This document shows positions 1-64,000 of a stretch of DNA of 64,000 nucleotides, one piece after another; within the stretch, counting starts at the first letter, position 1; every line of letters starts with the position of its first letter. The notes beneath the pieces are model-generated. The model saw only the letters and a program-made list of their open reading frames with translations, was not told the origin of the DNA and searched no databases. The translations under genes were made by a program, and so were the position numbers. The stretch comes from an uncultured Clostridia bacterium (GTDB lineage Bacteria; Bacillota; Clostridia; Christensenellales; DTU072): the NCBI GenBank assembly GCA_944372665.1, contig CALVZV010000002.1:1-64000 (forward strand), in the 5' to 3' direction.

Positions 1-353
1 TATCCGAAGGCAAAGCCATCAGAGTTGACTGGTGCGGCACCATCGAAACCGGTTCCGTTCAGCTGACCGAGCTCGGCACCGCCGCCGCTCCCGGAACCCA
101 GGAAGCCATCGACGCCGCGAAGGCTCAGCTTGCCGCCGGCACCCTCAAAGTGTTCGACATCTCTAAGTTCACCGTTAAGGGCGCTCAGCTTACCGAAGAA
201 CAAATGGCTGACGTTCACGGCTCCGACTATGTTCCCGATTCTTATCCCGTAGTTAACGGCGTTTATCAGGAAAGCGTCTATCGTTCCGCTCCTTACTTCG
301 ATATCGATATCGACGGTATCACTCTCGGCGGAGACGTCAGCGCCAAAGCATAA
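1..353 (+). CDS. BMP-family nucleoside ABC transporter substrate-binding protein, C-terminal part
   Basis: Only the last 117 or so codons are present, with the reading frame open from the left window edge (first full codon at base 3) to TAA at 351-353. The pattern 'DWCGTIETGSVQLTELGTAA', then an acidic/alanine helix, then 'AAGTLKVFDISKFTVKG' is the usual end of the PnrA/BmpA (Med) family, in which the second lobe closes over a bound nucleoside and ends in an A(A)GxxxVFD turn. The protein would be a lipoprotein outside the membrane; its lipobox lies off-window. Its position directly before a nucleoside-type double ATPase and two permeases supports the call. Substrate specificity cannot be read from this fragment. 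Confidence 0.8.
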   Translation, partial: SEGKAIRVDWCGTIETGSVQLTELGTAAAPGTQEAIDAAKAQLAAGTLKVFDISKFTVKGAQLTEEQMADVHGSDYVPDSYPVVNGVYQESVYRSAPYFDIDIDGITLGGDVSAKA

Positions 354-370
354 ACTCGATTAACTTCATT

Positions 371-400
371 GCAAGACGGGGCGATATCGCCCCGTCTTGT
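371..400 (+). terminator. Hairpin between binding-protein and ATPase genes
   Basis: A perfect palindrome of 13-base arms (AAGACGGGGCGAT / ATCGCCCCGTCTT) begins 19 bases after the lipoprotein stop and is followed only by a short TTTT. It looks like a partial terminator or mRNA-stabilising stem that would leave the binding protein in excess over the ATPase and permeases, a common arrangement in ABC import operons. That role is inferred. Confidence 0.6.
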
Positions 401-441
401 GCCTTTTGACCGGCTTATACGCAATACTTTCGGAGGAAATC

Positions 442-2154
442 TTGGAAAAGACTGTTGCGCTTGAACTGAAAAACATTACGAAAACTTTCGGCGAGGTGGT
501 GGCCAACAAAAACGTCGACCTCGAACTGTACCGCGGCGAGATACTCTCGCTTTTAGGCGAAAACGGCAGCGGCAAAACGACGCTGATGAACATGATCTGC
601 GGCATTTATTTCCCCGACGAAGGCGAAATTTTCGTGGGCGGCGAGGAAGCCGTGATCCGTTCGCCCAAGGACGCATTCGCCCTGAAAATAGGTATGATAC
701 ACCAGCATTTCAAACTGGTTGACATCTTTACCGCGGCGGATAACGTGATTTTGGGGGAACACATGCCCCGTTATTCCGTAAAGGAAGAGGGCAAAAAGGC
801 AATTGCGGCGGCAAACGGGTTTAAGCCCGTCAAGCCTGCCGAAAAAATACTTTGGGGGCTGAAGCTCGGACTTAAGCTTTCGGCGCTTCCGTTTATCAAA
901 ATAGGCAAGAAAATCAAATTCGATTATCTGGCGAAGTCGCGCACACGCAAGATCACGGAAATTTCGTCCAGATACGGATTCGATATAGATCTAAAGAAAA
1001 AAATCTACGACATGTCCGTTTCCGAGAAACAGACCGTCGAAATAATAAAGGTATTGTACCGCGGGGCGGAAATACTCATTCTCGACGAACCCACCGCGGT
1101 TTTGACTCCGCAGGAGATAGATAAACTTTTCGCTATTCTGCGTCGCATGCGCGACGACGGAAAGTCCATAATCATCATCACTCACAAACTTAACGAGGTC
1201 ATGGCGATATCCGACAGAGTCGCCGTTTTGAGAAAAGGCGAGCATATCGCCACCGTAAATACCGCCGAGACCGACGAGAAAGCTCTGACCGAGATGATGG
1301 TCGGTAAAAAGATAGACCTGAATATCGAAAGAGCGGAGCCCAATGACGTCAAAGACAGACTTACCGTCAGGAACCTGACGGTAATAAACCGCGACGGAAT
1401 GAAAGCGCTTGACGACGTGTCGTTTACGGCGCGTTCGGGAGAGATACTCGGTATCGCCGGGATAGCGGGCAGCGGACAAAGAGAATTGCTGGAAGCCATT
1501 GCGGGACTTCAGAAGACCGCGGGCGGCGACATTCTTTATTTCGACCCCAACAAAGAGGATGCCGAAGTCGATCTGATGCAGAAAACTCCCGTCGAAATAA
1601 GGGATCTGGGAGTCAGGCTTTCCTTCGTGCCCGAGGACAGACTCGGCATGGGACTGGTCGGTAACATGGACCTCGTGGACAACATGATGCTGCGTTCGTA
1701 TACGAAAGGACGTTTCGTGTTCGTGGACCGAAAGAACCCCAAAGAGCTTGCCGAGCACATAGTTCACGACCTTGAAGTCGTGACTCCGGGAGTCAGGACT
1801 CCCGTCAGGAAGCTTTCGGGCGGCAACGTCCAGAAAGTGCTTGTCGGTCGTGAGATCGCGGCGGCGCCGACGGTACTAATGGCGGCGTATCCGGTCAGAG
1901 GACTGGATATCAACAGCTCCTACACCATCTATCATCTGCTGAACCAGCAAAAGGAAAAAGGCGTCGCGGTTATTTACGTCGGCGAGGACCTTGACGTACT
2001 CATCGATTTGTGCGACAGGATACTGGTGCTTTGTGCGGGCAAGGTCAGCGGCATAGTCGACGGCAGGGGCGCAAAGAAAGAGGATATAGGTCTTTTGATG
2101 ACTAAACTTACCGGCAAAGAGGCGGACGGCGAAACAAAGGAGGCGGCGCTATGA
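442..2154 (+). CDS. Nucleoside ABC importer ATPase, two fused NBDs (NupO/RbsA type)
   Basis: Energises nucleoside uptake from the inner membrane face. The TTG at 442 is chosen because CGGAGGAAAT precedes it at normal spacing; the upstream ATG at 397 lies inside the hairpin. This gives 570 residues. NBD1 has Walker A GENGSGKTT, Walker B LILDEPTAVLTP and a weak signature (MSVSEKQ). NBD2 has the degenerate Walker A typical of the family (GIAGSGQ), signature LSGGNVQK, and AAYPVRGLD where the family usually has AAQPTRGLD. The protein is about 60 residues longer than usual for this family as I recall it. The extra stretch is a basic and hydrophobic insert in the NBD1 helical region, roughly residues 110-170. 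The stop overlaps the next ATG as ATGA. Confidence 0.88.
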   Translation: MEKTVALELKNITKTFGEVVANKNVDLELYRGEILSLLGENGSGKTTLMNMICGIYFPDEGEIFVGGEEAVIRSPKDAFALKIGMIHQHFKLVDIFTAADNVILGEHMPRYSVKEEGKKAIAAANGFKPVKPAEKILWGLKLGLKLSALPFIKIGKKIKFDYLAKSRTRKITEISSRYGFDIDLKKKIYDMSVSEKQTVEIIKVLYRGAEILILDEPTAVLTPQEIDKLFAILRRMRDDGKSIIIITHKLNEVMAISDRVAVLRKGEHIATVNTAETDEKALTEMMVGKKIDLNIERAEPNDVKDRLTVRNLTVINRDGMKALDDVSFTARSGEILGIAGIAGSGQRELLEAIAGLQKTAGGDILYFDPNKEDAEVDLMQKTPVEIRDLGVRLSFVPEDRLGMGLVGNMDLVDNMMLRSYTKGRFVFVDRKNPKELAEHIVHDLEVVTPGVRTPVRKLSGGNVQKVLVGREIAAAPTVLMAAYPVRGLDINSSYTIYHLLNQQKEKGVAVIYVGEDLDVLIDLCDRILVLCAGKVSGIVDGRGAKKEDIGLLMTKLTGKEADGETKEAAL

Positions 2155-3275
2155 CTGTAAAGAACGAAGCCGTAGTGAGCACGGTAAAAAGGCACAAGGA
2201 ACCGCTGTTCCGTCTTATCAAACGCACGGACATCCCGATATGGAAAAAATGGGTCATCCGTATAGCCACTTTTGCGGTTGCGGCGATAACGGCGGGTCTG
2301 CTGTTCACGTTTATAATCGGCGACGGAGCCGCCTTCGGGACCTTTTTCAAAGAACTCTGGAGCGGTTCGTTCGGCACGGAAAGACTGACGTACATATTCC
2401 TGAACAACTGGGCGATAATGATGTGCATATCGCTGGCGGTAACTCCGGCATTCAAAATGCGTTTTTGGAATATCGGTGCGGAAGGACAGACGCTTGCCGC
2501 GGCACTCGGTGCGGCGTTCGTCATACACTATTTCGGAAAAAGCCTAATAGAACCCGTCGTGATTCTTTTAATGCTGGTGGCGGCGTTGTTCATGGGTATG
2601 CTCTGGGCGCTGCTGCCTGCGATATTTAAAGCCGTTTGGGGAACGAACGAAACCCTGTTTACTTTGATGATGAACTATGTGGCGATACAGCTGGTCAATT
2701 TCTTCGTCAACCTTTGGTCTCCCGGCGGATCGGGCACGATAGGAAATCTCGGGAACGGCAGTTTCCACGGGCTTTTCGGTTTGCCGTATATTCAGAACGC
2801 GGTGTTTGTGGCGATAGTGACGATTATAGTATTCGTTTATTTGAAATTCTTTAAGCACGGATACGAACTCGAGGTTGTCGGCGAAAGCGTAAATACCGCC
2901 AAATACATAGGAATAAACGTAAAGAAAGTAATTATACGTACAATGATATTGTCCGGTGCCGTTTGCGGATTCGCAGGCTTTTTATTGGTCGGCGGCTCGC
3001 CTACGCCCACGATCAATACCGGATTGGTGGGCGGCAGAGGCTTTACCGCGATACTCGTTTCATGGCTTTCGAAGTTCAGCCCGATAGCCATGATTTTCGT
3101 TGCGGCATTGGTGGTCTTTTTGCAAAAAGGAGCAAGTCAGGCGTCGGACAGCTTCCATCTGGGGGCTTCAAGCGCGTTTTCGAATATCATTATAGGAATA
3201 TTCTTCCTGATGATCATAGCCTGCGAGTTCTTTATAGACTATCAAATCAAATTCAGAAAAAAGGAGGGCAAATAA
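2151..3275 (+). CDS. Nucleoside ABC importer permease 1 (NupP-like, BPD_transp_2)
   Basis: First membrane subunit of the importer, 374 residues. A basic cytoplasmic N-terminus (about 40 residues) precedes many hydrophobic segments. The family core is visible: 'RFWNIGAEGQTLAAALGAA' near residue 105 and 'KYIGINVKKVIIRTMILSGA' near residue 250, the latter being the coupling-helix region of BPD_transp_2 permeases such as NupP/YufP. AAAGGAGG lies about 8 bases before the ATG, and the start codon overlaps the ATPase stop, so translation is probably coupled. The partner permease follows with no gap. Assignment to nucleosides rests on the BMP-type binding protein upstream. Confidence 0.88.
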   Translation: MTVKNEAVVSTVKRHKEPLFRLIKRTDIPIWKKWVIRIATFAVAAITAGLLFTFIIGDGAAFGTFFKELWSGSFGTERLTYIFLNNWAIMMCISLAVTPAFKMRFWNIGAEGQTLAAALGAAFVIHYFGKSLIEPVVILLMLVAALFMGMLWALLPAIFKAVWGTNETLFTLMMNYVAIQLVNFFVNLWSPGGSGTIGNLGNGSFHGLFGLPYIQNAVFVAIVTIIVFVYLKFFKHGYELEVVGESVNTAKYIGINVKKVIIRTMILSGAVCGFAGFLLVGGSPTPTINTGLVGGRGFTAILVSWLSKFSPIAMIFVAALVVFLQKGASQASDSFHLGASSAFSNIIIGIFFLMIIACEFFIDYQIKFRKKEGK

Positions 3276-4229
3276 ATGTTTTTAACCTTCCTGAAAAACG
3301 CCATCAGATTTTCCACGATTTTCCTGTTCGGTTCGACGGGTGAAACGATTACCGAAAAGTCCGGACACTTAAACCTCGGGACTCCCGGTATCATGTGTAT
3401 GGGGGCACTGGGCGGCTGCGTTGGCGAAAGCCTGTATCTGAAGTCCATCGGCGGCGATTACGCCGCGATAGACGGCTTTTCCGCGGTGGTCATAGGTATA
3501 TTGTTCGCAATGTTGTTCGCGGGCCTCGGCGGGCTGATCTACGGCTTTTTGACGATCACCTTAAGGTGCAATCAGAACGTATCCGGTCTTGCGATAACGA
3601 CTTTCGGCGCTGGCGTTACGAATTTCTTCATCAATTACGTTGACAGAAACGGATTCAACTATTTGGCGGCGAAATTTACGGCGCCCGTTTCTCAGGCGAA
3701 CGACTGGTTCTCTACGATATTCCTTTCCCACGGCGCCCTCGTGTATCTGGCGATAGTGCTTGCGCTGGTGGTGGCTTTCATAATGAAAAAGACCAGAACG
3801 GGACTTAATCTTACCGCGATAGGTGAAAATCCCGCCACGGCGGACGCCGCAGGAATCAACGTCACGGGTTATAAATACGTTTCCTGCGTGCTGGGTTCGG
3901 GAATTTCCGGAATAGGCGGTCTGTTCTATATAATGGACTATCTGTACGGCAGCTGGGAGTATTCGATAGACGCGATGGGCTGGCTGGCGGTGGCGCTGGT
4001 AATATTCTCGGTATGGAAACCCAACTGGGGTATACTCGGATCGATTCTTTTCGGCGCGCTTTACATACTGCCGTATTATACGAACTTCAGCTTTGCCATT
4101 CAGGAAATCATCAAGATGATACCTTATGCGGTGACCATTATAGTCTTGATAATCACAAGTATTATCAACCGCAGAGAATCGCAGCCGCCTGCCGCTTTGG
4201 GACTGAGCTATTTCAGAGAGGAGCGATAA
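3276..4229 (+). CDS. Nucleoside ABC importer permease 2 (NupQ-like, BPD_transp_2)
   Basis: Second permease, 317 residues, starting at the base after the previous stop, with AAGGAGG just upstream. It shows the diagnostic 'NLGTPGIMCMGALGGCVGES' near residue 30, 'TLRCNQNVSGLAITTFGAG' near residue 90 and 'AIGENPATADAAGINVTGYK' near residue 185, all characteristic of the NupQ/YufQ side of this family. The two permeases should form a heterodimer fed by the lipoprotein at the left edge. The operon ends 5 bases later at a strong hairpin shared with the convergent deoB gene. Confidence 0.88.
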   Translation: MFLTFLKNAIRFSTIFLFGSTGETITEKSGHLNLGTPGIMCMGALGGCVGESLYLKSIGGDYAAIDGFSAVVIGILFAMLFAGLGGLIYGFLTITLRCNQNVSGLAITTFGAGVTNFFINYVDRNGFNYLAAKFTAPVSQANDWFSTIFLSHGALVYLAIVLALVVAFIMKKTRTGLNLTAIGENPATADAAGINVTGYKYVSCVLGSGISGIGGLFYIMDYLYGSWEYSIDAMGWLAVALVIFSVWKPNWGILGSILFGALYILPYYTNFSFAIQEIIKMIPYAVTIIVLIITSIINRRESQPPAALGLSYFREER

Positions 4230-4234
4230 CGACG

Positions 4235-4266
4235 AAAAAAACGGCGCCGAGGCGCCGTTTTTTATT
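4235..4266. terminator. Bidirectional rho-independent terminator
   Basis: AAAAAA, then stem ACGGCGCC / GGCGCCGT with a GA-type loop, then a T run. It is U-tailed in both directions and sits between the end of the importer operon and the end of deoB, whose stop (4262-4264) falls in the tail. Confidence 0.85.
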
Positions 4267-5374
4267 GCAGTCCGAAAAAGCGTTTCAATTTTTCGGCTAC
4301 GAAACCGAACCCCGAAACGGTGCCGAAGTTGTGTCCGCCGGCTCCTCCGCCGTAAAACAGCGCGGGCACGTCCTCCCTGGAATGATCCGTGGACGGGGTG
4401 GACGGGTCGCAGCCGTGGTCCGCCGTTATTATAAAAAGGTCTTCGGGTTTAAGCAATTTTATTATTTCGTCAAGGCTTTCGTCGAATGCGCTTAATGCCG
4501 CGGCATAGCCGTTTATGTCGTTGCGGTGTCCGTAAAGCATGTCGAAATCTACGAGGTTGACAAAACAAAGTCCGTTGAAGTCGCGCGTCATAAACTCTTT
4601 CAGCCGCGTTATTCCGTCGGCATTGCCTGAAGTATGCACTGCTTCGGTAATGCCGCGTCCGCAGAAAATATCGTTGATTTTACCTACCGCTATCACGTCG
4701 AAGCCCTTTTCTTTCAAAGCGTCCAACAGCGTGGGAGCAGGCGGCGGCATGGAAAAATCGCGTCGGTCGGGTGTCCGGAAATAATTGCCTTCGCTGCCCG
4801 AGAAAGGTCTTGCTATGACCCTGGCGATGCCGTAGCCGTCGGCTATTTTCCGCGCAAGCGAACATATTCGGTAAAGCTCCTCCAAAGGCACGACGTCGGT
4901 ATGCGCCGCTATCTGCAAAACGGAATCGGCAGACGTATATACGATGACGCGTTTTCCCTCTGTCTGTTTTTTGCCCCAGTCGCGTATGACCGATGTGCCG
5001 GAATAGGGCGCGTTCACCAAAACTTCATAGCCCGTCACGCGCTCGAATTCGTCTATAAGTTCTTCGGGAAATCCGTCGGGGAAAGTCCTGAACGGCTCTG
5101 CCACAACGCCCGTAAGCTCCCAGTGCCCCGAAAGAGTATCCTTGTTTTTGCCTTTTTCCTTAAGACGAACGACGTCCGCGTTAGGATCGTCGACTTTAGG
5201 TACTGCGGACACGTTATCTATGTTTCCGAGTCCCATTTTTATCAAATTGGGAACCCTGAACAGAGTACTTCTGCTGACGGCAAGCAAAGTATCCGAGCCG
5301 CTGTCGCCGAACTCGGCTGCGTCCGAAGCGCCGCCGATACCGAACGAATCCAATACCGTAAGGAAAGCTCTCAT
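4262..5374 (-). CDS. deoB: Phosphopentomutase
   Basis: Interconverts ribose-1-phosphate or deoxyribose-1-phosphate with the 5-phosphate, linking nucleoside phosphorolysis to the pentose phosphate pathway. The 370 residues are close to the bacterial DeoB length. N-terminal 'LDSFGIGGASDAAEFGDSGSDT' carries the metal/nucleophile region of the alkaline-phosphatase superfamily; 'KNKDTLSGHWELTGV' near residue 75 and 'DNFVNLVDFDMLYGHRND'-like sequence near residue 270 are family signatures, and 'ITADHGCDPSTPSTDHSRE' near residue 315 holds the second Asp/His metal site. The start overlaps the upstream kinase stop by 4 bases. Its convergence on a nucleoside importer makes functional sense. Confidence 0.93.
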   Translation of the reverse strand: MRAFLTVLDSFGIGGASDAAEFGDSGSDTLLAVSRSTLFRVPNLIKMGLGNIDNVSAVPKVDDPNADVVRLKEKGKNKDTLSGHWELTGVVAEPFRTFPDGFPEELIDEFERVTGYEVLVNAPYSGTSVIRDWGKKQTEGKRVIVYTSADSVLQIAAHTDVVPLEELYRICSLARKIADGYGIARVIARPFSGSEGNYFRTPDRRDFSMPPPAPTLLDALKEKGFDVIAVGKINDIFCGRGITEAVHTSGNADGITRLKEFMTRDFNGLCFVNLVDFDMLYGHRNDINGYAAALSAFDESLDEIIKLLKPEDLFIITADHGCDPSTPSTDHSREDVPALFYGGGAGGHNFGTVSGFGFVAEKLKRFFGLQ

Positions 5375-6486
5375 GACTTCAGATACTCCCTTAATCCGCA
5401 GGCAGCCTTATACAAATCGGTCTGCGCCGAGAGGCGCAGCTTAATGAAGTCCGTTTCCGAAGCGCAGCGTATTGCAAGCTCTATACCGTGTTCGGCCAAA
5501 AGCGAGTCCGTGATCTCGCTTGAAATGTCGCCGGCAAGGCAGTATGTTTTGACTCTCGCGCCTTTTGCGATATCCGCCACCGTGCCTACGACCTTGCCCA
5601 TAAAACTTTGTCTGTCCAGTCTGCCTTCGCCGGTTATCACGGCGGTCGCGCCCGAAAGCGCTTCCTCGAAATGCATGGCTTTCAGCACTGCCCCGGCTCC
5701 CGGGGTTAACTCGGCGTTAAGGAACGCGCTGAGCCCCGCTCCGATGCCTCCTCCGGCGCCGCCGCCGGCAAGAGAGGCGACCTCCTTGCCCGTCGTGTGA
5801 CTTAGCAAAGCGGCATAGGACGCCATTCCGCTTTCCAGAAGTTCCAGATCCTCCACCGACGCGCCTTTTTGCGGTGCGAAGACATAGACGGCGCCGTCTT
5901 TTCCCAAAAGCGGAACGTGCACGTCGCATAGCGCCGTGAATTTGACTTCGGAGATCCGTTTGTCGAGTTCGGAAACGTCGATACGCTCTATTTCGCCCAG
6001 GGTGCCGCCCGTGGGAAGCATGGGCAGACCTTCTGCGTCAGTAAATTTTACGCCCAGCGCCGCGGCAAGCCCCGCTCCGCCGTCGTTTGTGGCGGAGCCG
6101 CCCACTGCGACATAGATCTCTTTTGCGCCGGCGTCAAGCGCCGCTTTTATCAGTTCTCCCACGCCGTACGACGTGGTTAGACGCACGTTTTTTCTGCCTT
6201 CCACCAGCGTCAGTCCCGCGGCTTCCGCGACCTCGACTACAGCCGTATCCCCCGACAGCAGGTATTTGGCCGTTATTCTTTCCATATACGGGTTTGCGAC
6301 GTTGACGTCGACGTAATTACCGCCGATCGCGCTTCTGAAACAGCTTAAGGTGCTTTCGCCGCCGTCGGCGACCGGAAGCTGTATTATTTCGTCCGCCGCT
6401 CCCGTAAACGCTTCCGCGATCGTCAGCGCGGCTTCGTAGGCAGTCAGCGTGCCTTTGAAAGAGTCGGGTGCGATAACTATTTTCAT
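5371..6486 (-). CDS. Glycerate kinase (GarK/GlxK family)
   Basis: Phosphorylates D-glycerate with ATP; the 371 residues match the family. It starts with the hallmark 'MKIVIAPDSFKGTLTAYEAA' and has 'PVADGGESTL' near residue 60, 'VAVGGSATNDGGAGLAAALG' near residue 125 and 'VITGEGRLDRQSFMGKVVG' near residue 285, all conserved in the GarK/GlxK fold. GGAGGCATC precedes the ATG. It forms an operon with deoB (4-base overlap), a pairing that could feed three-carbon breakdown products, though no glyoxylate or tartronate genes are nearby. The choice between 2- and 3-glycerate kinase cannot be made from sequence. Confidence 0.9.
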   Translation of the reverse strand: MKIVIAPDSFKGTLTAYEAALTIAEAFTGAADEIIQLPVADGGESTLSCFRSAIGGNYVDVNVANPYMERITAKYLLSGDTAVVEVAEAAGLTLVEGRKNVRLTTSYGVGELIKAALDAGAKEIYVAVGGSATNDGGAGLAAALGVKFTDAEGLPMLPTGGTLGEIERIDVSELDKRISEVKFTALCDVHVPLLGKDGAVYVFAPQKGASVEDLELLESGMASYAALLSHTTGKEVASLAGGGAGGGIGAGLSAFLNAELTPGAGAVLKAMHFEEALSGATAVITGEGRLDRQSFMGKVVGTVADIAKGARVKTYCLAGDISSEITDSLLAEHGIELAIRCASETDFIKLRLSAQTDLYKAACGLREYLKS

Positions 6487-6526
6487 GATGCCTCCGTCAA
6501 TGCGTCAGTAGGTGTACGTTTGTAAA

Positions 6527-6555
6527 ATTATAGCATATTCCGGAGCGTACCGCAA
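6527..6555 (-). promoter_or_regulatory. Promoter for glycerate kinase-deoB operon
   Basis: Minus strand TTGCGG (6550-6555), 17-base spacer, TATAAT (6527-6532), about 40 bases before the kinase ATG. It lies wholly in the gap after the lipid kinase gene, so the operon probably has its own start. Confidence 0.65.
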
Positions 6556-6560
6556 GCGCG

Positions 6561-7403
6561 CTATTCGGGCATACCTATCTTGATGGAGTTGTGCAGCAGA
6601 TGCGTTTTGACGTAAAATGTCGTGTTCATTCCTTCGGCGCGTTCTCCGTCGGCGCAGAACACCGGCACGGAGTCGAAAGAAAGCTTCAGTTCTTTGAAAG
6701 CGCAGAATTCGATCGTTTTTGAGGAATAGGGCTTGGAGTAGCCCATAAAGAAGCTGCGGAAAAAGGGGAAGAATATGGCTATTTTGCCGAATATGCCTTT
6801 TGCCTTCGGGGAACGTATCGTCAACAGGCACATATCGCCCCCTTCGGAATACATGCGATTGAACCTGAAACCGAAGCACCTGGGCGAGTTTATGACCATT
6901 ATGAGAGTATATTCCCCCTCGAAGTCGCACCCGTCGACGGTGATCTTTGCGCGGATACGCGCGACCTTATACTCCTTGATCACGCGCATGACGTAAGCCA
7001 GAGCCTTGAAACGCTGCTTGGATCTATGCCCTACGCTGTAGCCCAGCGGCGTAAAAGTGCCCGCTGCGAAAACGTAAGAAAAGAGCCTGCCGTCCGCTTC
7101 TCCCACGAGAGAGATGGGCTCGGTGCGTTTGATATGCGCGGCTTCGTTCAGCGTACCGCTGGGGAGATAGTATACCTGCATGCTGCCGGGCAAGTCGGAA
7201 TTTATAAGGTGGTTCAAGGTACCGTCGCCTCCGCATACTACCGCCGTGTCGTAACCCGAAAAATCGGGAGCGCTCTCCGACGGCAGATAGACCACGTCCG
7301 TTTTATCGAAAGACTTATTGAGCCGTAAGACCAGTTCGTCCACGTTCAGACCGTTGAATCCCCCGGCAATTTTGTTCACAAGTACTATGCAGGATCTGCC
7401 CAT
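6561..7403 (-). CDS. Diacylglycerol/lipid kinase family protein (DagK/YegS type)
   Basis: Probable lipid kinase of the diacylglycerol kinase catalytic fold, 280 residues. 'CIVLVNKIAGG' at the N-terminus matches the family's N-P-x-(A/S)-G strand with substitutions; 'DTAVVCGGDGTLNHLINS' near residue 55 is the nucleotide-binding GGDGT loop; 'YYLPSGTLNEAA' near residue 78 replaces the usual P-x-GT-x-ND; the C-terminal beta domain ends with 'VFCADGERAE', the DGE strand. No Shine-Dalgarno is present; a TATAAT lies exactly 6 bases before ATG, so the mRNA is predicted leaderless. The substrate (diacylglycerol, undecaprenol or other) is unknown. The altered GTLNE instead of GTxND makes me less sure of activity. 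Confidence 0.82.
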   Translation of the reverse strand: MGRSCIVLVNKIAGGFNGLNVDELVLRLNKSFDKTDVVYLPSESAPDFSGYDTAVVCGGDGTLNHLINSDLPGSMQVYYLPSGTLNEAAHIKRTEPISLVGEADGRLFSYVFAAGTFTPLGYSVGHRSKQRFKALAYVMRVIKEYKVARIRAKITVDGCDFEGEYTLIMVINSPRCFGFRFNRMYSEGGDMCLLTIRSPKAKGIFGKIAIFFPFFRSFFMGYSKPYSSKTIEFCAFKELKLSFDSVPVFCADGERAEGMNTTFYVKTHLLHNSIKIGMPE

Positions 7404-7409
7404 ACTTAT

Positions 7410-7438
7410 ATTATATTGCCAAAATGCCGCCGAAGCAA
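7410..7438 (-). promoter_or_regulatory. Promoter of the lipid kinase gene, predicted leaderless start
   Basis: Minus strand TTGCTT (7433-7438), 17-base spacer, TATAAT (7410-7415), then six bases and the ATG. A start 7 bases after the -10 box would make the A of ATG the first transcribed base. Confidence 0.65.
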
Positions 7439-7458
7439 CCCGAAAAGCCTATGCCGCG

Positions 7459-7490
7459 AAAAAAAATTCTTAAATTTGCCGATTTAAAGT
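7459..7490 (-). terminator. Probable terminator after mntP
   Basis: On the minus strand a TTAAAT / ATTTAA stem is followed by GAATTTTTTTT. The stem is all A/T and weak, but the U tract is long and it lies between the mntP stop and the lipid kinase promoter. Confidence 0.45.
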
Positions 7491-7558
7491 TAAGGATTCC
7501 TAAATCCGGATCACGGTGACCCGAATAGGTTATTTTGACAAAATCGTTTTTGTGTGTT

Positions 7559-8185
7559 TTATAATACCAGTATTTCCAGATGCTCCAAAAGGATCTTCAG
7601 CCCGATCGCAAGCAGTATCACGCCCCCCGCGATCTCTGCTTTTCCGCCGAGCTTTTTGCCGATCTTGGAGCCGAGAAATACCCCGAGTACCGACAGCGCG
7701 AAAGTCACCGCGCCGATAACGGAAACGCTTATCCAGATATTTGTATCCAAAAACGCGAACGTCGCTCCGACGATCAGCGCGTCGATGCTGGTGGCGAACG
7801 CCATGACCGTAAGCTCTTTTATACGGAACGGGACGGGAGGATCTTCCTCGTCGGGGGCGGTATCGGCTTTTCCGGAGGCTTTTTCCGCTTTTTCGCGACG
7901 TTTCTTCCTTTCTTCTTTTATTCCCTCGTAAATCATTTTTATACCCAGAATGCCCAAAAGCGCAAAAGCTATCCAATGGTCGAATGCGGCGATCTTGTCG
8001 GCGAAAAGCGCGGCGAGGTAGTATCCGATAACGGGCATAGCCGCCTGGAACACTCCGAAAAAGAGCGCTGTAAGCAACCCGTTTTTCCAGGTGAAGCGCT
8101 TGGCTTCCAGTCCGCGGCACATCGCCACCGCAAAGGCGTCGGCGGCAAGTCCAACGCTTATCAAGAACAGCTCCGCAAACGGCAT
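7559..8185 (-). CDS. mntP: Manganese efflux pump MntP
   Basis: Exports Mn2+ across the cytoplasmic membrane. The 208 residues form six hydrophobic segments in two repeats. Each repeat carries the family's acidic signature: 'SVGLAADAFAVAMCRGL' near residue 10 and 'FATSIDALIVGATFAFL' near residue 130. Between them is a charged cytoplasmic loop rich in Lys/Glu (residues about 85-115). GGAGAAT precedes the ATG. Its own promoter lies 37 bases upstream; the leader is too short for a yybP-ykoY manganese riboswitch, which often controls this gene elsewhere, so regulation here must be by another route. Confidence 0.92.
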   Translation of the reverse strand: MPFAELFLISVGLAADAFAVAMCRGLEAKRFTWKNGLLTALFFGVFQAAMPVIGYYLAALFADKIAAFDHWIAFALLGILGIKMIYEGIKEERKKRREKAEKASGKADTAPDEEDPPVPFRIKELTVMAFATSIDALIVGATFAFLDTNIWISVSVIGAVTFALSVLGVFLGSKIGKKLGGKAEIAGGVILLAIGLKILLEHLEILVL

Positions 8186-8221
8186 TTCATTCTCCGTGAA
8201 ATTACTTTGGGATTTTTGAAA

Positions 8222-8250
8222 AGTATATCATGCGCGCGCACGCAAGTCAA
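8222..8250 (-). promoter_or_regulatory. mntP promoter
   Basis: Minus strand TTGACT (8245-8250), 17-base spacer, TATACT (8222-8227). It gives a leader of about 30 bases. Confidence 0.75.
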
Positions 8251-8300
8251 CCGTTGGCGCCGCATGCGGTAAACGTGCGGTAAATAAAAAGTATTGCGTA

Positions 8301-8329
8301 TTGACGCGGCATAAAGAAAATTATATAAT
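8301..8329 (+). promoter_or_regulatory. Promoter of the dual phosphoesterase gene
   Basis: TTGACG (8301-8306), 17-base spacer, TATAAT (8324-8329). The leader then holds a GGGCG / CGCCC mini-hairpin (8347-8359) immediately before GGAGGAG. Confidence 0.8.
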
Positions 8330-8374
8330 ATTTACTACATATTTACGGGCGTTTCGCCCGGGAGGAGAGTGGAT

Positions 8375-11300
8375 ATGGTTTTCGGATACCGTTTTACGAA
8401 AAAAAGCGTCGCATTATTGATCGTGCTGGCCTTAACTGTGGCGTCTATGGGTATCATCGCCGTTTTGTGCGATAAAAGCGACGGCGTTTCCGCTCTTGCC
8501 GAGGACGCCTTCGTAAAAGAGGACGAAGTCGTTTTCGCGCATATTACAGACACTCATTACTATCCTGCGGCGTATTGCGGCGATATAACCGCAACAGACA
8601 CGGGATATTACGATTTTATGGCGTCGAGCATGAAAATGGTGATCGAAGCGGCACCGTATAACGTTGCGGCGCTGGAATCGATCGTCGAGGAACTGCCGGA
8701 TTATTTGGTGGTAACGGGCGACATGACCCTCAACGGTGAAATGCAGGGACATATCGAAATGGCGAACCTGCTCCGTCAGTTGCAGGAGCGCGTGCGCGCC
8801 GCAGGCAAACCCGGGTTCCAGGTCTTCGTGGCGTTCGGCAACCACGACATGTATAACGACGAGGCGTACAGCTACAGAAGCAACGAAGAAACTTTCGTCA
8901 AAAACGTCACCCGCGCCGACGTCGTGAAAATATACAGCTCGCTCGGCTATCCCGATCTTACCGACGAGGAAATAGCCGAGTATTACGCTTCTTTGATCGC
9001 CGACGGCTACGAACTTTACGCCGACCGCGCGCCGTATGACGAGTCCATGGTCAGCGACTGCGTTTCGGCGCTGCCGTTCGTCAACAGCACCACCGCCGAT
9101 AACGTAGACGCCAAATGGCTTTACGTCGAAAACGGTCAGCAGGCGCGCATGGAAGCGGGTGAAATAACCGATTACGATTACGGTGACATTTCCGCTATTT
9201 TCACGCTTCCCGAGGGCTATAACGTCATAATCGTGGACGAAGAGCTGTCCAATACCGAGCAGCAACATCATCTGGGCGCCGTGCTTTTCGACTCCGTTTC
9301 CGAATGGCTGGACGGGGAAGCCGCGGCAGGCACGTTCGACGGCAACACTTTGGTAGCCATCCAGCACCATAACGTACTGCCGCATTTCACGGGCGAAGAA
9401 ACGCTCCTAAAGGACTTTACGGTATACAACTACGCCGAAACCGCCGACTATATGGCGGACCTCGGCATCAGATACGTGTTCAGCGGACACATGCACTCCA
9501 ACGACGCCGTTTCAAGGGTGTCCCTCAACGGCAATCTGCTGACGGACATCGAGACGTCTTCGGTGACGGGCTACCGCGGGGCGGTGCGCTACGCCGCCAT
9601 TTCGCGCGGCAAGGTCGGCGAAAAAGCCGCCGAAAACCTCGAAATGAAGCTGGAGCTTCTGAAAAGCGTCGATTTCGGCAGTCTGTTCGCGGAAGGGCTG
9701 ATCGACGACGAATACGTCGAACGCTTCGGACTGGAAGAATATCTTTCGGGCAAAGTAGTTACCGATCCCAGCGGATACGCCGCGGCCAAACTGTTCCTTA
9801 ATATAATCGAGAACGTCGTATACGGCAGTTTCATCAACGTCGAGTTCATCGGCGGACTGGGCGACATGGTGGCGTCGCTGCTCCCCGAAAGCACGGGTAC
9901 GGCGATTCTGGACAACCTGCTGGACAGCGTCAGACCTGCCGCCGGACAGCTGGTCAACAACCTTATCGCGCATATCGAGGACAAAGTGCTTGCCGATTAC
10001 GAATACGGCGGCAATCGTGCGGAGTTCAAAAGCGACGCGCGCGGAGCAAAAATAGGCGGGTATCTGGACGAGCTGATTCAAAAAGCCGCGTTCATGCCGC
10101 TTAACGCCGCCGGCGACACGCTGTTCGACTTCGTGATGGGCGCCTACCTCGACCACGTAGGCGGCACCGACCGCCCGTACGCCGAGGCGACCGCCGACCA
10201 GAAAGAAGCGTTCGCCGGTCTGAAAAACGGCAGTTCCATAAGAAAACTCGTCGATATCCTGCTTGACGAAAACACCGGGCTTTACAGAATAGTCATGGGA
10301 CTGTTCCAGCCCATAGACCTTGCCGAGGGAGTTGATTCCAAAACGGTCGGTCTTTTGGAAACTTTGATCTCGACGCTGCTGGTCATCGAGATGCCGCTGG
10401 ACGAATTCAACCTCGATTCGGCAAGCCTTCTTGAAAAGCTTTTCGTCTTCCTTAAAGGCATGGGACTCGATCTCGGATTCGACCTTAAGGGCATGAGCGG
10501 CAAGGAGTTCCTTAACGACGTGCTGGATTCCTACGTGACCGACGCGCTGTACACTTCGCTGGGCGAGATCGCTTACGGGATCGTGTACGCGTTCATGATC
10601 GACGAGGACGCTCCGATGGAAAACTCGGTGGGAGAATACAAACTCTATCAAAGCGACGCTTCCCTTGCAGCCAGCTGGATCGAAGGTGAGATAGACAACA
10701 CGCCTACGGTTGAACGCGGAATGCTGCCGTCACAACTGACCGTGACTTTCGGTGAGGATCCGATGAGCACCAAAAACTTCGTATGGTTCACCGACGACGC
10801 AATAACAGGAACCCAAATTCAATATAACGAAGGCACGACGTTCGACCTGTCCAAGGCTGTCACGGTGGACGGAACCTTTGAAAAATACGCTACTACTACC
10901 GCCAATATCGATCTTGGAATATACGCTACGCTTATGCAGATAGAGGTCATGAGACACTCCGTTTCGCTGACCGGGCTTAAGAGCGGAACGGTATATTCCT
11001 ACCGCGTGGGCAGCGCACAGAACGGCTACTGGTCGGCTACCTACACGTTCGCTACCGCCCCCGGCGAAGGCACTCCCTTCGAAGCGCTTTTGATGACCGA
11101 CATACAGGGATCGGGCATGAATCCTTACGAGACAGCCTCCGAGATTATGGCGGGCATCGGATCGCAAGGTATATTCCGGGACGGCTTCGATTTCGTTCTC
11201 AATACCGGCGACGTCGTGGATAACGACCGCAACTGGGTGCAGTGGGGATATTACCTGGGATACATGCAGGATTACTGGGCGAACACTACCAGCGTGGTCG

Positions 11301-12154
11301 CAAACGGCAACCACGACAAGCATTTCTACGAGGGGATAGACGAAGAAGATATTGCCGAGGTCGCCGAGTATATGTGGCTGGACGACTCCGTGCAGGACGA
11401 ATACAACTATCTGCTGCTCCACTTCGGGATCGATTATCCGCAACAGGACGCTTCCACGGGGGCGTACTACAGCTTCGATTACTCCGACGTGCACTTTACG
11501 GTGCTTAACACCAACAACCTTGATCAGTACACCGAGGCGCTCAGCGGGGAGCAGACGCTGTGGCTGGAAAACGACCTTAAGAGCACCGATAAAAAATACA
11601 AAGTCGTCATAATGCACAAATCGCTTTATTCTGCCGGTTCGCATATCGACGACGGCGACGTTAAGGCGCTCAGAAAACAGCTGACCCCGATATTCGCGGA
11701 CAACGGAGTGTGCCTGGTGCTTTCCGGTCACGACCACACATATTCCGAGTCGTACTATATCGACCGCAACGGCAACGCCATGGACGTTTCGGCAGACGCG
11801 ACTACGGAGCTGGGAACCGTCGAGGGCGGCGTGCTGTACGTGTCGATGGGCACTTTCGGCGACAAGTTCTATAACTACAGAAGCGACGAGGATATTCCGC
11901 TTCAATACGGCGAGAAACTGCACGATCCCGCGCTGTCCAACCCGACGTTCGGAAAACTCAGCTACGACGGAGAGAAATTGTGGTATACCGGCTACCAGTA
12001 CGATCTGGAAACGGGCAGGATCACCGAGATACACGCCGGCATGAGCGAGCTTGAACGCATTATAGTGATAGTGGCGGTCGCCGTGGCGGCGCTGATAGTC
12101 GTCGTCGCCGTTGCCGCTGCGATCGGACGCGGCGTCAAAGCGAGGAAAAAATAA
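8375..12154 (+). CDS. Membrane-anchored protein with two metallophosphoesterase domains
   Basis: A 1,259-residue extracellular protein. ATG at 8375 is preferred over GTG at 8369 because GGAGGAG ends 7 bases before it. A signal sequence ('SVALLIVLALTVASMGIIA') is at residues about 10-30. Calcineurin-like domain 1 (about 45-400) shows DTH, GDMTLNGE, FGNHDMYN, QHHN and SGHMHSND. A long alpha-helical linker (about 400-780) follows. A fibronectin-like, purple-acid-phosphatase-type domain (about 790-900) leads into calcineurin-like domain 2 (about 905-1180) with TDIQ, TGDVVDN, NGNHDKH, MHKS and SGHDHTYSE. A C-terminal hydrophobic helix and 'RGVKARKK' anchor it in the membrane. All metal ligands look present in both domains. 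Substrate is unknown; phosphate scavenging from nucleotides or phosphodiesters is a guess. Confidence 0.85.
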   Translation: MVFGYRFTKKSVALLIVLALTVASMGIIAVLCDKSDGVSALAEDAFVKEDEVVFAHITDTHYYPAAYCGDITATDTGYYDFMASSMKMVIEAAPYNVAALESIVEELPDYLVVTGDMTLNGEMQGHIEMANLLRQLQERVRAAGKPGFQVFVAFGNHDMYNDEAYSYRSNEETFVKNVTRADVVKIYSSLGYPDLTDEEIAEYYASLIADGYELYADRAPYDESMVSDCVSALPFVNSTTADNVDAKWLYVENGQQARMEAGEITDYDYGDISAIFTLPEGYNVIIVDEELSNTEQQHHLGAVLFDSVSEWLDGEAAAGTFDGNTLVAIQHHNVLPHFTGEETLLKDFTVYNYAETADYMADLGIRYVFSGHMHSNDAVSRVSLNGNLLTDIETSSVTGYRGAVRYAAISRGKVGEKAAENLEMKLELLKSVDFGSLFAEGLIDDEYVERFGLEEYLSGKVVTDPSGYAAAKLFLNIIENVVYGSFINVEFIGGLGDMVASLLPESTGTAILDNLLDSVRPAAGQLVNNLIAHIEDKVLADYEYGGNRAEFKSDARGAKIGGYLDELIQKAAFMPLNAAGDTLFDFVMGAYLDHVGGTDRPYAEATADQKEAFAGLKNGSSIRKLVDILLDENTGLYRIVMGLFQPIDLAEGVDSKTVGLLETLISTLLVIEMPLDEFNLDSASLLEKLFVFLKGMGLDLGFDLKGMSGKEFLNDVLDSYVTDALYTSLGEIAYGIVYAFMIDEDAPMENSVGEYKLYQSDASLAASWIEGEIDNTPTVERGMLPSQLTVTFGEDPMSTKNFVWFTDDAITGTQIQYNEGTTFDLSKAVTVDGTFEKYATTTANIDLGIYATLMQIEVMRHSVSLTGLKSGTVYSYRVGSAQNGYWSATYTFATAPGEGTPFEALLMTDIQGSGMNPYETASEIMAGIGSQGIFRDGFDFVLNTGDVVDNDRNWVQWGYYLGYMQDYWANTTSVVANGNHDKHFYEGIDEEDIAEVAEYMWLDDSVQDEYNYLLLHFGIDYPQQDASTGAYYSFDYSDVHFTVLNTNNLDQYTEALSGEQTLWLENDLKSTDKKYKVVIMHKSLYSAGSHIDDGDVKALRKQLTPIFADNGVCLVLSGHDHTYSESYYIDRNGNAMDVSADATTELGTVEGGVLYVSMGTFGDKFYNYRSDEDIPLQYGEKLHDPALSNPTFGKLSYDGEKLWYTGYQYDLETGRITEIHAGMSELERIIVIVAVAVAALIVVVAVAAAIGRGVKARKK

Positions 12155-13035
12155 TGGAAGCGATACCGGTTACGCCCGACCTCGTCGGGCGCGCGATCGG
12201 AACCAGGAAACGCCTTTCCAACAAAGGCGATTACGGATACATCGGACTTATAGGCGGCTCCACCGAATACGCGGGAGCCGCCCGTTTGGCATATACGGCG
12301 TCGGCTGCAATGCGTTCCGGCGCCGGGGTGACCAGGCTGATAGTTCCTTCGTGTATTGTTCCGGCGATGCTGCCGTATATGACGGAATGCACGCTGAAGG
12401 TGATGCCTTCAAATGAATTCGGTTGCATTAGCTACAATAAACCGCTTTTGGACGAGGCGACAGCCAATCTTAAAGCCATAGGCGCGGGGATGGGACTGGG
12501 TCAAAAAGGCGACAACAGGGAGCTAACGGAATACCTGCTGGGGAAAGACGTACCCGTCGTGCTTGACGCGGACGCGCTGAACACAATCGCAAAATATCCT
12601 GAGCTTTTGGAACGGCGGCGCGCGGACAAAGTTGTACTAACTCCGCATCCCGGCGAATTTTCCAGGATAAGCGGTCTGGACGTGTCCGCGATACTTGCCT
12701 GTCCGGCGCGCGTCGCCGCCGAGTACGCGGCAGCGCACTCGCTCACGGTGCTATTAAAAGGCGCAGACACGTTCGTTACGGACGGAAAAAGGGTATATGT
12801 AAATTCCAATGGCACCCCCGGTATGGCTACCGCGGGCAGCGGAGACGTGCTGACGGGCATCATAACGGCTTTGGCGGCAAGAAACGACGACGTAACGCTT
12901 GCCGCGGCGGCGGGAGCGTATATAGCCGGCGCTGCCGGAGAGGCTGCGGCGCGGGAATACGGCGTGACGGGGATGATTTCTCCGGATACCGTCAAATATA
13001 TTGCCTATGCGATAAAAGAGATCGCCGGAGAATGA
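12154..13035 (+). CDS. nnrD: ADP/ATP-dependent NAD(P)H-hydrate dehydratase
   Basis: Repairs hydrated NADH/NADPH by nucleotide-dependent dehydration in the cytoplasm. The 293 residues cover only the dehydratase (YjeF C-terminal, ribokinase-like) domain; the epimerase domain found fused in E. coli is absent. 'GDYGYIGLIGGSTEYAGAAR' near residue 25, 'PVVLDADALNTIA' near 130, 'VVLTPHPGEFSR' near 160 and 'GTPGMATAGSGDVLTGIITA' near 230 (the catalytic Asp loop) are family hallmarks. Its ATG overlaps the previous stop by one base, so it is co-transcribed with the surface phosphoesterase, an unexpected partner. No terminator is obvious after it. Confidence 0.93.
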   Translation: MEAIPVTPDLVGRAIGTRKRLSNKGDYGYIGLIGGSTEYAGAARLAYTASAAMRSGAGVTRLIVPSCIVPAMLPYMTECTLKVMPSNEFGCISYNKPLLDEATANLKAIGAGMGLGQKGDNRELTEYLLGKDVPVVLDADALNTIAKYPELLERRRADKVVLTPHPGEFSRISGLDVSAILACPARVAAEYAAAHSLTVLLKGADTFVTDGKRVYVNSNGTPGMATAGSGDVLTGIITALAARNDDVTLAAAAGAYIAGAAGEAAAREYGVTGMISPDTVKYIAYAIKEIAGE

Positions 13036-13510
13036 TAGGTTGAAGATATACCGTTGCGCCCGCCTGAACGGACGGTCGCTTCCGTTTACGCCCTGCAAGA
13101 GCGTCTTTTCGCCCGTTTTGTCGGGAGCGTCGCTCGGCACGGCACCGTAGCCGTTCGCTTATACCCTTAAACCGAACGAAAATCCGTCTCCCTCGGGCGC
13201 CGAGTGCTCCGAAAAAACTTAAAACGAATAAATGCCTTTTATAATTCGGTGATGACGAGAGAGTTTACAATGAAATAAGTAACCGAAAGTTATAAAAATA
13301 TCCGAATCATAAAAATTCACTCTGCTGCCGCGGTAATTATTTTATCCCCTTTCAAACCTCGTCGGCAGCGAGAAATTGACGTTTTTGCCTGATTTCAAGT
13401 GTAGAAGCGAAGGTCTACGGTTCCGTGCCGAGCTTCGCTCACGCAGAAAGCAGACGAAAACGGCTTTTCGCAGCGTGTATTCGCAGCGCCTGTCCGGGCA
13501 GGCAGGCGCA
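13036..13510. other. Non-coding stretch with several possible stem-loops
   Basis: No convincing gene is visible. Three nested or serial inverted repeats occur in its right half: AGCGAAG (13406-13412) with CTTCGCT (13433-13439), CGAAAA/TTTTCG at about 13455-13470, and GCGCCTG (13486-13492) with CAGGCGC (13503-13509). They lead up to the tRNA terminator and could be part of a longer minus-strand transcript. I see no known RNA family. Confidence 0.3.
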
Positions 13511-13534
13511 AGAAAAAGGGCGCCAGATGCGCCC
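13511..13534 (-). terminator. Terminator after initiator tRNA
   Basis: Minus strand stem GGGCGC / GCGCCC with a 5-base loop followed by TTTTTCT, 12 bases after the tRNA CCA end. Confidence 0.75.
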
Positions 13535-13545
13535 TTTCTTCGGTT

Positions 13546-13622
13546 TGGTGGCGGGGATGGGACTTGAACCACATGACCTTCGGGTTATGAGCCCGATGAG
13601 CTACCAACTGCTCCACCCCGCG
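13546..13622 (-). tRNA. Initiator tRNA-Met (anticodon CAT)
   Basis: Folds as 7-bp acceptor, 4-bp D stem, 5-bp anticodon stem, T arm and encoded CCA, 77 nt. Initiator hallmarks are an unpaired first acceptor position (C1 against C72), the A11:U24 pair in the D stem, and three G:C pairs next to the CAT anticodon loop (TCGGG/CCCGA). Two oddities are visible: position 72 is C rather than the usual A, and the T stem contains one extra base (ATG-T-GG against CCCAT), i.e. a bulged T. A strong promoter and terminator flank it, so it looks like a stand-alone expressed unit. Confidence 0.88.
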
Positions 13623-13633
13623 ACGGCTATACT

Positions 13634-13662
13634 ATAATAGCAGTAAAAAAGCGTTTTGTCAA
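13634..13662 (-). promoter_or_regulatory. Initiator tRNA promoter
   Basis: Minus strand TTGACA (13657-13662), 17-base spacer, TATTAT (13634-13639); the predicted start is about 5 bases before the tRNA. Confidence 0.8.
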
Positions 13663-13769
13663 CGATTATTCGCTCCTAAATTAAAAAAGGGGCAGCCTCT
13701 TTTGTCGGAAGCCGTCGTACGGGACGAAGCGCGATTTTGCCGCGCCGCAATTATTGACCTGTTCAGCAA

Positions 13770-13798
13770 TTGACAAAACGCGCGCCGGAGATTAAACT
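13770..13798 (+). promoter_or_regulatory. dnaN promoter
   Basis: TTGACA (13770-13775), 17-base spacer, TAAACT (13793-13798). A perfect TATAAT overlaps downstream (13798-13803) but would give a 22-base spacer. Confidence 0.6.
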
Positions 13799-13840
13799 AT
13801 AATAGATAATAAATTTACTTTCGGAGATAAAGGAGCCAAG

Positions 13841-14938
13841 ATGAAATTCGTTTGCAATACGCGAGAACTTTCCGACGCATTAAGCACCGTGGGCAAAGCC
13901 ATTTCCAACAAAGCCAACATTCCGATCCTTGAGGGGATCAAGATCCGCGCCGAAGGCGACGAAGTCACTTTGGCGGCTACGGATCTGGAATTATATATCA
14001 TTTCGCGCATTAAAGCCGACGTCAGACTGGAAGGCGAAACCGTGGTCACGGGCAGAGTGTTCCAGGAATTCATGAAGAAAGTAGCCGACGAAAACGTAGA
14101 AATCGAAAAATACACTTCGACGCTGTCGGTGAACTACGGTGTCAACGTCTCCGAATTCCAGTGCATGGAGGACGAGACCTATCCCGAATTCAAGGATATG
14201 CCCGCCGACAACGGTTTCGTTGCAAAGGACAAGGATCTGCGCGACGCCATTGAGGGCGTGATATTCTGCGCCGCCCAGGACGACAGCCGCCCGATACTGC
14301 GCGGCTGCAAACTCGAGGTCGAGGACGACGAACTGGTCGCGGCGGCTTTGGACGGATACCGTCTGGGCGTTACCAAATGCCGCGTTTTCGGACAAAAGGG
14401 CGATTTTTCGGCGGTTATCCCCGCAAAGAATCTGCAGGAGATAGTCAAGATCATAGGCGAGGAAGGCTCCAACGTCACCGTGAACGCCGAAAAGAGCCGC
14501 GTGCTGTTCGATCTGGGCAGCACCAAGATAGTCACCCGCGTGCTAGAGGGCGAATTCATACAGTACAAAAAGATAATACCCGAAGCCGTTTCCAGCTCCG
14601 TGACTGTAAACAAAAGCGCGCTGGAGAACGGGCTTGACCGCGCCACGCTGGTAGCGAAAAACAAGAAAAACTACGTAAAACTTTCGTTATCCTCCGGGAA
14701 AATAGATATCGATTCGTCTTCCGAACTCGGCAAGATACACGAATCGGTGCCCTGCGAGCTGAGCGGCAAGGATATTGAGATCGCGTTCAACACGCGTTAC
14801 CTTTTCGACGCTTTCGCCAGGATAAAGGAAGACAACGTCAAGATCAACCTTTCCACGTCCAACGCGCCCGCGGTGATAGTGCCCGGCGACGGCGACAGAT
14901 ACCTGTATCTGGTGCTGCCCGTAAGACTTATAGGCTGA
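13841..14938 (+). CDS. dnaN: DNA polymerase III beta sliding clamp
   Basis: Ring-shaped processivity factor of the replicase, 365 residues, the normal length for three clamp domains. 'MKFVCNTRELSDALSTVGKA' and 'NIPILEGIKIRAEGDEVTLA' start domain 1; 'DDSRPILRGCKLEVEDDEL' near residue 145 starts domain 2; the C-terminal 'LYLVLPVRLIG' is the conserved end of the peptide-binding pocket (usually ..MPMR.). AAAGGAGCCAAG is the ribosome binding site. dnaN is normally beside dnaA and recF at the origin, but neither is here, and I see no cluster of DnaA boxes around it; it is a single-gene unit between its own promoter and terminator. Confidence 0.96.
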   Translation: MKFVCNTRELSDALSTVGKAISNKANIPILEGIKIRAEGDEVTLAATDLELYIISRIKADVRLEGETVVTGRVFQEFMKKVADENVEIEKYTSTLSVNYGVNVSEFQCMEDETYPEFKDMPADNGFVAKDKDLRDAIEGVIFCAAQDDSRPILRGCKLEVEDDELVAAALDGYRLGVTKCRVFGQKGDFSAVIPAKNLQEIVKIIGEEGSNVTVNAEKSRVLFDLGSTKIVTRVLEGEFIQYKKIIPEAVSSSVTVNKSALENGLDRATLVAKNKKNYVKLSLSSGKIDIDSSSELGKIHESVPCELSGKDIEIAFNTRYLFDAFARIKEDNVKINLSTSNAPAVIVPGDGDRYLYLVLPVRLIG

Positions 14939-14944
14939 CAAGCA

Positions 14945-14978
14945 AAACGCCCGTGCCCGCTAGCGGGCGTTTTTTTTA
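14945..14978 (+). terminator. dnaN terminator
   Basis: Stem ACGCCCG / CGGGCGT (14947-14953 with 14964-14970) followed by eight T, 6 bases after the dnaN stop. Confidence 0.9.
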
Positions 14979-14990
14979 CCCTAAACGCTA

Positions 14991-15019
14991 TTGTAATAAG
15001 CAAAGCAATGCATTATAAT
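14991..15019 (+). promoter_or_regulatory. Promoter of the PIG-L deacetylase gene
   Basis: TTGTAA (14991-14996), 17-base spacer, TATAAT (15014-15019), leaving a leader of about 64 bases before the ATG. Confidence 0.65.
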
Positions 15020-15089
15020 TTAATAGTCTGGCACGCAGTCCCGCGCAAGGCGCAGAACGCGCTTTCGGGATTGCGGCAGGGGAGCTGAT

Positions 15090-15866
15090 ATGTGTTTGAT
15101 GAAAAAAATATTGCGGCTGATACTGCCTTTTCCGCGTTTTGAAAGCGCCGAACGCGTGCTGTTCGTGGCGCCGCACCCCGACGATATAGAGGTTTCTTCC
15201 GGGCAGACCGCCGCAAAACTTGCCGCGGCAGGCAAAACAGTGCGTTTCGTCATTGCGCTGGACGGCAGATACGGCTCCGAATCCGCTGACACGGATCCGG
15301 AGGAACTCATAAAAACGCGCGAAGCGGAACAGCGGGCGTCCGCAGCGAAGCTGGGCGTGGAGGACGTGGTGTTTCTTGGTTTTTCGGACGGCGGATTTTA
15401 CGATACGGAAGAGCTTTTCGCTGCGCTCTACCGCGAGATACTGGCATTTAAGCCAGATCTGGTGTTTTGTCCCGATCCGTCGCTTAAAACCGAATGCCAT
15501 ATTGACCACGTCAACGTGGGCAACGCCGTAAAGCGGGCGTTTTTATTCGCTTCCAATGCTCCCATGGCTAAAAAAGCGGGATACGCCGCCGCGTCGCCCG
15601 CGCTTTTGGCAATGTATTATACCGACGAACCCGATTATTACTTTCCCACGGGCAGAAAGTGGCGCAGGCTCCAGAAAGAGGCGCTGGCATGCCACGGCTC
15701 GCAGATGAGTTACACGCCCGACAGAAAAGGGAGCGGAGATCTTATAAACCTGTATATCGATTTCAGAACGATCAGATTCGGATTGAGATCGTTAAGACCG
15801 GGCGGCGCCGAGGGCTTCAGGTGTCTCACGCCCACACACGCGCATTGCTGCGCGGAAAAGATTTAG
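15090..15866 (+). CDS. PIG-L family zinc-dependent deacetylase
   Basis: Predicted N-deacetylase of the PIG-L/LmbE fold (relatives act on GlcNAc-containing small molecules such as GlcNAc-malate or diacetylchitobiose), 258 residues. The zinc motif reads 'APHPDDIE' near residue 30 with the catalytic Asp; the third zinc ligand is in 'ECHIDHVNVG' near residue 138, the family's HxDH. 'IALDGRYGSESAD' and 'EAEQRASAAKLGVEDVVFLG' are also typical. AGGGGAG lies 5 bases before the chosen ATG. It sits directly before an unknown small protein. Substrate is not determinable; bacillithiol synthesis (BshB) is one possibility, but no bshA or bshC is present here. Confidence 0.85.
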   Translation: MCLMKKILRLILPFPRFESAERVLFVAPHPDDIEVSSGQTAAKLAAAGKTVRFVIALDGRYGSESADTDPEELIKTREAEQRASAAKLGVEDVVFLGFSDGGFYDTEELFAALYREILAFKPDLVFCPDPSLKTECHIDHVNVGNAVKRAFLFASNAPMAKKAGYAAASPALLAMYYTDEPDYYFPTGRKWRRLQKEALACHGSQMSYTPDRKGSGDLINLYIDFRTIRFGLRSLRPGGAEGFRCLTPTHAHCCAEKI

Positions 15867-16334
15867 ATGACCGATCCGGAAACGGCGGTGGCTTTCACGT
15901 CACCCAAAAGAGCGTATCTGCTGAGCGCCCCCGTAAACGTCCGTTCGCTGACGGATTACGGCGACTTGCTGTTCAGGATAAAATATTCGCGCGGCGGCTG
16001 CGCTTTTTACGGTGCTTCGGGAGAATGCGTAGCCCGGATTTGTTTTTCTTCCGGCATTGCCGAGGTAAATTTCCCTTACGGCACCGTAAATATGTCCGTC
16101 AGCGGCAGAAACGCCGTTTTCGAGGGTGATTCGGGATATTCGTTTTTATATACCGCCGCAGGTGCCGAATATCCGATCGTAGTCAAAAACGGTCGGGTCG
16201 TAGCCGAGTACGGCGCGGCGTACGAGGATAAAAACGTATGTAAATGTATCGCGGTAAACCGTACCGAAGCCATCGCGGCGCACGCGTTTTATTGCGCCGC
16301 GGAGCGGCTGACTGACGGCATAAAAGGGTCTTAA
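15867..16334 (+). CDS. Hypothetical protein, beta-rich
   Basis: I do not recognise this 155-residue protein. Its ATG follows the deacetylase stop with no gap, so it is surely translated from the same mRNA. It has no signal sequence or membrane segment. The sequence alternates short hydrophobic and polar stretches with many Gly, Tyr and Val residues ('YGDLLFRIKYSRGGCAFYGA', 'GYSFLYTAAGAEYPIVVKNG'), which suggests two antiparallel beta sheets of the LURP-one/tubby-like kind, a weak guess. Residues about 125-150 ('NKCIAVNRTEAIAAHAFYC'-like) form a final helix. Confidence 0.6.
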   Translation: MTDPETAVAFTSPKRAYLLSAPVNVRSLTDYGDLLFRIKYSRGGCAFYGASGECVARICFSSGIAEVNFPYGTVNMSVSGRNAVFEGDSGYSFLYTAAGAEYPIVVKNGRVVAEYGAAYEDKNVCKCIAVNRTEAIAAHAFYCAAERLTDGIKGS

Positions 16335-16360
16335 ACTCAAAGCATGTTTCGGAGGCAGAT

Positions 16361-17704
16361 ATGGAAAAGTACGATTTGATCGTGATAGGCGGCGGCCCGG
16401 CAGGGTATAAAGCCGCCGAAAAGGCCGCAAAACGCTTCAAGGTCGTGTTGTTCGAAAAGGAACAGCCGGGCGGCGTGTGCCTCAACAAAGGCTGCGTACC
16501 CACCAAATCGCTTATCCACGCGGCAAAGGAGCTTTATTCCTGCAGAAAACATGTCGGGCTCAGCGACGTGCCCGTATCCGCCGAGGAGGCTGCTAAAATG
16601 AAGGCGGCAAAGGAAAAGCACGTAAAGATCCTGCGCGCAGGCGTCGTCCAATCGCTGAAAAAAGCCGGGGTAACGATAGTGAACGGCAGCGCCGAAATAT
16701 CAGGAAAGCGCGGCGGCTTGTTCACCGTGGTTTCGGACTCGGCGGAAGCGGCTGCCGAAAGACTGCTGATAGCAACGGGCTCGTCGCCCGCGTTTCCGCC
16801 GGTAAAAGGGCTTAAAGAAGGATTGCGGCGCGGCAACGCGGTGGACAGCACGGGCGCGCTGGACGTCTCCTCGGTACCCTCGGCGTTCGCTGTCGTAGGC
16901 GGCGGAGTGATAGGCGTGGAAACGGCGTCGCTTTATGCAATGCTTGGATCCGAGGTCAGTCTGTTCGAAGCCGAAAACGAGCTCACGGCATCGCCCGACG
17001 CGGATTCGCGCGCGCTGATGAAAAAGACTCTGGAGCGGCTTGGCGTCAGGGTTTTTACGGGCGCGAAGGTTACCGAAATATCCGAAGACGGTCTGAGTTT
17101 TACGCTGGGCGGCGAAGAAAAAAAAGCGGCGGCGGAAAAGATACTGGTGTGTACCGGACGCAGACCCAACCTGGAGGGATACGGGTTGGAAAACCTTTCC
17201 CCCGAGACGGATCGCGGGATAGTATGCGACGAATATATGCGCACATCGGTACCCGGAATGTGGGTTGCGGGAGACGTAAACGGCAAAATGATGCTTGCGC
17301 ATAAAGCGTATCGCGAAGCTTCGGTCGCAGTGAGCGACATGTTCGGCGAGGACGAAAAGATGCGTTACGATTCGGTTATGTCCGTGGTTTACACGTCGCC
17401 CGAATTCGCCTCCGTGGGCGTTTCGGCGGAGAGCGCTTCGGTCAGGGCGTTTACCGTGCCCGCGTCGTATTCTCCGCGTTACGTGGCGGAGAGCGCCGAC
17501 AGGGACGGCTTTATCAAATTTATGATAGATACGGAAAAGGGCGTTTTGCGCGGCGCGCATCTGGCGCTGCCGTACGCGTCCGAGATAGTCGGCGCGCTTG
17601 CCGCTTTCATCCATCTGGGCACGCCGGTGAAACAGATAAAAAAGCTGTGTTTTCCGCATCCCAGCGTTTCCGAGCTTATTTCTTACATACCTTATCCCGA
17701 TTGA
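16361..17704 (+). CDS. Dihydrolipoyl dehydrogenase-like flavoprotein disulfide reductase
   Basis: FAD-dependent pyridine nucleotide-disulfide oxidoreductase, 447 residues, normally the E3 subunit reoxidising lipoamide. Visible in order: FAD motif GGGPAGYKAAE, redox-active pair in 'GGVCLNKGCVPTKSL' near residue 38 (CxxxxC), NAD motif GGGVIGVE near residue 180, 'GRRPNLEGYGLENL' near 265, 'VWVAGDVNGKMMLAH'-type FAD site near 305, and the C-terminal catalytic 'HPSVSELI'. No E1, E2 or lipoyl-protein gene is adjacent, so its complex must be encoded elsewhere, or it serves another partner. It has an AG-rich ribosome binding site (CGGAGG). Confidence 0.87.
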   Translation: MEKYDLIVIGGGPAGYKAAEKAAKRFKVVLFEKEQPGGVCLNKGCVPTKSLIHAAKELYSCRKHVGLSDVPVSAEEAAKMKAAKEKHVKILRAGVVQSLKKAGVTIVNGSAEISGKRGGLFTVVSDSAEAAAERLLIATGSSPAFPPVKGLKEGLRRGNAVDSTGALDVSSVPSAFAVVGGGVIGVETASLYAMLGSEVSLFEAENELTASPDADSRALMKKTLERLGVRVFTGAKVTEISEDGLSFTLGGEEKKAAAEKILVCTGRRPNLEGYGLENLSPETDRGIVCDEYMRTSVPGMWVAGDVNGKMMLAHKAYREASVAVSDMFGEDEKMRYDSVMSVVYTSPEFASVGVSAESASVRAFTVPASYSPRYVAESADRDGFIKFMIDTEKGVLRGAHLALPYASEIVGALAAFIHLGTPVKQIKKLCFPHPSVSELISYIPYPD

Positions 17705-17793
17705 ACCGGCGCCGCATTCGGCGCGGGCAAACGCTTTTAAGAGTGCACACTCCGAAATCATGCGGCATATATTGACGCATATTCGGAGGTTTC

Positions 17794-19791
17794 ATGAAAT
17801 ATTTCGGCACAGACGGTATTCGCGGTAAAAGCGCGATGTTCACGTCGGATTTTCTGGAAAAAACGGCGCAGGCGGTCAAGGCTTTTTACGGCAGGATCAG
17901 CGTCGTTGTCGCACGCGATACGCGGACGAGCGGAAAGAAAATAGTTTCGGTTTTGTCAAAATACCTCGCATCGGCGGGGATAAACGTGCTGGACGCCGGA
18001 ATGCTGCCCACGCCGGCGCTGGCTTTTCTGACAAAAGCCAAAAAAGCAGAGATAGGCATAATGGTGTCGGCTTCGCATAATCCTCCCGAGTATAACGGAC
18101 TTAAATTTTTCTCGGGAAAAGGCGCCAAGATCTCGACGGCTGAGGAAGAAGCTCTCGAAAAACTCATCGATACATCGGTTTTTCAGGCAGAGGAGGGCGG
18201 TTCGTACAGGGAATATGCCGACGGGCTGGAAGACTACCTCGGATTCGTGCGCCGTTCGTTTTCACCCGATCTTAAAGGACTGAAGGTCGTTCTGGACGGC
18301 GCGTCCGGGGCGGCAGGGAGCGCCGCGGTGGCGCTGTTCCGCGGTCTGGGGGCATCGGTCACGGCGCTCAACGCGGAAGGCGACGGCTCAAGGATCAACG
18401 TCGGCACTGGCGCGGCGCACCCCGAATACATTATCGGGGAATCGCTGAATTCGGACGCGGACATAGCTTTTTCCTACGACGGAGACGGCGACAGGGTGAT
18501 AGCCGCCGTCAAAGGCGCGTGCATTGACGGCGACAATATGATGTATGCGGCGGCAAAATATTTTATGGAGAAAGGCAGACTGAGCCCTCCCGTGCTTGTC
18601 GGAACGGTGATGACGAATCTGGGCGCGGAAAAGGCACTGAACGCGCTTGGCATAAAACTTTTAAGGACGCCCGTGGGCGACAAATACGTGTCTATGCTGA
18701 TGGAAGAGGGCGGCTATCCGATAGGCGGAGAAAGATCGGGACACATAATCTTTTCGGATTTCGCAGCTACCGGCGACGGCATACTGACATCGCTCATAAT
18801 CGCCGCCGTGGCAAAGGAAAAAAACGTCTCGGAGTATGCCGATTACGGCGAATATCCCACGGCGTCGGACGAGATCAAGACGGACGAACGCGGCAAACGC
18901 GTGTTCGAATCCAGCCCCGAAATAGCGGCGTTTAAAGCCTTTCTGGAATCGGAAGGCAACGGCAGGATAATAGCGCGTCCCTCCGGCACCGAGCCCGTGA
19001 TAAGGCTGACCGCGGAGGATCCGGACATGTCCGTCGCCAGAAGATCAGTCAGACGTTTAAAAGCGTACGCGTCCAAAATCATCGAACTTGAGTCTGAAGT
19101 AAAGGCTACCGAAAACGAATATAAGGTGACCCGAAATTTCAAAACAAGCGATAAGAAACTGAAAGAAGCGGAGGAGGCGGGCGCCGTGGTGCTGTCGCCC
19201 GAAACGACGTTCATAGCCGATTCGGTCAAGCTGGGCAAAGGCGCTACGGTCTATCCCATGAACGTATTGACGGGCAATACCGCGATAGGCGAAAACAGCG
19301 TCATTTATCCGTTCTGCGAGCTTAACGACACCGTCGTCGGAGAGGGGTGCGAGGTGCGTTCGACTTTTGCGACCAAGGCTGTGATAGGCGCACGTACGTC
19401 GGTAGGACCCTTCGCGTGCCTGAGGGCGGGAGCGCATATAGGCGCCGGCTGCAGGATAGGCGACTTCGTGGAGGTCAAAAACTCCGTGTTGGGCGACGGC
19501 GTAAAAGCCGCGCATCTGACCTATATCGGCGACGCGGACGTCGGCGGGGGCACCAACGTCGGGTGCGGCACGGTATTTGCCAATTACGACGGCGTCGGGA
19601 AAAGACGTTCCAGGGTGGGGGAAGGCGTTTTTATAGGCTGCAATTCCAATTTGATAGCGCCCGTGGACGTGGGCGACGGCGCGTATATAGCCGGCGGCAG
19701 CACGGTCACGGACGACGTGCCCGAGGACGCGCTGTGTATCGCCAGAGCGCGTCAGTGCGTCAAAAAGGATTGGCGCAGAAAGCCCGAATAA
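17794..19791 (+). CDS. Fused phosphoglucosamine mutase (GlmM) and glucosamine-1-phosphate N-acetyltransferase (GlmU C-terminal half)
   Basis: A 665-residue two-enzyme fusion for UDP-GlcNAc synthesis. Residues 1 to about 425 are GlmM: 'KYFGTDGIRG' start, phosphoserine loop 'VSASHNPPEYNG' near 92, metal loop YDGDGDRV near 228, sugar loop 'GGERSGHIIF' near 308 and phosphate loop 'RPSGTEPVIRLTAE' near 395. Residues about 465-665 are a left-handed beta-helix matching the GlmU acetyltransferase: 'IGDFVEVKNS', 'AAHLTYIGDADVG' with the catalytic His, 'GCGTVFANYDG' and 'FIGCNSNLIAPV'. A charged linker (about 440-462) joins them. The GlmU uridylyltransferase domain is absent. The protein would convert GlcN-6-P to GlcNAc-1-P; the last, UTP-dependent step must come from another protein. 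CGGAGG precedes the ATG. Confidence 0.92.
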   Translation: MKYFGTDGIRGKSAMFTSDFLEKTAQAVKAFYGRISVVVARDTRTSGKKIVSVLSKYLASAGINVLDAGMLPTPALAFLTKAKKAEIGIMVSASHNPPEYNGLKFFSGKGAKISTAEEEALEKLIDTSVFQAEEGGSYREYADGLEDYLGFVRRSFSPDLKGLKVVLDGASGAAGSAAVALFRGLGASVTALNAEGDGSRINVGTGAAHPEYIIGESLNSDADIAFSYDGDGDRVIAAVKGACIDGDNMMYAAAKYFMEKGRLSPPVLVGTVMTNLGAEKALNALGIKLLRTPVGDKYVSMLMEEGGYPIGGERSGHIIFSDFAATGDGILTSLIIAAVAKEKNVSEYADYGEYPTASDEIKTDERGKRVFESSPEIAAFKAFLESEGNGRIIARPSGTEPVIRLTAEDPDMSVARRSVRRLKAYASKIIELESEVKATENEYKVTRNFKTSDKKLKEAEEAGAVVLSPETTFIADSVKLGKGATVYPMNVLTGNTAIGENSVIYPFCELNDTVVGEGCEVRSTFATKAVIGARTSVGPFACLRAGAHIGAGCRIGDFVEVKNSVLGDGVKAAHLTYIGDADVGGGTNVGCGTVFANYDGVGKRRSRVGEGVFIGCNSNLIAPVDVGDGAYIAGGSTVTDDVPEDALCIARARQCVKKDWRRKPE

Positions 19792-19838
19792 GCGGTCGCG
19801 CGCGCCGCGCGGCGGTAAAAGTAAAGCAAAAGATATCG

Positions 19839-19864
19839 GAAGCGCTTGCGGGGCGCTTCTTTAT
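19839..19864 (+). terminator. Terminator after the GlmM-GlmU fusion gene
   Basis: Stem GAAGCGC / GCGCTTC (19839-19845 with 19853-19859) followed by TTTATT. Confidence 0.75.
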
Positions 19865-19874
19865 TATATATAAT
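19846..19874 (+). promoter_or_regulatory. Possible promoter of the giant surface protein gene
   Basis: A perfect TATAAT (19869-19874) lies 17 bases after TTGCGG (19846-19851). The -35 overlaps the preceding terminator loop, so only the -10 is convincing. The start would be about 50 bases before the ATG at 19931, which has AAAAAAGGAG before it. Confidence 0.45.
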
Positions 19875-19930
19875 CTATCTATAAACGCGACGCGCGTATT
19901 ATTGTCGCGGAAAAAAGGAGTTCGACTCTT

Positions 19931-22900
19931 ATGGCACGTTACAGGATCCCCGGAAAACATTACACGAAAAGGAGCATTTTAGGCATAACTTTACTGGTTG
20001 TAGCCGTTGCCGCGCTGGTAGCCGCGTGCGTAGCCGCCGCGGTGTTGCCGACGATGGTGGAAGGTCACGAGGGATCCGATCTTGCTGCGGGCACTTATGT
20101 CCGTCCCACCGTGCAGGCCATAGTAGTCGAAAACGAAGGCAGGATCAGCATCAACGCCGACCTGACCCAGGTGTTTGCGACCGTCCAGTACAGCGACGGG
20201 ACCTCGGAACAGGTCGCTCTCTCCGAAATGATAGTCGAAGGTCTGGATCTGAGTCAGGTTCAGAAGCTGGACAACGTGATTTTGGATTACGGCGGTTTCA
20301 AGCAGACGGTAAGCTACGAAGTCGTGCCGACGACTCTGACGGTAACGTATCTTGCGTCTTACGGCGGCAGGATCGAAGGCGACAGCGAACAGTCGGTTGT
20401 CGCGGGCGGCGACGCCACCACGGTGAACGCCGTGCCTGCGGAAGGATATAAGTTCCTCAGGTGGAGCGACGGATATCCTTACGCGTCCAGGCGTGACAAG
20501 GAGATCAGCCGCACCATGACCATCACCGCCGTGTTCACCAAACAGACCTTTACCGTCATTTTCTATTATCCCGACGGCACGACCGCCAGGGAAGAAACGG
20601 TGTTTTACGGCTCTCAGCCCACGAATGTCCCCAGAGCCGACGAAAGCAATATGCAGCTTTACGGATACAAATTCACAGGCTGGGACACCAACTACACAAA
20701 CGTGACGGAGGACCTCAACATCAGACCGATCATGGTCAAGGACGCCGTCGATCTGGAGGTCGAATTCACCTCGGACGGCAGCGGTCCGCTGGGCTACATA
20801 GAGGATCTGGAACCGTATTATCCCAAAGGACAGCAGTCGGTCCTGCGCGTCAGGGCTAACGACAGCAGGATATTTACGGGCTGGGAAATCCTCAATTTCG
20901 ACGGCGAGTGGGTCGAGGTGGCTCCCGAAGGAGTCAGCCAGCAGATAGAGCTTGCCGACGGAAGTTTCGTTATGTTCACCTCTGCCAGGACGGGGACAAG
21001 CGAGGAGTACACGCTGTCGTTTACATTGCCCTCCGATTCGTATTCGACCACGGCGGGCATCATCTATTCCATGAAGATGCGCGCGGACTTTGTCTACAAG
21101 GAGAGCGTTATTTCCTTTGCCAGCAACGGCGCGCCCGTTTCGAATCTTCCTTCGGTGATACTTCAGTACGGCGATCCCATCGGCGGAGTATTCGACGTCG
21201 AGGATCTGTCGGTGATAGCTCTCGGAGGATTTACTTTCGGCGGCTGGTACTACGAGACCGAGCCCGACGGCACGCCCGTCGTGCTGACCAACGACGCGAT
21301 AATAGAACGAGACGTCACTTTGACTGCGCACTGGATCAGGAACGTATATACCGTCGTGTTCAAACTCGACGGGGTGGAAAACTTCAACGACTTTACGACT
21401 TTGCCGGGATATGACGCGGAAGCGGGCGGAATAGTGCTCACGGCGGAATATCAGACCGCCGTGGCGGGCGCGCTGACGGGAGAATTCCCCGCAGTGACGC
21501 CCGAAAAGACCGACTATGTGTTCGACGGCTGGTTCGTGTCGGATATGGGCGAAGCCACTTCCGTAGCGGTGACGCGTGAATATACGGTATCCGGAAACGT
21601 GGACGTCATACCCGTTTTCAGCGTCATAACCAAGGACTTTTCCGTGTCGCTGAAGGGCGCGGGCGCCGTGTACGTGATAAGTGACGCCGGGATGGCGACG
21701 TCACCCGTTCAGGGCGTTGTCAAGGTCCCCGTCAACGAGGATTTCAGATACGCCGTCGTGCCCTCCGCGGGCTATATCGTAACTTCCGTACGGCTTAACG
21801 GCGAAGTGGTTGCCGAAGGCGACGTTCAGCTTTCCGACAACAGATACGTCGGCACCATCGAAGTCAATACGATAGTGACGGCTTCTCAGCTTAAACTGGA
21901 AGTCGATTTCGAACTGGTTTCGTATTCGGTGAACGTGGCTAACGGCTCCACGGGTCTGGCTGGAACCGTCGAGTATTACGTTTCGGGCACGTCGGGAGAC
22001 GGCAGCTGGACGACGAACGCTTCTTCGGCGTTTACCGTGTCCGTACCTTCGGGCGGCAGTCTGGTGATGCGTATAACCGCGCCCGAAGGCAATTTCGTTT
22101 CTTCGCTGAGCGTCAACGCTCTTGCCGAAGCGCTGCCCGCCGACGCGGAGACTTACACTTTCACCGTTGCCGACGTGATAGCCAATACCTCGGTGGAAAT
22201 AGGCTACCGCGGACTTTATTATACCGTGACGCTGCCCGAGAGCGTGGAAAACGCCGCCATAGAAGGGCCGACGGAAACGTCTTTCCAGAAAGGCACCGAC
22301 CCCGGCAACTATATCGTTACGGCGGATACGGGATATTATATTTCGGCGATCAGGGTCAACGGCACGGTTCTCGATCCGTACGTTTATTTCTCCTCCCAGA
22401 TCAGCGGCGGTTGCCACATAGTCGGATTCCGCGTCAACGACGAGGAAGTTTCCGAATATTTCGGTTCGGGCGATTACCGTATCACCAGAGTCGAATTTTA
22501 TATAGACTCCATTTCCAGGAACACCGAGATAGAAATAGAAACCGCGCAGCTTTATTACCGCATCAATACCAGCTATTACGGCGGAGAAGGCAGCGTTACC
22601 GAGAGTTTCGTAGTCGGATACGGCGACATAGCCGAAGTGGTCGCAAAGACCGACAACACCTATTCCGTGGCTTCGGTGGAGGTCAACGGCGAGGTGGAAA
22701 ACTATCCGCCCAGACTCAACAGCGTCACTTATACCACCCCCGAAGTCAAACGCGATTATTACATAGTGTTCAGCTTCATCAGGGCGCTGCAGACCGTCAC
22801 GTTCACCACCAACGATACCGACATGAAGCTCAGCTATAACGGTTCTGACGTGTTCGTCGGCGCCATGACGTCTGTGGCGGACATTCCGCGCGGGTCCTCG

Positions 22901-25900
22901 CCCGTTTTCGTGGTCACCGCGCCCGAGGACGCCACACTCGATTCGATCACCGTCTATACCGCCGCCGGGACTTCGTATCCCGAGGTGATAGGCTACGGCG
23001 TGACTTCGCATACGATGACGTTCGACGCCATAGAATCCGATTATACCGTCGAAATAGCGTTCAGCGAGGTTTCGTATTACGTTACCGCCGTCGTTGAGGA
23101 CGGCAACAATTCTGCGGTCACTTTGTTCGGCAGCACCGTCATGGGCGACGAGCTGCTGCAGGAAACCGCTCCTTACCGTGCAGCATATAACGGCAGCGCC
23201 ACGATCAACATCAATATAGTTGCGACCAGGACGCTGACCATAGACGACGTTTCGGTCGTGAACGTCTCCGGCGGCGACTATTATTATGTGGCGTCGTCCA
23301 CCGGTATTTCAGGCGCCGATTACGGCGCGTACACGCTGGAGAACGTCTCCGGCGGCGTCATCACGGTCAGCGTGTACGGTATACGTTCCGACGTCAGGGT
23401 ATTCCTCAACTTCCGTGACAATAACGCCTCGGACGGCACGGTCAAATTCGGGTCGATGGGTTCCGGCGCGTTAAGCGCTTCCGGCGGCGGCGCCGAACTC
23501 ACAAGCGGCAGCGCGCTGGCAGTCGGCACCGAAATCCGATTCGAAGCAGAAGCTTATGCCGGCGCGGTGCTGGAAGGCTATTTGGTCAACGGACAGTTCA
23601 CGCAGGCGTCCGAAACTTTGGACTACACGGTCGGCGAAGGTCTTAACAGCGTTTATGCGCTGTTCGGAGAAGTGCGCCGTTATATCAACGTCAATCTGTC
23701 TTCCGGCTCCGGCACCGTCAATTCCGACGCGGTCTACGTATCCGACGGAGAGGGCTTCAGCGTCCGCTTTATCCCTGCCGCAGGATATTCGTTGGGTAGT
23801 TTCTATGTGTCTTACGGCTCTACTTCCAGACGCGATCCCGGCACCACCGAAATAGAAACTTATCCCGGCGGCGTGGTCCAGTGGAACTTCCCCGCCGGCA
23901 CGGTATACGACGGCGACGTCACCGTACACGCCGCGTTCACGACAAACAACTATACGCTTTCCATATCGTATTCTTCCGGCGGCACCGTCGGCGGCAGCGA
24001 ACAGGGCAGCAACTACGTTTATTCCAGCGCCGTGTCGATGAATATAGAAGCCAACCCCGGCTACTATATCAGCTCCGTCACCGTCGGCGGACTTTCGTAT
24101 GCTCCGTCGCAGCTGTCCGGCGCGCAGCTTGACAGCTCTACCAACTGCTTTGTTTCGGGTACGCTCAATTTTAAGATCACCGGCGACACGCTGGTCAGGA
24201 TAGAGTTCTCGCCCAACGCTTACACCCTGATAATTTCGGATACGCTGGGCGGCGTGACCTACGTAATGACCGACGCCGAGAACGGCTCGGGCTACGAGAA
24301 CACCGACTCCGTCACGTTCGGTGCGGAGGAGAATCTGCGCCTCAGACTTAACGCGGAAGAAGGATATCACATCGCCGAAATCATCGTGAACGGCGTTAGT
24401 ATCTGGGATTGGCAGATAAGCGGCGTTGACGAGAACGAGATGACCGAAATATATTACGACCTCGGCAGACGCAGCAGCTCCCTGAGCGTCCGCGTCGTAT
24501 ACGAGATCAACAAATACTACATCGACGTCAACGGGTTCAACTCCAGCCCCAACTTCGCTTCGCGAGACACCGATCCCTCAACTTACGGTACTGTTAGCGT
24601 GACGGGCTACGTTTCCGACGCCGACGGCATCTATACCGGCATATCTCACGGCAGCGATATAAGAGTGGTCGTCACTCCCAGAAGCACGCGCGGATATTAC
24701 GTCGAAAGCGTGGTCATATATTACGTCGAACCGGGCGGCAAAGAGGGTATAATAACGCTTTCGCGCGAACAGATGCCCGTAACCGGCGGCGCCTATCTGA
24801 TAGAGAATGTTTCATTCGACATAACCTCCCTTAGCGTAGAATTCAAGCGATATCAGTACAGTTTCGACATTTCCGAATCCGATATCAATATCAACCTCGA
24901 ATACCAGCCTTCCGGACTGTATGCGTTCAACGGCGCGGTGACGGTGACTTTCTATAATCCTTATGACCGCAACGCCGAAGTAATCATCGAAAACGGTATG
25001 TACGAGTACGGTCTGAACTATACTCTGACCGCCGATCCCGGAGCGGGATACGAAAGGACGGGTCTCATAATCAACGGCGAGGATCGCATGTCCTCGGTAC
25101 GCAACAATGCGGTCTCCGGCGCGGTGACCTCAAACGTAGTGGCAAAAGCCGCGTTCGAGATCAAGCGTCATACGGTGGCTTTTGCCCTTCAGACGACCGG
25201 CGGAGCCATGGGCAGCATAATGCTGGAAGGCGATATGGATGACGGAAGCGTCTTCGTTTGGGCTCCCGAATATGCATTAAGCGGAGTCTATGTTCTCAAT
25301 TCGGGTATTATCTGGGCTGAGTACGACGGCAAGGAGACCGCCTTGACAGTGACCTACGGCACATCGCTCAGGTTTATCGCCACTCCCGATTTCGACAGCA
25401 GCGGAAGCATTATCGAATCGTTTTCGATATTCACCGATTCGGCTTTGCAGCGGGTCACCGTCGAGGACGCCACCCTCGCCAAGAGCGAAACGCATGCGAT
25501 CGCGGGCGAGACCTATGCCGTGGCGTCGTTTGCGGTAAAGTCGTATTACTTTACGGTGATTTCCGCAGAAGGAGGCAACCCGTCGGTGTCTTCCGCAACG
25601 GTGAAGTGGGGAGAAAACTTCAAATTCGGATACGAGCTGTATACGGGTTATGAAGTGGACGGCTATCACGAGGACGACGTATTCATCGTATCCGTGGACG
25701 GCACAGTGCTGCCGACCAACGAACTGAACGCGATACGCGCGGAGTTGTTCGCGGAAGGCGAAAAGCGCACCTATACTTTCGAAAACGTCAGGGCGGACTA
25801 TGTAATAACCATTTCTCCCGCGCGCAGAAAATACAGCGCGACCTTTACCGGCGGATACGCCCAAAGGCATTCCGACACCGTTTTTGCTGTCGCCGAGCTT

Positions 25901-28900
25901 TCCATAAGCGGCGGCAGATCGTTCAGTTCCCTCGATCTGGGCACCGGCTTGCCTCCCGAGGCATGGAAACCTTCCGGCGGCATCGGAGCCGATTACGACG
26001 GCATGCGCTTCAACGACAGGGTCACCGTAAAGCTTACTCCCGCCGAGGGATACAATCTCGTTGCCGCCACGGTAATAATGGGAGAAGCCGTATATACCGT
26101 AGAGGACTTCGTTTACGGCAACGGTTATTACACGCTGACGATAGACGCGGTCAAGGCTAATTTCGAAGTCAACGTGAAATACGAACTCAGGACCTACGAA
26201 GTGGCGTTCGCGTCGGCTTCCGGCGGTACCGTGGACGGCATAGAGTTTGTTGAAGGCGGCGGCAATTGGGTATCGGGCGAGAAGATAGGGCACCACTCCG
26301 TGATACGTATAGGGTTTACCGCGTATACGGGATATTATCTGTCCTCGCTCGCCATCAACGGTATATCCTACACGATAGGCTATAATAAGGGTGCGTATCA
26401 ATATAACGTGATCCCGACCAAGACCAACGACGGCATCTATGTTTATACGGCTACGTTCACCGTAAACGACGCTTTCGTCAATGCCATGCCGGTCATTTCC
26501 ATAGAGGCAGGTTTTTCGCCGCAGGCGTTTGCGCTGAGCCTGGTGATCAACCGCAAAGAGTTTGCCAACGGTTCCGGGGACGCTTCGATCAGGGTCTCTT
26601 CGGAATACGGTTCGGTCGAATACAATACAAAGGGCGGCACGCCTATACTCCATTCGTTCACGACGGGCTACGAGATCAAATCGCTGACGCTTTACAACAA
26701 CGCCAACTGGAGCGTGGACGTGTCCGGCGCCAGCAGAATTGGCACTCTGACGGGCGTGGCATACGGCGCAATGACGGGTAAAAACCAGTACGAAAAGCGT
26801 CCCGACGCGGATTACAACAATCTTGATCTGACGATGTATCTGGATATTTCGTTGGATTTCGGCGGCAAAGCGCTGTTCTCGTACCTGGATATTCACGATC
26901 CCGACCTGTCCACGCTGTATATGGTGTATGAGACGGAGCTTAGCAAATACAGCGTCAATTTCGTCGACAACAGTCTGGCATACATGGTGGCGGACGGCAC
27001 GGAATACAAGTTTACGTCCGAGGGCTCCGCTAACGGCTCATATTTCGTTAACGGCGTCAGCGTCGCTACCTATTCGATATCCTTCAGCGACGATTCGACT
27101 TCGCTTACGGGACACACTCACGGCTCCTTAGCGACTTTCAATGTACAGCTTTCGGACGCGGTCAATTACGTGTTCGAAGGTTTCCAGGAGTACCGTAACG
27201 GTACTTGGTCGTACGTCAGAAACGGAATAAACGGCATAACGGTCGCGGCAAACGGTCTGGAAATGAGATATACCATGACCTCCACGCGCACGTTCCGCGC
27301 GGTATTCTATCATATTTATACCGTGACGGTGGAAATTATGCCGAATTACAAATATATTTCAGGCAATTTCTCGTCCGCGAACCCGGACAGCATGGTGTAT
27401 CAGATCTACGCTTCGATAACGGCTTTGGCAAACTATGACGCTCAGGGCAATCCCGACAGGATACTGCCCGACATCGCAGCCAACAAGGACGGCGTGATAA
27501 CCGAAACGCTAGAGAACGGCGGCGCCAGGGGCGGAGCCGCGGTCTTCCGCATCAGAAGCGGAGCGGTGTTCACTCCGTTCGGAGCGGATACCGTTTCAAG
27601 CGTCAACCGCGCCAACATAGCTTTCTATACGACGCGTCTTTTCAACACGCTGCCGATACAGACCCTGAACGTCGTTTCGGATACTACGCTTTATGCGGGA
27701 GATCCGTCCATGGCGGTATATCTGAGCTTCCTGTCAGAAACCTACGGCGCTTCCAACTCCAACGCGGGCGGTAGCCTGAACGTGTCGCTCAGCTCCAACT
27801 CTTACCGCGTGTCCGCAGGCAGTGCGGTTACAATAGCGATAACTCCAAATTCGGGATACCGTATAGAGTCAGTAGGGTACCTGTTGGATACCGGAACGCC
27901 TGATTCCAACGGCAACAGGCGTTTTACCACGACGTATAAAACCTTTACTCCCGGCACGGGAGAGGAGAACTTCGCCTTGAGTGCTGCGGAAGCAAACGGC
28001 GTCGTCAGACTGAACGTGACCGTCACCGAAAACATGATCATTAAGATCAGGTACGTCAAGCAGGTGACAGTCGTGAGGACGGTGGCGCTGTTCGAAAACA
28101 AGACCGTCAAACCCGGATTCGCTACCGCGAGCGTATTCGAGGACAACACCTGGGTAGACAACACAAGGGTATTCGATTACGGCACGCAGGTCAACTTTAA
28201 AGTCGTGGAAGGTCTTGCCAACGCCGCCAACGTAAACGTGGGGTACGATACGCGTTACCGTTTTATGGGATATATGATAAACGGCGTTATGCAGTACAAC
28301 GACCTTACGCGCGGCTATCCAGGCTCAGCCGAAAGCAGTTTCGTACTGGACGATCTGGGCGGCAAACTCAACGGCGCCACGATAACCAACGTAAGCACTT
28401 CCGGTGGCACGGAATTCAGACTGGAAGTCGTGGCGGTTTACCAACCGGTATATACGATAGTCGCGGAGAATATCTACCGATATCAGGACGACAGCGGCGA
28501 ATGGCGTTATGAACCCGCCGGCGAAATAGTCGCTACCACTACGCTTTACAATTCGGAGCGTCCGCAGTACTATTCCAGTTCCACGCGCGTGGAGAGCTAT
28601 CTCGGCGGCGATCCCACCAAACAGACCATCCAGGTCATGGAACAGCTGAACGGGATCACCGGTGCGGCATATAACACGTGGAGCGACAATACGATCACGC
28701 TTGAGTGGTCGGGGACCGGCAAGGAGGAAGGCTTCGAGCTGGTGGGCTGGCAGTATTGGTACTACCGCGGCGAGCAGTACGGCGGATGGAACTGGGGGCT
28801 TATTCCCGACGCGACGGGCAGCACGTACAACGCTGCCAAGAACAATTATACCTTCCCGGTTTCCGCGCTTTACGACGAATCGTATCTGAGGATGGTCAGC

Positions 28901-31900
28901 ACGGACAACTCCATCCTGGGCGACGACGAGAATTATCTGGCGTTCACGTGTTCGGATTCCGGCGACTATGTCTACGGAGATATAGGCTCGTATTGCATAG
29001 TGATACGCCCGCTGTTCCAGCAAAAGAACGTATTGGAACTGATTCCATCCGTGGCAATGCAGGAACCCGGCAACTATATCGACGGAGAGGGCGACCAAAG
29101 CCCGAGAATAGAGGGTACGGCATATCCTTCGGCGTCGTTTAACGCCGGTACGATGCAGACCGCGCTGCCCAACACGTTCGACGATTACATTTTCGACGGC
29201 TGGTGGGTATCCGCGGACGGCGAACGCGTCATGCTGGAAAAAACGGGAACATGGCTGTCGATACAGGTGGACGGTTCCGAAAGAGAATTGCAATACAAAT
29301 ATAATCCGGACGACGACTCGCTGAACGTGATAATGAACGATTCGTACACCATTTACCCGAGATATACGCGTAAATATACGATGAACATAGCCGTCAGCAG
29401 CCTTTCGGGGACTGCGGCGAGTCTGATTGAGGCGCTGCCCAAAATGCAGATAGCGTTTATCGAGGGCGAGAAAGAAACCGAAATTACGGATTTCGACGGT
29501 AAACAGCTACTAAATTACACGATGCCCGTCGGTTCCAAACTTGTGATCACGCTGCCGCTGGGCAAGGATAAGGACAAGGACGACTGGACGGACGAACGCG
29601 GCAGAATTGACTTGTTTAACCCAATATACGACCGCGTCGCCGGTATCAGCATTTTGGACAACAACGGAAACGAACTGTTCGGCCAAAACTCGGATTACGA
29701 CGATGCTGCCGACAGCGAATTTGCATCCGATTATTTCAGCCAACGCCTTTCCGCTACAGCCTTGAGCAGCGATGATTTTGCAGATTATATTAATAAGATC
29801 AATGCAATCAAGCTTGTAATAACTGCCAATACGTCCAAGCGCATCAATATTAATTTCCTCAGCTACGGCGAACTGATCATTCACAACCTGTATTGCAGTA
29901 AAACCGGTTCGGGTATAAAACTTCCCGCGGATTTTGCCATAGCTCTGGGTGCCGACGAAGCGGCGGCGAGCGACTACTGGATTTACGACGGCGACGAAAT
30001 GGACAGCGACGGCAAGGTTAACGGTGAAATCAGTATAATCAATATACCGATTTCACCCGATATCCAATACGACAAACAGTCCTCCAGCGATTTCTGGGTC
30101 AGGATCAAACAAAGCGAAGACGTTAAGCTGACGCTGGACACCTCGTCCTATATATCAAAACTCAATTTCAATCTTAACGGCAATGATACCGCGACGGAGT
30201 ATTTCGTGAAAATCCAGCACGTGTTTTTCTATGACGATCCGGATTCTTACAATAATACTTACAGCGGTTATTTGTACGAGAGGAATCCGGAAACGGGCGT
30301 GACTGGGTTCAATAAATATGATGCAATACCGTACTCCGAAGGCGTCATCAAAGAAGGTTATCCGTTTAAGGGCGGCATCGGTACTAAAGGTGACCCGTTC
30401 CTGATCTCGACCGCGTTCCAGATGGACAGCCTTAACAGCATTCATCGCGGTATGGAGGGCAACCTGTCGCAGGTGTACTTTATGCTGAACAACGATATCG
30501 ATCTGTCGAGCGACTTCAGCGGTTTGATAGGAGCAGATTTCAAGGTCGGGGAGCAGACTTATTCCAACGGATTTATCGGGCATCTCGACGGCAACGGGAA
30601 AACTTTGAAAAACGTCAGAGTTACTTACGGAGCAAACTACGTCGGCATTTTCAGCAAGCTGGGCGAAGGAAGCAGCGTTACCAATCTGACAATCAACGGA
30701 ATTGTGACGGGAGCGTCTTATGTCGGGATGCTGGCGGGTGAACTGTACGGAGGCACAATAAACCAAGTACGGGTTACCGCGCTTCCCAATACAAACGTGT
30801 CGACCGTACAGGGCGAAAACTACGTCGGCGGCATCGTGGGATATATGCGCGGAACCACCAGCATCAACGCTGTGGTCGAGGACTGCTCTGTCAGCAATGC
30901 CATGGTGGTATCCATCAGAGGAGGAACATTGGATGACAAATCCAATTCGTATACCGGCGGCGCAGGCGGCATTGCAGGAGCGGTCGCCGCAAACGCGTAT
31001 ATTTCCGGCAGCGTTAACGAGGCGGCAGACGGCAGAGTTACCGGTACTTCCGAGGTCACGAACGTTACGGTTCTTTCGCCCTTGCTGTCAGGGCAGGTCG
31101 CTGGTTCCCTGGAAGATTATGAACAGGAGCAATCGACCGATTATAACAAAGGAATCAGCGGAGTTATTGCTTACAGCGTCAATTACGACTTCACCGATAA
31201 TTTGTTGGGAGTGGGCGGGATAGTCGGCTCGGTGGGCCAAAACAGATACGTTGAAAACGTATATTACGTCGTAAATTCCGACACGAAGATCTATTCCATT
31301 CAGGCGTCGGGAACTTACTCCGGTTACAAGGCGCCCGATAAAGGTTCCGTTTATAAGCTCGGCATCGGTATTATTACGGCAAGAAACATCGGCAAGATAT
31401 CTTCCGCTCACGTAATAACCGCAAACGATACTCCGCGTACCGTTACGCTTACGGGCGCGTTTATCGGAGGGATAGCGGGCGTGAACTTCGGAATAATCGA
31501 GGCGTCGAGCGTGACCAACGTCAAACTGTACAGCGACCGTTCCGTAGGTTTGATGACGTCGGTAGGAGGTATTGCCGGAGTTAACTGGGAAACAGGGAAA
31601 ATCGTTAATTCGTATTTCGAATTGTCCTCGTCCGAACTCGTCACGGGCGTCAGAGAGCGGTCGGCAATAGAGCTTACCACCGGCGGCAACACCATCTACG
31701 ACCCCATAGCCAACTATTCCGGCAGCGTCGGTCTCAACGGCGGACTGAACAATATTTATGAAGTGATCACCGCAGCCGACTCTGCCAACGTATATATCGG
31801 TCTGGCGGCGGGGTACAACAGCGGTTCGATAACCTCCGATAAAAATGTGAGCTATTCGGGCAATCTGTTGCTTAACCGCAGATCGAGTGACACCGCTACG

Positions 31901-32452
31901 GGTCAGACTTACGTGGGAGGTCTGGTAGGTTACAACTATTTTTCGGGTACATGGTCGGGCATCGATTCGGTAACCACGGATATAACGGTATTCCATTATA
32001 TATATGTCGACGCCGGTACGCGCGACGCGATTGAACCGCCGCAGAAGCTTTACGTCGGCAGAATGTTCGGCGGCGGAACAAGATTCACAGGCGAAGGCTC
32101 GGGTATTGCTCTTAACGGTTCGGTAAACGTAACTTATCTCGGCGCCGGACAGATTTACAACGGCGTCAGCAACGACCACATATTCAGCGGTCACGAGTAC
32201 GGTTCCGGAGCGCAGGAGGGCGCCGCCAGGGTCTACTGTTCGGAAGGTACGGGCTTGGTTCAGGTGAATCAATTGATGTCCTCTTCCCCCAACGGCGAAT
32301 TTGGGATAAATAGAATAAAAGGTGACGGCAAATGGATAACCGATTTTATCACGGTACAAGGCGGCGGCTGGGGCGGAAACGAATGGATAACCTCCGCAAC
32401 CAACTATAACGGCTACGTGAGATATATAGCCGTTTCAAAGGTAAATTTTTGA
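19931..32452 (+). CDS. Giant cell-surface repeat protein (InlB-type repeats and GLUG-type beta-helix)
   Basis: A single 12.5 kb frame, 4,173 residues. Residues about 15-42 are a basic-then-hydrophobic segment that acts as a signal anchor or uncleaved signal; I see no LPxTG motif, SLH domain or C-terminal helix. Residues about 55-135 resemble a bacterial Ig-like domain ('VQYSDGTSEQVALSEM'). From about 135 to 3,150 comes a long array of divergent Listeria-Bacteroides/InlB-type repeats of roughly 70-90 residues, recognisable by 'GGxV', 'PAxGYxxxSVxVNG' and 'FDGWxVS' motifs. After a bridging region, residues about 3,475 to the end hold GLUG-like repeats ('NYVGIFSKLGEGSSVTNLTI', 'YVGGIVGYMRG'), a right-handed beta-helix type associated with adhesins. 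Function is probably adhesion or a cell-surface fibre; this is inferred from repeat types. Confidence 0.9.
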   Translation: MARYRIPGKHYTKRSILGITLLVVAVAALVAACVAAAVLPTMVEGHEGSDLAAGTYVRPTVQAIVVENEGRISINADLTQVFATVQYSDGTSEQVALSEMIVEGLDLSQVQKLDNVILDYGGFKQTVSYEVVPTTLTVTYLASYGGRIEGDSEQSVVAGGDATTVNAVPAEGYKFLRWSDGYPYASRRDKEISRTMTITAVFTKQTFTVIFYYPDGTTAREETVFYGSQPTNVPRADESNMQLYGYKFTGWDTNYTNVTEDLNIRPIMVKDAVDLEVEFTSDGSGPLGYIEDLEPYYPKGQQSVLRVRANDSRIFTGWEILNFDGEWVEVAPEGVSQQIELADGSFVMFTSARTGTSEEYTLSFTLPSDSYSTTAGIIYSMKMRADFVYKESVISFASNGAPVSNLPSVILQYGDPIGGVFDVEDLSVIALGGFTFGGWYYETEPDGTPVVLTNDAIIERDVTLTAHWIRNVYTVVFKLDGVENFNDFTTLPGYDAEAGGIVLTAEYQTAVAGALTGEFPAVTPEKTDYVFDGWFVSDMGEATSVAVTREYTVSGNVDVIPVFSVITKDFSVSLKGAGAVYVISDAGMATSPVQGVVKVPVNEDFRYAVVPSAGYIVTSVRLNGEVVAEGDVQLSDNRYVGTIEVNTIVTASQLKLEVDFELVSYSVNVANGSTGLAGTVEYYVSGTSGDGSWTTNASSAFTVSVPSGGSLVMRITAPEGNFVSSLSVNALAEALPADAETYTFTVADVIANTSVEIGYRGLYYTVTLPESVENAAIEGPTETSFQKGTDPGNYIVTADTGYYISAIRVNGTVLDPYVYFSSQISGGCHIVGFRVNDEEVSEYFGSGDYRITRVEFYIDSISRNTEIEIETAQLYYRINTSYYGGEGSVTESFVVGYGDIAEVVAKTDNTYSVASVEVNGEVENYPPRLNSVTYTTPEVKRDYYIVFSFIRALQTVTFTTNDTDMKLSYNGSDVFVGAMTSVADIPRGSSPVFVVTAPEDATLDSITVYTAAGTSYPEVIGYGVTSHTMTFDAIESDYTVEIAFSEVSYYVTAVVEDGNNSAVTLFGSTVMGDELLQETAPYRAAYNGSATININIVATRTLTIDDVSVVNVSGGDYYYVASSTGISGADYGAYTLENVSGGVITVSVYGIRSDVRVFLNFRDNNASDGTVKFGSMGSGALSASGGGAELTSGSALAVGTEIRFEAEAYAGAVLEGYLVNGQFTQASETLDYTVGEGLNSVYALFGEVRRYINVNLSSGSGTVNSDAVYVSDGEGFSVRFIPAAGYSLGSFYVSYGSTSRRDPGTTEIETYPGGVVQWNFPAGTVYDGDVTVHAAFTTNNYTLSISYSSGGTVGGSEQGSNYVYSSAVSMNIEANPGYYISSVTVGGLSYAPSQLSGAQLDSSTNCFVSGTLNFKITGDTLVRIEFSPNAYTLIISDTLGGVTYVMTDAENGSGYENTDSVTFGAEENLRLRLNAEEGYHIAEIIVNGVSIWDWQISGVDENEMTEIYYDLGRRSSSLSVRVVYEINKYYIDVNGFNSSPNFASRDTDPSTYGTVSVTGYVSDADGIYTGISHGSDIRVVVTPRSTRGYYVESVVIYYVEPGGKEGIITLSREQMPVTGGAYLIENVSFDITSLSVEFKRYQYSFDISESDININLEYQPSGLYAFNGAVTVTFYNPYDRNAEVIIENGMYEYGLNYTLTADPGAGYERTGLIINGEDRMSSVRNNAVSGAVTSNVVAKAAFEIKRHTVAFALQTTGGAMGSIMLEGDMDDGSVFVWAPEYALSGVYVLNSGIIWAEYDGKETALTVTYGTSLRFIATPDFDSSGSIIESFSIFTDSALQRVTVEDATLAKSETHAIAGETYAVASFAVKSYYFTVISAEGGNPSVSSATVKWGENFKFGYELYTGYEVDGYHEDDVFIVSVDGTVLPTNELNAIRAELFAEGEKRTYTFENVRADYVITISPARRKYSATFTGGYAQRHSDTVFAVAELSISGGRSFSSLDLGTGLPPEAWKPSGGIGADYDGMRFNDRVTVKLTPAEGYNLVAATVIMGEAVYTVEDFVYGNGYYTLTIDAVKANFEVNVKYELRTYEVAFASASGGTVDGIEFVEGGGNWVSGEKIGHHSVIRIGFTAYTGYYLSSLAINGISYTIGYNKGAYQYNVIPTKTNDGIYVYTATFTVNDAFVNAMPVISIEAGFSPQAFALSLVINRKEFANGSGDASIRVSSEYGSVEYNTKGGTPILHSFTTGYEIKSLTLYNNANWSVDVSGASRIGTLTGVAYGAMTGKNQYEKRPDADYNNLDLTMYLDISLDFGGKALFSYLDIHDPDLSTLYMVYETELSKYSVNFVDNSLAYMVADGTEYKFTSEGSANGSYFVNGVSVATYSISFSDDSTSLTGHTHGSLATFNVQLSDAVNYVFEGFQEYRNGTWSYVRNGINGITVAANGLEMRYTMTSTRTFRAVFYHIYTVTVEIMPNYKYISGNFSSANPDSMVYQIYASITALANYDAQGNPDRILPDIAANKDGVITETLENGGARGGAAVFRIRSGAVFTPFGADTVSSVNRANIAFYTTRLFNTLPIQTLNVVSDTTLYAGDPSMAVYLSFLSETYGASNSNAGGSLNVSLSSNSYRVSAGSAVTIAITPNSGYRIESVGYLLDTGTPDSNGNRRFTTTYKTFTPGTGEENFALSAAEANGVVRLNVTVTENMIIKIRYVKQVTVVRTVALFENKTVKPGFATASVFEDNTWVDNTRVFDYGTQVNFKVVEGLANAANVNVGYDTRYRFMGYMINGVMQYNDLTRGYPGSAESSFVLDDLGGKLNGATITNVSTSGGTEFRLEVVAVYQPVYTIVAENIYRYQDDSGEWRYEPAGEIVATTTLYNSERPQYYSSSTRVESYLGGDPTKQTIQVMEQLNGITGAAYNTWSDNTITLEWSGTGKEEGFELVGWQYWYYRGEQYGGWNWGLIPDATGSTYNAAKNNYTFPVSALYDESYLRMVSTDNSILGDDENYLAFTCSDSGDYVYGDIGSYCIVIRPLFQQKNVLELIPSVAMQEPGNYIDGEGDQSPRIEGTAYPSASFNAGTMQTALPNTFDDYIFDGWWVSADGERVMLEKTGTWLSIQVDGSERELQYKYNPDDDSLNVIMNDSYTIYPRYTRKYTMNIAVSSLSGTAASLIEALPKMQIAFIEGEKETEITDFDGKQLLNYTMPVGSKLVITLPLGKDKDKDDWTDERGRIDLFNPIYDRVAGISILDNNGNELFGQNSDYDDAADSEFASDYFSQRLSATALSSDDFADYINKINAIKLVITANTSKRININFLSYGELIIHNLYCSKTGSGIKLPADFAIALGADEAAASDYWIYDGDEMDSDGKVNGEISIINIPISPDIQYDKQSSSDFWVRIKQSEDVKLTLDTSSYISKLNFNLNGNDTATEYFVKIQHVFFYDDPDSYNNTYSGYLYERNPETGVTGFNKYDAIPYSEGVIKEGYPFKGGIGTKGDPFLISTAFQMDSLNSIHRGMEGNLSQVYFMLNNDIDLSSDFSGLIGADFKVGEQTYSNGFIGHLDGNGKTLKNVRVTYGANYVGIFSKLGEGSSVTNLTINGIVTGASYVGMLAGELYGGTINQVRVTALPNTNVSTVQGENYVGGIVGYMRGTTSINAVVEDCSVSNAMVVSIRGGTLDDKSNSYTGGAGGIAGAVAANAYISGSVNEAADGRVTGTSEVTNVTVLSPLLSGQVAGSLEDYEQEQSTDYNKGISGVIAYSVNYDFTDNLLGVGGIVGSVGQNRYVENVYYVVNSDTKIYSIQASGTYSGYKAPDKGSVYKLGIGIITARNIGKISSAHVITANDTPRTVTLTGAFIGGIAGVNFGIIEASSVTNVKLYSDRSVGLMTSVGGIAGVNWETGKIVNSYFELSSSELVTGVRERSAIELTTGGNTIYDPIANYSGSVGLNGGLNNIYEVITAADSANVYIGLAAGYNSGSITSDKNVSYSGNLLLNRRSSDTATGQTYVGGLVGYNYFSGTWSGIDSVTTDITVFHYIYVDAGTRDAIEPPQKLYVGRMFGGGTRFTGEGSGIALNGSVNVTYLGAGQIYNGVSNDHIFSGHEYGSGAQEGAARVYCSEGTGLVQVNQLMSSSPNGEFGINRIKGDGKWITDFITVQGGGWGGNEWITSATNYNGYVRYIAVSKVNF
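20330..29380 (+). repeat. Protein-level array of divergent InlB B-type repeats
   Basis: Dozens of degenerate 70-90 residue units within the giant protein. Each has a first strand with Tyr/Val-x-Val, a Gly-Gly turn, a 'GYxVxxVxVNG' core and a final 'xxDxxIxVxF' strand. Units differ strongly at DNA level, so this is an old, diverged array rather than recent tandem duplication. Confidence 0.75.
30350..32450 (+). repeat. GLUG-type beta-helix repeat region
   Basis: Starts with 'GGIGTKGDPFLISTAFQMDS', the usual entry to GLUG-containing beta-helices, and continues with repeating (Y/F)VGG(I/L)(A/V)G cores separated by 20-60 residues to the C-terminus. Confidence 0.75.
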
Positions 32453-32469
32453 CCTTCGGCTTCAGCCAC

Positions 32470-32497
32470 AACGGGGCGGAATATTCCGCCCCGTTTT
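32470..32497. terminator. Terminator after the giant gene
   Basis: A perfect palindrome with 13-base arms, AACGGGGCGGAAT / ATTCCGCCCCGTT, followed by TT. It is usable for both strands and lies between the giant gene and the convergent small gene. Confidence 0.75.
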
Positions 32498-32517
32498 AAC
32501 ATAGCCGCGCATTCGGT

Positions 32518-32913
32518 TTATCTGTTTTGAAACGGCAATAACGCCAAAAAAGCCGTAAAACGTGTTTCGCGGCGGATAAGTTCGGTCAAATCCGCGCCGT
32601 TGCCGGTCAGCGTATCTGCGGCGATGAATAATTCTATTTCCAGCTCCGTCAGTCTGTTAAGCCCGCCTGCGCCGGAAAAGGTCTTGTTGGTCGGTACGGT
32701 TTTAAACCCTTCCATAGTCCGCAGTTCCGAAAGAGAAACACTTTTAAGGCTTTTCAGATAAACAATGGTGTTGCGCCCCGACGCAGCCATTTTGTCGAGT
32801 ATGGCAAGCTGTTCCTCCGCAATCGTGCGCGCCTCGGTAAACTCGGGATTTTTGGCGCCGCGCAGGCGCTCGTTGTATGCGCGGGCAAGTCTTTCCATGT
32901 ATGCGTCGTCCAT
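32518..32913 (-). CDS. Hypothetical protein
   Basis: 131 residues, not recognised. It is soluble and mostly helical: Arg/Glu-rich N-terminal helices ('YMERLARAYNERLRGA', 'ARTIAEEQLAILDKMAASG') and a hydrophobic C-terminus ending 'FLALLPFQNR'. It has no Shine-Dalgarno; a TATATT box lies exactly 6 bases upstream of the ATG, so it may be translated from a leaderless mRNA. It is divergent from birA across the predicted BirA operator and could share its control. Its start is the least certain part; a later Met is possible. Confidence 0.55.
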   Translation of the reverse strand: MDDAYMERLARAYNERLRGAKNPEFTEARTIAEEQLAILDKMAASGRNTIVYLKSLKSVSLSELRTMEGFKTVPTNKTFSGAGGLNRLTELEIELFIAADTLTGNGADLTELIRRETRFTAFLALLPFQNR

Positions 32914-32966
32914 AGTTTAAATATATTCTTTCAAACCGGCGGTATGACAAAAAAGGGAGCGCATTC

Positions 32967-32994
32967 GTCAACCTTTTTTGCCGTTAAGGTTGAC
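32967..32994. promoter_or_regulatory. Predicted BirA (biotin repressor) operator
   Basis: Inverted repeat GTCAACC-N14-GGTTGAC (outermost bases 32967 and 32994; complementary arms extend to nine bases, GTCAACCTT/AAGGTTGAC). Half-sites and the 14-base gap match the known BirA box (TTGTAAACC-N14/15-GGTTTACAA and its Firmicutes variants). The right half-site overlaps the -35 of birA; the left half-site also provides a minus-strand TTGACG. Confidence 0.75.
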
Positions 32995-33019
32995 AAAGTG
33001 CTTTTGACGCGAATATAAT
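32990..33019 (+). promoter_or_regulatory. birA-bioY promoter
   Basis: TTGACA (32990-32995), 18-base spacer, TATAAT (33014-33019), then TAAAGC and the birA ATG at 33026. The expected start is the A of ATG, and there is no ribosome binding site, so a leaderless mRNA is predicted. Confidence 0.75.
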
Positions 33020-33025
33020 TAAAGC

Positions 33026-33985
33026 ATGAAGCTCAAAGACCTGATTTTGAATACATTGGAGGAGCGCTTCGGCGAATACGTTTCGGGAGCAGAACTTGCC
33101 AAAGCCGCCGGCGTAAGCCGCAACGCGGTTTGGAAAGCCGTAAACGCTCTCAGCTGCGCGGACGTAAAAATAGAGAGGGCGCGCGGAGGATACAGGCTTG
33201 TCAGGGCTTCGCTGACGGAATACGGCATCCGCAGACATTTAAAAGACGATGCCCCAGAGTGGATAAGGGTGCTGGACGCGGTCGATTCGACCAACACGTA
33301 TATGAAAGAACGCGCGGCGGAAGGCATACCCGATTTTTCGTTGGTAGCTTCTTCGTCACAGAGCGCCGGACGCGGCAGACGCAACGGGTTATTTTATTCG
33401 CCCAAGGATTCTGGAGTATATTTCAGCATACTGATACGCAACGTGGATTTCGAAAGAGGGCGCTTTCTGACCGCCATGGCGGCAGTTGCTTCGGCGGCAG
33501 GCATCGAGGAAATTTTCGGCATAAAAGCTTCGATAAAGTGGGTGAACGACATTTACGCGGACGGCAAAAAATGCGTCGGTATTCTCACCGAAGCAGTAAC
33601 GGACATGGAGCTTAATTTGATCGACTACGCGGTGGTGGGCATAGGAATCAACGTTTCGGAGCCCGAAGGCGGTTTTCCGTCCGAGATAAAAAATATCGCG
33701 GGCGCTTGCGCAAAAGGAGAGGTCCCCGAGGATGCTTTCAACAGGATAGTCGCCGCGGTTTACGCAAATTTAAAAAAACTGTATTTCGCATTTGACAAAG
33801 AACGTCTGAATTCCGAATATGTGCGCCGTTCCATGCTGGACGGCAGAAAAGTATACGTCGTAAATACCGATCAAACGGAATATCCCGCTACGGTCAAGCG
33901 CATTGACGAGGATTTCAGGTTGGTGGTCGAAACCGCCGCGGGAGAAGTCAGACTGGAATTCGGAGAGGTCAAACTGCGCCTGTGA
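33026..33985 (+). CDS. birA: Bifunctional biotin-protein ligase and biotin repressor
   Basis: Attaches biotin to carrier domains and, as biotinyl-5'-AMP complex, represses biotin genes. The 319 residues are the full two-function form. A winged-helix DNA-binding domain covers residues 1-65 ('VSGAELAKAAGVSRNAVWKA' is the recognition region). The ligase domain shows 'DSTNTYMKE' near 90, the biotinyl-adenylate loop 'SAGRGRRNG' near 115, and 'KWVNDIYADGKKCVGILTE' near 173. A C-terminal SH3-like domain follows. The next gene, bioY, overlaps by 4 bases. With the upstream inverted repeat, this indicates autoregulation together with biotin uptake. Confidence 0.95.
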   Translation: MKLKDLILNTLEERFGEYVSGAELAKAAGVSRNAVWKAVNALSCADVKIERARGGYRLVRASLTEYGIRRHLKDDAPEWIRVLDAVDSTNTYMKERAAEGIPDFSLVASSSQSAGRGRRNGLFYSPKDSGVYFSILIRNVDFERGRFLTAMAAVASAAGIEEIFGIKASIKWVNDIYADGKKCVGILTEAVTDMELNLIDYAVVGIGINVSEPEGGFPSEIKNIAGACAKGEVPEDAFNRIVAAVYANLKKLYFAFDKERLNSEYVRRSMLDGRKVYVVNTDQTEYPATVKRIDEDFRLVVETAAGEVRLEFGEVKLRL

Positions 33986-34533
33986 AAACAAACCGTACTA
34001 AAAATCTTGTAATGATAGCGCTGTTTGCCGCCTTGGTGGCGGTGGGCGCCTTTATAAAAATCCCGATGCCGCTTGTGCCCATAACGCTTCAGTTTGCGTT
34101 CTGCCTTGCCGCCGGGGAGATGCTGGGCGGCAAAAACGGCGGCACGGCGGTGCTGATATACGTGCTGATGGGACTGATCGGACTGCCCGTATTTACCGAG
34201 GGTGGCGGCTTTATGTATGTGCTTAAACCGTCGTTCGGGTATCTGATAGGTATGGTTACGGGAACCTATGCCTGTGGTTTTATTTCCGGGCTGAAGCCCA
34301 AAAACTATTGGGTGAAACTGGCGGGGGCGTTGGCGGCGCTGGCTATAGTGGATATTCTCGGCGCGACTTATATGTACTTTATTTATAACTATTATCTTGA
34401 CGTCACGCTGCCTGTGTCGGAGCTGATGATTTCCGCGGTGGCGGTGTTTTTGCCCACGGACATTATCTGGTGCGTTCTGGTCAGCCTGTTGGCATACAAA
34501 ACGGAGGATCTGAGGTTAAGGGCAAACCGTTGA
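33982..34533 (+). CDS. bioY: Biotin transporter BioY
   Basis: Substrate-binding membrane component of the biotin ECF transporter, 183 residues with about six hydrophobic segments. It starts at GTG (33982), overlapping the birA stop as GTGA. Family features are 'AALVAVGAFIKIPMPLVPIT' near residue 15, 'LAAGEMLGGKNGG' near 42 and 'MGLIGLPVFTEGGG' near 65. No EcfA/EcfT genes are adjacent, so it would use shared energising subunits from elsewhere. No biotin synthesis genes are seen in this window, consistent with dependence on uptake. Confidence 0.93.
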   Translation: MKTNRTKNLVMIALFAALVAVGAFIKIPMPLVPITLQFAFCLAAGEMLGGKNGGTAVLIYVLMGLIGLPVFTEGGGFMYVLKPSFGYLIGMVTGTYACGFISGLKPKNYWVKLAGALAALAIVDILGATYMYFIYNYYLDVTLPVSELMISAVAVFLPTDIIWCVLVSLLAYKTEDLRLRANR

Positions 34534-34559
34534 CATTCGTTTTGCCTTTACGATATAAT
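34530..34559 (+). promoter_or_regulatory. Promoter of the decarboxylase beta subunit gene
   Basis: TTGACA (34530-34535, overlapping the bioY stop), 18-base spacer, TATAAT (34554-34559). No BirA-type inverted repeat is seen here, so the pump genes can be expressed independently of biotin repression. Confidence 0.75.
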
Positions 34560-34591
34560 TTATTCATAAAGGTATTGGAGGACGCCGCGTT

Positions 34592-35707
34592 TTGGAATAC
34601 TTGTTGGAAGGACTCAACGGCGTAGGCTGGCAGCATATCGTAATGTGGCTTATCGGCGGGATATTGATCTTCCTGGCGATAAAAAAGAAAATGGAGCCTG
34701 CATTGTTGCTGCCCATCGGCTTCGGAGCTATTCTTGTCAACGTGCCCGGAACCAACGTGCTGGGAGAGACCGGCATAGTCGAATGGCTTTTCGAGGTGGG
34801 TATAGAGGCGTCGGAGGCAATGCCCATACTGTTATTCATCGGTATCGGCGCCATGATAGATTTCGGTCCGCTATTGTCCAATCCCAAGTTGTTTTTACTT
34901 GGCGGCGCGGCTCAGTTCGGCATTTTCATAACCATACTTTTGGCTGCTCTGATGGGCAACGACGTGTTCACTTTGAACGACGCGGCATCCATAGGCATAA
35001 TAGGCGCTGCGGACGGACCTACCGCCATACTTGTGGCACAGACGTTGAAAACCGAATATCTTGCCGCAATTGTCGTCGTGGCATATTCGTATATGGCTTT
35101 GGTGCCTATAATCCAGCCAGTGGTGATCAAGGCGATCACGACCCAAAAAGAGCGCTGCATCCGCATGAAATATTCCAATCAGACCGTTTCCAAGACCACC
35201 AGGATAATGTTCCCGATTATCGTTACGCTGGTGGCTGGGCTTATAGCTCCCGCTTCGCTGGCGCTGGTGGGCTTTTTGATGTTCGGAAACCTGATACGCG
35301 AATGCGGCGTGCTGGACAGTCTGTCGGAAACGGCGCAGTCTGCCCTGGCCAATCTCATCACGCTCTTACTCGGTATCACGATAGCCTTCCAGATGCAGGC
35401 AGAAAAATTCATTCAGTGGGAAACGCTGATAATAATGGGGCTGGGGCTTTTCGCATTCGTGTTCGACACCGTCGGCGGCGTCATGTTTGCGAAGTTTTTA
35501 AATCTTTTTTCCAAGAACAAGATCAATCCGATGGTGGGCGCTGCGGGTATTTCGGCGTTCCCGATGGCTTCCAGAGTCGTTCAAAAACTCGGACTGGAGG
35601 CGGATCCCAATAACCATCTACTGATGCACGCGGTCGGGACGAACGTATCCGGGCAGATAGCCTCGGCGATCGTCGGCGGACTGATAATCGGTTTGGTGGC
35701 AGGTTAG
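34592..35707 (+). CDS. Na+-translocating decarboxylase beta subunit (OadB/GcdB/MmdB family)
   Basis: Membrane carboxybiotin decarboxylase that couples CO2 release to sodium export, 371 residues with many hydrophobic segments. The start is TTG at 34592 with GGAGG 10 bases before. Family signatures are 'PALLLPIGFGAILVNVPGT' near residue 32, 'FIGIGAMIDFGPLLSNPKL' near 88, 'DAASIGIIGAADGPTAI' near 130 (ion-binding Asp region), 'GFLMFGNLIRECGVLDSL' near 225 and 'GAAGISAFPMASRVVQKLG' near 310. The substrate-specific carboxyltransferase and the biotin carrier are not in the window, so the substrate (oxaloacetate, glutaconyl- or methylmalonyl-CoA) is open. Placement just after birA-bioY fits its biotin dependence. 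Confidence 0.9.
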   Translation: MEYLLEGLNGVGWQHIVMWLIGGILIFLAIKKKMEPALLLPIGFGAILVNVPGTNVLGETGIVEWLFEVGIEASEAMPILLFIGIGAMIDFGPLLSNPKLFLLGGAAQFGIFITILLAALMGNDVFTLNDAASIGIIGAADGPTAILVAQTLKTEYLAAIVVVAYSYMALVPIIQPVVIKAITTQKERCIRMKYSNQTVSKTTRIMFPIIVTLVAGLIAPASLALVGFLMFGNLIRECGVLDSLSETAQSALANLITLLLGITIAFQMQAEKFIQWETLIIMGLGLFAFVFDTVGGVMFAKFLNLFSKNKINPMVGAAGISAFPMASRVVQKLGLEADPNNHLLMHAVGTNVSGQIASAIVGGLIIGLVAG

Positions 35708-35717
35708 GAGGCGGAAT

Positions 35718-35969
35718 ATGAGCAACGCAATGATACTGATGTCCGATTTGACAAAGAACAACGTTCTCGCTTCCCTGGATATAATGTGGAAAGGGCTGCT
35801 GGCGATATTTATAGTGATAGGCGTTATAGCCGTGGTCACGTTCATAATGAACGATATGTCCGCCAACCACCTTGAGGGCGGCGGGATCGTCAACCGCATC
35901 AAAGCCTACCTCAGAAAGCGCAGGGAGAAAAAGGCGAGCCATCCGGAAAACGACGCCGAGAGGCAATAA
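35718..35969 (+). CDS. Small membrane protein, OadG-like gamma subunit candidate
   Basis: 83 residues with one membrane helix ('MWKGLLAIFIVIGVIAVVTF', residues about 23-45) followed by a basic tail ('IKAYLRKRREKKASHPE'). This matches the pattern of small Clostridial OadG-like subunits that anchor and stabilise the sodium-pump decarboxylase. It begins 10 bases after the beta subunit stop, with TAGGAGGCGG as ribosome binding site. The family is too short and variable for certainty; the call rests on topology and position. Confidence 0.65.
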   Translation: MSNAMILMSDLTKNNVLASLDIMWKGLLAIFIVIGVIAVVTFIMNDMSANHLEGGGIVNRIKAYLRKRREKKASHPENDAERQ

Positions 35970-35983
35970 TATTCGCGGTTTAT

Positions 35984-36010
35984 AAAGCGGAGCGCGACGC
36001 GCTCCGCTTT
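35984..36010. terminator. Strong hairpin after the pump genes
   Basis: Perfect 12-bp stem AAAGCGGAGCGC / GCGCTCCGCTTT with a 3-base loop, between the convergent pump and DUF6320 genes. The U tract is only TTT plus the A-rich stem base. Confidence 0.7.
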
Positions 36011-36030
36011 GATCGTTGCGATAAGATCCG

Positions 36031-36720
36031 TTACAGGTGGAATTTTCTTTTTAATTCCGAAACTATCGTCTTGGCTCTGAAAAGCAACGTGCCCACAATG
36101 ACCGCCAATCCTATGATCATGGTAGCTAAAGACAGCACGAAATTTTTATAGTCGTCCAGGATAACCAGCGCCAAAAACGGGATCACGCACATCAGCGATA
36201 CCGTCAGAATGTTCAACAGGTAGCGGTTGGGCCGTTTATAGTTTATCGCCAGGAATACAGCTATGGCGATATTTGACACCAGGTACAGTACCGGCAACAG
36301 AAACTCGGCTATTATTTCCGGATGCGGCAGCACGCCTCTTAGCGAAAATATGACCACAGTCAGCAGAATGGCGTGCACGGTGACCTTTTGAGGGAAATAC
36401 TCGCTGCCGCGCAGAAGTATGCGGAAAAGCAGGTAAATGTACAACAGCAAACTTACCGAGATCCACGAAAACCTGACGTGAGCGGTAACGGTGAGTTCCG
36501 CCGTTATCATTGCCAGAGACAGACTAAGCCACGACAGCAGATATACCTTGTCGAACAGGTTGCCCGACAGCGGCGGCAGACTGGCGCGCTGGGGATACGC
36601 ACGGGGAGTGCGCTTTATTTCCTCTTTCGAATTGCCTACGTCCGTCAGCCGGACGTGGCACAGCGGACACACGTCCGTCCTGGTAGAAATGCTTATCTTA
36701 CAGTACGGACAGCGCAGCAT
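36031..36720 (-). CDS. Zinc-ribbon membrane protein, DUF6320-like
   Basis: 229 residues. The N-terminus is a four-Cys zinc ribbon ('CPYCKISISTRTDVCPLCHV', residues 4-23). A short linker then leads into about six hydrophobic segments (residues 60-215) and a basic C-terminus ('RAKTIVSELKRKFHL'). This layout matches the DUF6320 family of Bacillota, of unknown function. It is the last gene of a cysE-cysS-DUF6320 run, beginning 1 base after the cysS stop, so it is co-transcribed with the cysteine genes; a functional tie is not shown. Confidence 0.72.
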   Translation of the reverse strand: MLRCPYCKISISTRTDVCPLCHVRLTDVGNSKEEIKRTPRAYPQRASLPPLSGNLFDKVYLLSWLSLSLAMITAELTVTAHVRFSWISVSLLLYIYLLFRILLRGSEYFPQKVTVHAILLTVVIFSLRGVLPHPEIIAEFLLPVLYLVSNIAIAVFLAINYKRPNRYLLNILTVSLMCVIPFLALVILDDYKNFVLSLATMIIGLAVIVGTLLFRAKTIVSELKRKFHL

Positions 36721-36721
36721 T

Positions 36722-38119
36722 TTATTCCGACTTAGTCACCTTATACCCTTGCGGCGTATCGATGACCGAATAGCCCATTGCGGCGATTTTTGCCCTCAGC
36801 TCGTCGGCAAGCGCGTAGTTTTTAGCTTTCTTGGCGGCTTTCCTTTCCTCGCACAGGGCGGTTATCTGTTCGGGTACGTCAATCTCCCCGGTTTTTGCCT
36901 GTTCAGCCTCGGCCTTGTCCAGATCCAACCCGAAAATACAGTCGAATTCTTTTGCCAATTCGTATATATCTTTGGATTTAGGCTCCTTTATAGCAGTAAA
37001 CAGGACGCCTAAAGCCAAAGGTACGTTCATATCGTCCTCGACGGCGCTGCGGAAAGCCTGACGGAAATTTTCCAGCTTGCCGCTGTCTATGGAGGCTGAG
37101 GACAATCTGTGTTCGCCCAGCTGGCTCATAAGTCTTGTACGGCTGGTCTTTGCCGCGGAAAGTCCTTCGAAGGTAAAGTTCAGCTTTTTGCGGTAATGCG
37201 TGTTGAGACAGAAGAAACGGAAGTCGAGAGGGGCATAGCCTTTCTGCTCCAGATCCGCGATTGTGTAGGTGTTGCCCAGCGACTTGGACATCTTGCCGCC
37301 GTCGACCAGCATGAATTCGCCGTGCATCCAGAACCTAACGCTCTGTTTTCCGGTTATGGCTTCGTTCTGGGCAATTTCGTTTTCGTGGTGGATGGGAATG
37401 TGGTCGACTCCGCCTGAGTGTATATCGAAGCATTCGCCCAGATATTTTCTGCTCATGGCGGAACACTCGATGTGCCAGCCCGGATATCCTCTGCCCCAGG
37501 GACTGTCCCATTGCATTATGTGTCTGGGGTCGGCTTTTTTCCACAGCGCGAAATCGGCGGGATGGCGTTTTTCGCTGTTGACTTCGACTCTGGCGCCCGC
37601 AAGCTGATCGTCCAGATTGGCGCCCGACAGGCAGCCGTAGCGCGGAAATCTGGCGATGTCGAAGTATATGCCGTCCGAAGTCTCATAGCTGAATCCCGCG
37701 TCCTCCAGAGCCTTTACGTAGGCTATCATTTCGGGAATGTGCTCGGTGGCTTTGGCGATGATCTCGGGCGTACCGATATTTAATTTTTTCAGGTCCTCGA
37801 AAAAGACTTTGGCGTATTTTTCGGCGATCTCCCAGGGGGAGAGCTGCTGCTCGCGCGCCGCGACCGCCATTTTGTCTTCGCCGTCGTCGGAGTCCGCCAT
37901 CAGATGTCCGACGTCGGTTATGTTCATAACGCCTTTCAGTTTATAGCCCTCGAATCGCAGGGTGCGCCGTATCAGGTCCATAAAAACGTACGTGCGCAGA
38001 TTGCCTATGTGCGCGTAATTATATACGGTGGGTCCGCACGAGTACATGCGCACGGTTTTGCCGTCCATGGGGACGAAATCCTCCTTTTTGCCGGACAGTG
38101 TGTTGTAAAATCGCAGCAT
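36722..38119 (-). CDS. cysS: Cysteinyl-tRNA synthetase
   Basis: Charges tRNA-Cys in the cytoplasm. The 465 residues are the usual length. Class I motifs are visible: 'CGPTVYNYAHIGNLRTYVFMD' near residue 28 (zinc Cys and the HIGH-type AHIGN) and 'KMSKSLGNT' near residue 265. Zinc ligands in 'WHIECSAMS' near 208 and 'HENEIAQ' near 235 are present. The C-terminal helical and anticodon-binding regions are intact. AGGAGATAAT precedes the ATG. It follows cysE by 8 bases; the cysE-cysS pairing is widely conserved in Firmicutes. Confidence 0.97.
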   Translation of the reverse strand: MLRFYNTLSGKKEDFVPMDGKTVRMYSCGPTVYNYAHIGNLRTYVFMDLIRRTLRFEGYKLKGVMNITDVGHLMADSDDGEDKMAVAAREQQLSPWEIAEKYAKVFFEDLKKLNIGTPEIIAKATEHIPEMIAYVKALEDAGFSYETSDGIYFDIARFPRYGCLSGANLDDQLAGARVEVNSEKRHPADFALWKKADPRHIMQWDSPWGRGYPGWHIECSAMSRKYLGECFDIHSGGVDHIPIHHENEIAQNEAITGKQSVRFWMHGEFMLVDGGKMSKSLGNTYTIADLEQKGYAPLDFRFFCLNTHYRKKLNFTFEGLSAAKTSRTRLMSQLGEHRLSSASIDSGKLENFRQAFRSAVEDDMNVPLALGVLFTAIKEPKSKDIYELAKEFDCIFGLDLDKAEAEQAKTGEIDVPEQITALCEERKAAKKAKNYALADELRAKIAAMGYSVIDTPQGYKVTKSE

Positions 38120-38127
38120 ATTATCTC

Positions 38128-38820
38128 CTAGTTGTCTGACTGGGCGGATTTTATGTGCTCCGCCGGATCGATCTCGTTAGAAATCGAATATTTGCACGAG
38201 TTGACTCCGAGCATCTCTTCAAGCGTAATGATGCGTTTGTTCAGCCTGGCGAATTCCTCCAGAATGGGGTCGGGAAGTTTTTGGTCCAGGTCCTTGAATT
38301 TTTCGCCGAACATTCTGACCACTCTGCCGGGCACGCCGACGATGGTGGAATGCGGCGGCACGTCTTTTAGCACGACGGAGCCGGCCCCTATCTTGGAATA
38401 ATCGCCGATTTTGACCGGACCCAGCACTTTGGCGCCGGCGCTTATCATCACGTTGTTGCCGATGGTGGGGTGGCGCTTGCCTACGTCTTTGCCGGTGCCG
38501 CCCAGGGTAACGCCTTGGTAAATGGTGACGTTGTTGCCGATTTCCGCGGTTTCGCCGATGACCACTCCCGAGCCGTGATCGATGAACACGCCTTCGCCTA
38601 TGATGGCGCCCGGGTGTATCTCGATGCCTGTTTTGCGGCGGGCGCGCTGACTTATAATGCGCGCGATAAGATAGTGTCCTCGCATATAGAACGCGTGGGC
38701 GATGCGGTAGTGGTATAACGCCTTAACGCCGGCGTAGGTAAAAAAGACTTCCCATTTGGATTTTGCGGCGGGATCGTTGGCGAGCGCCGCTTCTATATCT
38801 CTTTTAAGATGTTTGAACAT
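38128..38820 (-). CDS. cysE: Serine O-acetyltransferase
   Basis: Makes O-acetylserine from serine and acetyl-CoA, the first step of cysteine synthesis, 230 residues. An N-terminal helical part ('[20 protein letters not shown]', '[20 protein letters not shown]') is followed by the left-handed beta-helix with '[20 protein letters not shown]', the catalytic His/Asp region, '[17 protein letters not shown]' and 'GVPGRVVR'. It is shorter at the N-terminus than the E. coli enzyme, as is common in Firmicutes. Regulation is unclear: no T-box is visible in the short region upstream, where a TATAGT box sits about 10 bases before the ATG. Confidence 0.93.
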
Positions 38821-38901
38821 ATTTCCGTTTACTATACTATACTAGGAAATGAAGGCGAATTGCCTCCATTTCCGTGACGTTTATGGAGATTTTCCGAAAC
38901 C

Positions 38902-40353
38902 TCAGCGTTTCGGCATTCTGGAGCTCGTCGGAGAACGCGAACCGGCAAGCGCCACTTTTCCGGACGTCTTTTTGAGCGCGTTCCTGTCGCCGGGCTGACC
39001 GGGTTTGGTAGGAGCCGTGTGTCCGGCGTACGTATGCTTCTTGTTGCCTTTGGGAACGTAGGCTATTGTCTGGGCGCGGCGGTTGCGGAACAGCAGCGGC
39101 AGCAGCGCGATAACGAAGGGGATCAGCACCAGGATCGGGAATGCCATGTTGATGCAGATAAGCGCCGCGTTAGCGAGCAGGTTGTTGCCGGAATCAACGA
39201 TGGTCGCGGAAACGAAGGATTCCCAGTCGGTGCTGAAATAGTTGGAGAACGCCGACGAAACGGCTTCCGAAGAAAGCTCCTCCAGTTCTATGAACGCGGG
39301 ACATATCGCCGTCAGCAGCAGACACAGCAGTATCAGTATAGGCAGAACGTGCAGCCTCCTGGACGTGTAGCTGAAAAGTCTTCCGATATTTATTACCAGT
39401 TCGATTGCGGACAGCACCAGCGTCAGCACCATAAACACTATGGTTCCGTACGTGGCTATGTGTCTGACGACGTTCAGAGTGTTGATGTCGCCGGCCTCGT
39501 CGCGCGTTATCTCGATGTCGTCTGCGCGGTCGCGCAGGAATCTGATATAATACCAGCTTACTCCCTGCATGGAATCGAGGTTCTCGATCACGTCGATGCG
39601 GTTGGAGCTGAGCATCGGAGTGCGGAACAGCGCCTTGATGATGTCGAACACGGTGATATCCACGGAGATCATTTTGAGATCTCTGTACAGATAGACTTTA
39701 TCGGGATAGGTGTGGTCGGCAGCCATATAGCGTTCGCCCTGTTCGGGCACTTCGTTGGGGTTGATGTACGTGCCGGCAGGCCAGTTGCCGTCGTTGGGCA
39801 CTTCGAAATCCAGCTCTCCGGGTCCCAGGCGTATATACGCCACCGAGGTTATGGTCAGGCGCATGCCGGTGGTTTCGTAGAGCGTGTCGTTGATCTGGTT
39901 GATGTTGGCGGACGACAGGAAGGTCGAGCAGAGCAAGACCGCCAGCATCACTGCCAGCAGGATTATGGTCACCAACGGGCAGGCGGCTCCGAAATATCTG
40001 GTTTTGGAAAAGTAGGATTCGAAGTCGAAATCGACGTCGGAATAGGCGTCGACATACTTGCCCAGCGCTTTTTCGCGTTTTTCGCGCTGGATAGTATTGT
40101 ACTCGGAATGCGTTTTCATTTCGGCGGCAAGGATGTTGGGATCGTAGTCGCCGCGTTCCACCTTGTTCAGGAGCTTTTTGTATTCGGAGCGCGTCCTTCT
40201 GAGTTTGGCGCGCGTGTAGGGGGAATCGCTTTCGCGGATCTCCCATTTGATCTCGCTTATTTTACGTTTAAGCAACCCGACGAGTACGGCTTCGTCGCGT
40301 TCGGTCCACTTTGCGGTGAACATTTTGCTGGTCGTAAGCGGTGCTTGAGCCAT
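38902..40353 (-). CDS. Hypothetical four-helix membrane protein
   Basis: 483 residues from the ATG at 40353, chosen because AGGAGG sits 7 bases upstream; an upstream GTG/ATG lacks this. The N-terminal 110 residues are charged and coiled ('LKRKISEIKWEIRESDSPYT'). Hydrophobic segments then occur near residues 120-145, 300-322, 338-358 and 405-435, with a 150-residue extracytoplasmic domain between the first two. The tail is basic and Pro/Thr-rich ('HTAPTKPGQPGDRNALKK', ending 'SSRMPKR'). I do not recognise a family. It may be a membrane scaffold or sensor; nothing in the sequence fixes a role. It is a single-gene unit. Confidence 0.75.
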   Translation of the reverse strand: MAQAPLTTSKMFTAKWTERDEAVLVGLLKRKISEIKWEIRESDSPYTRAKLRRTRSEYKKLLNKVERGDYDPNILAAEMKTHSEYNTIQREKREKALGKYVDAYSDVDFDFESYFSKTRYFGAACPLVTIILLAVMLAVLLCSTFLSSANINQINDTLYETTGMRLTITSVAYIRLGPGELDFEVPNDGNWPAGTYINPNEVPEQGERYMAADHTYPDKVYLYRDLKMISVDITVFDIIKALFRTPMLSSNRIDVIENLDSMQGVSWYYIRFLRDRADDIEITRDEAGDINTLNVVRHIATYGTIVFMVLTLVLSAIELVINIGRLFSYTSRRLHVLPILILLCLLLTAICPAFIELEELSSEAVSSAFSNYFSTDWESFVSATIVDSGNNLLANAALICINMAFPILVLIPFVIALLPLLFRNRRAQTIAYVPKGNKKHTYAGHTAPTKPGQPGDRNALKKTSGKVALAGSRSPTSSRMPKR

Positions 40354-40411
40354 TATCGATCCTCCTAAATACATACGCGCACAACGGGTGCGCCCGTATA
40401 TACACATTTAC

Positions 40412-40440
40412 ATTATATATCCCCGACGTATAAATTTCAA
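40412..40440 (-). promoter_or_regulatory. Promoter of the four-helix membrane protein gene
   Basis: Minus strand TTGAAA (40435-40440), 17-base spacer, TATAAT (40412-40417), giving a leader of about 50 bases with an ACGGGCGC/GCACCCGT-type hairpin. Confidence 0.7.
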
Positions 40441-40569
40441 GTACTAAATTATGTAATGTGATTTCGGCGCGCAAGCGGCGTATCCGACGCACAATCGCCG
40501 TACTCCGGGCAGGGAAAGAATAAAAGAGTAAAACCGTATAATCGCTTTCGGTATCGGGATACTATTTCC

Positions 40570-41667
40570 ATGAAAAAAACGCTGATGATCGTTCTGACGG
40601 CGGTGCTGCTGCTGATAGCCGCCGATCTGGACGTCACCGAAACCATACTCGGGAAATTACGCTCGGCGTTTTATCCTGCGTTCGTAGGAGTGCTCGTGGC
40701 GCTGTTTCTGAACGCGCCGGTGAAATTCCTGGAGAACGGACTGCTTTCGTCGCCAAAGCTCGCGCGATTCAGGCGCGCGCTCTCGTTGGGAATCACCGTG
40801 ACGGGCGTGGGCGGAGTGCTTGCCGGGATAATCGCGCTGACATCCTCGCAGATAGGCGACAGCGTTGCGGGACTGACAGAGGCGCTCGAAAGCCTCAAGA
40901 ACAACGCTTCCGATTCGCGAATCGTCGACACGCTGATCGTCGAGGGCGGAAAAATTTTAAAGGAGAAGCTGCCCGATCTGACGTCGCTGGCGTTAAACGG
41001 CGTAAAAGAAGCCGTTTCGCTGTTTTTGGGAGTGGCGTTGGGAGTCATGCTGGTCGCTTCGAAAGAGAGCGTCGCCGGCATGCTGTATGCAGTCGCGGAC
41101 AGGATACTCGGCGCCGAAAGAGGGGCGCTATTCAGAGGCGCGCTCAGTGCGGCGGCGGATAAATTCTCGAAGTTTTTGGGCGGACAGGCGCTTGAAGCGC
41201 TGATTTTCGGAGCCGTCTGTTATGTATGCTTTCTGCTTCTCAAGATCCCGTATCCGATGCTGATAGCCCTGATAGTCGCGCTGACAAACCTTATCCCGAC
41301 GCTGGGCGGCTATATCGGCGGCGTGCTGGGCGCGGTGGCGGTTCTGGCGGCGGCGCCCGACAAAGTGCTGATATTCGCGGCGGCGATACTCGTCCTGCAG
41401 CAGCTGGAGCAGATCACGACCTACCCGGTGATAGTGGGCAGATACGTAGGGCTGAAGAGCTTTTACGTGATGCTCGCGGTCGTGGCGGGCGGAGGACTGA
41501 TGGGCTTCTGGGGACTGATACTGGGAGTGCCTATGGCTGCGTTCGCGTACAATCTGCTGGAAGTCCTGCTCAGACGGAAAAGCGCCACGGCTACAGACGC
41601 CGATTGCGATACTCGGGAAGCGGCTTCGGAAAAAAAGGGGACGACCGACCTTCAAAACAGGAGTTAA
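40570..41667 (+). CDS. AI-2E family transporter (PerM-like)
   Basis: 365-residue integral membrane protein with about eight hydrophobic segments and a large loop of charged residues between the early helices (residues about 95-140). The family core 'IPYPMLIALIVALTNLIPTLGGYIGG' region near residue 235 and 'VGRYVGLKSFYVMLAVVAGGG' near 295 are typical of PF01594. Members export small molecules or Na+(H+); the substrate cannot be deduced. No ribosome binding site is seen; GATACT lies exactly 6 bases before the ATG, making it a weak candidate for a leaderless mRNA. The C-terminal tail is Asp/Lys-rich. Confidence 0.85.
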   Translation: MKKTLMIVLTAVLLLIAADLDVTETILGKLRSAFYPAFVGVLVALFLNAPVKFLENGLLSSPKLARFRRALSLGITVTGVGGVLAGIIALTSSQIGDSVAGLTEALESLKNNASDSRIVDTLIVEGGKILKEKLPDLTSLALNGVKEAVSLFLGVALGVMLVASKESVAGMLYAVADRILGAERGALFRGALSAAADKFSKFLGGQALEALIFGAVCYVCFLLLKIPYPMLIALIVALTNLIPTLGGYIGGVLGAVAVLAAAPDKVLIFAAAILVLQQLEQITTYPVIVGRYVGLKSFYVMLAVVAGGGLMGFWGLILGVPMAAFAYNLLEVLLRRKSATATDADCDTREAASEKKGTTDLQNRS

Positions 41668-41718
41668 TTCGGCTAATTATGCCTTATTTTGCAGGGATAA
41701 TGCGGCGATAATCCGAAT

Positions 41719-42720
41719 ATGGAAATTTATTTTTCGACAAACGGCGTCAAAGCGGCGGTAGATTACGTACGCAAAAACTACCCGGGCGTCACGGTGGGAC
41801 TTTCGGGCGCCGGCGAGGAGACAGCCGAACAGTTCTGCCGCGCAGGAAATCCGGCGCACTGCGGCGAGGAAGCCTTTTCCGAAAGCACCAGACTGTTCCT
41901 GGGCTTCGGCTCGGCGCGTGCGTATTCGGAAGCCAGACTTGCCGCCGCAGACGAGTGCGATTACATACTTTCAGTCGATTCCGACATCGCGGCGGCGTTT
42001 TCAGAATATTCGATAATAGGATTCCGAAAAATGAAATATAAGTACCCTAAAGCAGTTTTCTTTTCGACAGATTCAAGCGATGACGTTTTGGGCGCGGAGG
42101 CGTACGCGTATCTGACAAGGCTGTATGCAGGGCTTGTCGACGCGGGATTGGCGTCTATGTATTCGCCCCGTTCCGTTGCGGCGCGAAGCCTTATCGACAG
42201 GGCAAAAGAGCTGCTGCTCGATCCCGGCGATGTCGAGAAGATGATCCGCTCCGGCTGGGAGCTCGCCGTCAAGGCGGGGGATACCGGAGATTTTTTCGAT
42301 TTTGCCGACCGCTTCTGTCCGGACGGCAGAGAGGGGCTGCATCACAGATTTTTATGTTATTATATCGCTTTAATGTTGGGCATTCGATTTACAAAGTTTC
42401 CTTTCCGTAGTATATTATTAGGGAAAGACGAAGTGCGCGCGCGTATCGTTATGGAAAAGCACGCAGCGCTCGGCGCCGTCGGAGAGCGGTGCCGTCCTGA
42501 CCCGGAACCGATGAAAGCGCTGGCGGAAAAGTATCTGCCCGATGCCGGCGAACTCAACGCCGTAGGCGAAGGATTTTTCCCCGCTGCGGGGAAAAAGGCG
42601 GTGTCTCCGGAAACCATACTCGGAGCGCTCGGCGCGGCGGCTTCGCTGTCGGAGGGGCGCGGTTTCCAGTCGTTGCTTGCGGGCTCGGGATTCACCGATG
42701 CCGTGCTTGATGCGCTGTAG
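41719..42720 (+). CDS. Unrecognised protein, possibly a divergent Fe-ADH/glycerol-1-phosphate dehydrogenase-like fold
   Basis: 333 residues, soluble. The order of elements faintly follows the dehydroquinate synthase-like fold: a short N-terminal Rossmann part ending 'RLFLGFGSARAYSEARLAAA' where relatives have VGxGSxxxxDxxKxxA, 'PKAVFFSTDSSDD' near residue 110, an 'AGLVDAGLASMYS' segment near 133 and 'GREGLHHRFLCYYIALMLG' near 207, which could supply a metal His. Key Asp/Gly residues are altered, so it may be inactive or a different family. No ribosome binding site is seen; GATAAT sits 6 bases before ATG. It is probably read with the HAD gene 29 bases downstream. Confidence 0.5.
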   Translation: MEIYFSTNGVKAAVDYVRKNYPGVTVGLSGAGEETAEQFCRAGNPAHCGEEAFSESTRLFLGFGSARAYSEARLAAADECDYILSVDSDIAAAFSEYSIIGFRKMKYKYPKAVFFSTDSSDDVLGAEAYAYLTRLYAGLVDAGLASMYSPRSVAARSLIDRAKELLLDPGDVEKMIRSGWELAVKAGDTGDFFDFADRFCPDGREGLHHRFLCYYIALMLGIRFTKFPFRSILLGKDEVRARIVMEKHAALGAVGERCRPDPEPMKALAEKYLPDAGELNAVGEGFFPAAGKKAVSPETILGALGAAASLSEGRGFQSLLAGSGFTDAVLDAL

Positions 42721-42749
42721 GGATAATTTACTTTAGCAAAAGAGGAGAT

Positions 42750-43529
42750 ATGAAGCTCAAAGTTGACGCCGATTTGTTTTTGTTCGATCTGGACGGCACG
42801 GTATATTTGGGAGACACGCCGATAGAAGGCGCCATGGAAACGCTGGGGAAGCTGAGCGCCATGGGCAAAAAAGTTTGTTTTCTGACCAATAATTCGTCCA
42901 AAGACAAGCGCGAGTACGTTCGCAAGCTGACTTCGATGGGGTATCCCGTCGATTTGTGGCAGATAATAACTTCCACCATGGCGGCGGTGCAGTTTCTGCA
43001 TACCCGGCGCCCCTCCAAAAGCGTGTATCCCGTAGGCACCCCGACGTTCATAAAGACGCTGGAGGAGGAGTCGATACCGATAAGCGACGATGCGGATATC
43101 GTGCTGTTGGCGTTCGACACCACTTTGACCTACGATAAACTCTGGCGCGCCAACGTGCTGCTGGAAAAAGGCAGGGAGTTCATTGCCACCCACCCCGACA
43201 CGGTATGTCCTTCCGACAGGGGAGACATGCCCGACGTGGGTTCGCTGATGGCGCTTCTGGAGTGTTCTTCCGGGCGCGCGCCCTCGGTGATCTGCGGCAA
43301 GCCGCACTCGCCCATGGCTGAGATCATAGCGCATCTGTTCGACATTCCCAAGGAAAAGATAGTCATGGTGGGCGACAGGCTTTACACGGATATTCTTTTC
43401 GGGATAAACAACGGTTACCAGTCGGTTTTGGTGCTTTCCGGCGAAACTTCCGTGGAAATGCTCAATGCCAGCGGCATAAAGCCTTCGTTCGTGTTCGACT
43501 CCATACGCGACATGATCGAGGACGACTGA
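42750..43529 (+). CDS. HAD-IIA family sugar phosphatase (NagD/AraL-like)
   Basis: 259-residue cytoplasmic phosphatase. The nucleophile motif I is 'LFDLDGTVYLGD' near residue 10, motif II 'FLTNNSSKDKREYVRKL' near 47 is the NagD-type signature, and motif III/IV 'CGKPHSPMAEIIAHLF' near 190 with 'VMVGDRLYTDILFGINNGYQ' near 210 complete the set. The C2 cap lies between motifs II and III. Relatives dephosphorylate sugar phosphates or p-nitrophenyl phosphate; the substrate here is unknown. GAGGAGAT precedes the ATG. Confidence 0.92.
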   Translation: MKLKVDADLFLFDLDGTVYLGDTPIEGAMETLGKLSAMGKKVCFLTNNSSKDKREYVRKLTSMGYPVDLWQIITSTMAAVQFLHTRRPSKSVYPVGTPTFIKTLEEESIPISDDADIVLLAFDTTLTYDKLWRANVLLEKGREFIATHPDTVCPSDRGDMPDVGSLMALLECSSGRAPSVICGKPHSPMAEIIAHLFDIPKEKIVMVGDRLYTDILFGINNGYQSVLVLSGETSVEMLNASGIKPSFVFDSIRDMIEDD

Positions 43530-43548
43530 GCAAAAATTTTAAAAAGGG

Positions 43549-43577
43549 TTGCATTCGCGCGCCCGTTAATATATAAT
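43549..43577 (+). promoter_or_regulatory. Promoter of the lipoprotein gene
   Basis: TTGCAT (43549-43554), 17-base spacer, TATAAT (43572-43577), about 45 bases before the chosen ATG. Confidence 0.7.
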
Positions 43578-43627
43578 AGATAAACATTCCGGTGTTATTC
43601 GGAACAATAATCGGAACGGAGAAAACG

Positions 43628-45085
43628 ATGAAAAAGAAAACGGTTATATCGGTTGTGGCTGTGATCATGCTGGTGGCGCTGACGTGCGCGGTGCTGGCAG
43701 GTTGCAACAAGACTTATAAACGCGACGCATTGGCAAATTCGCCCACCGGCGATTCGCCCGTTACCGGCAACGGCGGCATGGCGGTCAGGGTCGGCGATTA
43801 TCTTTATTTTATAAACGGTTATGCCGGTCAGGACGCCGCCAACGAATTCGGCGAAGTCGTCAAGGGCGCGATAATGCGCGTAAAATTCGACGCCTCGGGC
43901 AATCCCGATGTTTCGACGGTGGAAACCGTCGTTCCCAAGAACGTCTACAACACTTCCGCTACCTCGTCTTTGGTGGTCAGAAGCGGATATATCTATTTCA
44001 CGACGCCTTCGGACAAGAGCGACTCGGACGGCAACGCCAAGACTTCGGAAATGGTCCTGATGCGTTCGACGCTGGACGGCGCTAAAACCGAAACGATCGC
44101 CGAATTTTCGGACTATACCCCTAATTACAGGGTTTCCGCCAACTATATCGTTTATGTCAATTCGGCTTCCGAGCTGCATCTTATCGATCTTAACGCAAAG
44201 CGCTTTACCGATACCGTGATCGATACGGAAGTAAGTTCTTTCACGGTGCCCGACTATGCCGACGCGTATAACACGATGGAGGACGTCGTTTTCTATCTTA
44301 AGAGCGCGGAGGGCGCGTACGCCACGCACAATATAGTGTACGCGTATAAAGCCGGCGGTTCTCCCAAGGCGGTCATCGACGGGCTCGGTTCCTACCCCGC
44401 CGCGGAGCTGCCGCATCCGGGCGGCTACAAGATCAGTCTGCTCGACGTTACTTTCGACGGTGACGGGCTGAGGCTGGAGTACACCAAGAGCGATTCCGGC
44501 GCCAACACCAAGTCCACGGGCGTATATTCGTACCTGTTCGACGCGACGCTGTCGTTCAATTCCGCCGCCGAGGTACGCTACACCACGGGAGCGACCTACA
44601 CTTCGCTGTGGTATCTGGATTCCGAGAACATACTGGCCGTCGATTCCGATTCGATAGACTTCATTTTCAAGAAAGGCGACTCCTGGGAAATCAGGCGTAA
44701 CCTCGTCGAAGTTTCTTCCGTCAGCATACTGAACGCTTCGATGACGGCATCCGCCGAGTCTGCGGACGTAGTAACGCTAAGGATCGATTATATCAATTCC
44801 AGCAAGGTCTACGGCATTTCGCTGGTACTCGACAAAAACGATACCGCTAACCTCGACTACGATTCCGTGGAATTGCTGTTCGATTCCAAGTACGCGACCG
44901 ACTGGCTGTCGCTCGATCTTGTAGGGAATACGGTATATTTCTTCAATTCAGACGTTTTGAACAACATTTATTATGTCAATCTCGATACGGTTGACCCGCG
45001 TGACGCCAGCTCCAGGATCGCGAAGCGTCTCGGCGTATTCAGTCCCGAGGACGTTATAGGGATGCTGGAGTCCGTTTCCGAATAG
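43628..45085 (+). CDS. Lipoprotein with probable beta-propeller (DUF5050-like)
   Basis: 485 residues from the ATG at 43628, chosen because it starts the lipoprotein signal 'MKKKTVISVVAVIMLVAL' and has ACGGAG upstream; the frame itself is open from 43592. The lipobox is LAGC, so the mature protein is lipidated at that Cys (about residue 28). The rest is beta-rich with repeating 'VGDYLYFINGYAG', 'RSGYIYFTTPSDK' and 'GNTVYFFNSDVLN' units, which resemble the DUF5050/six-bladed propeller repeats common in Clostridial surface lipoproteins. No catalytic motif is seen. Function is unknown; ligand binding or cell-wall sensing is a guess. Confidence 0.78.
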   Translation: MKKKTVISVVAVIMLVALTCAVLAGCNKTYKRDALANSPTGDSPVTGNGGMAVRVGDYLYFINGYAGQDAANEFGEVVKGAIMRVKFDASGNPDVSTVETVVPKNVYNTSATSSLVVRSGYIYFTTPSDKSDSDGNAKTSEMVLMRSTLDGAKTETIAEFSDYTPNYRVSANYIVYVNSASELHLIDLNAKRFTDTVIDTEVSSFTVPDYADAYNTMEDVVFYLKSAEGAYATHNIVYAYKAGGSPKAVIDGLGSYPAAELPHPGGYKISLLDVTFDGDGLRLEYTKSDSGANTKSTGVYSYLFDATLSFNSAAEVRYTTGATYTSLWYLDSENILAVDSDSIDFIFKKGDSWEIRRNLVEVSSVSILNASMTASAESADVVTLRIDYINSSKVYGISLVLDKNDTANLDYDSVELLFDSKYATDWLSLDLVGNTVYFFNSDVLNNIYYVNLDTVDPRDASSRIAKRLGVFSPEDVIGMLESVSE

Positions 45086-45115
45086 GTCAGCACAGAGCTG
45101 TATCAGATAAGTATG

Positions 45116-45142
45116 AAGCGGCGGACAAGCCGCCGCTTTTTA
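45116..45142 (+). terminator. Terminator of the lipoprotein gene
   Basis: Stem AAGCGGCGG / CCGCCGCTT with an ACAAG-type loop, followed by TTTT. Confidence 0.85.
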
Positions 45143-45230
45143 ACAATCAAACGGGCGTATTTCCCGAATAGCGGTTTTCCTTATAAATCAATATCGAACG
45201 TGTCGCTATACGGAGGCGGAGGACAAAAAT

Positions 45231-45923
45231 ATGGATAACAGACCCAAGGTACCGGAAAGCTGCTTTTTCAAGGGTAGCTACAATCCTGTTTTCGAAGCAG
45301 AGATCCTGAAATGCAAGGACAAGTGTTTCCGCTACAATTCCCTGATGCCGTCCGACCTGGAGGGAAAGGAGACTCTGATCAGACAGATCGTCGGCAAAGC
45401 GGGTAAAGGCGCGGTGATCACTCCGCCGTTCTGGTGCGATTACGGATACAATATTATCGTGGGCGACAACTTTTATTCCAATCATAACCTCGTCATCAAC
45501 GACGGACTGCCGGTGAAGTTCGGCGACAACGTGTTTATAGCCCCGAACTGTACTTTCACGACGGCGGAGCACGCTTTGGACCCCGAAATGCGCAAGGAGG
45601 GCATAGAGATAGCCAAACCGATAACGGTGGGGGACAACGTGTGGATAGGGGCGGGGTCGATAGTGCTTGCGGGAGCCGTGATAGGAAGCGATACCGTCAT
45701 AGGAGCCGGCTCCGTAGTCAAAGGCGAAATACCATCGGGCGTTATAGCGGTAGGCGTGCCGTGCAAGGTAAAAAGAAAGATCACCGAGGAGGACAAAACA
45801 CGCTATCCGATGTATGAGGGCGAATATGTCTGGACAAAACCGAACGCGGATTATTTATACCAGAACGAGGGCGAAAAAAGTTTTTCTTCGGCTTCTTCCT
45901 CGGAGCCGTTGAACAGGCTGTAG
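45231..45923 (+). CDS. Maltose/galactoside O-acetyltransferase family protein
   Basis: Hexapeptide-repeat sugar O-acetyltransferase (Maa/LacA type), 230 residues. An N-terminal helical maltose-acetyltransferase-like part ('DKCFRYNSLMPSDLEGKETL') precedes the beta-helix: 'PPFWCDYGYNIIVGDNFYSN' near residue 68, 'NCTFTTAEHALDPE' near 105 with the catalytic His, 'VGDNVWIGAGSIVLAGAVIG' near 132 and 'GVPCKVKRKI' near 178. The C-terminus runs about 30 residues past the usual end, and its final 73 bases overlap the end of the convergent radC gene. ACGGAGGCGGAGG precedes the ATG. The acceptor sugar is unknown. Confidence 0.88.
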   Translation: MDNRPKVPESCFFKGSYNPVFEAEILKCKDKCFRYNSLMPSDLEGKETLIRQIVGKAGKGAVITPPFWCDYGYNIIVGDNFYSNHNLVINDGLPVKFGDNVFIAPNCTFTTAEHALDPEMRKEGIEIAKPITVGDNVWIGAGSIVLAGAVIGSDTVIGAGSVVKGEIPSGVIAVGVPCKVKRKITEEDKTRYPMYEGEYVWTKPNADYLYQNEGEKSFSSASSSEPLNRL

Positions 45924-46555
45924 TAACTGCCCATACCCGCGATGATTATATGATCCAAAAGCTTGATGCCGACCTTGGAAAGCGCTTCGCCCACGCGGCG
46001 GGTGCCGGTTTTGTCCGCGTCTGAGGGCACGGCGGCGCCGGAGGGGTGATTGTGCGCGATTATCACTCCCTCAGCTCCCGCTTTAAGAGCGTGGTCTATG
46101 ATGCGCCGCGTATTCAGGTCGCTTTCAGCCGTTTCGCCTTCGTTTATCAGGGCAATGTTAAGCAGTTTGCCGTTGACGCCCAGATACATCGCGTATACTC
46201 GTTCCTTTTTGCCGTAACCCAATAGCGGCGTAAGCGCTTCCGCTGCCTGCCAGCTGGTTTGGATCCTGCCTTCGCAAACATTGTTTTCGGCTGAATAGAT
46301 AAGAGGTTTGAATTGCGGAAAGGTCAGCGCCGCCAGCTTCGGCATGCCTTTTATGCTTTCCAGCTCCTCGACGGAAGCGTTGAAAACGGCTTTTAACGAA
46401 CCGAACTCCCGTAACAGTTCTCTGGCTATCGGCACGGTGTCGCGGCGCGGGATATACGGGTAAAGCAGAAATTCCAGCTTCTCGTGATCCGCCAGAATAT
46501 TTATTCCGCCCTTAGCCACTTTCTCTCTGACTCGCTGTCTTCTCCCTTCCGCCAT
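45851..46555 (-). CDS. radC: RadC/JAB-domain protein
   Basis: RadC family protein of uncertain cellular role (historically linked to DNA repair), 234 residues. An N-terminal helix-hairpin-helix part ('EELESIKGMPKLAALTFPQ' near residue 63) is followed by the JAMM metalloprotease-like domain with 'IAHNHPSGAAVPSDADKTGT' near residue 165, i.e. the HxHPSG...S..D motif. An upstream Glu is present in 'NEGETAESDLN'. GCAGGAG precedes the ATG. The last 24 codons lie antisense to the end of the acetyltransferase gene. It has its own promoter and a leader of about 130 bases. Confidence 0.92.
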   Translation of the reverse strand: MAEGRRQRVREKVAKGGINILADHEKLEFLLYPYIPRRDTVPIARELLREFGSLKAVFNASVEELESIKGMPKLAALTFPQFKPLIYSAENNVCEGRIQTSWQAAEALTPLLGYGKKERVYAMYLGVNGKLLNIALINEGETAESDLNTRRIIDHALKAGAEGVIIAHNHPSGAAVPSDADKTGTRRVGEALSKVGIKLLDHIIIAGMGSYYSLFNGSEEEAEEKLFSPSFWYK

Positions 46556-46693
46556 ACGAACTCCTGCATATATCCGAAATATATTATTCCGGAGTTTGGG
46601 TAATCGAAGAAAGATTTTCGGTTACCTGTTCGAGCAAAATATAAGGACAATATTTCGCGCGCAAATTCCGACCCTTGGTTATATTTCAATTTA

Positions 46694-46722
46694 ATTATAT
46701 TATAAATCAAAGATATTTGCAA
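46694..46722 (-). promoter_or_regulatory. radC promoter
   Basis: Minus strand TTGCAA (46717-46722), 17-base spacer, TATAAT (46694-46699), immediately after the end of the glycan locus epimerase gene. Confidence 0.65.
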
Positions 46723-46744
46723 GAGCGAGGAGACGACGCCCGTA

Positions 46745-47638
46745 TCAATCGTTTTCCGTCGTCTTTAAGGTAACGTCTATCATATTGGTCAGCATTTGAG
46801 CATCGTCAACCGTGGAAGTCCATCCGGTATCTTCGGACAAAGCTTCGATATTCAGAGGCGTAAATGGTACGATATCTTTATCGTAGAATTCTATAGACGG
46901 CTCCGGAAAACCATATTTTTCGTGCAGCAACCTGGCGGTAAGTTGAGCCAGTATTCCTACAGTAGTAAATCTGCCTGGTCCAAGATTATAGACGCATCTC
47001 CAATTCCTGGGCAGGATGTCGATAAGGCTTATCAGTCCCGAAGCGGCGTCGGATGCGTCCATCAGAGATACTTTTTGGGCTGCACCGTAAACTTTTATTA
47101 AATTTGCGTTCAGAGCGTTGTTTATGAAAAACTGTGTGAAACGCTGTGGCATATTTAAAGAAGCCAGACGTACGTTTGTGAAATTCTGGCCGTCGTCAAA
47201 TACTGAATCCATTAGAATTTCCGTTGCAACTTTTACCACACCGTAATTGTCTTTGGGAGCGATCTCCGAATCCTCTTTTAAGGTACGGTAAAGCCCAGTC
47301 TGAGCATACACGCCCTGTGAAGACACGTTGATTATATTGTTTACGCCGGATTTTTTAAATGAATCGAACATCCGTTTTGTAAAATACAGACAGTCTGCCA
47401 AAGCGGCCGGGGAGTTATCTCTTGAAAACGCACAATGAATGACGGCGTCTATATCTTTTAAAGAGAAGGAATTGTCGAATATTTCTTCATTAGTTACGGA
47501 AGTTACATTCGAAAATTGCTCATAACGGACATGCTTTCTGCTTGCCGCTACAATATGCCAGTTGTCGCTGTCGGAAAGCTTATTGATGATTGAAGACCCC
47601 AAAAGACCGCCTGCGCCGGTTATTAAAACTTTTTTCAT
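46745..47638 (-). CDS. NAD-dependent epimerase/dehydratase (extended SDR)
   Basis: 297-residue nucleotide-sugar-type SDR enzyme. The cofactor motif is 'VLITGAGGLLGSSI' at the N-terminus (GxxGxxG); the catalytic pair is in 'NYGVVKVATEIL' near residue 130 (YxxxK), with the Ser in 'NVSSQGVY' near 105. Substrate-side sequence ('MDASDAASGLISLIDIL', near 193) is typical of UDP-glucose 4-epimerase-like proteins. It is the last gene of the minus-strand glycan operon, overlapping the upstream ATP-grasp stop by 4 bases. The reaction (epimerase, reductase or dehydratase) cannot be told. Confidence 0.85.
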   Translation of the reverse strand: MKKVLITGAGGLLGSSIINKLSDSDNWHIVAASRKHVRYEQFSNVTSVTNEEIFDNSFSLKDIDAVIHCAFSRDNSPAALADCLYFTKRMFDSFKKSGVNNIINVSSQGVYAQTGLYRTLKEDSEIAPKDNYGVVKVATEILMDSVFDDGQNFTNVRLASLNMPQRFTQFFINNALNANLIKVYGAAQKVSLMDASDAASGLISLIDILPRNWRCVYNLGPGRFTTVGILAQLTARLLHEKYGFPEPSIEFYDKDIVPFTPLNIEALSEDTGWTSTVDDAQMLTNMIDVTLKTTEND

Positions 47639-48945
47639 TTGTCGTATGCCGTCTCCCTTTCATTATATACGTTCAATCTGTCGGTATCGAATGGTAAAAA
47701 GAGCATATTGTTATCTGTGCAATCAGTTACTTTGACGTAATCCTGAATGGCTTTTATCGTGCTTTTAAGTTCGTCTAATGAGTCGCTGTTAATAAAAGCT
47801 CTGAATACGGACTGAGCCATCGAATTGTTCTCGTTTACTTTTTTCCCTACAGGTAAAAGGTACTGACAGTGAATCACGTCTTTAAGAGCGGAGCATGACG
47901 AGGCACCTTCCAAATGTGCAATCGTGCCTCCGTGGCAAGACATATTGAAAATGCACCAATAGTCTTTTCTGGAAACGTCATATTTTTTGAGACGATTGCC
48001 CATACTGCCCGTCAAAGCAAAATTTACAAGCATTTCCATATAGTTTTCTCCTGTGGCGGCAGAAATATTATAATAGTCCAGTAATGCGTTCATTCTGTAA
48101 CCGCATTCGAAAACCACGATTTTTTTGTCGTTGACAATGCCTTGGAAAAACAGACAACCGTTTTTGGTTCCGATATTGTTCAGCATCGAAACGATATGAG
48201 GATGGACCTGCGAAATATATTTATCGTAATATAGCGAAGGCGCGACGCTGGCGTCGAACTGCGCCGTTACGTTTTCGTGATCCAGAGTAGGAAATCTGTC
48301 GCGTAAACAACTTAAAACTATTTCTCCGTCCGAGATAGTATATACGGCGGTATATTCGATACCTTCGACGTATTCTTCTATGATATAGTCTTTGCTGGCG
48401 GATTCAGATAAAGCCAGCTGCACCGCTTCCAGCAGCTGCCGTTTGTTTTTGCATATCGTTATACCTTTTGCGGCGCATCCGTCCACGGGTTTGACAATAA
48501 GCGGAAATTCGAACGGTGCTGCTGTAAGAGAATCAATGCCCGAAACGAAGTATTCGCGCGGAACAGGTACGCCGTTTTTTATGCAAAGATTTTTGAAAAG
48601 CCGTTTCTGCTGACAGATTCGCCATTGGTCGAGCGTAAAATAACACGGCAGATTAAGCCTCGTGCAAAGCTCTCGAACGGCAAGGAGATTAATTTCGCTG
48701 ACTCCGCAAAATATACCGTTTATGTCGTTATTGCGTGCAAACTCTTCAAGTTTGTCGAAATCCTGTGTGCTTATCAGCACAGATTCGTCGGCAATTTGTT
48801 TTGCGGATGACTTTTCGACCGGTAAATAATCCGCAACAATTACATAACAGCCGTTTGCCTGCGCATATTTGACCATGCTGTCTGCGCCCAAGGAAGATCC
48901 AAGAATAAGAAGTTTTTTCCCGGTATATTTTTTGGTCTGTGTCAT
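47635..48945 (-). CDS. ATP-grasp ligase-type enzyme, glycan locus (first of three)
   Basis: 436-residue ATP-grasp protein of the carbamoyl-phosphate-synthase-like type: a pre-ATP-grasp Rossmann part ('KLLILGSSLGADSMVKYAQ'), an ATP-binding lysine in 'FPLIVKPVDGCAAKGI' near residue 155, 'DYIIEEYVEGIEYT' near 190, and a metal/phosphate region 'VVFECGYRMNA' near 290 that keeps Glu and Arg. A further 130 residues beyond the grasp fold contain several Cys ('MSCHGGTIAHLEGASSCSAL'). Such enzymes join a carboxylate to an amine, so attachment of an amino acid or acyl group to an amino sugar is plausible but inferred. Confidence 0.82.
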   Translation of the reverse strand: MTQTKKYTGKKLLILGSSLGADSMVKYAQANGCYVIVADYLPVEKSSAKQIADESVLISTQDFDKLEEFARNNDINGIFCGVSEINLLAVRELCTRLNLPCYFTLDQWRICQQKRLFKNLCIKNGVPVPREYFVSGIDSLTAAPFEFPLIVKPVDGCAAKGITICKNKRQLLEAVQLALSESASKDYIIEEYVEGIEYTAVYTISDGEIVLSCLRDRFPTLDHENVTAQFDASVAPSLYYDKYISQVHPHIVSMLNNIGTKNGCLFFQGIVNDKKIVVFECGYRMNALLDYYNISAATGENYMEMLVNFALTGSMGNRLKKYDVSRKDYWCIFNMSCHGGTIAHLEGASSCSALKDVIHCQYLLPVGKKVNENNSMAQSVFRAFINSDSLDELKSTIKAIQDYVKVTDCTDNNMLFLPFDTDRLNVYNERETAYDK

Positions 48946-48955
48946 AATATTTGCC

Positions 48956-50854
48956 TCAGTTCAATATATTGCTTTCCGTGAACCTCAAATCTATATTATT
49001 GTTGTCGGGTATATCGCGTACTACTTTTGCGTCGTCGGCTATTATTGCGCCGTTACCGATCTTTATGCCCGCGGCGATATGTACGCGTTTGCCGATAGTA
49101 ACGTAATTGCCGATCGTTGCATATTTTTCTATTGTCGTGCCGCGATCTATGGTGACATAGTTTCCGATAACCACGCCTCTTTCGATACGACCGCCGAAAA
49201 TATATGTGTGAGCGCCGATTTTGGTTCCGTAATTTATATCTGCCGACGGTCCGAAAAGACACCCCATTCCTACAGATTTGACCGTGCAAACAGCCCCGGG
49301 ATATGCGTAATTTCTAAATAATGCGCCCCTAGATAACAATACTTTCGCGAACATTTCGCGTTCGTAGGGATTTTCGACTGCGGACAGATACATTACGTTA
49401 TCCACGCGTGCGGTTTCCGGAGTTCCGATCGAATCCTCTTCAAAAGTATCGCATTCCACTGACTTTTTATAACCGCAAAAACCGTAAACGAACCATCTTG
49501 TTTTTTTCAGATTGTCGTTTTCAAGGGCATAGTTGAGTCCTATGGCTAAATCGCCTGTTCCCATTATGACAATATTGCGGCAGTCTTTTAATATCGTACC
49601 TTTTTTCTGCAGCATGTAGCGTTTCAGGCAAAGATAATTCAGTTTTCTTTTTTTAACGGCTTTGTGTTCAGCCAATATTTCTTTTGCTCTTTCTCCGATT
49701 TCCGATTCGTTTATCGGATCAGGCGCCGTGTCGCTGAATCCCAATTTGTATGCGACGTCGTCGAATAAGAATTCCCATCTTTTATAGGCGCAGTCGGGAT
49801 GATACGATTTACATATAAATTCAGCCACTTTGTCGGAGCAGGTTTGAGGTTTGCAAAACTCCTTATAACTCATATCGCGTATAGATTCCGTCGGAAACAC
49901 TTTTATGCCGTTTTCGTTAAAGAAATGATATAAGGGGCTTTTTTGGGGTAAAAATACTTTGTTGCCGAAAAGCAGCAGCCTTATTATGTTGCCCAAGGCA
50001 TTTTGCCTTAAAGCGCCGAAAATACTGATATCAACGTTCCATAGCAGTTCGTCGTATTCTTCGATCGGCATAAGTTTTAAAATCGGTATGGCTCTTTCTC
50101 CGAATACGCTTGTTGCATAATTAACGACGTTTTCTTTATAGTGCGGCGTTATATTTGTCCAGTCGTTGCCGTATGAAAGCGGCAGTAGAACGCGGATGTT
50201 GCTTTCGTCTTTGTATTTGCTTATAGCCTGCAACAGTTTTAAATGATTGTTGAAAGTATATGCGTTGTGCGCGATCTGTACGTAAACTCTACCATTGTTT
50301 CTGGGTGCAGGATTACGCAACGACAGCAGCCGATCAAACGTATCTTTTCCCAGCGGTTTAAATATCGTATATACGTTCTTTTTTGCGTCGCTGAATTTTT
50401 CGATATAAATTTCTTTGTCTTCCGGCGTTAGACATACGACGAAAGGAATTCTTTTTCTGATGCTTTTATTTAATATGTTTACGACGAACGACGTAAAACT
50501 TTTATCTTCGCGGATAAAATTGATAAGATCTATCCCGTGTATTATCCAAACCGTTTTTTTGAGGAACGAAGGATGCAAGAACAAAAGGAGCGACTGAGTT
50601 CCGGGACATATCAATCCGTGCCATATTATGACGTCGGCTTGCCGCATTTCTTCGCATAATTTATTGTAGTTTTGCCGTTTGGAAGAACCATTTAACTCTG
50701 CTATGTTACCGCAATTAAACAATTCGCGGTCTGCACCGACGCTTTTATCCCAAAGCAGAAATCTGTGTTCATCCGCAGGACGATGCTCTCTAACCATATT
50801 GATGAAGGTGTTCATCATTCTTTTGCTCGGCATACAGATATGTAGAAATTTCAT
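48956..50854 (-). CDS. Fusion of a WecF-like (GT56) 4-amino-sugar transferase with a PglD/NeuD-like acetyltransferase
   Basis: 632 residues in two parts. Residues 1 to about 370 follow the 4-acetamido-4,6-dideoxyhexose transferase family (WecF, GT56): 'ADVIIWHGLICPGTQSLLLF', 'VYVQIAHNAYTFNNHLKLL' and 'FGALRQNALGNIIRLLLFG' are its marks. Residues about 415-632 are a PglD/NeuD-like N- or O-acetyltransferase: Rossmann-like 'NIVIMGTGDLAIGLNYAL', then a left-handed beta-helix of (I/V)GxxxxI repeats ('TYIFGGRIERGVVIGNYVTI'). The operon context (dTDP-4-amino sugar genes divergent) suggests the C-terminal part acetylates the sugar amine and the N-terminal part moves the sugar to a lipid carrier. The C-terminal repeat coils are intact; the usual acetyltransferase His is not certain. 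Confidence 0.78.
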   Translation of the reverse strand: MKFLHICMPSKRMMNTFINMVREHRPADEHRFLLWDKSVGADRELFNCGNIAELNGSSKRQNYNKLCEEMRQADVIIWHGLICPGTQSLLLFLHPSFLKKTVWIIHGIDLINFIREDKSFTSFVVNILNKSIRKRIPFVVCLTPEDKEIYIEKFSDAKKNVYTIFKPLGKDTFDRLLSLRNPAPRNNGRVYVQIAHNAYTFNNHLKLLQAISKYKDESNIRVLLPLSYGNDWTNITPHYKENVVNYATSVFGERAIPILKLMPIEEYDELLWNVDISIFGALRQNALGNIIRLLLFGNKVFLPQKSPLYHFFNENGIKVFPTESIRDMSYKEFCKPQTCSDKVAEFICKSYHPDCAYKRWEFLFDDVAYKLGFSDTAPDPINESEIGERAKEILAEHKAVKKRKLNYLCLKRYMLQKKGTILKDCRNIVIMGTGDLAIGLNYALENDNLKKTRWFVYGFCGYKKSVECDTFEEDSIGTPETARVDNVMYLSAVENPYEREMFAKVLLSRGALFRNYAYPGAVCTVKSVGMGCLFGPSADINYGTKIGAHTYIFGGRIERGVVIGNYVTIDRGTTIEKYATIGNYVTIGKRVHIAAGIKIGNGAIIADDAKVVRDIPDNNNIDLRFTESNILN

Positions 50855-50875
50855 ATAGGAGCGCTCCTTTGAGAT

Positions 50876-51814
50876 TTATCTTGAACAGGTCAGTTTGGTA
50901 AATATTTTTTTCACAAGCCAGACAGGGGAATATATCAATATAGGAAACAATTTCCCGTTTTCACTTTTTATAGATCGAATAACATTCAAAGCGTTTTTAT
51001 CGCCACAAATATATTTTGCGACAGCACTTAAAAATAAGTCACGCCTATACTGTTCAAAGCGGACTGGTTTACCGAAGATATCACTACAGAACAATTCCAA
51101 ATTATGCGTAATATCGTATTCGGACATTGTTCTTGCTTTTTCGGAAGAAGTGATACTTTGTTCGACAACTCTATACACGCTCATTGTCTCTTTTATCAAA
51201 CCGAAGTCGCCATAGGACAAAAAAAGCGCCATTGAAAATCTATCGGTAAGTTTCAAAAAAGCGTACTTTTCCAGCAAATCGATATTTTTTCGCTCTAAAA
51301 AAATGTTTTTTCTTAAAAAGGTGCTCGGCTGACCCGGCAAATAGTGTCCTTTGAAATCTTTAAAAGAAAATCTTTGTCGTTCTTTGACAAAGCTGATTCT
51401 CTGTTTTACGATTGCCTTGTCTTTTTCGTTAACAACCTTAAATTTATGAGTACAACCGATAAATTCCGGGTGTGTTTCAAGAAAATCAACTTGCTTTTGA
51501 AGCTTCATTGGATCCGTCCAATAGTCATCTCCGTCCAAAAGCGCTAAATATTTACCTCGTGTTTCTCTTAGCAGTAACAGATAATTTTGGGCGGCTCCGA
51601 TATTTTCGGTTCGCCAAAACACACGAATTTCCGGGTGCTTTTTCGAATACGCTTTTAGTATTTGCGACGTATTATCGTTTGACATATCGTCGCCGATTAA
51701 GATTTCTACGTCAAAATTGCATTGTTGAGCGCATACGCTGTCCAATGCTTTTTGGATAAATGAATGGCTGTTAAAAGTTGCCATTATTATGCTAACAAAA
51801 GGTGACGAGTCCAT
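50876..51814 (-). CDS. Family 2 glycosyltransferase
   Basis: 312-residue inverting GT-A glycosyltransferase. N-terminal 'VSIIMATFNSHSFIQKALDS' is the usual GT2 start; 'VEILIGDDMSNDNTSQIL' near residue 35 and 'KYLALLDGDDYWTDPMKLQK' near 90 hold the nucleotide-sugar and DxD metal sites. A C-terminal part lacks long membrane helices but ends with a hydrophobic, basic stretch ('LIYSPVWLVKKIFTKLT'), so it probably sits on the membrane surface. It lies 6 bases after the ATP-grasp gene in the same operon. Donor and acceptor are unknown. Confidence 0.9.
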   Translation of the reverse strand: MDSSPFVSIIMATFNSHSFIQKALDSVCAQQCNFDVEILIGDDMSNDNTSQILKAYSKKHPEIRVFWRTENIGAAQNYLLLLRETRGKYLALLDGDDYWTDPMKLQKQVDFLETHPEFIGCTHKFKVVNEKDKAIVKQRISFVKERQRFSFKDFKGHYLPGQPSTFLRKNIFLERKNIDLLEKYAFLKLTDRFSMALFLSYGDFGLIKETMSVYRVVEQSITSSEKARTMSEYDITHNLELFCSDIFGKPVRFEQYRRDLFLSAVAKYICGDKNALNVIRSIKSENGKLFPILIYSPVWLVKKIFTKLTCSR

Positions 51815-51820
51815 CCTTGC

Positions 51821-53152
51821 TCAAATTGATTCGACGACAATTCGTTTATTACCATTATCGAACGCATGCGGTTCCGAAACGATTTTTGAGTTCATAACCA
51901 CCATTTTAACCATGGTTCCCTGGAAAGCGTTGTCATATATTTTCAGGATCGGTTTGCCGGCAAGCATTTCGGGTATCTCGCACAGTAGTTTGGAGCCGTT
52001 GTATTTGACAATGGATACGTGATCGTCAAATTCGCGGAATGTGTAATCGCCAAAACGATTCAGTACGAAAAACTTTTTCTTTAGGTACTCATCGAAAATT
52101 TCTTTTGCCAAAATCCTGTTGTGATAAGCGTTGATTCCGGACAATTGCAGCAGTTCCGTTCCTCCTGGAGAATTGGTCTCGATCAAAATCGGATCTCCGG
52201 AATCATCTAACGCAATGTCGAGAGACAGTATTCTTTGCTGGGGGATTTGCCCGTGTATTTTTTGGCTAAAGTCTATGACTTTTTGGAAATCAGGTATTTT
52301 GTAACCTTCGAATTTGATTTTGCTGACGGGATGCTCGTAAAATACGTTACCGTGTTCGTTCAGAGCGTATTTGCCTAGAGTTCCGTCTTGATTTACTCTT
52401 ACGAAAATGCCTCCGCGTGCAGCGTTGTCTACGCGTCCAGCTTGTCCGATGCGTAGGACTTCGCCGTTGTAATATAAAACACCTCTCCAAGACAACGACG
52501 ACACACGGAAAGTATTAAGACTGCCGGAGTAAAAATCTGAAATGCTTTTATGGTTTTTTACGACTTTCTGTACAATGAAATCCTTGGAATATGATAGAAA
52601 CAATTTTTTTATAGTTTCTCTGTCGGTGCCGGTTTTAATAAAATTAATGCCTATACCTTCTCCTTCCTGGCTTGGCTTAACCAGCAGCTCGGGCTCCTCT
52701 TTAAGGGCAGCCTGCGTCAGGCTTACGGCTTGGTCTAACGATATCATATCCCTATGCGCGTCCTGATAAAAGCCGTAATTATTACAGACGATCGTTGTGG
52801 GGCATTTAATTCCGCAGAACACAAAAGGCATATTTATTTTGCTGCGGCAGTAGGTGTATGAATAATGATTCCAAAAAGTGTTCAGCAAAAAAAATTGAGT
52901 TCCGAAACCCATATAGGAGGGGTCGAAAATTCCGCTGGCTCTGGAAAATATCCACTGAATCTTCTCATTGTTTTTAATTGCGAAACCGTACGAATCCCAG
53001 AAATCCGCAATTTCGTTTTTTTCATTCGACGAAAGAGGATAATAAATTTCTCTGTTAGTTTTAGCTGCATGAAAATTATTGACAAACCATTCGTTTCTCG
53101 CAAAAGCGCGGTGCTGTCTAAGAACTCTTCCGTCAATATTTACAATGTCCAT
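51821..53152 (-). CDS. Sugar-transfer associated ATP-grasp protein (ATPgrasp_ST-like)
   Basis: First gene of the minus-strand operon, 443 residues from the ATG at 53152; GGGAG lies 11 bases upstream, and the in-frame TTG at 53170 has no such site. It resembles PF14397: 'PELLVKPSQEGEGIGINFIK' near residue 155, 'SLNTFRVSSLSWRGVLYYNG' near 213, 'GGIFVRVNQDGTLGKYALNE' near 248, and the metal-binding 'LSLDIALDDSGDPILIETNS' near 310. A C-terminal 80 residues ('SKLLCEIPEMLAGKPILKI') look like one or two leucine-rich, BspA-type units. The family is usually found in polysaccharide clusters and its reaction is not established. Confidence 0.82.
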   Translation of the reverse strand: MDIVNIDGRVLRQHRAFARNEWFVNNFHAAKTNREIYYPLSSNEKNEIADFWDSYGFAIKNNEKIQWIFSRASGIFDPSYMGFGTQFFLLNTFWNHYSYTYCRSKINMPFVFCGIKCPTTIVCNNYGFYQDAHRDMISLDQAVSLTQAALKEEPELLVKPSQEGEGIGINFIKTGTDRETIKKLFLSYSKDFIVQKVVKNHKSISDFYSGSLNTFRVSSLSWRGVLYYNGEVLRIGQAGRVDNAARGGIFVRVNQDGTLGKYALNEHGNVFYEHPVSKIKFEGYKIPDFQKVIDFSQKIHGQIPQQRILSLDIALDDSGDPILIETNSPGGTELLQLSGINAYHNRILAKEIFDEYLKKKFFVLNRFGDYTFREFDDHVSIVKYNGSKLLCEIPEMLAGKPILKIYDNAFQGTMVKMVVMNSKIVSEPHAFDNGNKRIVVESI

Positions 53153-53192
53153 TAATAATTGTTCTCCCAAAAGTATTATTTATTCTTTGAAT

Positions 53193-53221
53193 AGTTTAGC
53201 ATAGTATTATAACGAGTGCAA
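53193..53221 (-). promoter_or_regulatory. Promoter of the minus-strand glycan operon
   Basis: Minus strand TTGCAC (53216-53221), 17-base spacer, TAAACT (53193-53198), about 40 bases before the first ATG. Confidence 0.55.
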
Positions 53222-53286
53222 CAAAAATTATTGAAAAGTAAATAATCTATCTCGTTCTCCGTTATATTTGTTCGTCGAAGACTTAA

Positions 53287-53306
53287 TAAACAATAATTAT
53301 TGTTTA
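53287..53306. promoter_or_regulatory. 20-bp perfect palindrome between the divergent glycan operons
   Basis: TAAACAATAATTATTGTTTA reads the same on both strands. It sits between the two divergent promoters in an AT-rich 310-base region (53153-53463) that otherwise holds no gene. It is a plausible binding site for a dimeric regulator that is not encoded in the locus. Confidence 0.5.
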
Positions 53307-53391
53307 GTTTACCATATTATGGAATTTAAGAACCTAAACAGACACAATTCAAAATTTTAAGTAATATTTTATGAATCACGATAATAATGAC

Positions 53392-53421
53392 TTGCGGAAT
53401 ATGCGCGGTATGTGATAAACT
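53392..53421 (+). promoter_or_regulatory. Promoter of the plus-strand glycan operon (rfbB)
   Basis: TTGCGG (53392-53397), 18-base spacer, TAAACT (53416-53421), about 40 bases before the rfbB ATG. Confidence 0.5.
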
Positions 53422-53463
53422 ATATCTAAGAATAAATTGCAAGTCTTTGCAACGGAGTGTCGG

Positions 53464-54486
53464 ATGAAAAAGATTTTAGTGACGGGCGGAGCCGGATTTA
53501 TCGGCGGGAATTTTGTTCATTATTTGCTTTCACGTTATCCGGAAGACAAAGTGATCTGCGTAGACAGTCTGACTTATGCCGGGAATCTTGATACGCTCTC
53601 GGATGTGACGGACAACGCTAATTTCGGATTTTATAAGATCGACATCACCGATGCCGTTTCGATAGATAAACTTTTTGCCGAAGTGTTACCTGATATAGTC
53701 GTAAATTTTGCAGCCGAAAGCCATGTAGACAGGTCCATCGAAGATCCCGGCATATTTTTAAGAACAAATATTTTGGGTGTGCAGGTGCTTATGGATGCTT
53801 GCCGTAAATATAACGTATCGAGGTATCATCAGGTATCCACGGACGAAGTATACGGCGATTTACCTTTGGATAAGCCTGAAATGATGTTTACGGAACAGAC
53901 GCCTTTACATACTTCAAGCCCGTATTCTGCGTCTAAAGCATCTGCGGATTTATTGGTTATGGCTTATTATCGAACTTATAAACTGCCTGTAACCATTTCG
54001 CGTTGCTCCAATAACTACGGACCCTATCATTTCCCCGAAAAGCTGATTCCATTGATGATAATTAACGCTTTGTATGATAAGCCGTTGCCAGTTTACGGCT
54101 CCGGAGCCAACGTACGCGACTGGTTGTACGTGGAAGATCACTGTGCCGCAATAGATTTGATAATCAGGAAGGGTAAAGCGGGCGAAGTTTATAACGTAGG
54201 CGGACATAACGAAAAGAAGAATATCGATATCGTTAAAACCATCGTAAATAAACTTGGTAAAAGCGAAAGACTTATTACTTTTGTCAAGGATCGTGCGGGG
54301 CACGATCTGCGTTACGCCATCGATCCATCAAAAATACATGCCGAGTTGGGTTGGCTGCCCCGTACCGATTTCGATGAGGGGATCGAAAAAACGATCGAGT
54401 GGTATATTAACAATAAGCCATGGTGGGAAAAAATAATCAACGGAGAATATCGAAATTATTACGAGAGAATGTATGAAAACAGATAA
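53464..54486 (+). CDS. rfbB: dTDP-glucose 4,6-dehydratase
   Basis: Converts dTDP-glucose to dTDP-4-keto-6-deoxyglucose, 340 residues. The ATG at 53464 is chosen because ACGGAGTG lies upstream and it starts 'MKKILVTGGAGFIGGNFVHY' with the NAD motif. The catalytic set is complete: 'QVSTDEVYGDL' near residue 122 (Thr-Asp-Glu) and 'YSASKASADLL' near 155 (Tyr/Lys). 'RCSNNYGPYHFPEKLIPLMI' near 182 and 'RDWLYVEDHC' near 218 are also conserved. It opens the plus operon and overlaps the next gene by 14 bases. The other three genes continue the same nucleotide-sugar pathway. Confidence 0.95.
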   Translation: MKKILVTGGAGFIGGNFVHYLLSRYPEDKVICVDSLTYAGNLDTLSDVTDNANFGFYKIDITDAVSIDKLFAEVLPDIVVNFAAESHVDRSIEDPGIFLRTNILGVQVLMDACRKYNVSRYHQVSTDEVYGDLPLDKPEMMFTEQTPLHTSSPYSASKASADLLVMAYYRTYKLPVTISRCSNNYGPYHFPEKLIPLMIINALYDKPLPVYGSGANVRDWLYVEDHCAAIDLIIRKGKAGEVYNVGGHNEKKNIDIVKTIVNKLGKSERLITFVKDRAGHDLRYAIDPSKIHAELGWLPRTDFDEGIEKTIEWYINNKPWWEKIINGEYRNYYERMYENR

Positions 54487-55600
54487 TATAACACCTTTGA
54501 AAAATCCCGTTTTCGTTACCAGATCGTCGATGCCGTCTTTTAAAGAATATTGCGACGAGATAAAGGGGATTTGGGAAAGCCATCATTTAACCAATATGGG
54601 TCCAAAGCATAATCGCCTTGTACAGAAACTTTCGGAATATTTAAACATTCCCTCGGTATCGCTATATGCCAACGGACATTTGGCACTGGAAAACATGTTG
54701 GAAGCATACAAGGTAAGCGGTGAAGTGATAACTACGCCGTTTACTTTTGTTTCCACAACAAACGCTTTGGTGCGCAAAGGCTTAAAGCCTGTATTTTGCG
54801 ATATAAAAAAGGACGATTATACAATAGACCCCTCTAAAATCGAAGCGCTAATAACCGAAAAAACGAGTGCGATTTTGGCTGTTCACGTTTATGGCCACGT
54901 CTGTGACGACCAAGCAATTTCGGATATTGCTCAAAAGTATGATTTAAAGGTGTTTTATGATGCCGCACATGCTTTCGGCGTATTGAAAAAAGGTGTTAGC
55001 GTGGCGGCTTTGGGAGACTGTTCCATGTTCAGTTTTCACGCCACAAAAGTATTTAATACGATTGAAGGCGGGGCATTATGCTGCCGTGAATCTTCCATGT
55101 TGGGCGCTTTCGACGCATTTAAAAACTTTGGTCTTGACGCCGATAAAGAATATTCCGAAATGGGCGGCAACGCCAAGATGAGTGAATTCCATGCGGCGAT
55201 GGGCTTGTGTAATCTGCGTCATCTTGATGAAGAAATAGAAAAAAGGAAAAAAGTCTTTGAACGCTATGCAGACGGGTTGGGTAATACAGAAGGAATTAAG
55301 CTGTGCTTTCCCGGGGAGGGAATAACTCACAACTATGCTTACATGCCGGTGCTTTTTACAGGCGCGTTTAACAGGGATAAAGTATTTGATTCGTTGCAAA
55401 AATTAAATATATTCGCCAGAAAATATTTTTATCCGCTGACCAGCGATACGGAATGGTATAAAATCAATGTTCCGGAAAGGAAACACACGCCTATAGCCGC
55501 TTTTGTGGCGGATAATATTTTGTGTTTGCCTATGTACTCCGAATTATCATCGGATGAAATAGATATTATCATAAACGCGGTATTGAGATCCGCTGAATAG
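54473..55600 (+). CDS. VioA-like dTDP-4-amino-4,6-dideoxyhexose aminotransferase (DegT/DnrJ family)
   Basis: PLP-dependent sugar aminotransferase, 375 residues. The opening 'IKGIWESHHLTNMGPKHNRL' and 'GEVITTPFTFVSTTNALVRK' match the VioA type, which aminates dTDP-4-keto-6-deoxyglucose at C4 to give dTDP-Qui4N. The PLP lysine is in 'MFSFHATKVFNTIEGGAL' near residue 185; 'FYDAAHAFGV' near 163 and 'NAKMSEFHAAMGL' near 228 are also family marks. It is located between rfbB and rfbA, giving the full route to a 4-amino sugar. The choice between C3 and C4 amination, and between gluco and galacto product, is inferred. Confidence 0.85.
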   Translation: MKTDNITPLKNPVFVTRSSMPSFKEYCDEIKGIWESHHLTNMGPKHNRLVQKLSEYLNIPSVSLYANGHLALENMLEAYKVSGEVITTPFTFVSTTNALVRKGLKPVFCDIKKDDYTIDPSKIEALITEKTSAILAVHVYGHVCDDQAISDIAQKYDLKVFYDAAHAFGVLKKGVSVAALGDCSMFSFHATKVFNTIEGGALCCRESSMLGAFDAFKNFGLDADKEYSEMGGNAKMSEFHAAMGLCNLRHLDEEIEKRKKVFERYADGLGNTEGIKLCFPGEGITHNYAYMPVLFTGAFNRDKVFDSLQKLNIFARKYFYPLTSDTEWYKINVPERKHTPIAAFVADNILCLPMYSELSSDEIDIIINAVLRSAE

Positions 55601-55609
55601 GGAGCTACA

Positions 55610-56503
55610 ATGAAAGGAATTATTCTTGCAGGTGGAAAGGGAACAAGATTGTATCCGATGACGATAGCTGTTTCCAAACAGTTATTGCCGGTTTACGATA
55701 AACCGATGATTTATTATCCGTTATCCATTTTATTGCTGGCGGGGATCAGAGAAATAGCCATTATATCAACGCCGGCAGATATAGACCACTACCGCAATCT
55801 GCTCGGCGACGGTAGCAATTTCGGGGCGCAGTTCACATATACCGTTCAGCCGCAGCCCAGGGGATTAGCGGAGGCGTTTATTCTTTGCGAAGATTTTATC
55901 GGACAAGACAGCGTTTGTCTTATCTTGGGAGACAATGTCTTCTACGGGCAGAATCTTTCCGTAATATTACGTAAAGCCGTAGGAATTCAGGAAGGAGCTA
56001 CGGTTTTCGGATATCCGGTTATGAATCCGTGTTCGTTCGGCGTTGTCGAATTCTCGCCTGACGGAAAAGTAATTTCGATTGAAGAAAAACCGGCTGTCCC
56101 GAAATCGAATTATGCCGTGCCCGGGCTTTATTTTTACGATAACAATGTAGTTAAAATAGCCAAGCAAGTCAAACCGTCCGCCCGCGGAGAAATTGAAATA
56201 ACTTCTATAAACGAGGAATATCTTAAACAGAATAAACTTAATGTTATTCTGATGGGAAGAGGGATCGCGTGGCTTGACACCGGATCTCCAGACGGATTAT
56301 TGAGCGCTGCGGAATTTGTTTCGACAATCCAGGCCAGACAAGGATATTACGTATGCTGTCCGGAGGAAATCGCTTGGCGAAACGGGTTTATCGATTCCGA
56401 AAAACTGTTGAGTATTGCCGAATCGATGAAAGGCACGGATTACGGCGCATATCTAATGTCAATAAATAAGGATGGCGACAATATCAGACCGAGGATAAAA
56501 TGA
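55610..56503 (+). CDS. rfbA: Glucose-1-phosphate thymidylyltransferase
   Basis: Forms dTDP-glucose from dTTP and glucose-1-phosphate, 297 residues as usual. The nucleotide-binding loop is 'GIILAGGKGTRLYPMTIAVS' at the N-terminus, 'KPMIYYPLSILLLAGIREI' near residue 25, 'LILGDNVFYGQNL' near 105 with the metal Asp, 'SIEEKPAVPKSNYAVPGLYF' near 160 and 'GRGIAWLDTGSPDGLLSA' near 218. AGGGAGCTACA precedes the ATG. Its stop overlaps the ATP-grasp start (ATGATG). No RfbC or RfbD homologue is in the window, so this locus does not make dTDP-rhamnose here. Confidence 0.96.
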   Translation: MKGIILAGGKGTRLYPMTIAVSKQLLPVYDKPMIYYPLSILLLAGIREIAIISTPADIDHYRNLLGDGSNFGAQFTYTVQPQPRGLAEAFILCEDFIGQDSVCLILGDNVFYGQNLSVILRKAVGIQEGATVFGYPVMNPCSFGVVEFSPDGKVISIEEKPAVPKSNYAVPGLYFYDNNVVKIAKQVKPSARGEIEITSINEEYLKQNKLNVILMGRGIAWLDTGSPDGLLSAAEFVSTIQARQGYYVCCPEEIAWRNGFIDSEKLLSIAESMKGTDYGAYLMSINKDGDNIRPRIK

Positions 56504-57702
56504 TGAAAAAGATTTTAATGCTGGGCGGAACGCGTTATTTGCTTCCCGTCATTAAATCTGCCCATAATAAGCACTATAAAGTAATTACATGCGATTATAT
56601 CCCCGATAATATTGCGCATAAATATTCGGACGAATACTACAATCTTAGCATTACCGATAAAGATCAGGTATTAAAGTTGGCAAAATCGCTGGATATTGAC
56701 GGTATAATGTCTTTCGGCACCGATCCAGGAGTGGAAACGGCTGCCTATGTCGCCGAAAAAATGAATTTACCGTCGTGTGGCAGCTACGAGACCGTTTGTA
56801 TTTTACAAAGGAAATCTCTTTTCAGGGAATATCTGAGCCGAAACGGTTTTAATGTACCTCGTTTTATGTCTTTCAGAAGTATCGGCGAATGCAAGCAAGC
56901 CATAGATGCTTTTACCATGCCTGTTATAGTTAAGCCTACCGACTCTGCCGGGAGCAAAGGCGTTATGAAGGTATGTGAGGCTGAAGAATTGCCGTTGGCT
57001 GTCGACAATGCATTAAAGTATTCACGCAACGGAGAATTCATTGTTGAAGAATTTATCGATCCTGATGGATTTGCTTCTGATTCGGATTGTTTTTCGGTTG
57101 ACGGTAAACTGGCGTTTTATTCCTTTTCCAACCAGCATTTCGACAAAAGAGCCTCCAATCCGTTTACGCCTTCGGCGTACAGTTGGCCGTCTTCGATGCC
57201 AGATGCGGCAAAAGAATATTTGGTTTCGGAACTTGATCGTTTGATAGGTTTGATGGCGCTGAGAACGTCGCTTTATAATGTAGAGACAAGGATCGGCAAA
57301 AACGGAAAACCTTATATTATGGAATTTTCGCCGAGAGGCGGCGGAAACAGGATTTCCGAGATATTATCCCGCGCCACAGGCGTCGATTTAATACAGAAAA
57401 CCGTAATGGCGGCGGTCGGAGAAAGCGTTGAGATTCCCGAGACTTATGCTTTTGACGGTTTTTGGGCAGAATGTATCCTTCATTCGTATGTGAACGGAAA
57501 ATATGACGGTATTTTTATCGATCCTTCCGTTTTGCCTTATGTGCAGGAAATCGACGAGTGGGTCAAGCCGGGCGACGAAATAAATGTGTTTACAGGCGCG
57601 AATGCGGCAGTAGGCACAATTGTGTTTAAATTTGCCGATAAAGACTTTGCTGCTTCTGCAATGACAAATATTTTTGAATTGATCAAAGTAAAAACGAAAT
57701 AG
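56500..57702 (+). CDS. ATP-grasp enzyme, glycan locus (third of three)
   Basis: 400-residue ATP-grasp protein, co-translated with rfbA (start overlaps stop). It has the Rossmann-like 'ILMLGGTRYLLPVIKSAHNK' lead, the lysine region 'MPVIVKPTDSAGSKGVMKV' near residue 143, 'EFIVEEFIDPDGFASDSDCF' near 185, and 'YIMEFSPRGGGNRISEILSR' near 275 with metal-binding Glu and Arg/Asn. It lies in the BL00866/PurK-like part of the superfamily and is distinct from the other two ATP-grasp proteins nearby. Being in the dTDP-amino-sugar operon, it may add an amino acid or other acid to the 4-amino group; this is inference only. Confidence 0.82.
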   Translation: MMKKILMLGGTRYLLPVIKSAHNKHYKVITCDYIPDNIAHKYSDEYYNLSITDKDQVLKLAKSLDIDGIMSFGTDPGVETAAYVAEKMNLPSCGSYETVCILQRKSLFREYLSRNGFNVPRFMSFRSIGECKQAIDAFTMPVIVKPTDSAGSKGVMKVCEAEELPLAVDNALKYSRNGEFIVEEFIDPDGFASDSDCFSVDGKLAFYSFSNQHFDKRASNPFTPSAYSWPSSMPDAAKEYLVSELDRLIGLMALRTSLYNVETRIGKNGKPYIMEFSPRGGGNRISEILSRATGVDLIQKTVMAAVGESVEIPETYAFDGFWAECILHSYVNGKYDGIFIDPSVLPYVQEIDEWVKPGDEINVFTGANAAVGTIVFKFADKDFAASAMTNIFELIKVKTK

Positions 57703-57712
57703 TAGTTTAACG

Positions 57713-57750
57713 GTAAACGCGCCCGCAAAAAGCTGCGGACGCGTTTACTT
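57713..57750. terminator. Terminator between the plus glycan operon and the MMPL operon
   Basis: Long stem GTAAACGCG(C)CCGCA / TGCGG(A)CGCGTTTAC with one internal mismatch and a 6-base loop, then TTT. It serves two convergent transcripts. Confidence 0.75.
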
Positions 57751-57774
57751 TATGAGAAGGTGATTGTGTGCGGT

Positions 57775-59106
57775 TTATTCGGGAATTTTGTCTTTCCGAT
57801 ATTTTTGTTTCAGCTTCGCGCTCCATTCCTCCCATTTTTTCGCGCTGAAGCATATCGGCTTGTCAAGCGCCGCAAGTATCCCGGGCAGGACTATCACACA
57901 TAGCGCAACGGCAAAGAAACTGCCTATCGCTATGGCAAGGCATACCTGAACCGTCGACGGATCCTTGGCGGTAAGCCCGATTATCAGCGTCACGAAAAAG
58001 AGTATCGACGACGAAGTCAGAATAGTGTGTATCGAGTTGGAATACGCGGCGGCAAGCGAATCCACGCGGTCAAGTATTTTACGCTTTTCCCGGTAATTGT
58101 TGGTGAACAGTATTGCATAGTCTATCGTAGCGCCCATAAGTATCGCTTGGACTATTATCACGGCGAGGTAGTAAAATTCCAGGTGCGCCAGGTACGAAAA
58201 GCTTAGCGTCAGATATACGGCGCATTGTATCAAAGCCACCAGCACCGTGGGGATTATCAGGGACTTGAAAGTCAGCGCCACGACTATGAATATGAATATG
58301 ACCGATATAAGCGTTATAAGGTTGACTTCGTCGGAATATGACGCGCGCATTTCGTAAGCGAGGTATGTATTGCCCATAACGTAACATTCGCCCATGTTCT
58401 CCTTTAGCACGGCGTCCAGCCTTTCCACGAACGCAAAGGTTTCGTCTGATTCCTTGGGCAGCGTTGTGGCTATCATTATCCTGGAATAATTTTCGCCGAC
58501 AAGCTGGGATTTGGCGGCTTTTATCGTCAGCAACGCCGCGTCGCATTGCTCTTTGAGCGCGGCGTCGGAAAGTATATAGGTCTTTACAATGTTGGAGACG
58601 CTGTCGTCGACCAGCATGTCGCCCAGGATGTAGCATATAAACCCGTACATTTCGACGCGTTCCGTGCCGTCGAGAGTATCCTTTTTCAGATACGTTTTAA
58701 ACAGATCCTGCATTATCGCGGTGACCTGCGAGGACATAGAGGGCGGTATATTCCCGATAAGGTCCGGAAACTGAACCGAAAGCAGCTGCACGGCGTCGTC
58801 AACGCTCAGCATGACGCCCAGAGTGTCCGCGTAAGTGGTGACCGATACCACGTCCTTGTCTGCCTTGATTGCCTCGGTCGTAGCCTTAACCTTGTCTTCA
58901 GACGAGTTCGGGTACATGACGACGAACGAGTTTTCTTCCTCGAACACGCTGTCGATCACTTCCTTGTCGTCATAAACGGGGTACAAAAAGTATTCTATAC
59001 CGGCCTTGTCCTTCAGCAAAAATCCGACCACGAGCAATGCTATCAATGCGAAAACGGACACGAATCTTAATTTATCCGCAAGACGCGCTACTTTTTTCGT
59101 AAACAT
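57775..59106 (-). CDS. MMPL/RND exporter, second half-protein
   Basis: 443 residues from the ATG at 59106, where GGAGGAGTG supplies the ribosome binding site; an upstream in-frame ATG lies inside the first gene. One N-terminal helix ('FVSVFALIALLVVGFLL'), an extracytoplasmic domain of about 230 residues ('DDKEVIDSVFEEENSFVVMY'), then five helices including 'ILMGATIDYAILFTNNYREK', the RND proton-relay-type helix. This matches the C-terminal half of MMPL (HAE3-type) pumps, normally one polypeptide of about 700 residues or more. It follows the first half-gene by 2 bases and would pair with it. Confidence 0.87.
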   Translation of the reverse strand: MFTKKVARLADKLRFVSVFALIALLVVGFLLKDKAGIEYFLYPVYDDKEVIDSVFEEENSFVVMYPNSSEDKVKATTEAIKADKDVVSVTTYADTLGVMLSVDDAVQLLSVQFPDLIGNIPPSMSSQVTAIMQDLFKTYLKKDTLDGTERVEMYGFICYILGDMLVDDSVSNIVKTYILSDAALKEQCDAALLTIKAAKSQLVGENYSRIMIATTLPKESDETFAFVERLDAVLKENMGECYVMGNTYLAYEMRASYSDEVNLITLISVIFIFIVVALTFKSLIIPTVLVALIQCAVYLTLSFSYLAHLEFYYLAVIIVQAILMGATIDYAILFTNNYREKRKILDRVDSLAAAYSNSIHTILTSSSILFFVTLIIGLTAKDPSTVQVCLAIAIGSFFAVALCVIVLPGILAALDKPICFSAKKWEEWSAKLKQKYRKDKIPE

Positions 59107-59108
59107 AT

Positions 59109-60113
59109 TCACTCCTCCGCGGAAACTTCGGTTTCGAAGATCTTGCTGAATTTGCTGCGTTTCTTCATGCATTTCAGCAACGGTTTATCAAAGATTATTA
59201 TCAGTCCGGGCAGCACGGTGAACACGCTTATCAGGCTTATCACGACGCCTTTTGCAAGCACCACGCCCATATCCACGCCTATGGTAAAGTTCATGAACAC
59301 CAGACAAAGCAACCCGACAATGGTGGTAACGGCGCTGCTGAGTATCGAGCTTGCTCCGCCGGTCAGCGCGTCGATCAGAGCCGTTTCCTTGTCTATGCCG
59401 TTCTGGCGTTCCCTGCGGAAACGGTTCATCAGCATTATCGAATAGTCCATCGAAAGCACCAGCTGCAATATCGCCATGACCGAATTGGTAAGCGAGGATA
59501 TGCTGTTGAAAAAAATGTTGGTGCCCATGTTTATGATCACAGCGATCCCGATTGTGATGAGGTAAACTATCGGATCGAACCAGGAGGACGAGGCTATGAA
59601 CAGTATCGCCAGGAGAATGGCGAAGGCTATGGCGATGGCTATAGTCAGCGTTTTGTCGGAAGTTTCGTTTTCGACCGCCGCGCCGCTTATGTACAATTCG
59701 TAATCGGAATACTTGTCGCGGATGTTATTGATGACGTTCAGCGCCTCCTCCGAATACGTGTTGTACCCGATGACCACGGCGAATCTGGTGTAACCGTCCT
59801 TGTAATAGCTTTCGGAGCTGAGATCGTACTGCGCCGTTACGACGCCGTCGGTAAGCATAAGTTCGTTGCTTATACGGCTTGCCGTATCCGAATCGATGGC
59901 CTTGAAGACCACGGACACGTCGGTGACGTCGCCGAATTCCTCGTTCATTATCGCAATGGCCTCGGAAGTTTTAAAATCTTCGGGAAGATACGCGGTAAGG
60001 TCGTAATTGATGTTTACGAAAAACGACATGACCGCGCACGCCACAGTCAATACCAGACCGATAATGAGAATCGGAATACGTTTAGATACGATAAACTGAG
60101 CAATCTTTCGCAT
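59109..60113 (-). CDS. MMPL/RND exporter, first half-protein
   Basis: 334 residues. An N-terminal helix ('IPILIIGLVLTVACAVMSFF'), an extracytoplasmic domain of about 130 residues ('TAYLPEDFKTSEAIAIMNEE'), then five helices with 'QLVLSMDYSIMLMNRFRRER' (proton-relay helix) and 'LTGGASSILSSAVTTIVGL'. This is the N-terminal half of an MMPL-type pump. It ends in a charged tail (KRSKFSKIFETEVSAEE) that overlaps the second gene's ribosome binding site, so the split looks organised rather than caused by a chance stop. The promoter region is shared with the divergent TetR regulator, its likely repressor. Substrate is unknown (drug, lipid or bile-type compound). Confidence 0.87.
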   Translation of the reverse strand: MRKIAQFIVSKRIPILIIGLVLTVACAVMSFFVNINYDLTAYLPEDFKTSEAIAIMNEEFGDVTDVSVVFKAIDSDTASRISNELMLTDGVVTAQYDLSSESYYKDGYTRFAVVIGYNTYSEEALNVINNIRDKYSDYELYISGAAVENETSDKTLTIAIAIAFAILLAILFIASSSWFDPIVYLITIGIAVIINMGTNIFFNSISSLTNSVMAILQLVLSMDYSIMLMNRFRRERQNGIDKETALIDALTGGASSILSSAVTTIVGLLCLVFMNFTIGVDMGVVLAKGVVISLISVFTVLPGLIIIFDKPLLKCMKKRSKFSKIFETEVSAEE

Positions 60114-60125
60114 AATCCGCCTCTG

Positions 60126-60154
60126 TTGACTTTTAACTCTAATTGGATTATAAT
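60126..60154 (+). promoter_or_regulatory. tetR-family regulator promoter
   Basis: TTGACT (60126-60131), 17-base spacer, TATAAT (60149-60154). On the opposite strand TTGTAA (60171-60176) and TATAAT (overlapping the same bases) form the pump promoter, so the two promoters overlap back to back. Confidence 0.75.
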
Positions 60155-60163
60155 ATACACGAT

Positions 60164-60177
60164 GTTGTTTTTACAAC
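60164..60177. promoter_or_regulatory. Candidate TetR operator
   Basis: Inverted repeat GTTGT-TTTT-ACAAC between the divergent start sites; it overlaps the -35 of the pump promoter. The arms are only 5 bp, so the full site may be longer and imperfect. Confidence 0.4.
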
Positions 60178-60259
60178 TTAATGTCGTAGAAAATCGAACC
60201 AATCTGTCGCGAAACGAACATATTGGCAAAATTTGTATAAAAACCGAGGAGTGTTTGTT

Positions 60260-60823
60260 ATGACTAAGGAAAACCGCAGGGTACAGATGACCAAACGGAT
60301 GATAGCCGAGGCGATGACGGAACTGTGTGAGCGGGGAGAAACCGTTTCTAAAATCAGTGTCAGCGAGTTGTGTGCAATAGCCGAGGTGAACAGATCCACC
60401 TTTTATAAGTACTATGACGGTCCCGAGGCGCTTTTCGGAGAAATAGAAGAAAAATTTTTTTCCGAATTAAGCGCTTTTATGATCCCAAACGTCAACGCGG
60501 ATATCGCTACCGGCATGCGCGAAATGTGCAGTTATCTTTCTCAGAAAAAACGCATTGCGCGCATCGTTATAAACAACAATGTTAATCCTAATTTTCCCGA
60601 AAAGCTTTTTTCGTTGCCGGCGCTACGGAATAGTGCTGATATTTTCTTAAAGCAGTGCTTCGGAAAGCGCCTGAACGAGAAACAGACGAAATATATTTAT
60701 CTGTTTTTCGTATACGGCGGATATAATCTGATGCGCGTTTGGCTCAACAGCGAAAACGCCGAACCGTACGAGGAAATAGCCGATACGATCGTGACGCTTT
60801 TGAACAGTTTCGGCACGCGGTAA
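60260..60823 (+). CDS. TetR/AcrR family transcriptional regulator
   Basis: 187 residues from the ATG at 60260 (CGAGGAGTG upstream; the frame itself opens at 60233). Residues about 8-55 are the TetR helix-turn-helix domain ('TKRMIAEAMTELCERGETVS', then 'KISVSELCAIAEVNRSTFYK' with the recognition helix 'NRSTFYKYYD'). The C-terminal domain is helical with Cys, Arg and Phe residues, resembling the TetR_C_7-type regulators that often sit beside Clostridial MMPL pumps. It most likely represses the divergent split pump and its own gene. The ligand is unknown. After its stop, 60824-61088 shows no gene. Confidence 0.88.
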   Translation: MTKENRRVQMTKRMIAEAMTELCERGETVSKISVSELCAIAEVNRSTFYKYYDGPEALFGEIEEKFFSELSAFMIPNVNADIATGMREMCSYLSQKKRIARIVINNNVNPNFPEKLFSLPALRNSADIFLKQCFGKRLNEKQTKYIYLFFVYGGYNLMRVWLNSENAEPYEEIADTIVTLLNSFGTR

Positions 60824-61088
60824 GGCACGCCGGTTATAGCGACGTCGGATATCGGCCGCGGCAGGTTTGTGCAAAGCGGCAGGTAGAGGAAAGCGCGTCG
60901 CCGCATTTTGCGGCGAAAGGAGAATACCTTTTCGGATCTGCACGTACCGATATACGTTTCGTCCATGCTACGGATTTCCCGGCGGCGCGGTTTCGCGCGG
61001 GCAGGGCGGAGCGTTGCATTTCAATACTAAGCTTCTATCCGATACGTGAACCCGGATTACGATACGCGTGTTTAGGGCATTGACTTTT

Positions 61089-62018
61089 TCAGCTTCTGCG
61101 CAGCTTTAGAATAGTAAGTGTGACCTGACCTTCTCTCCCCGTGGCGGAGCCTGAATAAGTAAGGGAAAATTCGGTGGGGGACGGCGCATACAGGATCAGA
61201 AATGCGGAGCCGCAGGCGCTCGATCCGTCGGTACGCGTGGCGAAGTAGATACCCGTTTCCAGGTGAGGCGCACCGTTGTAATACGGCGTGATCTGCATGT
61301 AATTTGCTGTATTGAACAGTACGGAAACCTCGTAACTTATCAGATAATATCCCGCTTGCAGGCTGATATGGGTCAGATCCGCAGTCGTAATGTTTCCCGT
61401 AACGTCGGTCACGCTGGGAAACAGGGTGATCAGCGTATTCGGGCTGAGTTGCATCTGATAGTTCGCAAATGAGGCGAAGGAGTCGTCGGGGACTGTTCCG
61501 ACAGGTCCTGTAGCGCCTGTAGCTCCTGTCGGACCCGTGACGCCCGCAGCGCCGGTCGCTCCTGTAGCGCCTGTCGGACCCGTCGGACCGGTAGCTCCCG
61601 TAGCGCCGGTCGCTCCTATAATTCCCTGGTCGCCGTTTCTTCCGATAGGGCCCGTCGGTCCGGTAGCGCCGGTAGCACCCGTAGCGCCGGTCGGACCGGT
61701 GACGCCCTGCAGACCCTGCGCGCCTTTTGTCCCGGCGGGACCGGTAGCTCCCGTAGCGCCCGTTGCTCCTGTGGGACCCGTGGCTCCCGTAGCGCCTTTT
61801 GCGCCGGCTTCGCCGGTAGATCCGGTAATTCCCATGGCGCCCGTAGCGCCGGTAGCTCCCGTCGCTCCCGTAGCTCCTGTCGGGCCGGTAGCGCCGGTCG
61901 GGCCCGCCGGGCCTTCGGGACCGGCAGGTCCTGTGATACCGCCCGCGCCCTGACAGGGCGGACAGCGGATAGGGCATCCGGGAAAACAGGGTATACGATT
62001 GTTTCCGTTACACGGCAT
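61089..62018 (-). CDS. Collagen-like repeat protein with BclA-like C-terminal domain
   Basis: 309 residues. A Cys/Pro-rich start ('[17 protein letters not shown]') leads to about 45 Gly-X-Y triplets (residues about 28-165), mostly [10 protein letters not shown] units, interrupted at '[13 protein letters not shown]'. Then a 135-residue globular domain with beta strands ('[20 protein letters not shown]', '[20 protein letters not shown]') resembles the trimeric BclA C-terminus of spore exosporia. Triplets should fold as a collagen triple helix; the surface is therefore likely the spore coat/exosporium or cell wall. No signal peptide is seen, which fits a protein assembled in the mother cell. GGAGG is 12 bases before the ATG. 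The opposite-strand frames here are repeat artefacts. Confidence 0.87.
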
Positions 62019-62212
62019 AGTTTGTTAGGACCTCCGACGCGATAAAGCAGAAAGCGCTGATAGATTTTTCGTATGTAATCAACGCGGTCCGCTTGATATT
62101 GTTATGCCGAAAGCGTGAAAAAGTGTTCGTCTTAACTTATTGACGTATGCGCGAGCAGAAAACTGAAAAAGCAAAAGAAAGGCTTTGATTTAAATAAAAA
62201 GTTCCTAAGCCT

Positions 62213-62671
62213 TTACGTTTTTTCGTCTGTAACGATCACGTCTCCGGCACGGATCGTTCCGTTTTTTTCCACGGTGCAGAATATCCCTTCGCGCGGCATG
62301 GCGCAGATACCGTATTTCCGCGCTATCTCGCAGCCCTGATCGGCGTGGCATTTTTTGCCGATCCGGCTGACTTTCAATACCGCTGTGCCTATACTTAGCA
62401 GCGTGCCTACGGGCAGACGGTACAGGCAAATCCCGCGCGTGGTGACGTTTTCGGCGAATTTGCCTTCGCACAGACCCTCGGCGTCTTTTTTGCCGCGTTT
62501 GAAGTTTTCTATGCTTTCTTCGCCCAGGAGGCTTATCTGTCTTATCCCCGGACCGGCGTGTGCGTCGCCGACGATACCGTAGTCCCTACGGCATTCGATA
62601 AAGGGCACGGGATGCTTGGAGGTGCCTTTCTTTTCGCTGATATTTACCGCAATTACAGTAGCTTTTTCCAT
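62213..62671 (-). CDS. MOSC-domain protein
   Basis: 152-residue single-domain MOSC protein (molybdenum cofactor sulfurase C-terminal type). 'RRDYGIVGDAHAGPGIRQIS' near residue 30, 'FAENVTTRGICLYRLPVGTL' near 72 and 'RIGKKCHADQGCEIARK' near 103, which contains the conserved Cys, are family marks. It probably carries or transfers sulfur or handles the molybdopterin ligand. The position after moaC, with a 7-base gap and AGGAAAA ribosome binding site, supports a Moco role, though the exact reaction is unsettled for this family. Between it and the collagen gene (62019-62212) nothing is seen. Confidence 0.9.
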   Translation of the reverse strand: MEKATVIAVNISEKKGTSKHPVPFIECRRDYGIVGDAHAGPGIRQISLLGEESIENFKRGKKDAEGLCEGKFAENVTTRGICLYRLPVGTLLSIGTAVLKVSRIGKKCHADQGCEIARKYGICAMPREGIFCTVEKNGTIRAGDVIVTDEKT

Positions 62672-62678
62672 ATTTTTC

Positions 62679-63143
62679 CTATTCGTTCGATACGTCGCCG
62701 CTTTTGCCGCCGCTTTTTTTCACCAGCCTGATGTCGCTTATGCTCATGCGCTTGTCGGCGGATTTAAGCATATCGTAGATGGTCAGAGCAGCAACGCTCA
62801 CGGCATGGAGGGCCTCCATTTCCGCGCCGGTCCTGCCGTGGCAGACGGTCTTGGCTGTTATTTCTATGCTTTCGGCTGTTATTTCGTAATTTATTTCGAC
62901 ATGGTCCAGGATAATGACGTGGCACATCGGTATTACTTCGTAAGTGCGTTTTGCCGCGAGTACGCCCGCCGCAGTAGCGGTGGTCAGCACGTTTCCTTTT
63001 TTGTTACCGCCGCCGATCAGCGCCAAGGCCTCGGGACTAATGCGTATTACTCCCTTTGCCACGGCTTCGCGCCGCGTTATATCCTTGCCGCTGACGTCCG
63101 TCATACGGGCGTTGCCGTTTCTGTCAAGATGAGTTATTTCCAT
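62679..63143 (-). CDS. moaC: Cyclic pyranopterin monophosphate synthase
   Basis: Second enzyme of the molybdenum cofactor pathway, turning the MoaA product into cyclic pyranopterin monophosphate. The 154 residues match the family. 'THLDRNGNARMTDVSGKDIT' at the N-terminus, 'PMCHVIILDHVEINYEI' near residue 73 and 'GRTGAEMEALHAVSVAALTI' near 105 with 'YDMLKSADKRMSISDIRLVK' after it are the conserved core; the catalytic Lys lies in the latter. It starts at the base before the moaA stop region, i.e. directly after moaA, with AGGAGGATAA upstream. MoaB/MogA and MoeA genes are not in the window. Confidence 0.95.
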   Translation of the reverse strand: MEITHLDRNGNARMTDVSGKDITRREAVAKGVIRISPEALALIGGGNKKGNVLTTATAAGVLAAKRTYEVIPMCHVIILDHVEINYEITAESIEITAKTVCHGRTGAEMEALHAVSVAALTIYDMLKSADKRMSISDIRLVKKSGGKSGDVSNE

Positions 63144-64000
63144 TTATCCTCCTATGCTGCCCATGTCGATTTCCTGGTATATCCCTTCGCGGATACCGTG
63201 AGAAAGGGGTTTTAAAGCCAGCAGCGAGCGAAGATATCCCTCAAAATCGTCGCTGCCTATCTTGTGACGAAGCGGGTACGCCGCGGCGCCGTGGAGGCAG
63301 GGGAGCAGCATTCCCGTACACGTCACGCGCACTCTGTCGCACTCCGCACAGAAATTTCTGCTTAGCGGAGCAATGACCCTCAGCTCGTGTCCGCGGTAGC
63401 GGTAAAGCGACGTCTTTCCCTCGTCAAGGACGTGTTCGGCGTCCAAAAAACTCAGCCATTTTTCGGAGTTCAGCGCACGTTCGTCGACGTATCCGAGCGT
63501 GGACGCAAAGGGCATAAGCTCTATCATTCTGAGTTCCGCGCCAGTTTTTTCGGCGTATTCGAGAAGGGGAAGCGGATCGTCGTTTACGCCGCGTTGCAAT
63601 ACGGCGTTCAGCTTTATTTTAAGTCCCGCCGCTTTGGCGGCGTCTATGCCTTTAAATACTTTCGACAGCTCTCCGCCGCCCGTTATTTTACGGTAGGCTT
63701 CGGGATCGAGAGTGTCCAGACTGACGTTGACGCCTTTTAGCCCGGCAGCTTTCAATTCTTCGGCAAACACCGACAGTAATATGCCGTTGGTGGTCAGACC
63801 GACGTTCTCCGAAACGGCGCAAACGCCGTTTACTATAGCGGATATTCCCTTCCTCACGAGAGGTTCGCCGCCGGTCAGCCGAATCTTCGTAAAGCCCGCT
63901 TCGACGAAATTTCCGGCTAGCGCGATTATCTCGTCCACGCTCATCACGTCCTCGTGCGTCAATTTGGGTACCGGACGCGGTTTGCAATATAGGCATCCCA
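63144..64000 (-). CDS. moaA: GTP 3',8-cyclase MoaA, 5' end beyond the window
   Basis: Radical-SAM enzyme that rearranges GTP in the first Moco step. The frame runs open to the right window edge; the last visible residues 'GCLYCKPRPVPKLTHEDVMS' contain part of the radical-SAM Cys triad, so the true start lies outside. The internal TTG at 63962 is not a start. The C-terminal auxiliary [4Fe-4S] site is present as 'RNFCAECDRVRVTCTGMLLP' followed by another Cys (CxxC...C), and the protein ends with the conserved '(M)GSIGG' tail, whose two glycines are needed in MoaA. It heads a moaA-moaC-MOSC run. Confidence 0.95.
   Translation of the reverse strand, partial: GCLYCKPRPVPKLTHEDVMSVDEIIALAGNFVEAGFTKIRLTGGEPLVRKGISAIVNGVCAVSENVGLTTNGILLSVFAEELKAAGLKGVNVSLDTLDPEAYRKITGGGELSKVFKGIDAAKAAGLKIKLNAVLQRGVNDDPLPLLEYAEKTGAELRMIELMPFASTLGYVDERALNSEKWLSFLDAEHVLDEGKTSLYRYRGHELRVIAPLSRNFCAECDRVRVTCTGMLLPCLHGAAAYPLRHKIGSDDFEGYLRSLLALKPLSHGIREGIYQEIDMGSIGG

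Follow-up and report, generated by a model that had tools for sequence, protein, structure and literature searches.

A phosphoglucosamine mutase joined to the GlmU acetyltransferase half in a lineage with a decayed GlmU uridylyltransferase domain

A single open reading frame in the window, the whole 64,000-nucleotide stretch of DNA analyzed here, encodes a phosphoglucosamine mutase (GlmM) followed by the acetyltransferase half of GlmU, and the sequence strongly indicates that the fused protein is bifunctional. Bacteria are usually assumed to have one fixed set of enzymes for UDP-GlcNAc synthesis, namely GlmS, GlmM and a bifunctional GlmU. Our overall account, which we hold at a probability of about 85%, is that a bifunctional fusion was formed after the loss of the N-terminal uridylyltransferase half of GlmU (GlmU-N), and that the last step of the pathway is performed by another protein, for which a GalU-family protein is the best candidate. 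The GlmM part would convert GlcN-6-P to GlcN-1-P, and the GlmU-type left-handed beta-helix (LbH) would use acetyl-CoA to convert GlcN-1-P to GlcNAc-1-P, possibly with channelling between the two fused domains. The conversion of GlcNAc-1-P and UTP to UDP-GlcNAc would then be left to the other protein, in this genus putatively a diverged GalU-family uridylyltransferase. An initial annotation of the DNA had already proposed the route from GlcN-6-P to GlcNAc-1-P, and the presence of both families, complete, in one chain is in agreement with this predicted function.

The open reading frame starts with ATG and contains no internal stops. Its parts are the following.

17794..19791, + strand: complete fused gene, encoding 665 aa (GlmM, linker and the LbH acetyltransferase half of GlmU)
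17794..19059, + strand: residues 1-422, phosphoglucosamine mutase with its four PGM_PMM domains (TIGR01455, Pfam, Foldseek)
18067..18081, + strand: SASHN, residues 92-96, presumably the phosphoserine loop; invariant in 14/14 fused proteins
18478..18495, + strand: DGDGDR, residues 229-234, presumably the metal loop; invariant in 14/14 fused proteins
18724..18744, + strand: GGERSGH, residues 311-317, presumably the sugar loop; GGE, S and GH invariant in 14/14
18976..18993, + strand: RPSGTE, residues 395-400, presumably the phosphate loop; R and SGTE invariant in 14/14
19060..19173, + strand: residues 423-460, linker; modelled as helical, less conserved
19174..19782, + strand: residues 461-663, acetyltransferase half with the GlmU-type left-handed beta-helix (TIGR01173, solved GlmU chains)
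19423..19425, + strand: R544, taken as the GlmU acetyltransferase arginine; invariant in 14/14 fused proteins
19477..19479, + strand: K562, taken as the GlmU acetyltransferase lysine; invariant in 14/14 fused proteins
19513..19536, + strand: HLTYIGDA, residues 574-581; H574 (taken as the catalytic base), L575, Y577, G579, D580 and A581 invariant in 14/14
19582..19584, + strand: N597 of the ANYDG motif, to which we assign an acetyltransferase role; invariant in 14/14 fused proteins

The Pfam domains PF02878, PF02879, PF02880 and PF00408 (PGM_PMM I-IV) were found in order within residues 2-417, each above its cut-off, and Hexapep matched four stretches of the protein, the best at residues 606-639. 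The best-scoring NCBIfam family was GlmM (TIGR01455), which matched residues 4-422 with an E-value of 1.8e-112; the score of 376.3 bits is below the equivalog cut-off of 447.55. GlmU (TIGR01173) matched residues 451-663 (E 2.3e-74) at positions 236-449 of the 452 in the model. This match covers the acetyltransferase half only, and the N-terminal uridylyltransferase half is absent from the fused protein. The two matches confirm the initial annotation in that a complete GlmM and a complete GlmU acetyltransferase half are encoded in one frame. The predicted structure (mean pLDDT 78.3, pTM 0.63) displayed the mutase and the strands of the beta-helix, connected by a long helix, with only moderate confidence for linker and beta-helix and with pLDDT below 50 at linker residues 438-448. 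As GlmM is usually dimeric and the GlmU helix trimeric, the fused protein would be expected to form a larger assembly. A Foldseek search with the model returned GlmM structures as the top matches (best 6gyz, E 1.2e-39). Among solved GlmU chains, the best match to a 210-aa piece containing the helix was 9dqf (E 3.8e-57), which aligns with residues 463-662.

Directly downstream of the fused gene, at 19931-32452, lies the gene for a protein of 4173 aa with matches to divergent InlB B-repeat and List_Bact repeat domains, and a PIG-L gene (PF02585, GlcNAc de-N-acetylase family) is located at 15090-15866, a few genes upstream. A dTDP-sugar type cluster with an RmlA-like gene (named by eye) was observed at 53437-57702, and a collagen-like G-A-T repeat protein is encoded at 61089-62018.

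The fusion is conserved. It was found as a single continuous frame in all 12 other genomes of the same genus and in one genome of another genus (G018), and these 13 homologues are 45-80% identical to the window protein. Since the frame is the same in 14 genomes, a frame error at 19,100-19,200, which the initial annotation had named as a danger, is excluded, and a chimera is ruled out as well. Nothing was found in favour of a sequencing or assembly artefact, the probability of which we regard as negligible. Residues R544, K562, H574, Y577, N588, N597 and K603, which we take to have acetyltransferase roles, are invariant in 14/14 fused proteins. Of the motifs that had been pointed out at the outset, the mutase loop residues and six residues of HLTYIGDA stood as invariant in 14/14, but T576 and I578 vary among the 14 fused homologues. 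The dN/dS ratios in three close pairs were approximately 0.09-0.10 in the GlmM part and 0.03-0.17 in the helix, compared with 0.19-0.39 in the linker, indicating that both domains are under purifying selection in these pairs. A scan of named genomes included at least 2 fused loci, counted among the 80 loci listed. No GlmM-GlmU fusion was described among the entries listed in the literature searched, as judged from titles and the openings of abstracts.

The window is part of a genome assembly of 1.64 Mb (G000). Neither a second GlmM nor a full-length GlmU, which according to the initial annotation would make the fusion redundant, was found in its contigs; the one further PGM/PMM-type protein is not a GlmM. 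The same annotation had postulated a stand-alone GlmU-N elsewhere in the genome, an expectation that the searches did not support. No such half was found in G000 with the TIGR01173, PF12804 and PF00483 profiles. Searching the 12 remaining genus genomes with PF12804, PF00483 and, among the matches listed (to about E 4e-9), TIGR01173 revealed none either. In G000, the uridylyltransferase region of TIGR01173 was matched only weakly, by one GlgC-like protein (E 1.3e-10), by a pair of GalU-like proteins and by an RmlA-like protein, the last of these seen only in G000 among the 13 genomes. PF12804 added an IspDF-like protein in the genus, named from the sequence of 5 of the 12 matches. The matches to the three profiles were rejected as GlmU-N, being GalU-like, GlgC/GlgD-like, IspDF-like and RmlA-like as named by eye, and PF01704 (UDPGP) had no matches in G000-G012. 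Assembly gaps provide a very improbable explanation for the missing half: G000 is 92.4% complete and consists of 89 contigs, which would leave room for such a gene, but the searches revealed it in none of the 13 genus genomes, four of the others being 96-99% complete. Since no GlmU-N was found in the genus, another kind of protein must act as the uridylyltransferase. The sugar nucleotidyltransferases kept in the genus, again named by eye, are GalU-like (9/13 genomes), GlgC-like (13/13) and GlgD-like (12/13).

The loss of the uridylyltransferase half extends beyond the genus to much of this order of Clostridia. In a sample of 170 genomes, each at least 85% complete, with the GlmU state called at E 1e-40, 35 genomes contained the full protein, 97 the C half only, 2 the N half only and 36 none. 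A separate GlmU-N was detected at this threshold in only three genomes (G045, G058 and G109). In a set of 58 genomes, the window genome included, a full GlmU above the cut-off was present in 7. With a profile built from seven full N halves, we searched 24 stretches upstream of the helix, each longer than 20 aa. The best matches were in G185 (E 1.6e-31), G054 (1.1e-28), G044 (1.3e-17) and G039 (3.1e-8), followed by weak stubs. Long diverged domains precede the helix in G185, G054 and G044, short stubs with an 'LYxDTPLV'-like strand do so in many genomes, and nothing recognisable was left in G020 and G031. A shuffle test was applied to 18 of the 24 stretches (leaving out G185, G054, G044, G039, G182 and G042), and 14 of these beat at least 496 of 500 shuffles. 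The stretches of G116, G017, G020 and G031 failed against the shuffles and are not claimed as remnants. Thus, judged from these sequences, the uridylyltransferase domain appears to have eroded stepwise, with living intermediates.

Eight genomes of the same family (G013, G014, G021, G022, G023, G026, G027 and G032), four of them given as more than 90% complete, gave no match to GlmM or to the GlmU helix with the thresholds applied. These genomes would fit the view that UDP-GlcNAc is not synthesized de novo, and that GlcNAc-1-P serves some other purpose or UDP-GlcNAc is taken up. Import of a precursor has been reported in Rickettsia, according to the text consulted of PMC5615194. The strong conservation of both active sites in the fused proteins argues against this view, which we consider unlikely. 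To our knowledge there is no other common use of GlcNAc-1-P, and we count this against it too.

Gene order suggests how the fusion may have come about. All 12 non-fused genomes of the same family that gave matches to both genes have glmM directly 5' of the acetyltransferase gene; G039, whose GlmM is unclear, is omitted from this count. In G038, G041, G042, G059 and G116, glmM instead follows the acetyltransferase gene. The two matches are on separate contigs in all six GlmU-complete genomes that have both, and on different contigs in seven C-half-only genomes of the 58 (G040, G044, G046, G051, G052, G053 and G054). We propose that the uridylyltransferase domain in front of the helix decayed in an ancestor and was then lost, and that glmM and the leftover acetyltransferase gene would have become neighbours before they fused. 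A fusion in the reverse order, LbH-GlmM, was identified in three genomes.

L244 2243-4393; L409 1829-3901; L410 1686-3725: reverse-order LbH-GlmM fusions of G035, G088 and G152

The linkers of these three proteins look alike by eye. In a tree of the helix, constructed with a quick method, the 14 GlmM-LbH rows were placed inside a clade of 25 rows (SH-aLRT 99) together with 11 unfused rows, and the three LbH-GlmM rows formed a clade of four with G116 (SH-aLRT 98). The opposite domain order and the position in another clade of the helix tree imply that LbH-GlmM is a separate fusion, suggesting that fusion arose at least twice, as GlmM-LbH and as LbH-GlmM. The re-wired domain order described in the initial annotation represents one of at least two fusions, and the opposite order is also present. 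The decay of the GlmU uridylyltransferase is in this way visible through living intermediates, and the leftover half appears joined to GlmM in both orders.

For the UDP-GlcNAc-making step in the genus, we consider a diverged GalU-family protein to be the best candidate for replacing GlmU-N, at about even odds. The canonical GLGHA motif was kept in 19/19 GalU sequences from GlmU-complete genomes versus 3/86 from C-half-only genomes, and 77 of these 86 carry T, S or N as the second residue of the motif. The two copies in G000 read GTAYA and GTAKA. The three C-half-only genomes with a canonical GLGHA are G054, G039 and G082. In this count, 10 of 115 GalU sequences were kept apart as coming from genomes without an assigned GlmU state, the C-half-only label was extended to sixteen further genomes on the basis of the profile scans of the 58-genome set, and the GalU sequences of G069, G095, G121, G133, G144 and G155 as well as the second matches of G075, G093 and G166 were omitted. 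Both G000 copies scored below the cut-off of 326.8 bits of the GalU equivalog TIGR01099 (261.5 and 275.8 bits), as did other GalU-like proteins without GLGHA (G003, 255.8; G024, 309.9; G004, 255.2). GalU proteins with GLGHA scored above it (G034, 394.4; G062, 395.6; and the C-half-only G054, 390.3). A descent-corrected test of the motif against GlmU loss had 2 independent pairs on well-supported branches, neither of them supportive. The GlmU-complete label requires 4 changes on the GalU tree, or 3 with the unassigned rows omitted; the GLGHA association is clustered on this tree and represents few independent events.

Across the order, with thresholds of E 1e-25 for GalU and E 1e-10 for UDPGP and with counts uncorrected for descent, galU was found in 97/170 genomes and PF01704 UDPGP, a type which we take to include the eukaryotic UDP-GlcNAc pyrophosphorylase, in 20/170, and no genome had both. 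GalU was present in 73/97 C-half-only and 18/35 GlmU-complete genomes, and UDPGP in 9/97 and 0/35, respectively. Families f20 and f15 each include C-half-only genomes with galU as well as C-half-only genomes with UDPGP. This pattern would fit proteins that do the same job where GlmU-N is gone, and would also fit two interchangeable UDP-glucose enzymes. The genomes of family f27 (e.g. G059, L412) are 0.8-1.3 Mb in size and 98-100% complete; 9 of its 10 C-half-only members had no GlmU-N, GalU or UDPGP matches at the thresholds used, and the helix gene of G059 adjoins glmM.

Neither GalU nor UDPGP was found at these thresholds in 15/97 C-half-only genomes (9 from f27, 4 from f11, 1 from f9 and 1 from f29), and the order must therefore have some solution besides GalU. 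These genomes, the nine from f27 being 98-100% complete, are what would be expected if the uridylyltransferase were an unrecognised protein of another family, or a relaxed GlgC/GlgD, perhaps order-wide, with the divergence of GalU being unrelated. The canonical GalU kept in three C-half-only genomes, and the GlgC-like and GlgD-like proteins found by eye in 13/13 and 12/13 genomes of the genus, point the same way. However, PF00483 and PF12804 gave only GalU-, GlgC/GlgD- and IspDF-like proteins in the genus, plus the RmlA-like protein of G000, and this explanation comes without any positive candidate. We judge it a serious minority possibility, somewhat less likely than the GalU-family protein.

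The neighbours of the core galU-like gene are conserved, in the order GtrA-like, galU, clpC-like, S30AE hibernation factor, TIM barrel and PGI. Four of the 13 genus genomes (G002, G006, G010 and G011) had no galU-like match. In G006 and G010, a contig ends inside the adjoining clpC-like gene, so that the absence of galU is uninformative there; in G002 and G011, the clpC-like gene was unmatched too. G000, G001 and G003 each have one more galU-like copy. It belongs to a cluster which, as judged by eye, is of the polysaccharide export type and includes a UDP-galactopyranose-mutase-like gene.

L282 4214-8085; L284 5455-8476; L286 6024-12801: clusters with the second galU-like copy of G000, G001 and G003

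This cluster fits a role in UDP-glucose synthesis and counts against the GalU proposal. Taken over most of the order, it is conceivable, at slightly less than even odds, that the GlmU uridylyltransferase was lost and its essential step taken by a neofunctionalised GalU-family enzyme, or by a UDPGP-type enzyme in some lineages. This would amount to a pathway composed of a GlmM-acetyltransferase fusion and a GalU-type UDP-GlcNAc pyrophosphorylase, which we did not find described in the literature searched. For a large part of the order, the lost step is thereby left as an orphan reaction, and a concrete candidate gene is at hand.

In the portions of the literature consulted, GlmU is pursued as a drug target, and the fusion can be compared with several known systems. 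Like GlmM (TIGR01455), the fused protein has all four domains and the active-site loops, but it carries an extra C-terminal acetyltransferase domain and scores below the curated cut-off. With the bifunctional GlmU (TIGR01173) it shares the C-terminal left-handed beta-helix and the R, K, H and N acetyltransferase residues, whereas the entire N-terminal uridylyltransferase half is replaced by GlmM. Another type of helix protein is encoded next to glmM in other lineages.

L246 3386-4105; L245 4008-4784; L247 1988-2668; L099 4345-5046: other helix protein next to glmM

The G047 copy, to which the TIGR03992 scan was applied, matches the C half of this archaeal-type GlmU without the nucleotidyltransferase, at 144.4 bits and thus below the cut-off of 292.1; similar proteins occur in G043, G045 and L099. 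It resembles our system in having an acetyltransferase-type helix beside glmM, but it belongs to a different GlmU family and is unfused. The LbH-GlmM proteins of G035, G088 and G152 have the same two domains in one chain, with the domain order being opposite. The nearest precedent that we have seen is the GlmU of Rickettsia, which lacks the C-terminal acetyltransferase domain according to the text consulted of PMC5615194, where GlmM is unmentioned in the main text. As described there, that GlmU is also halved, but as the mirror image of ours: it has lost the C half and retains the N half.
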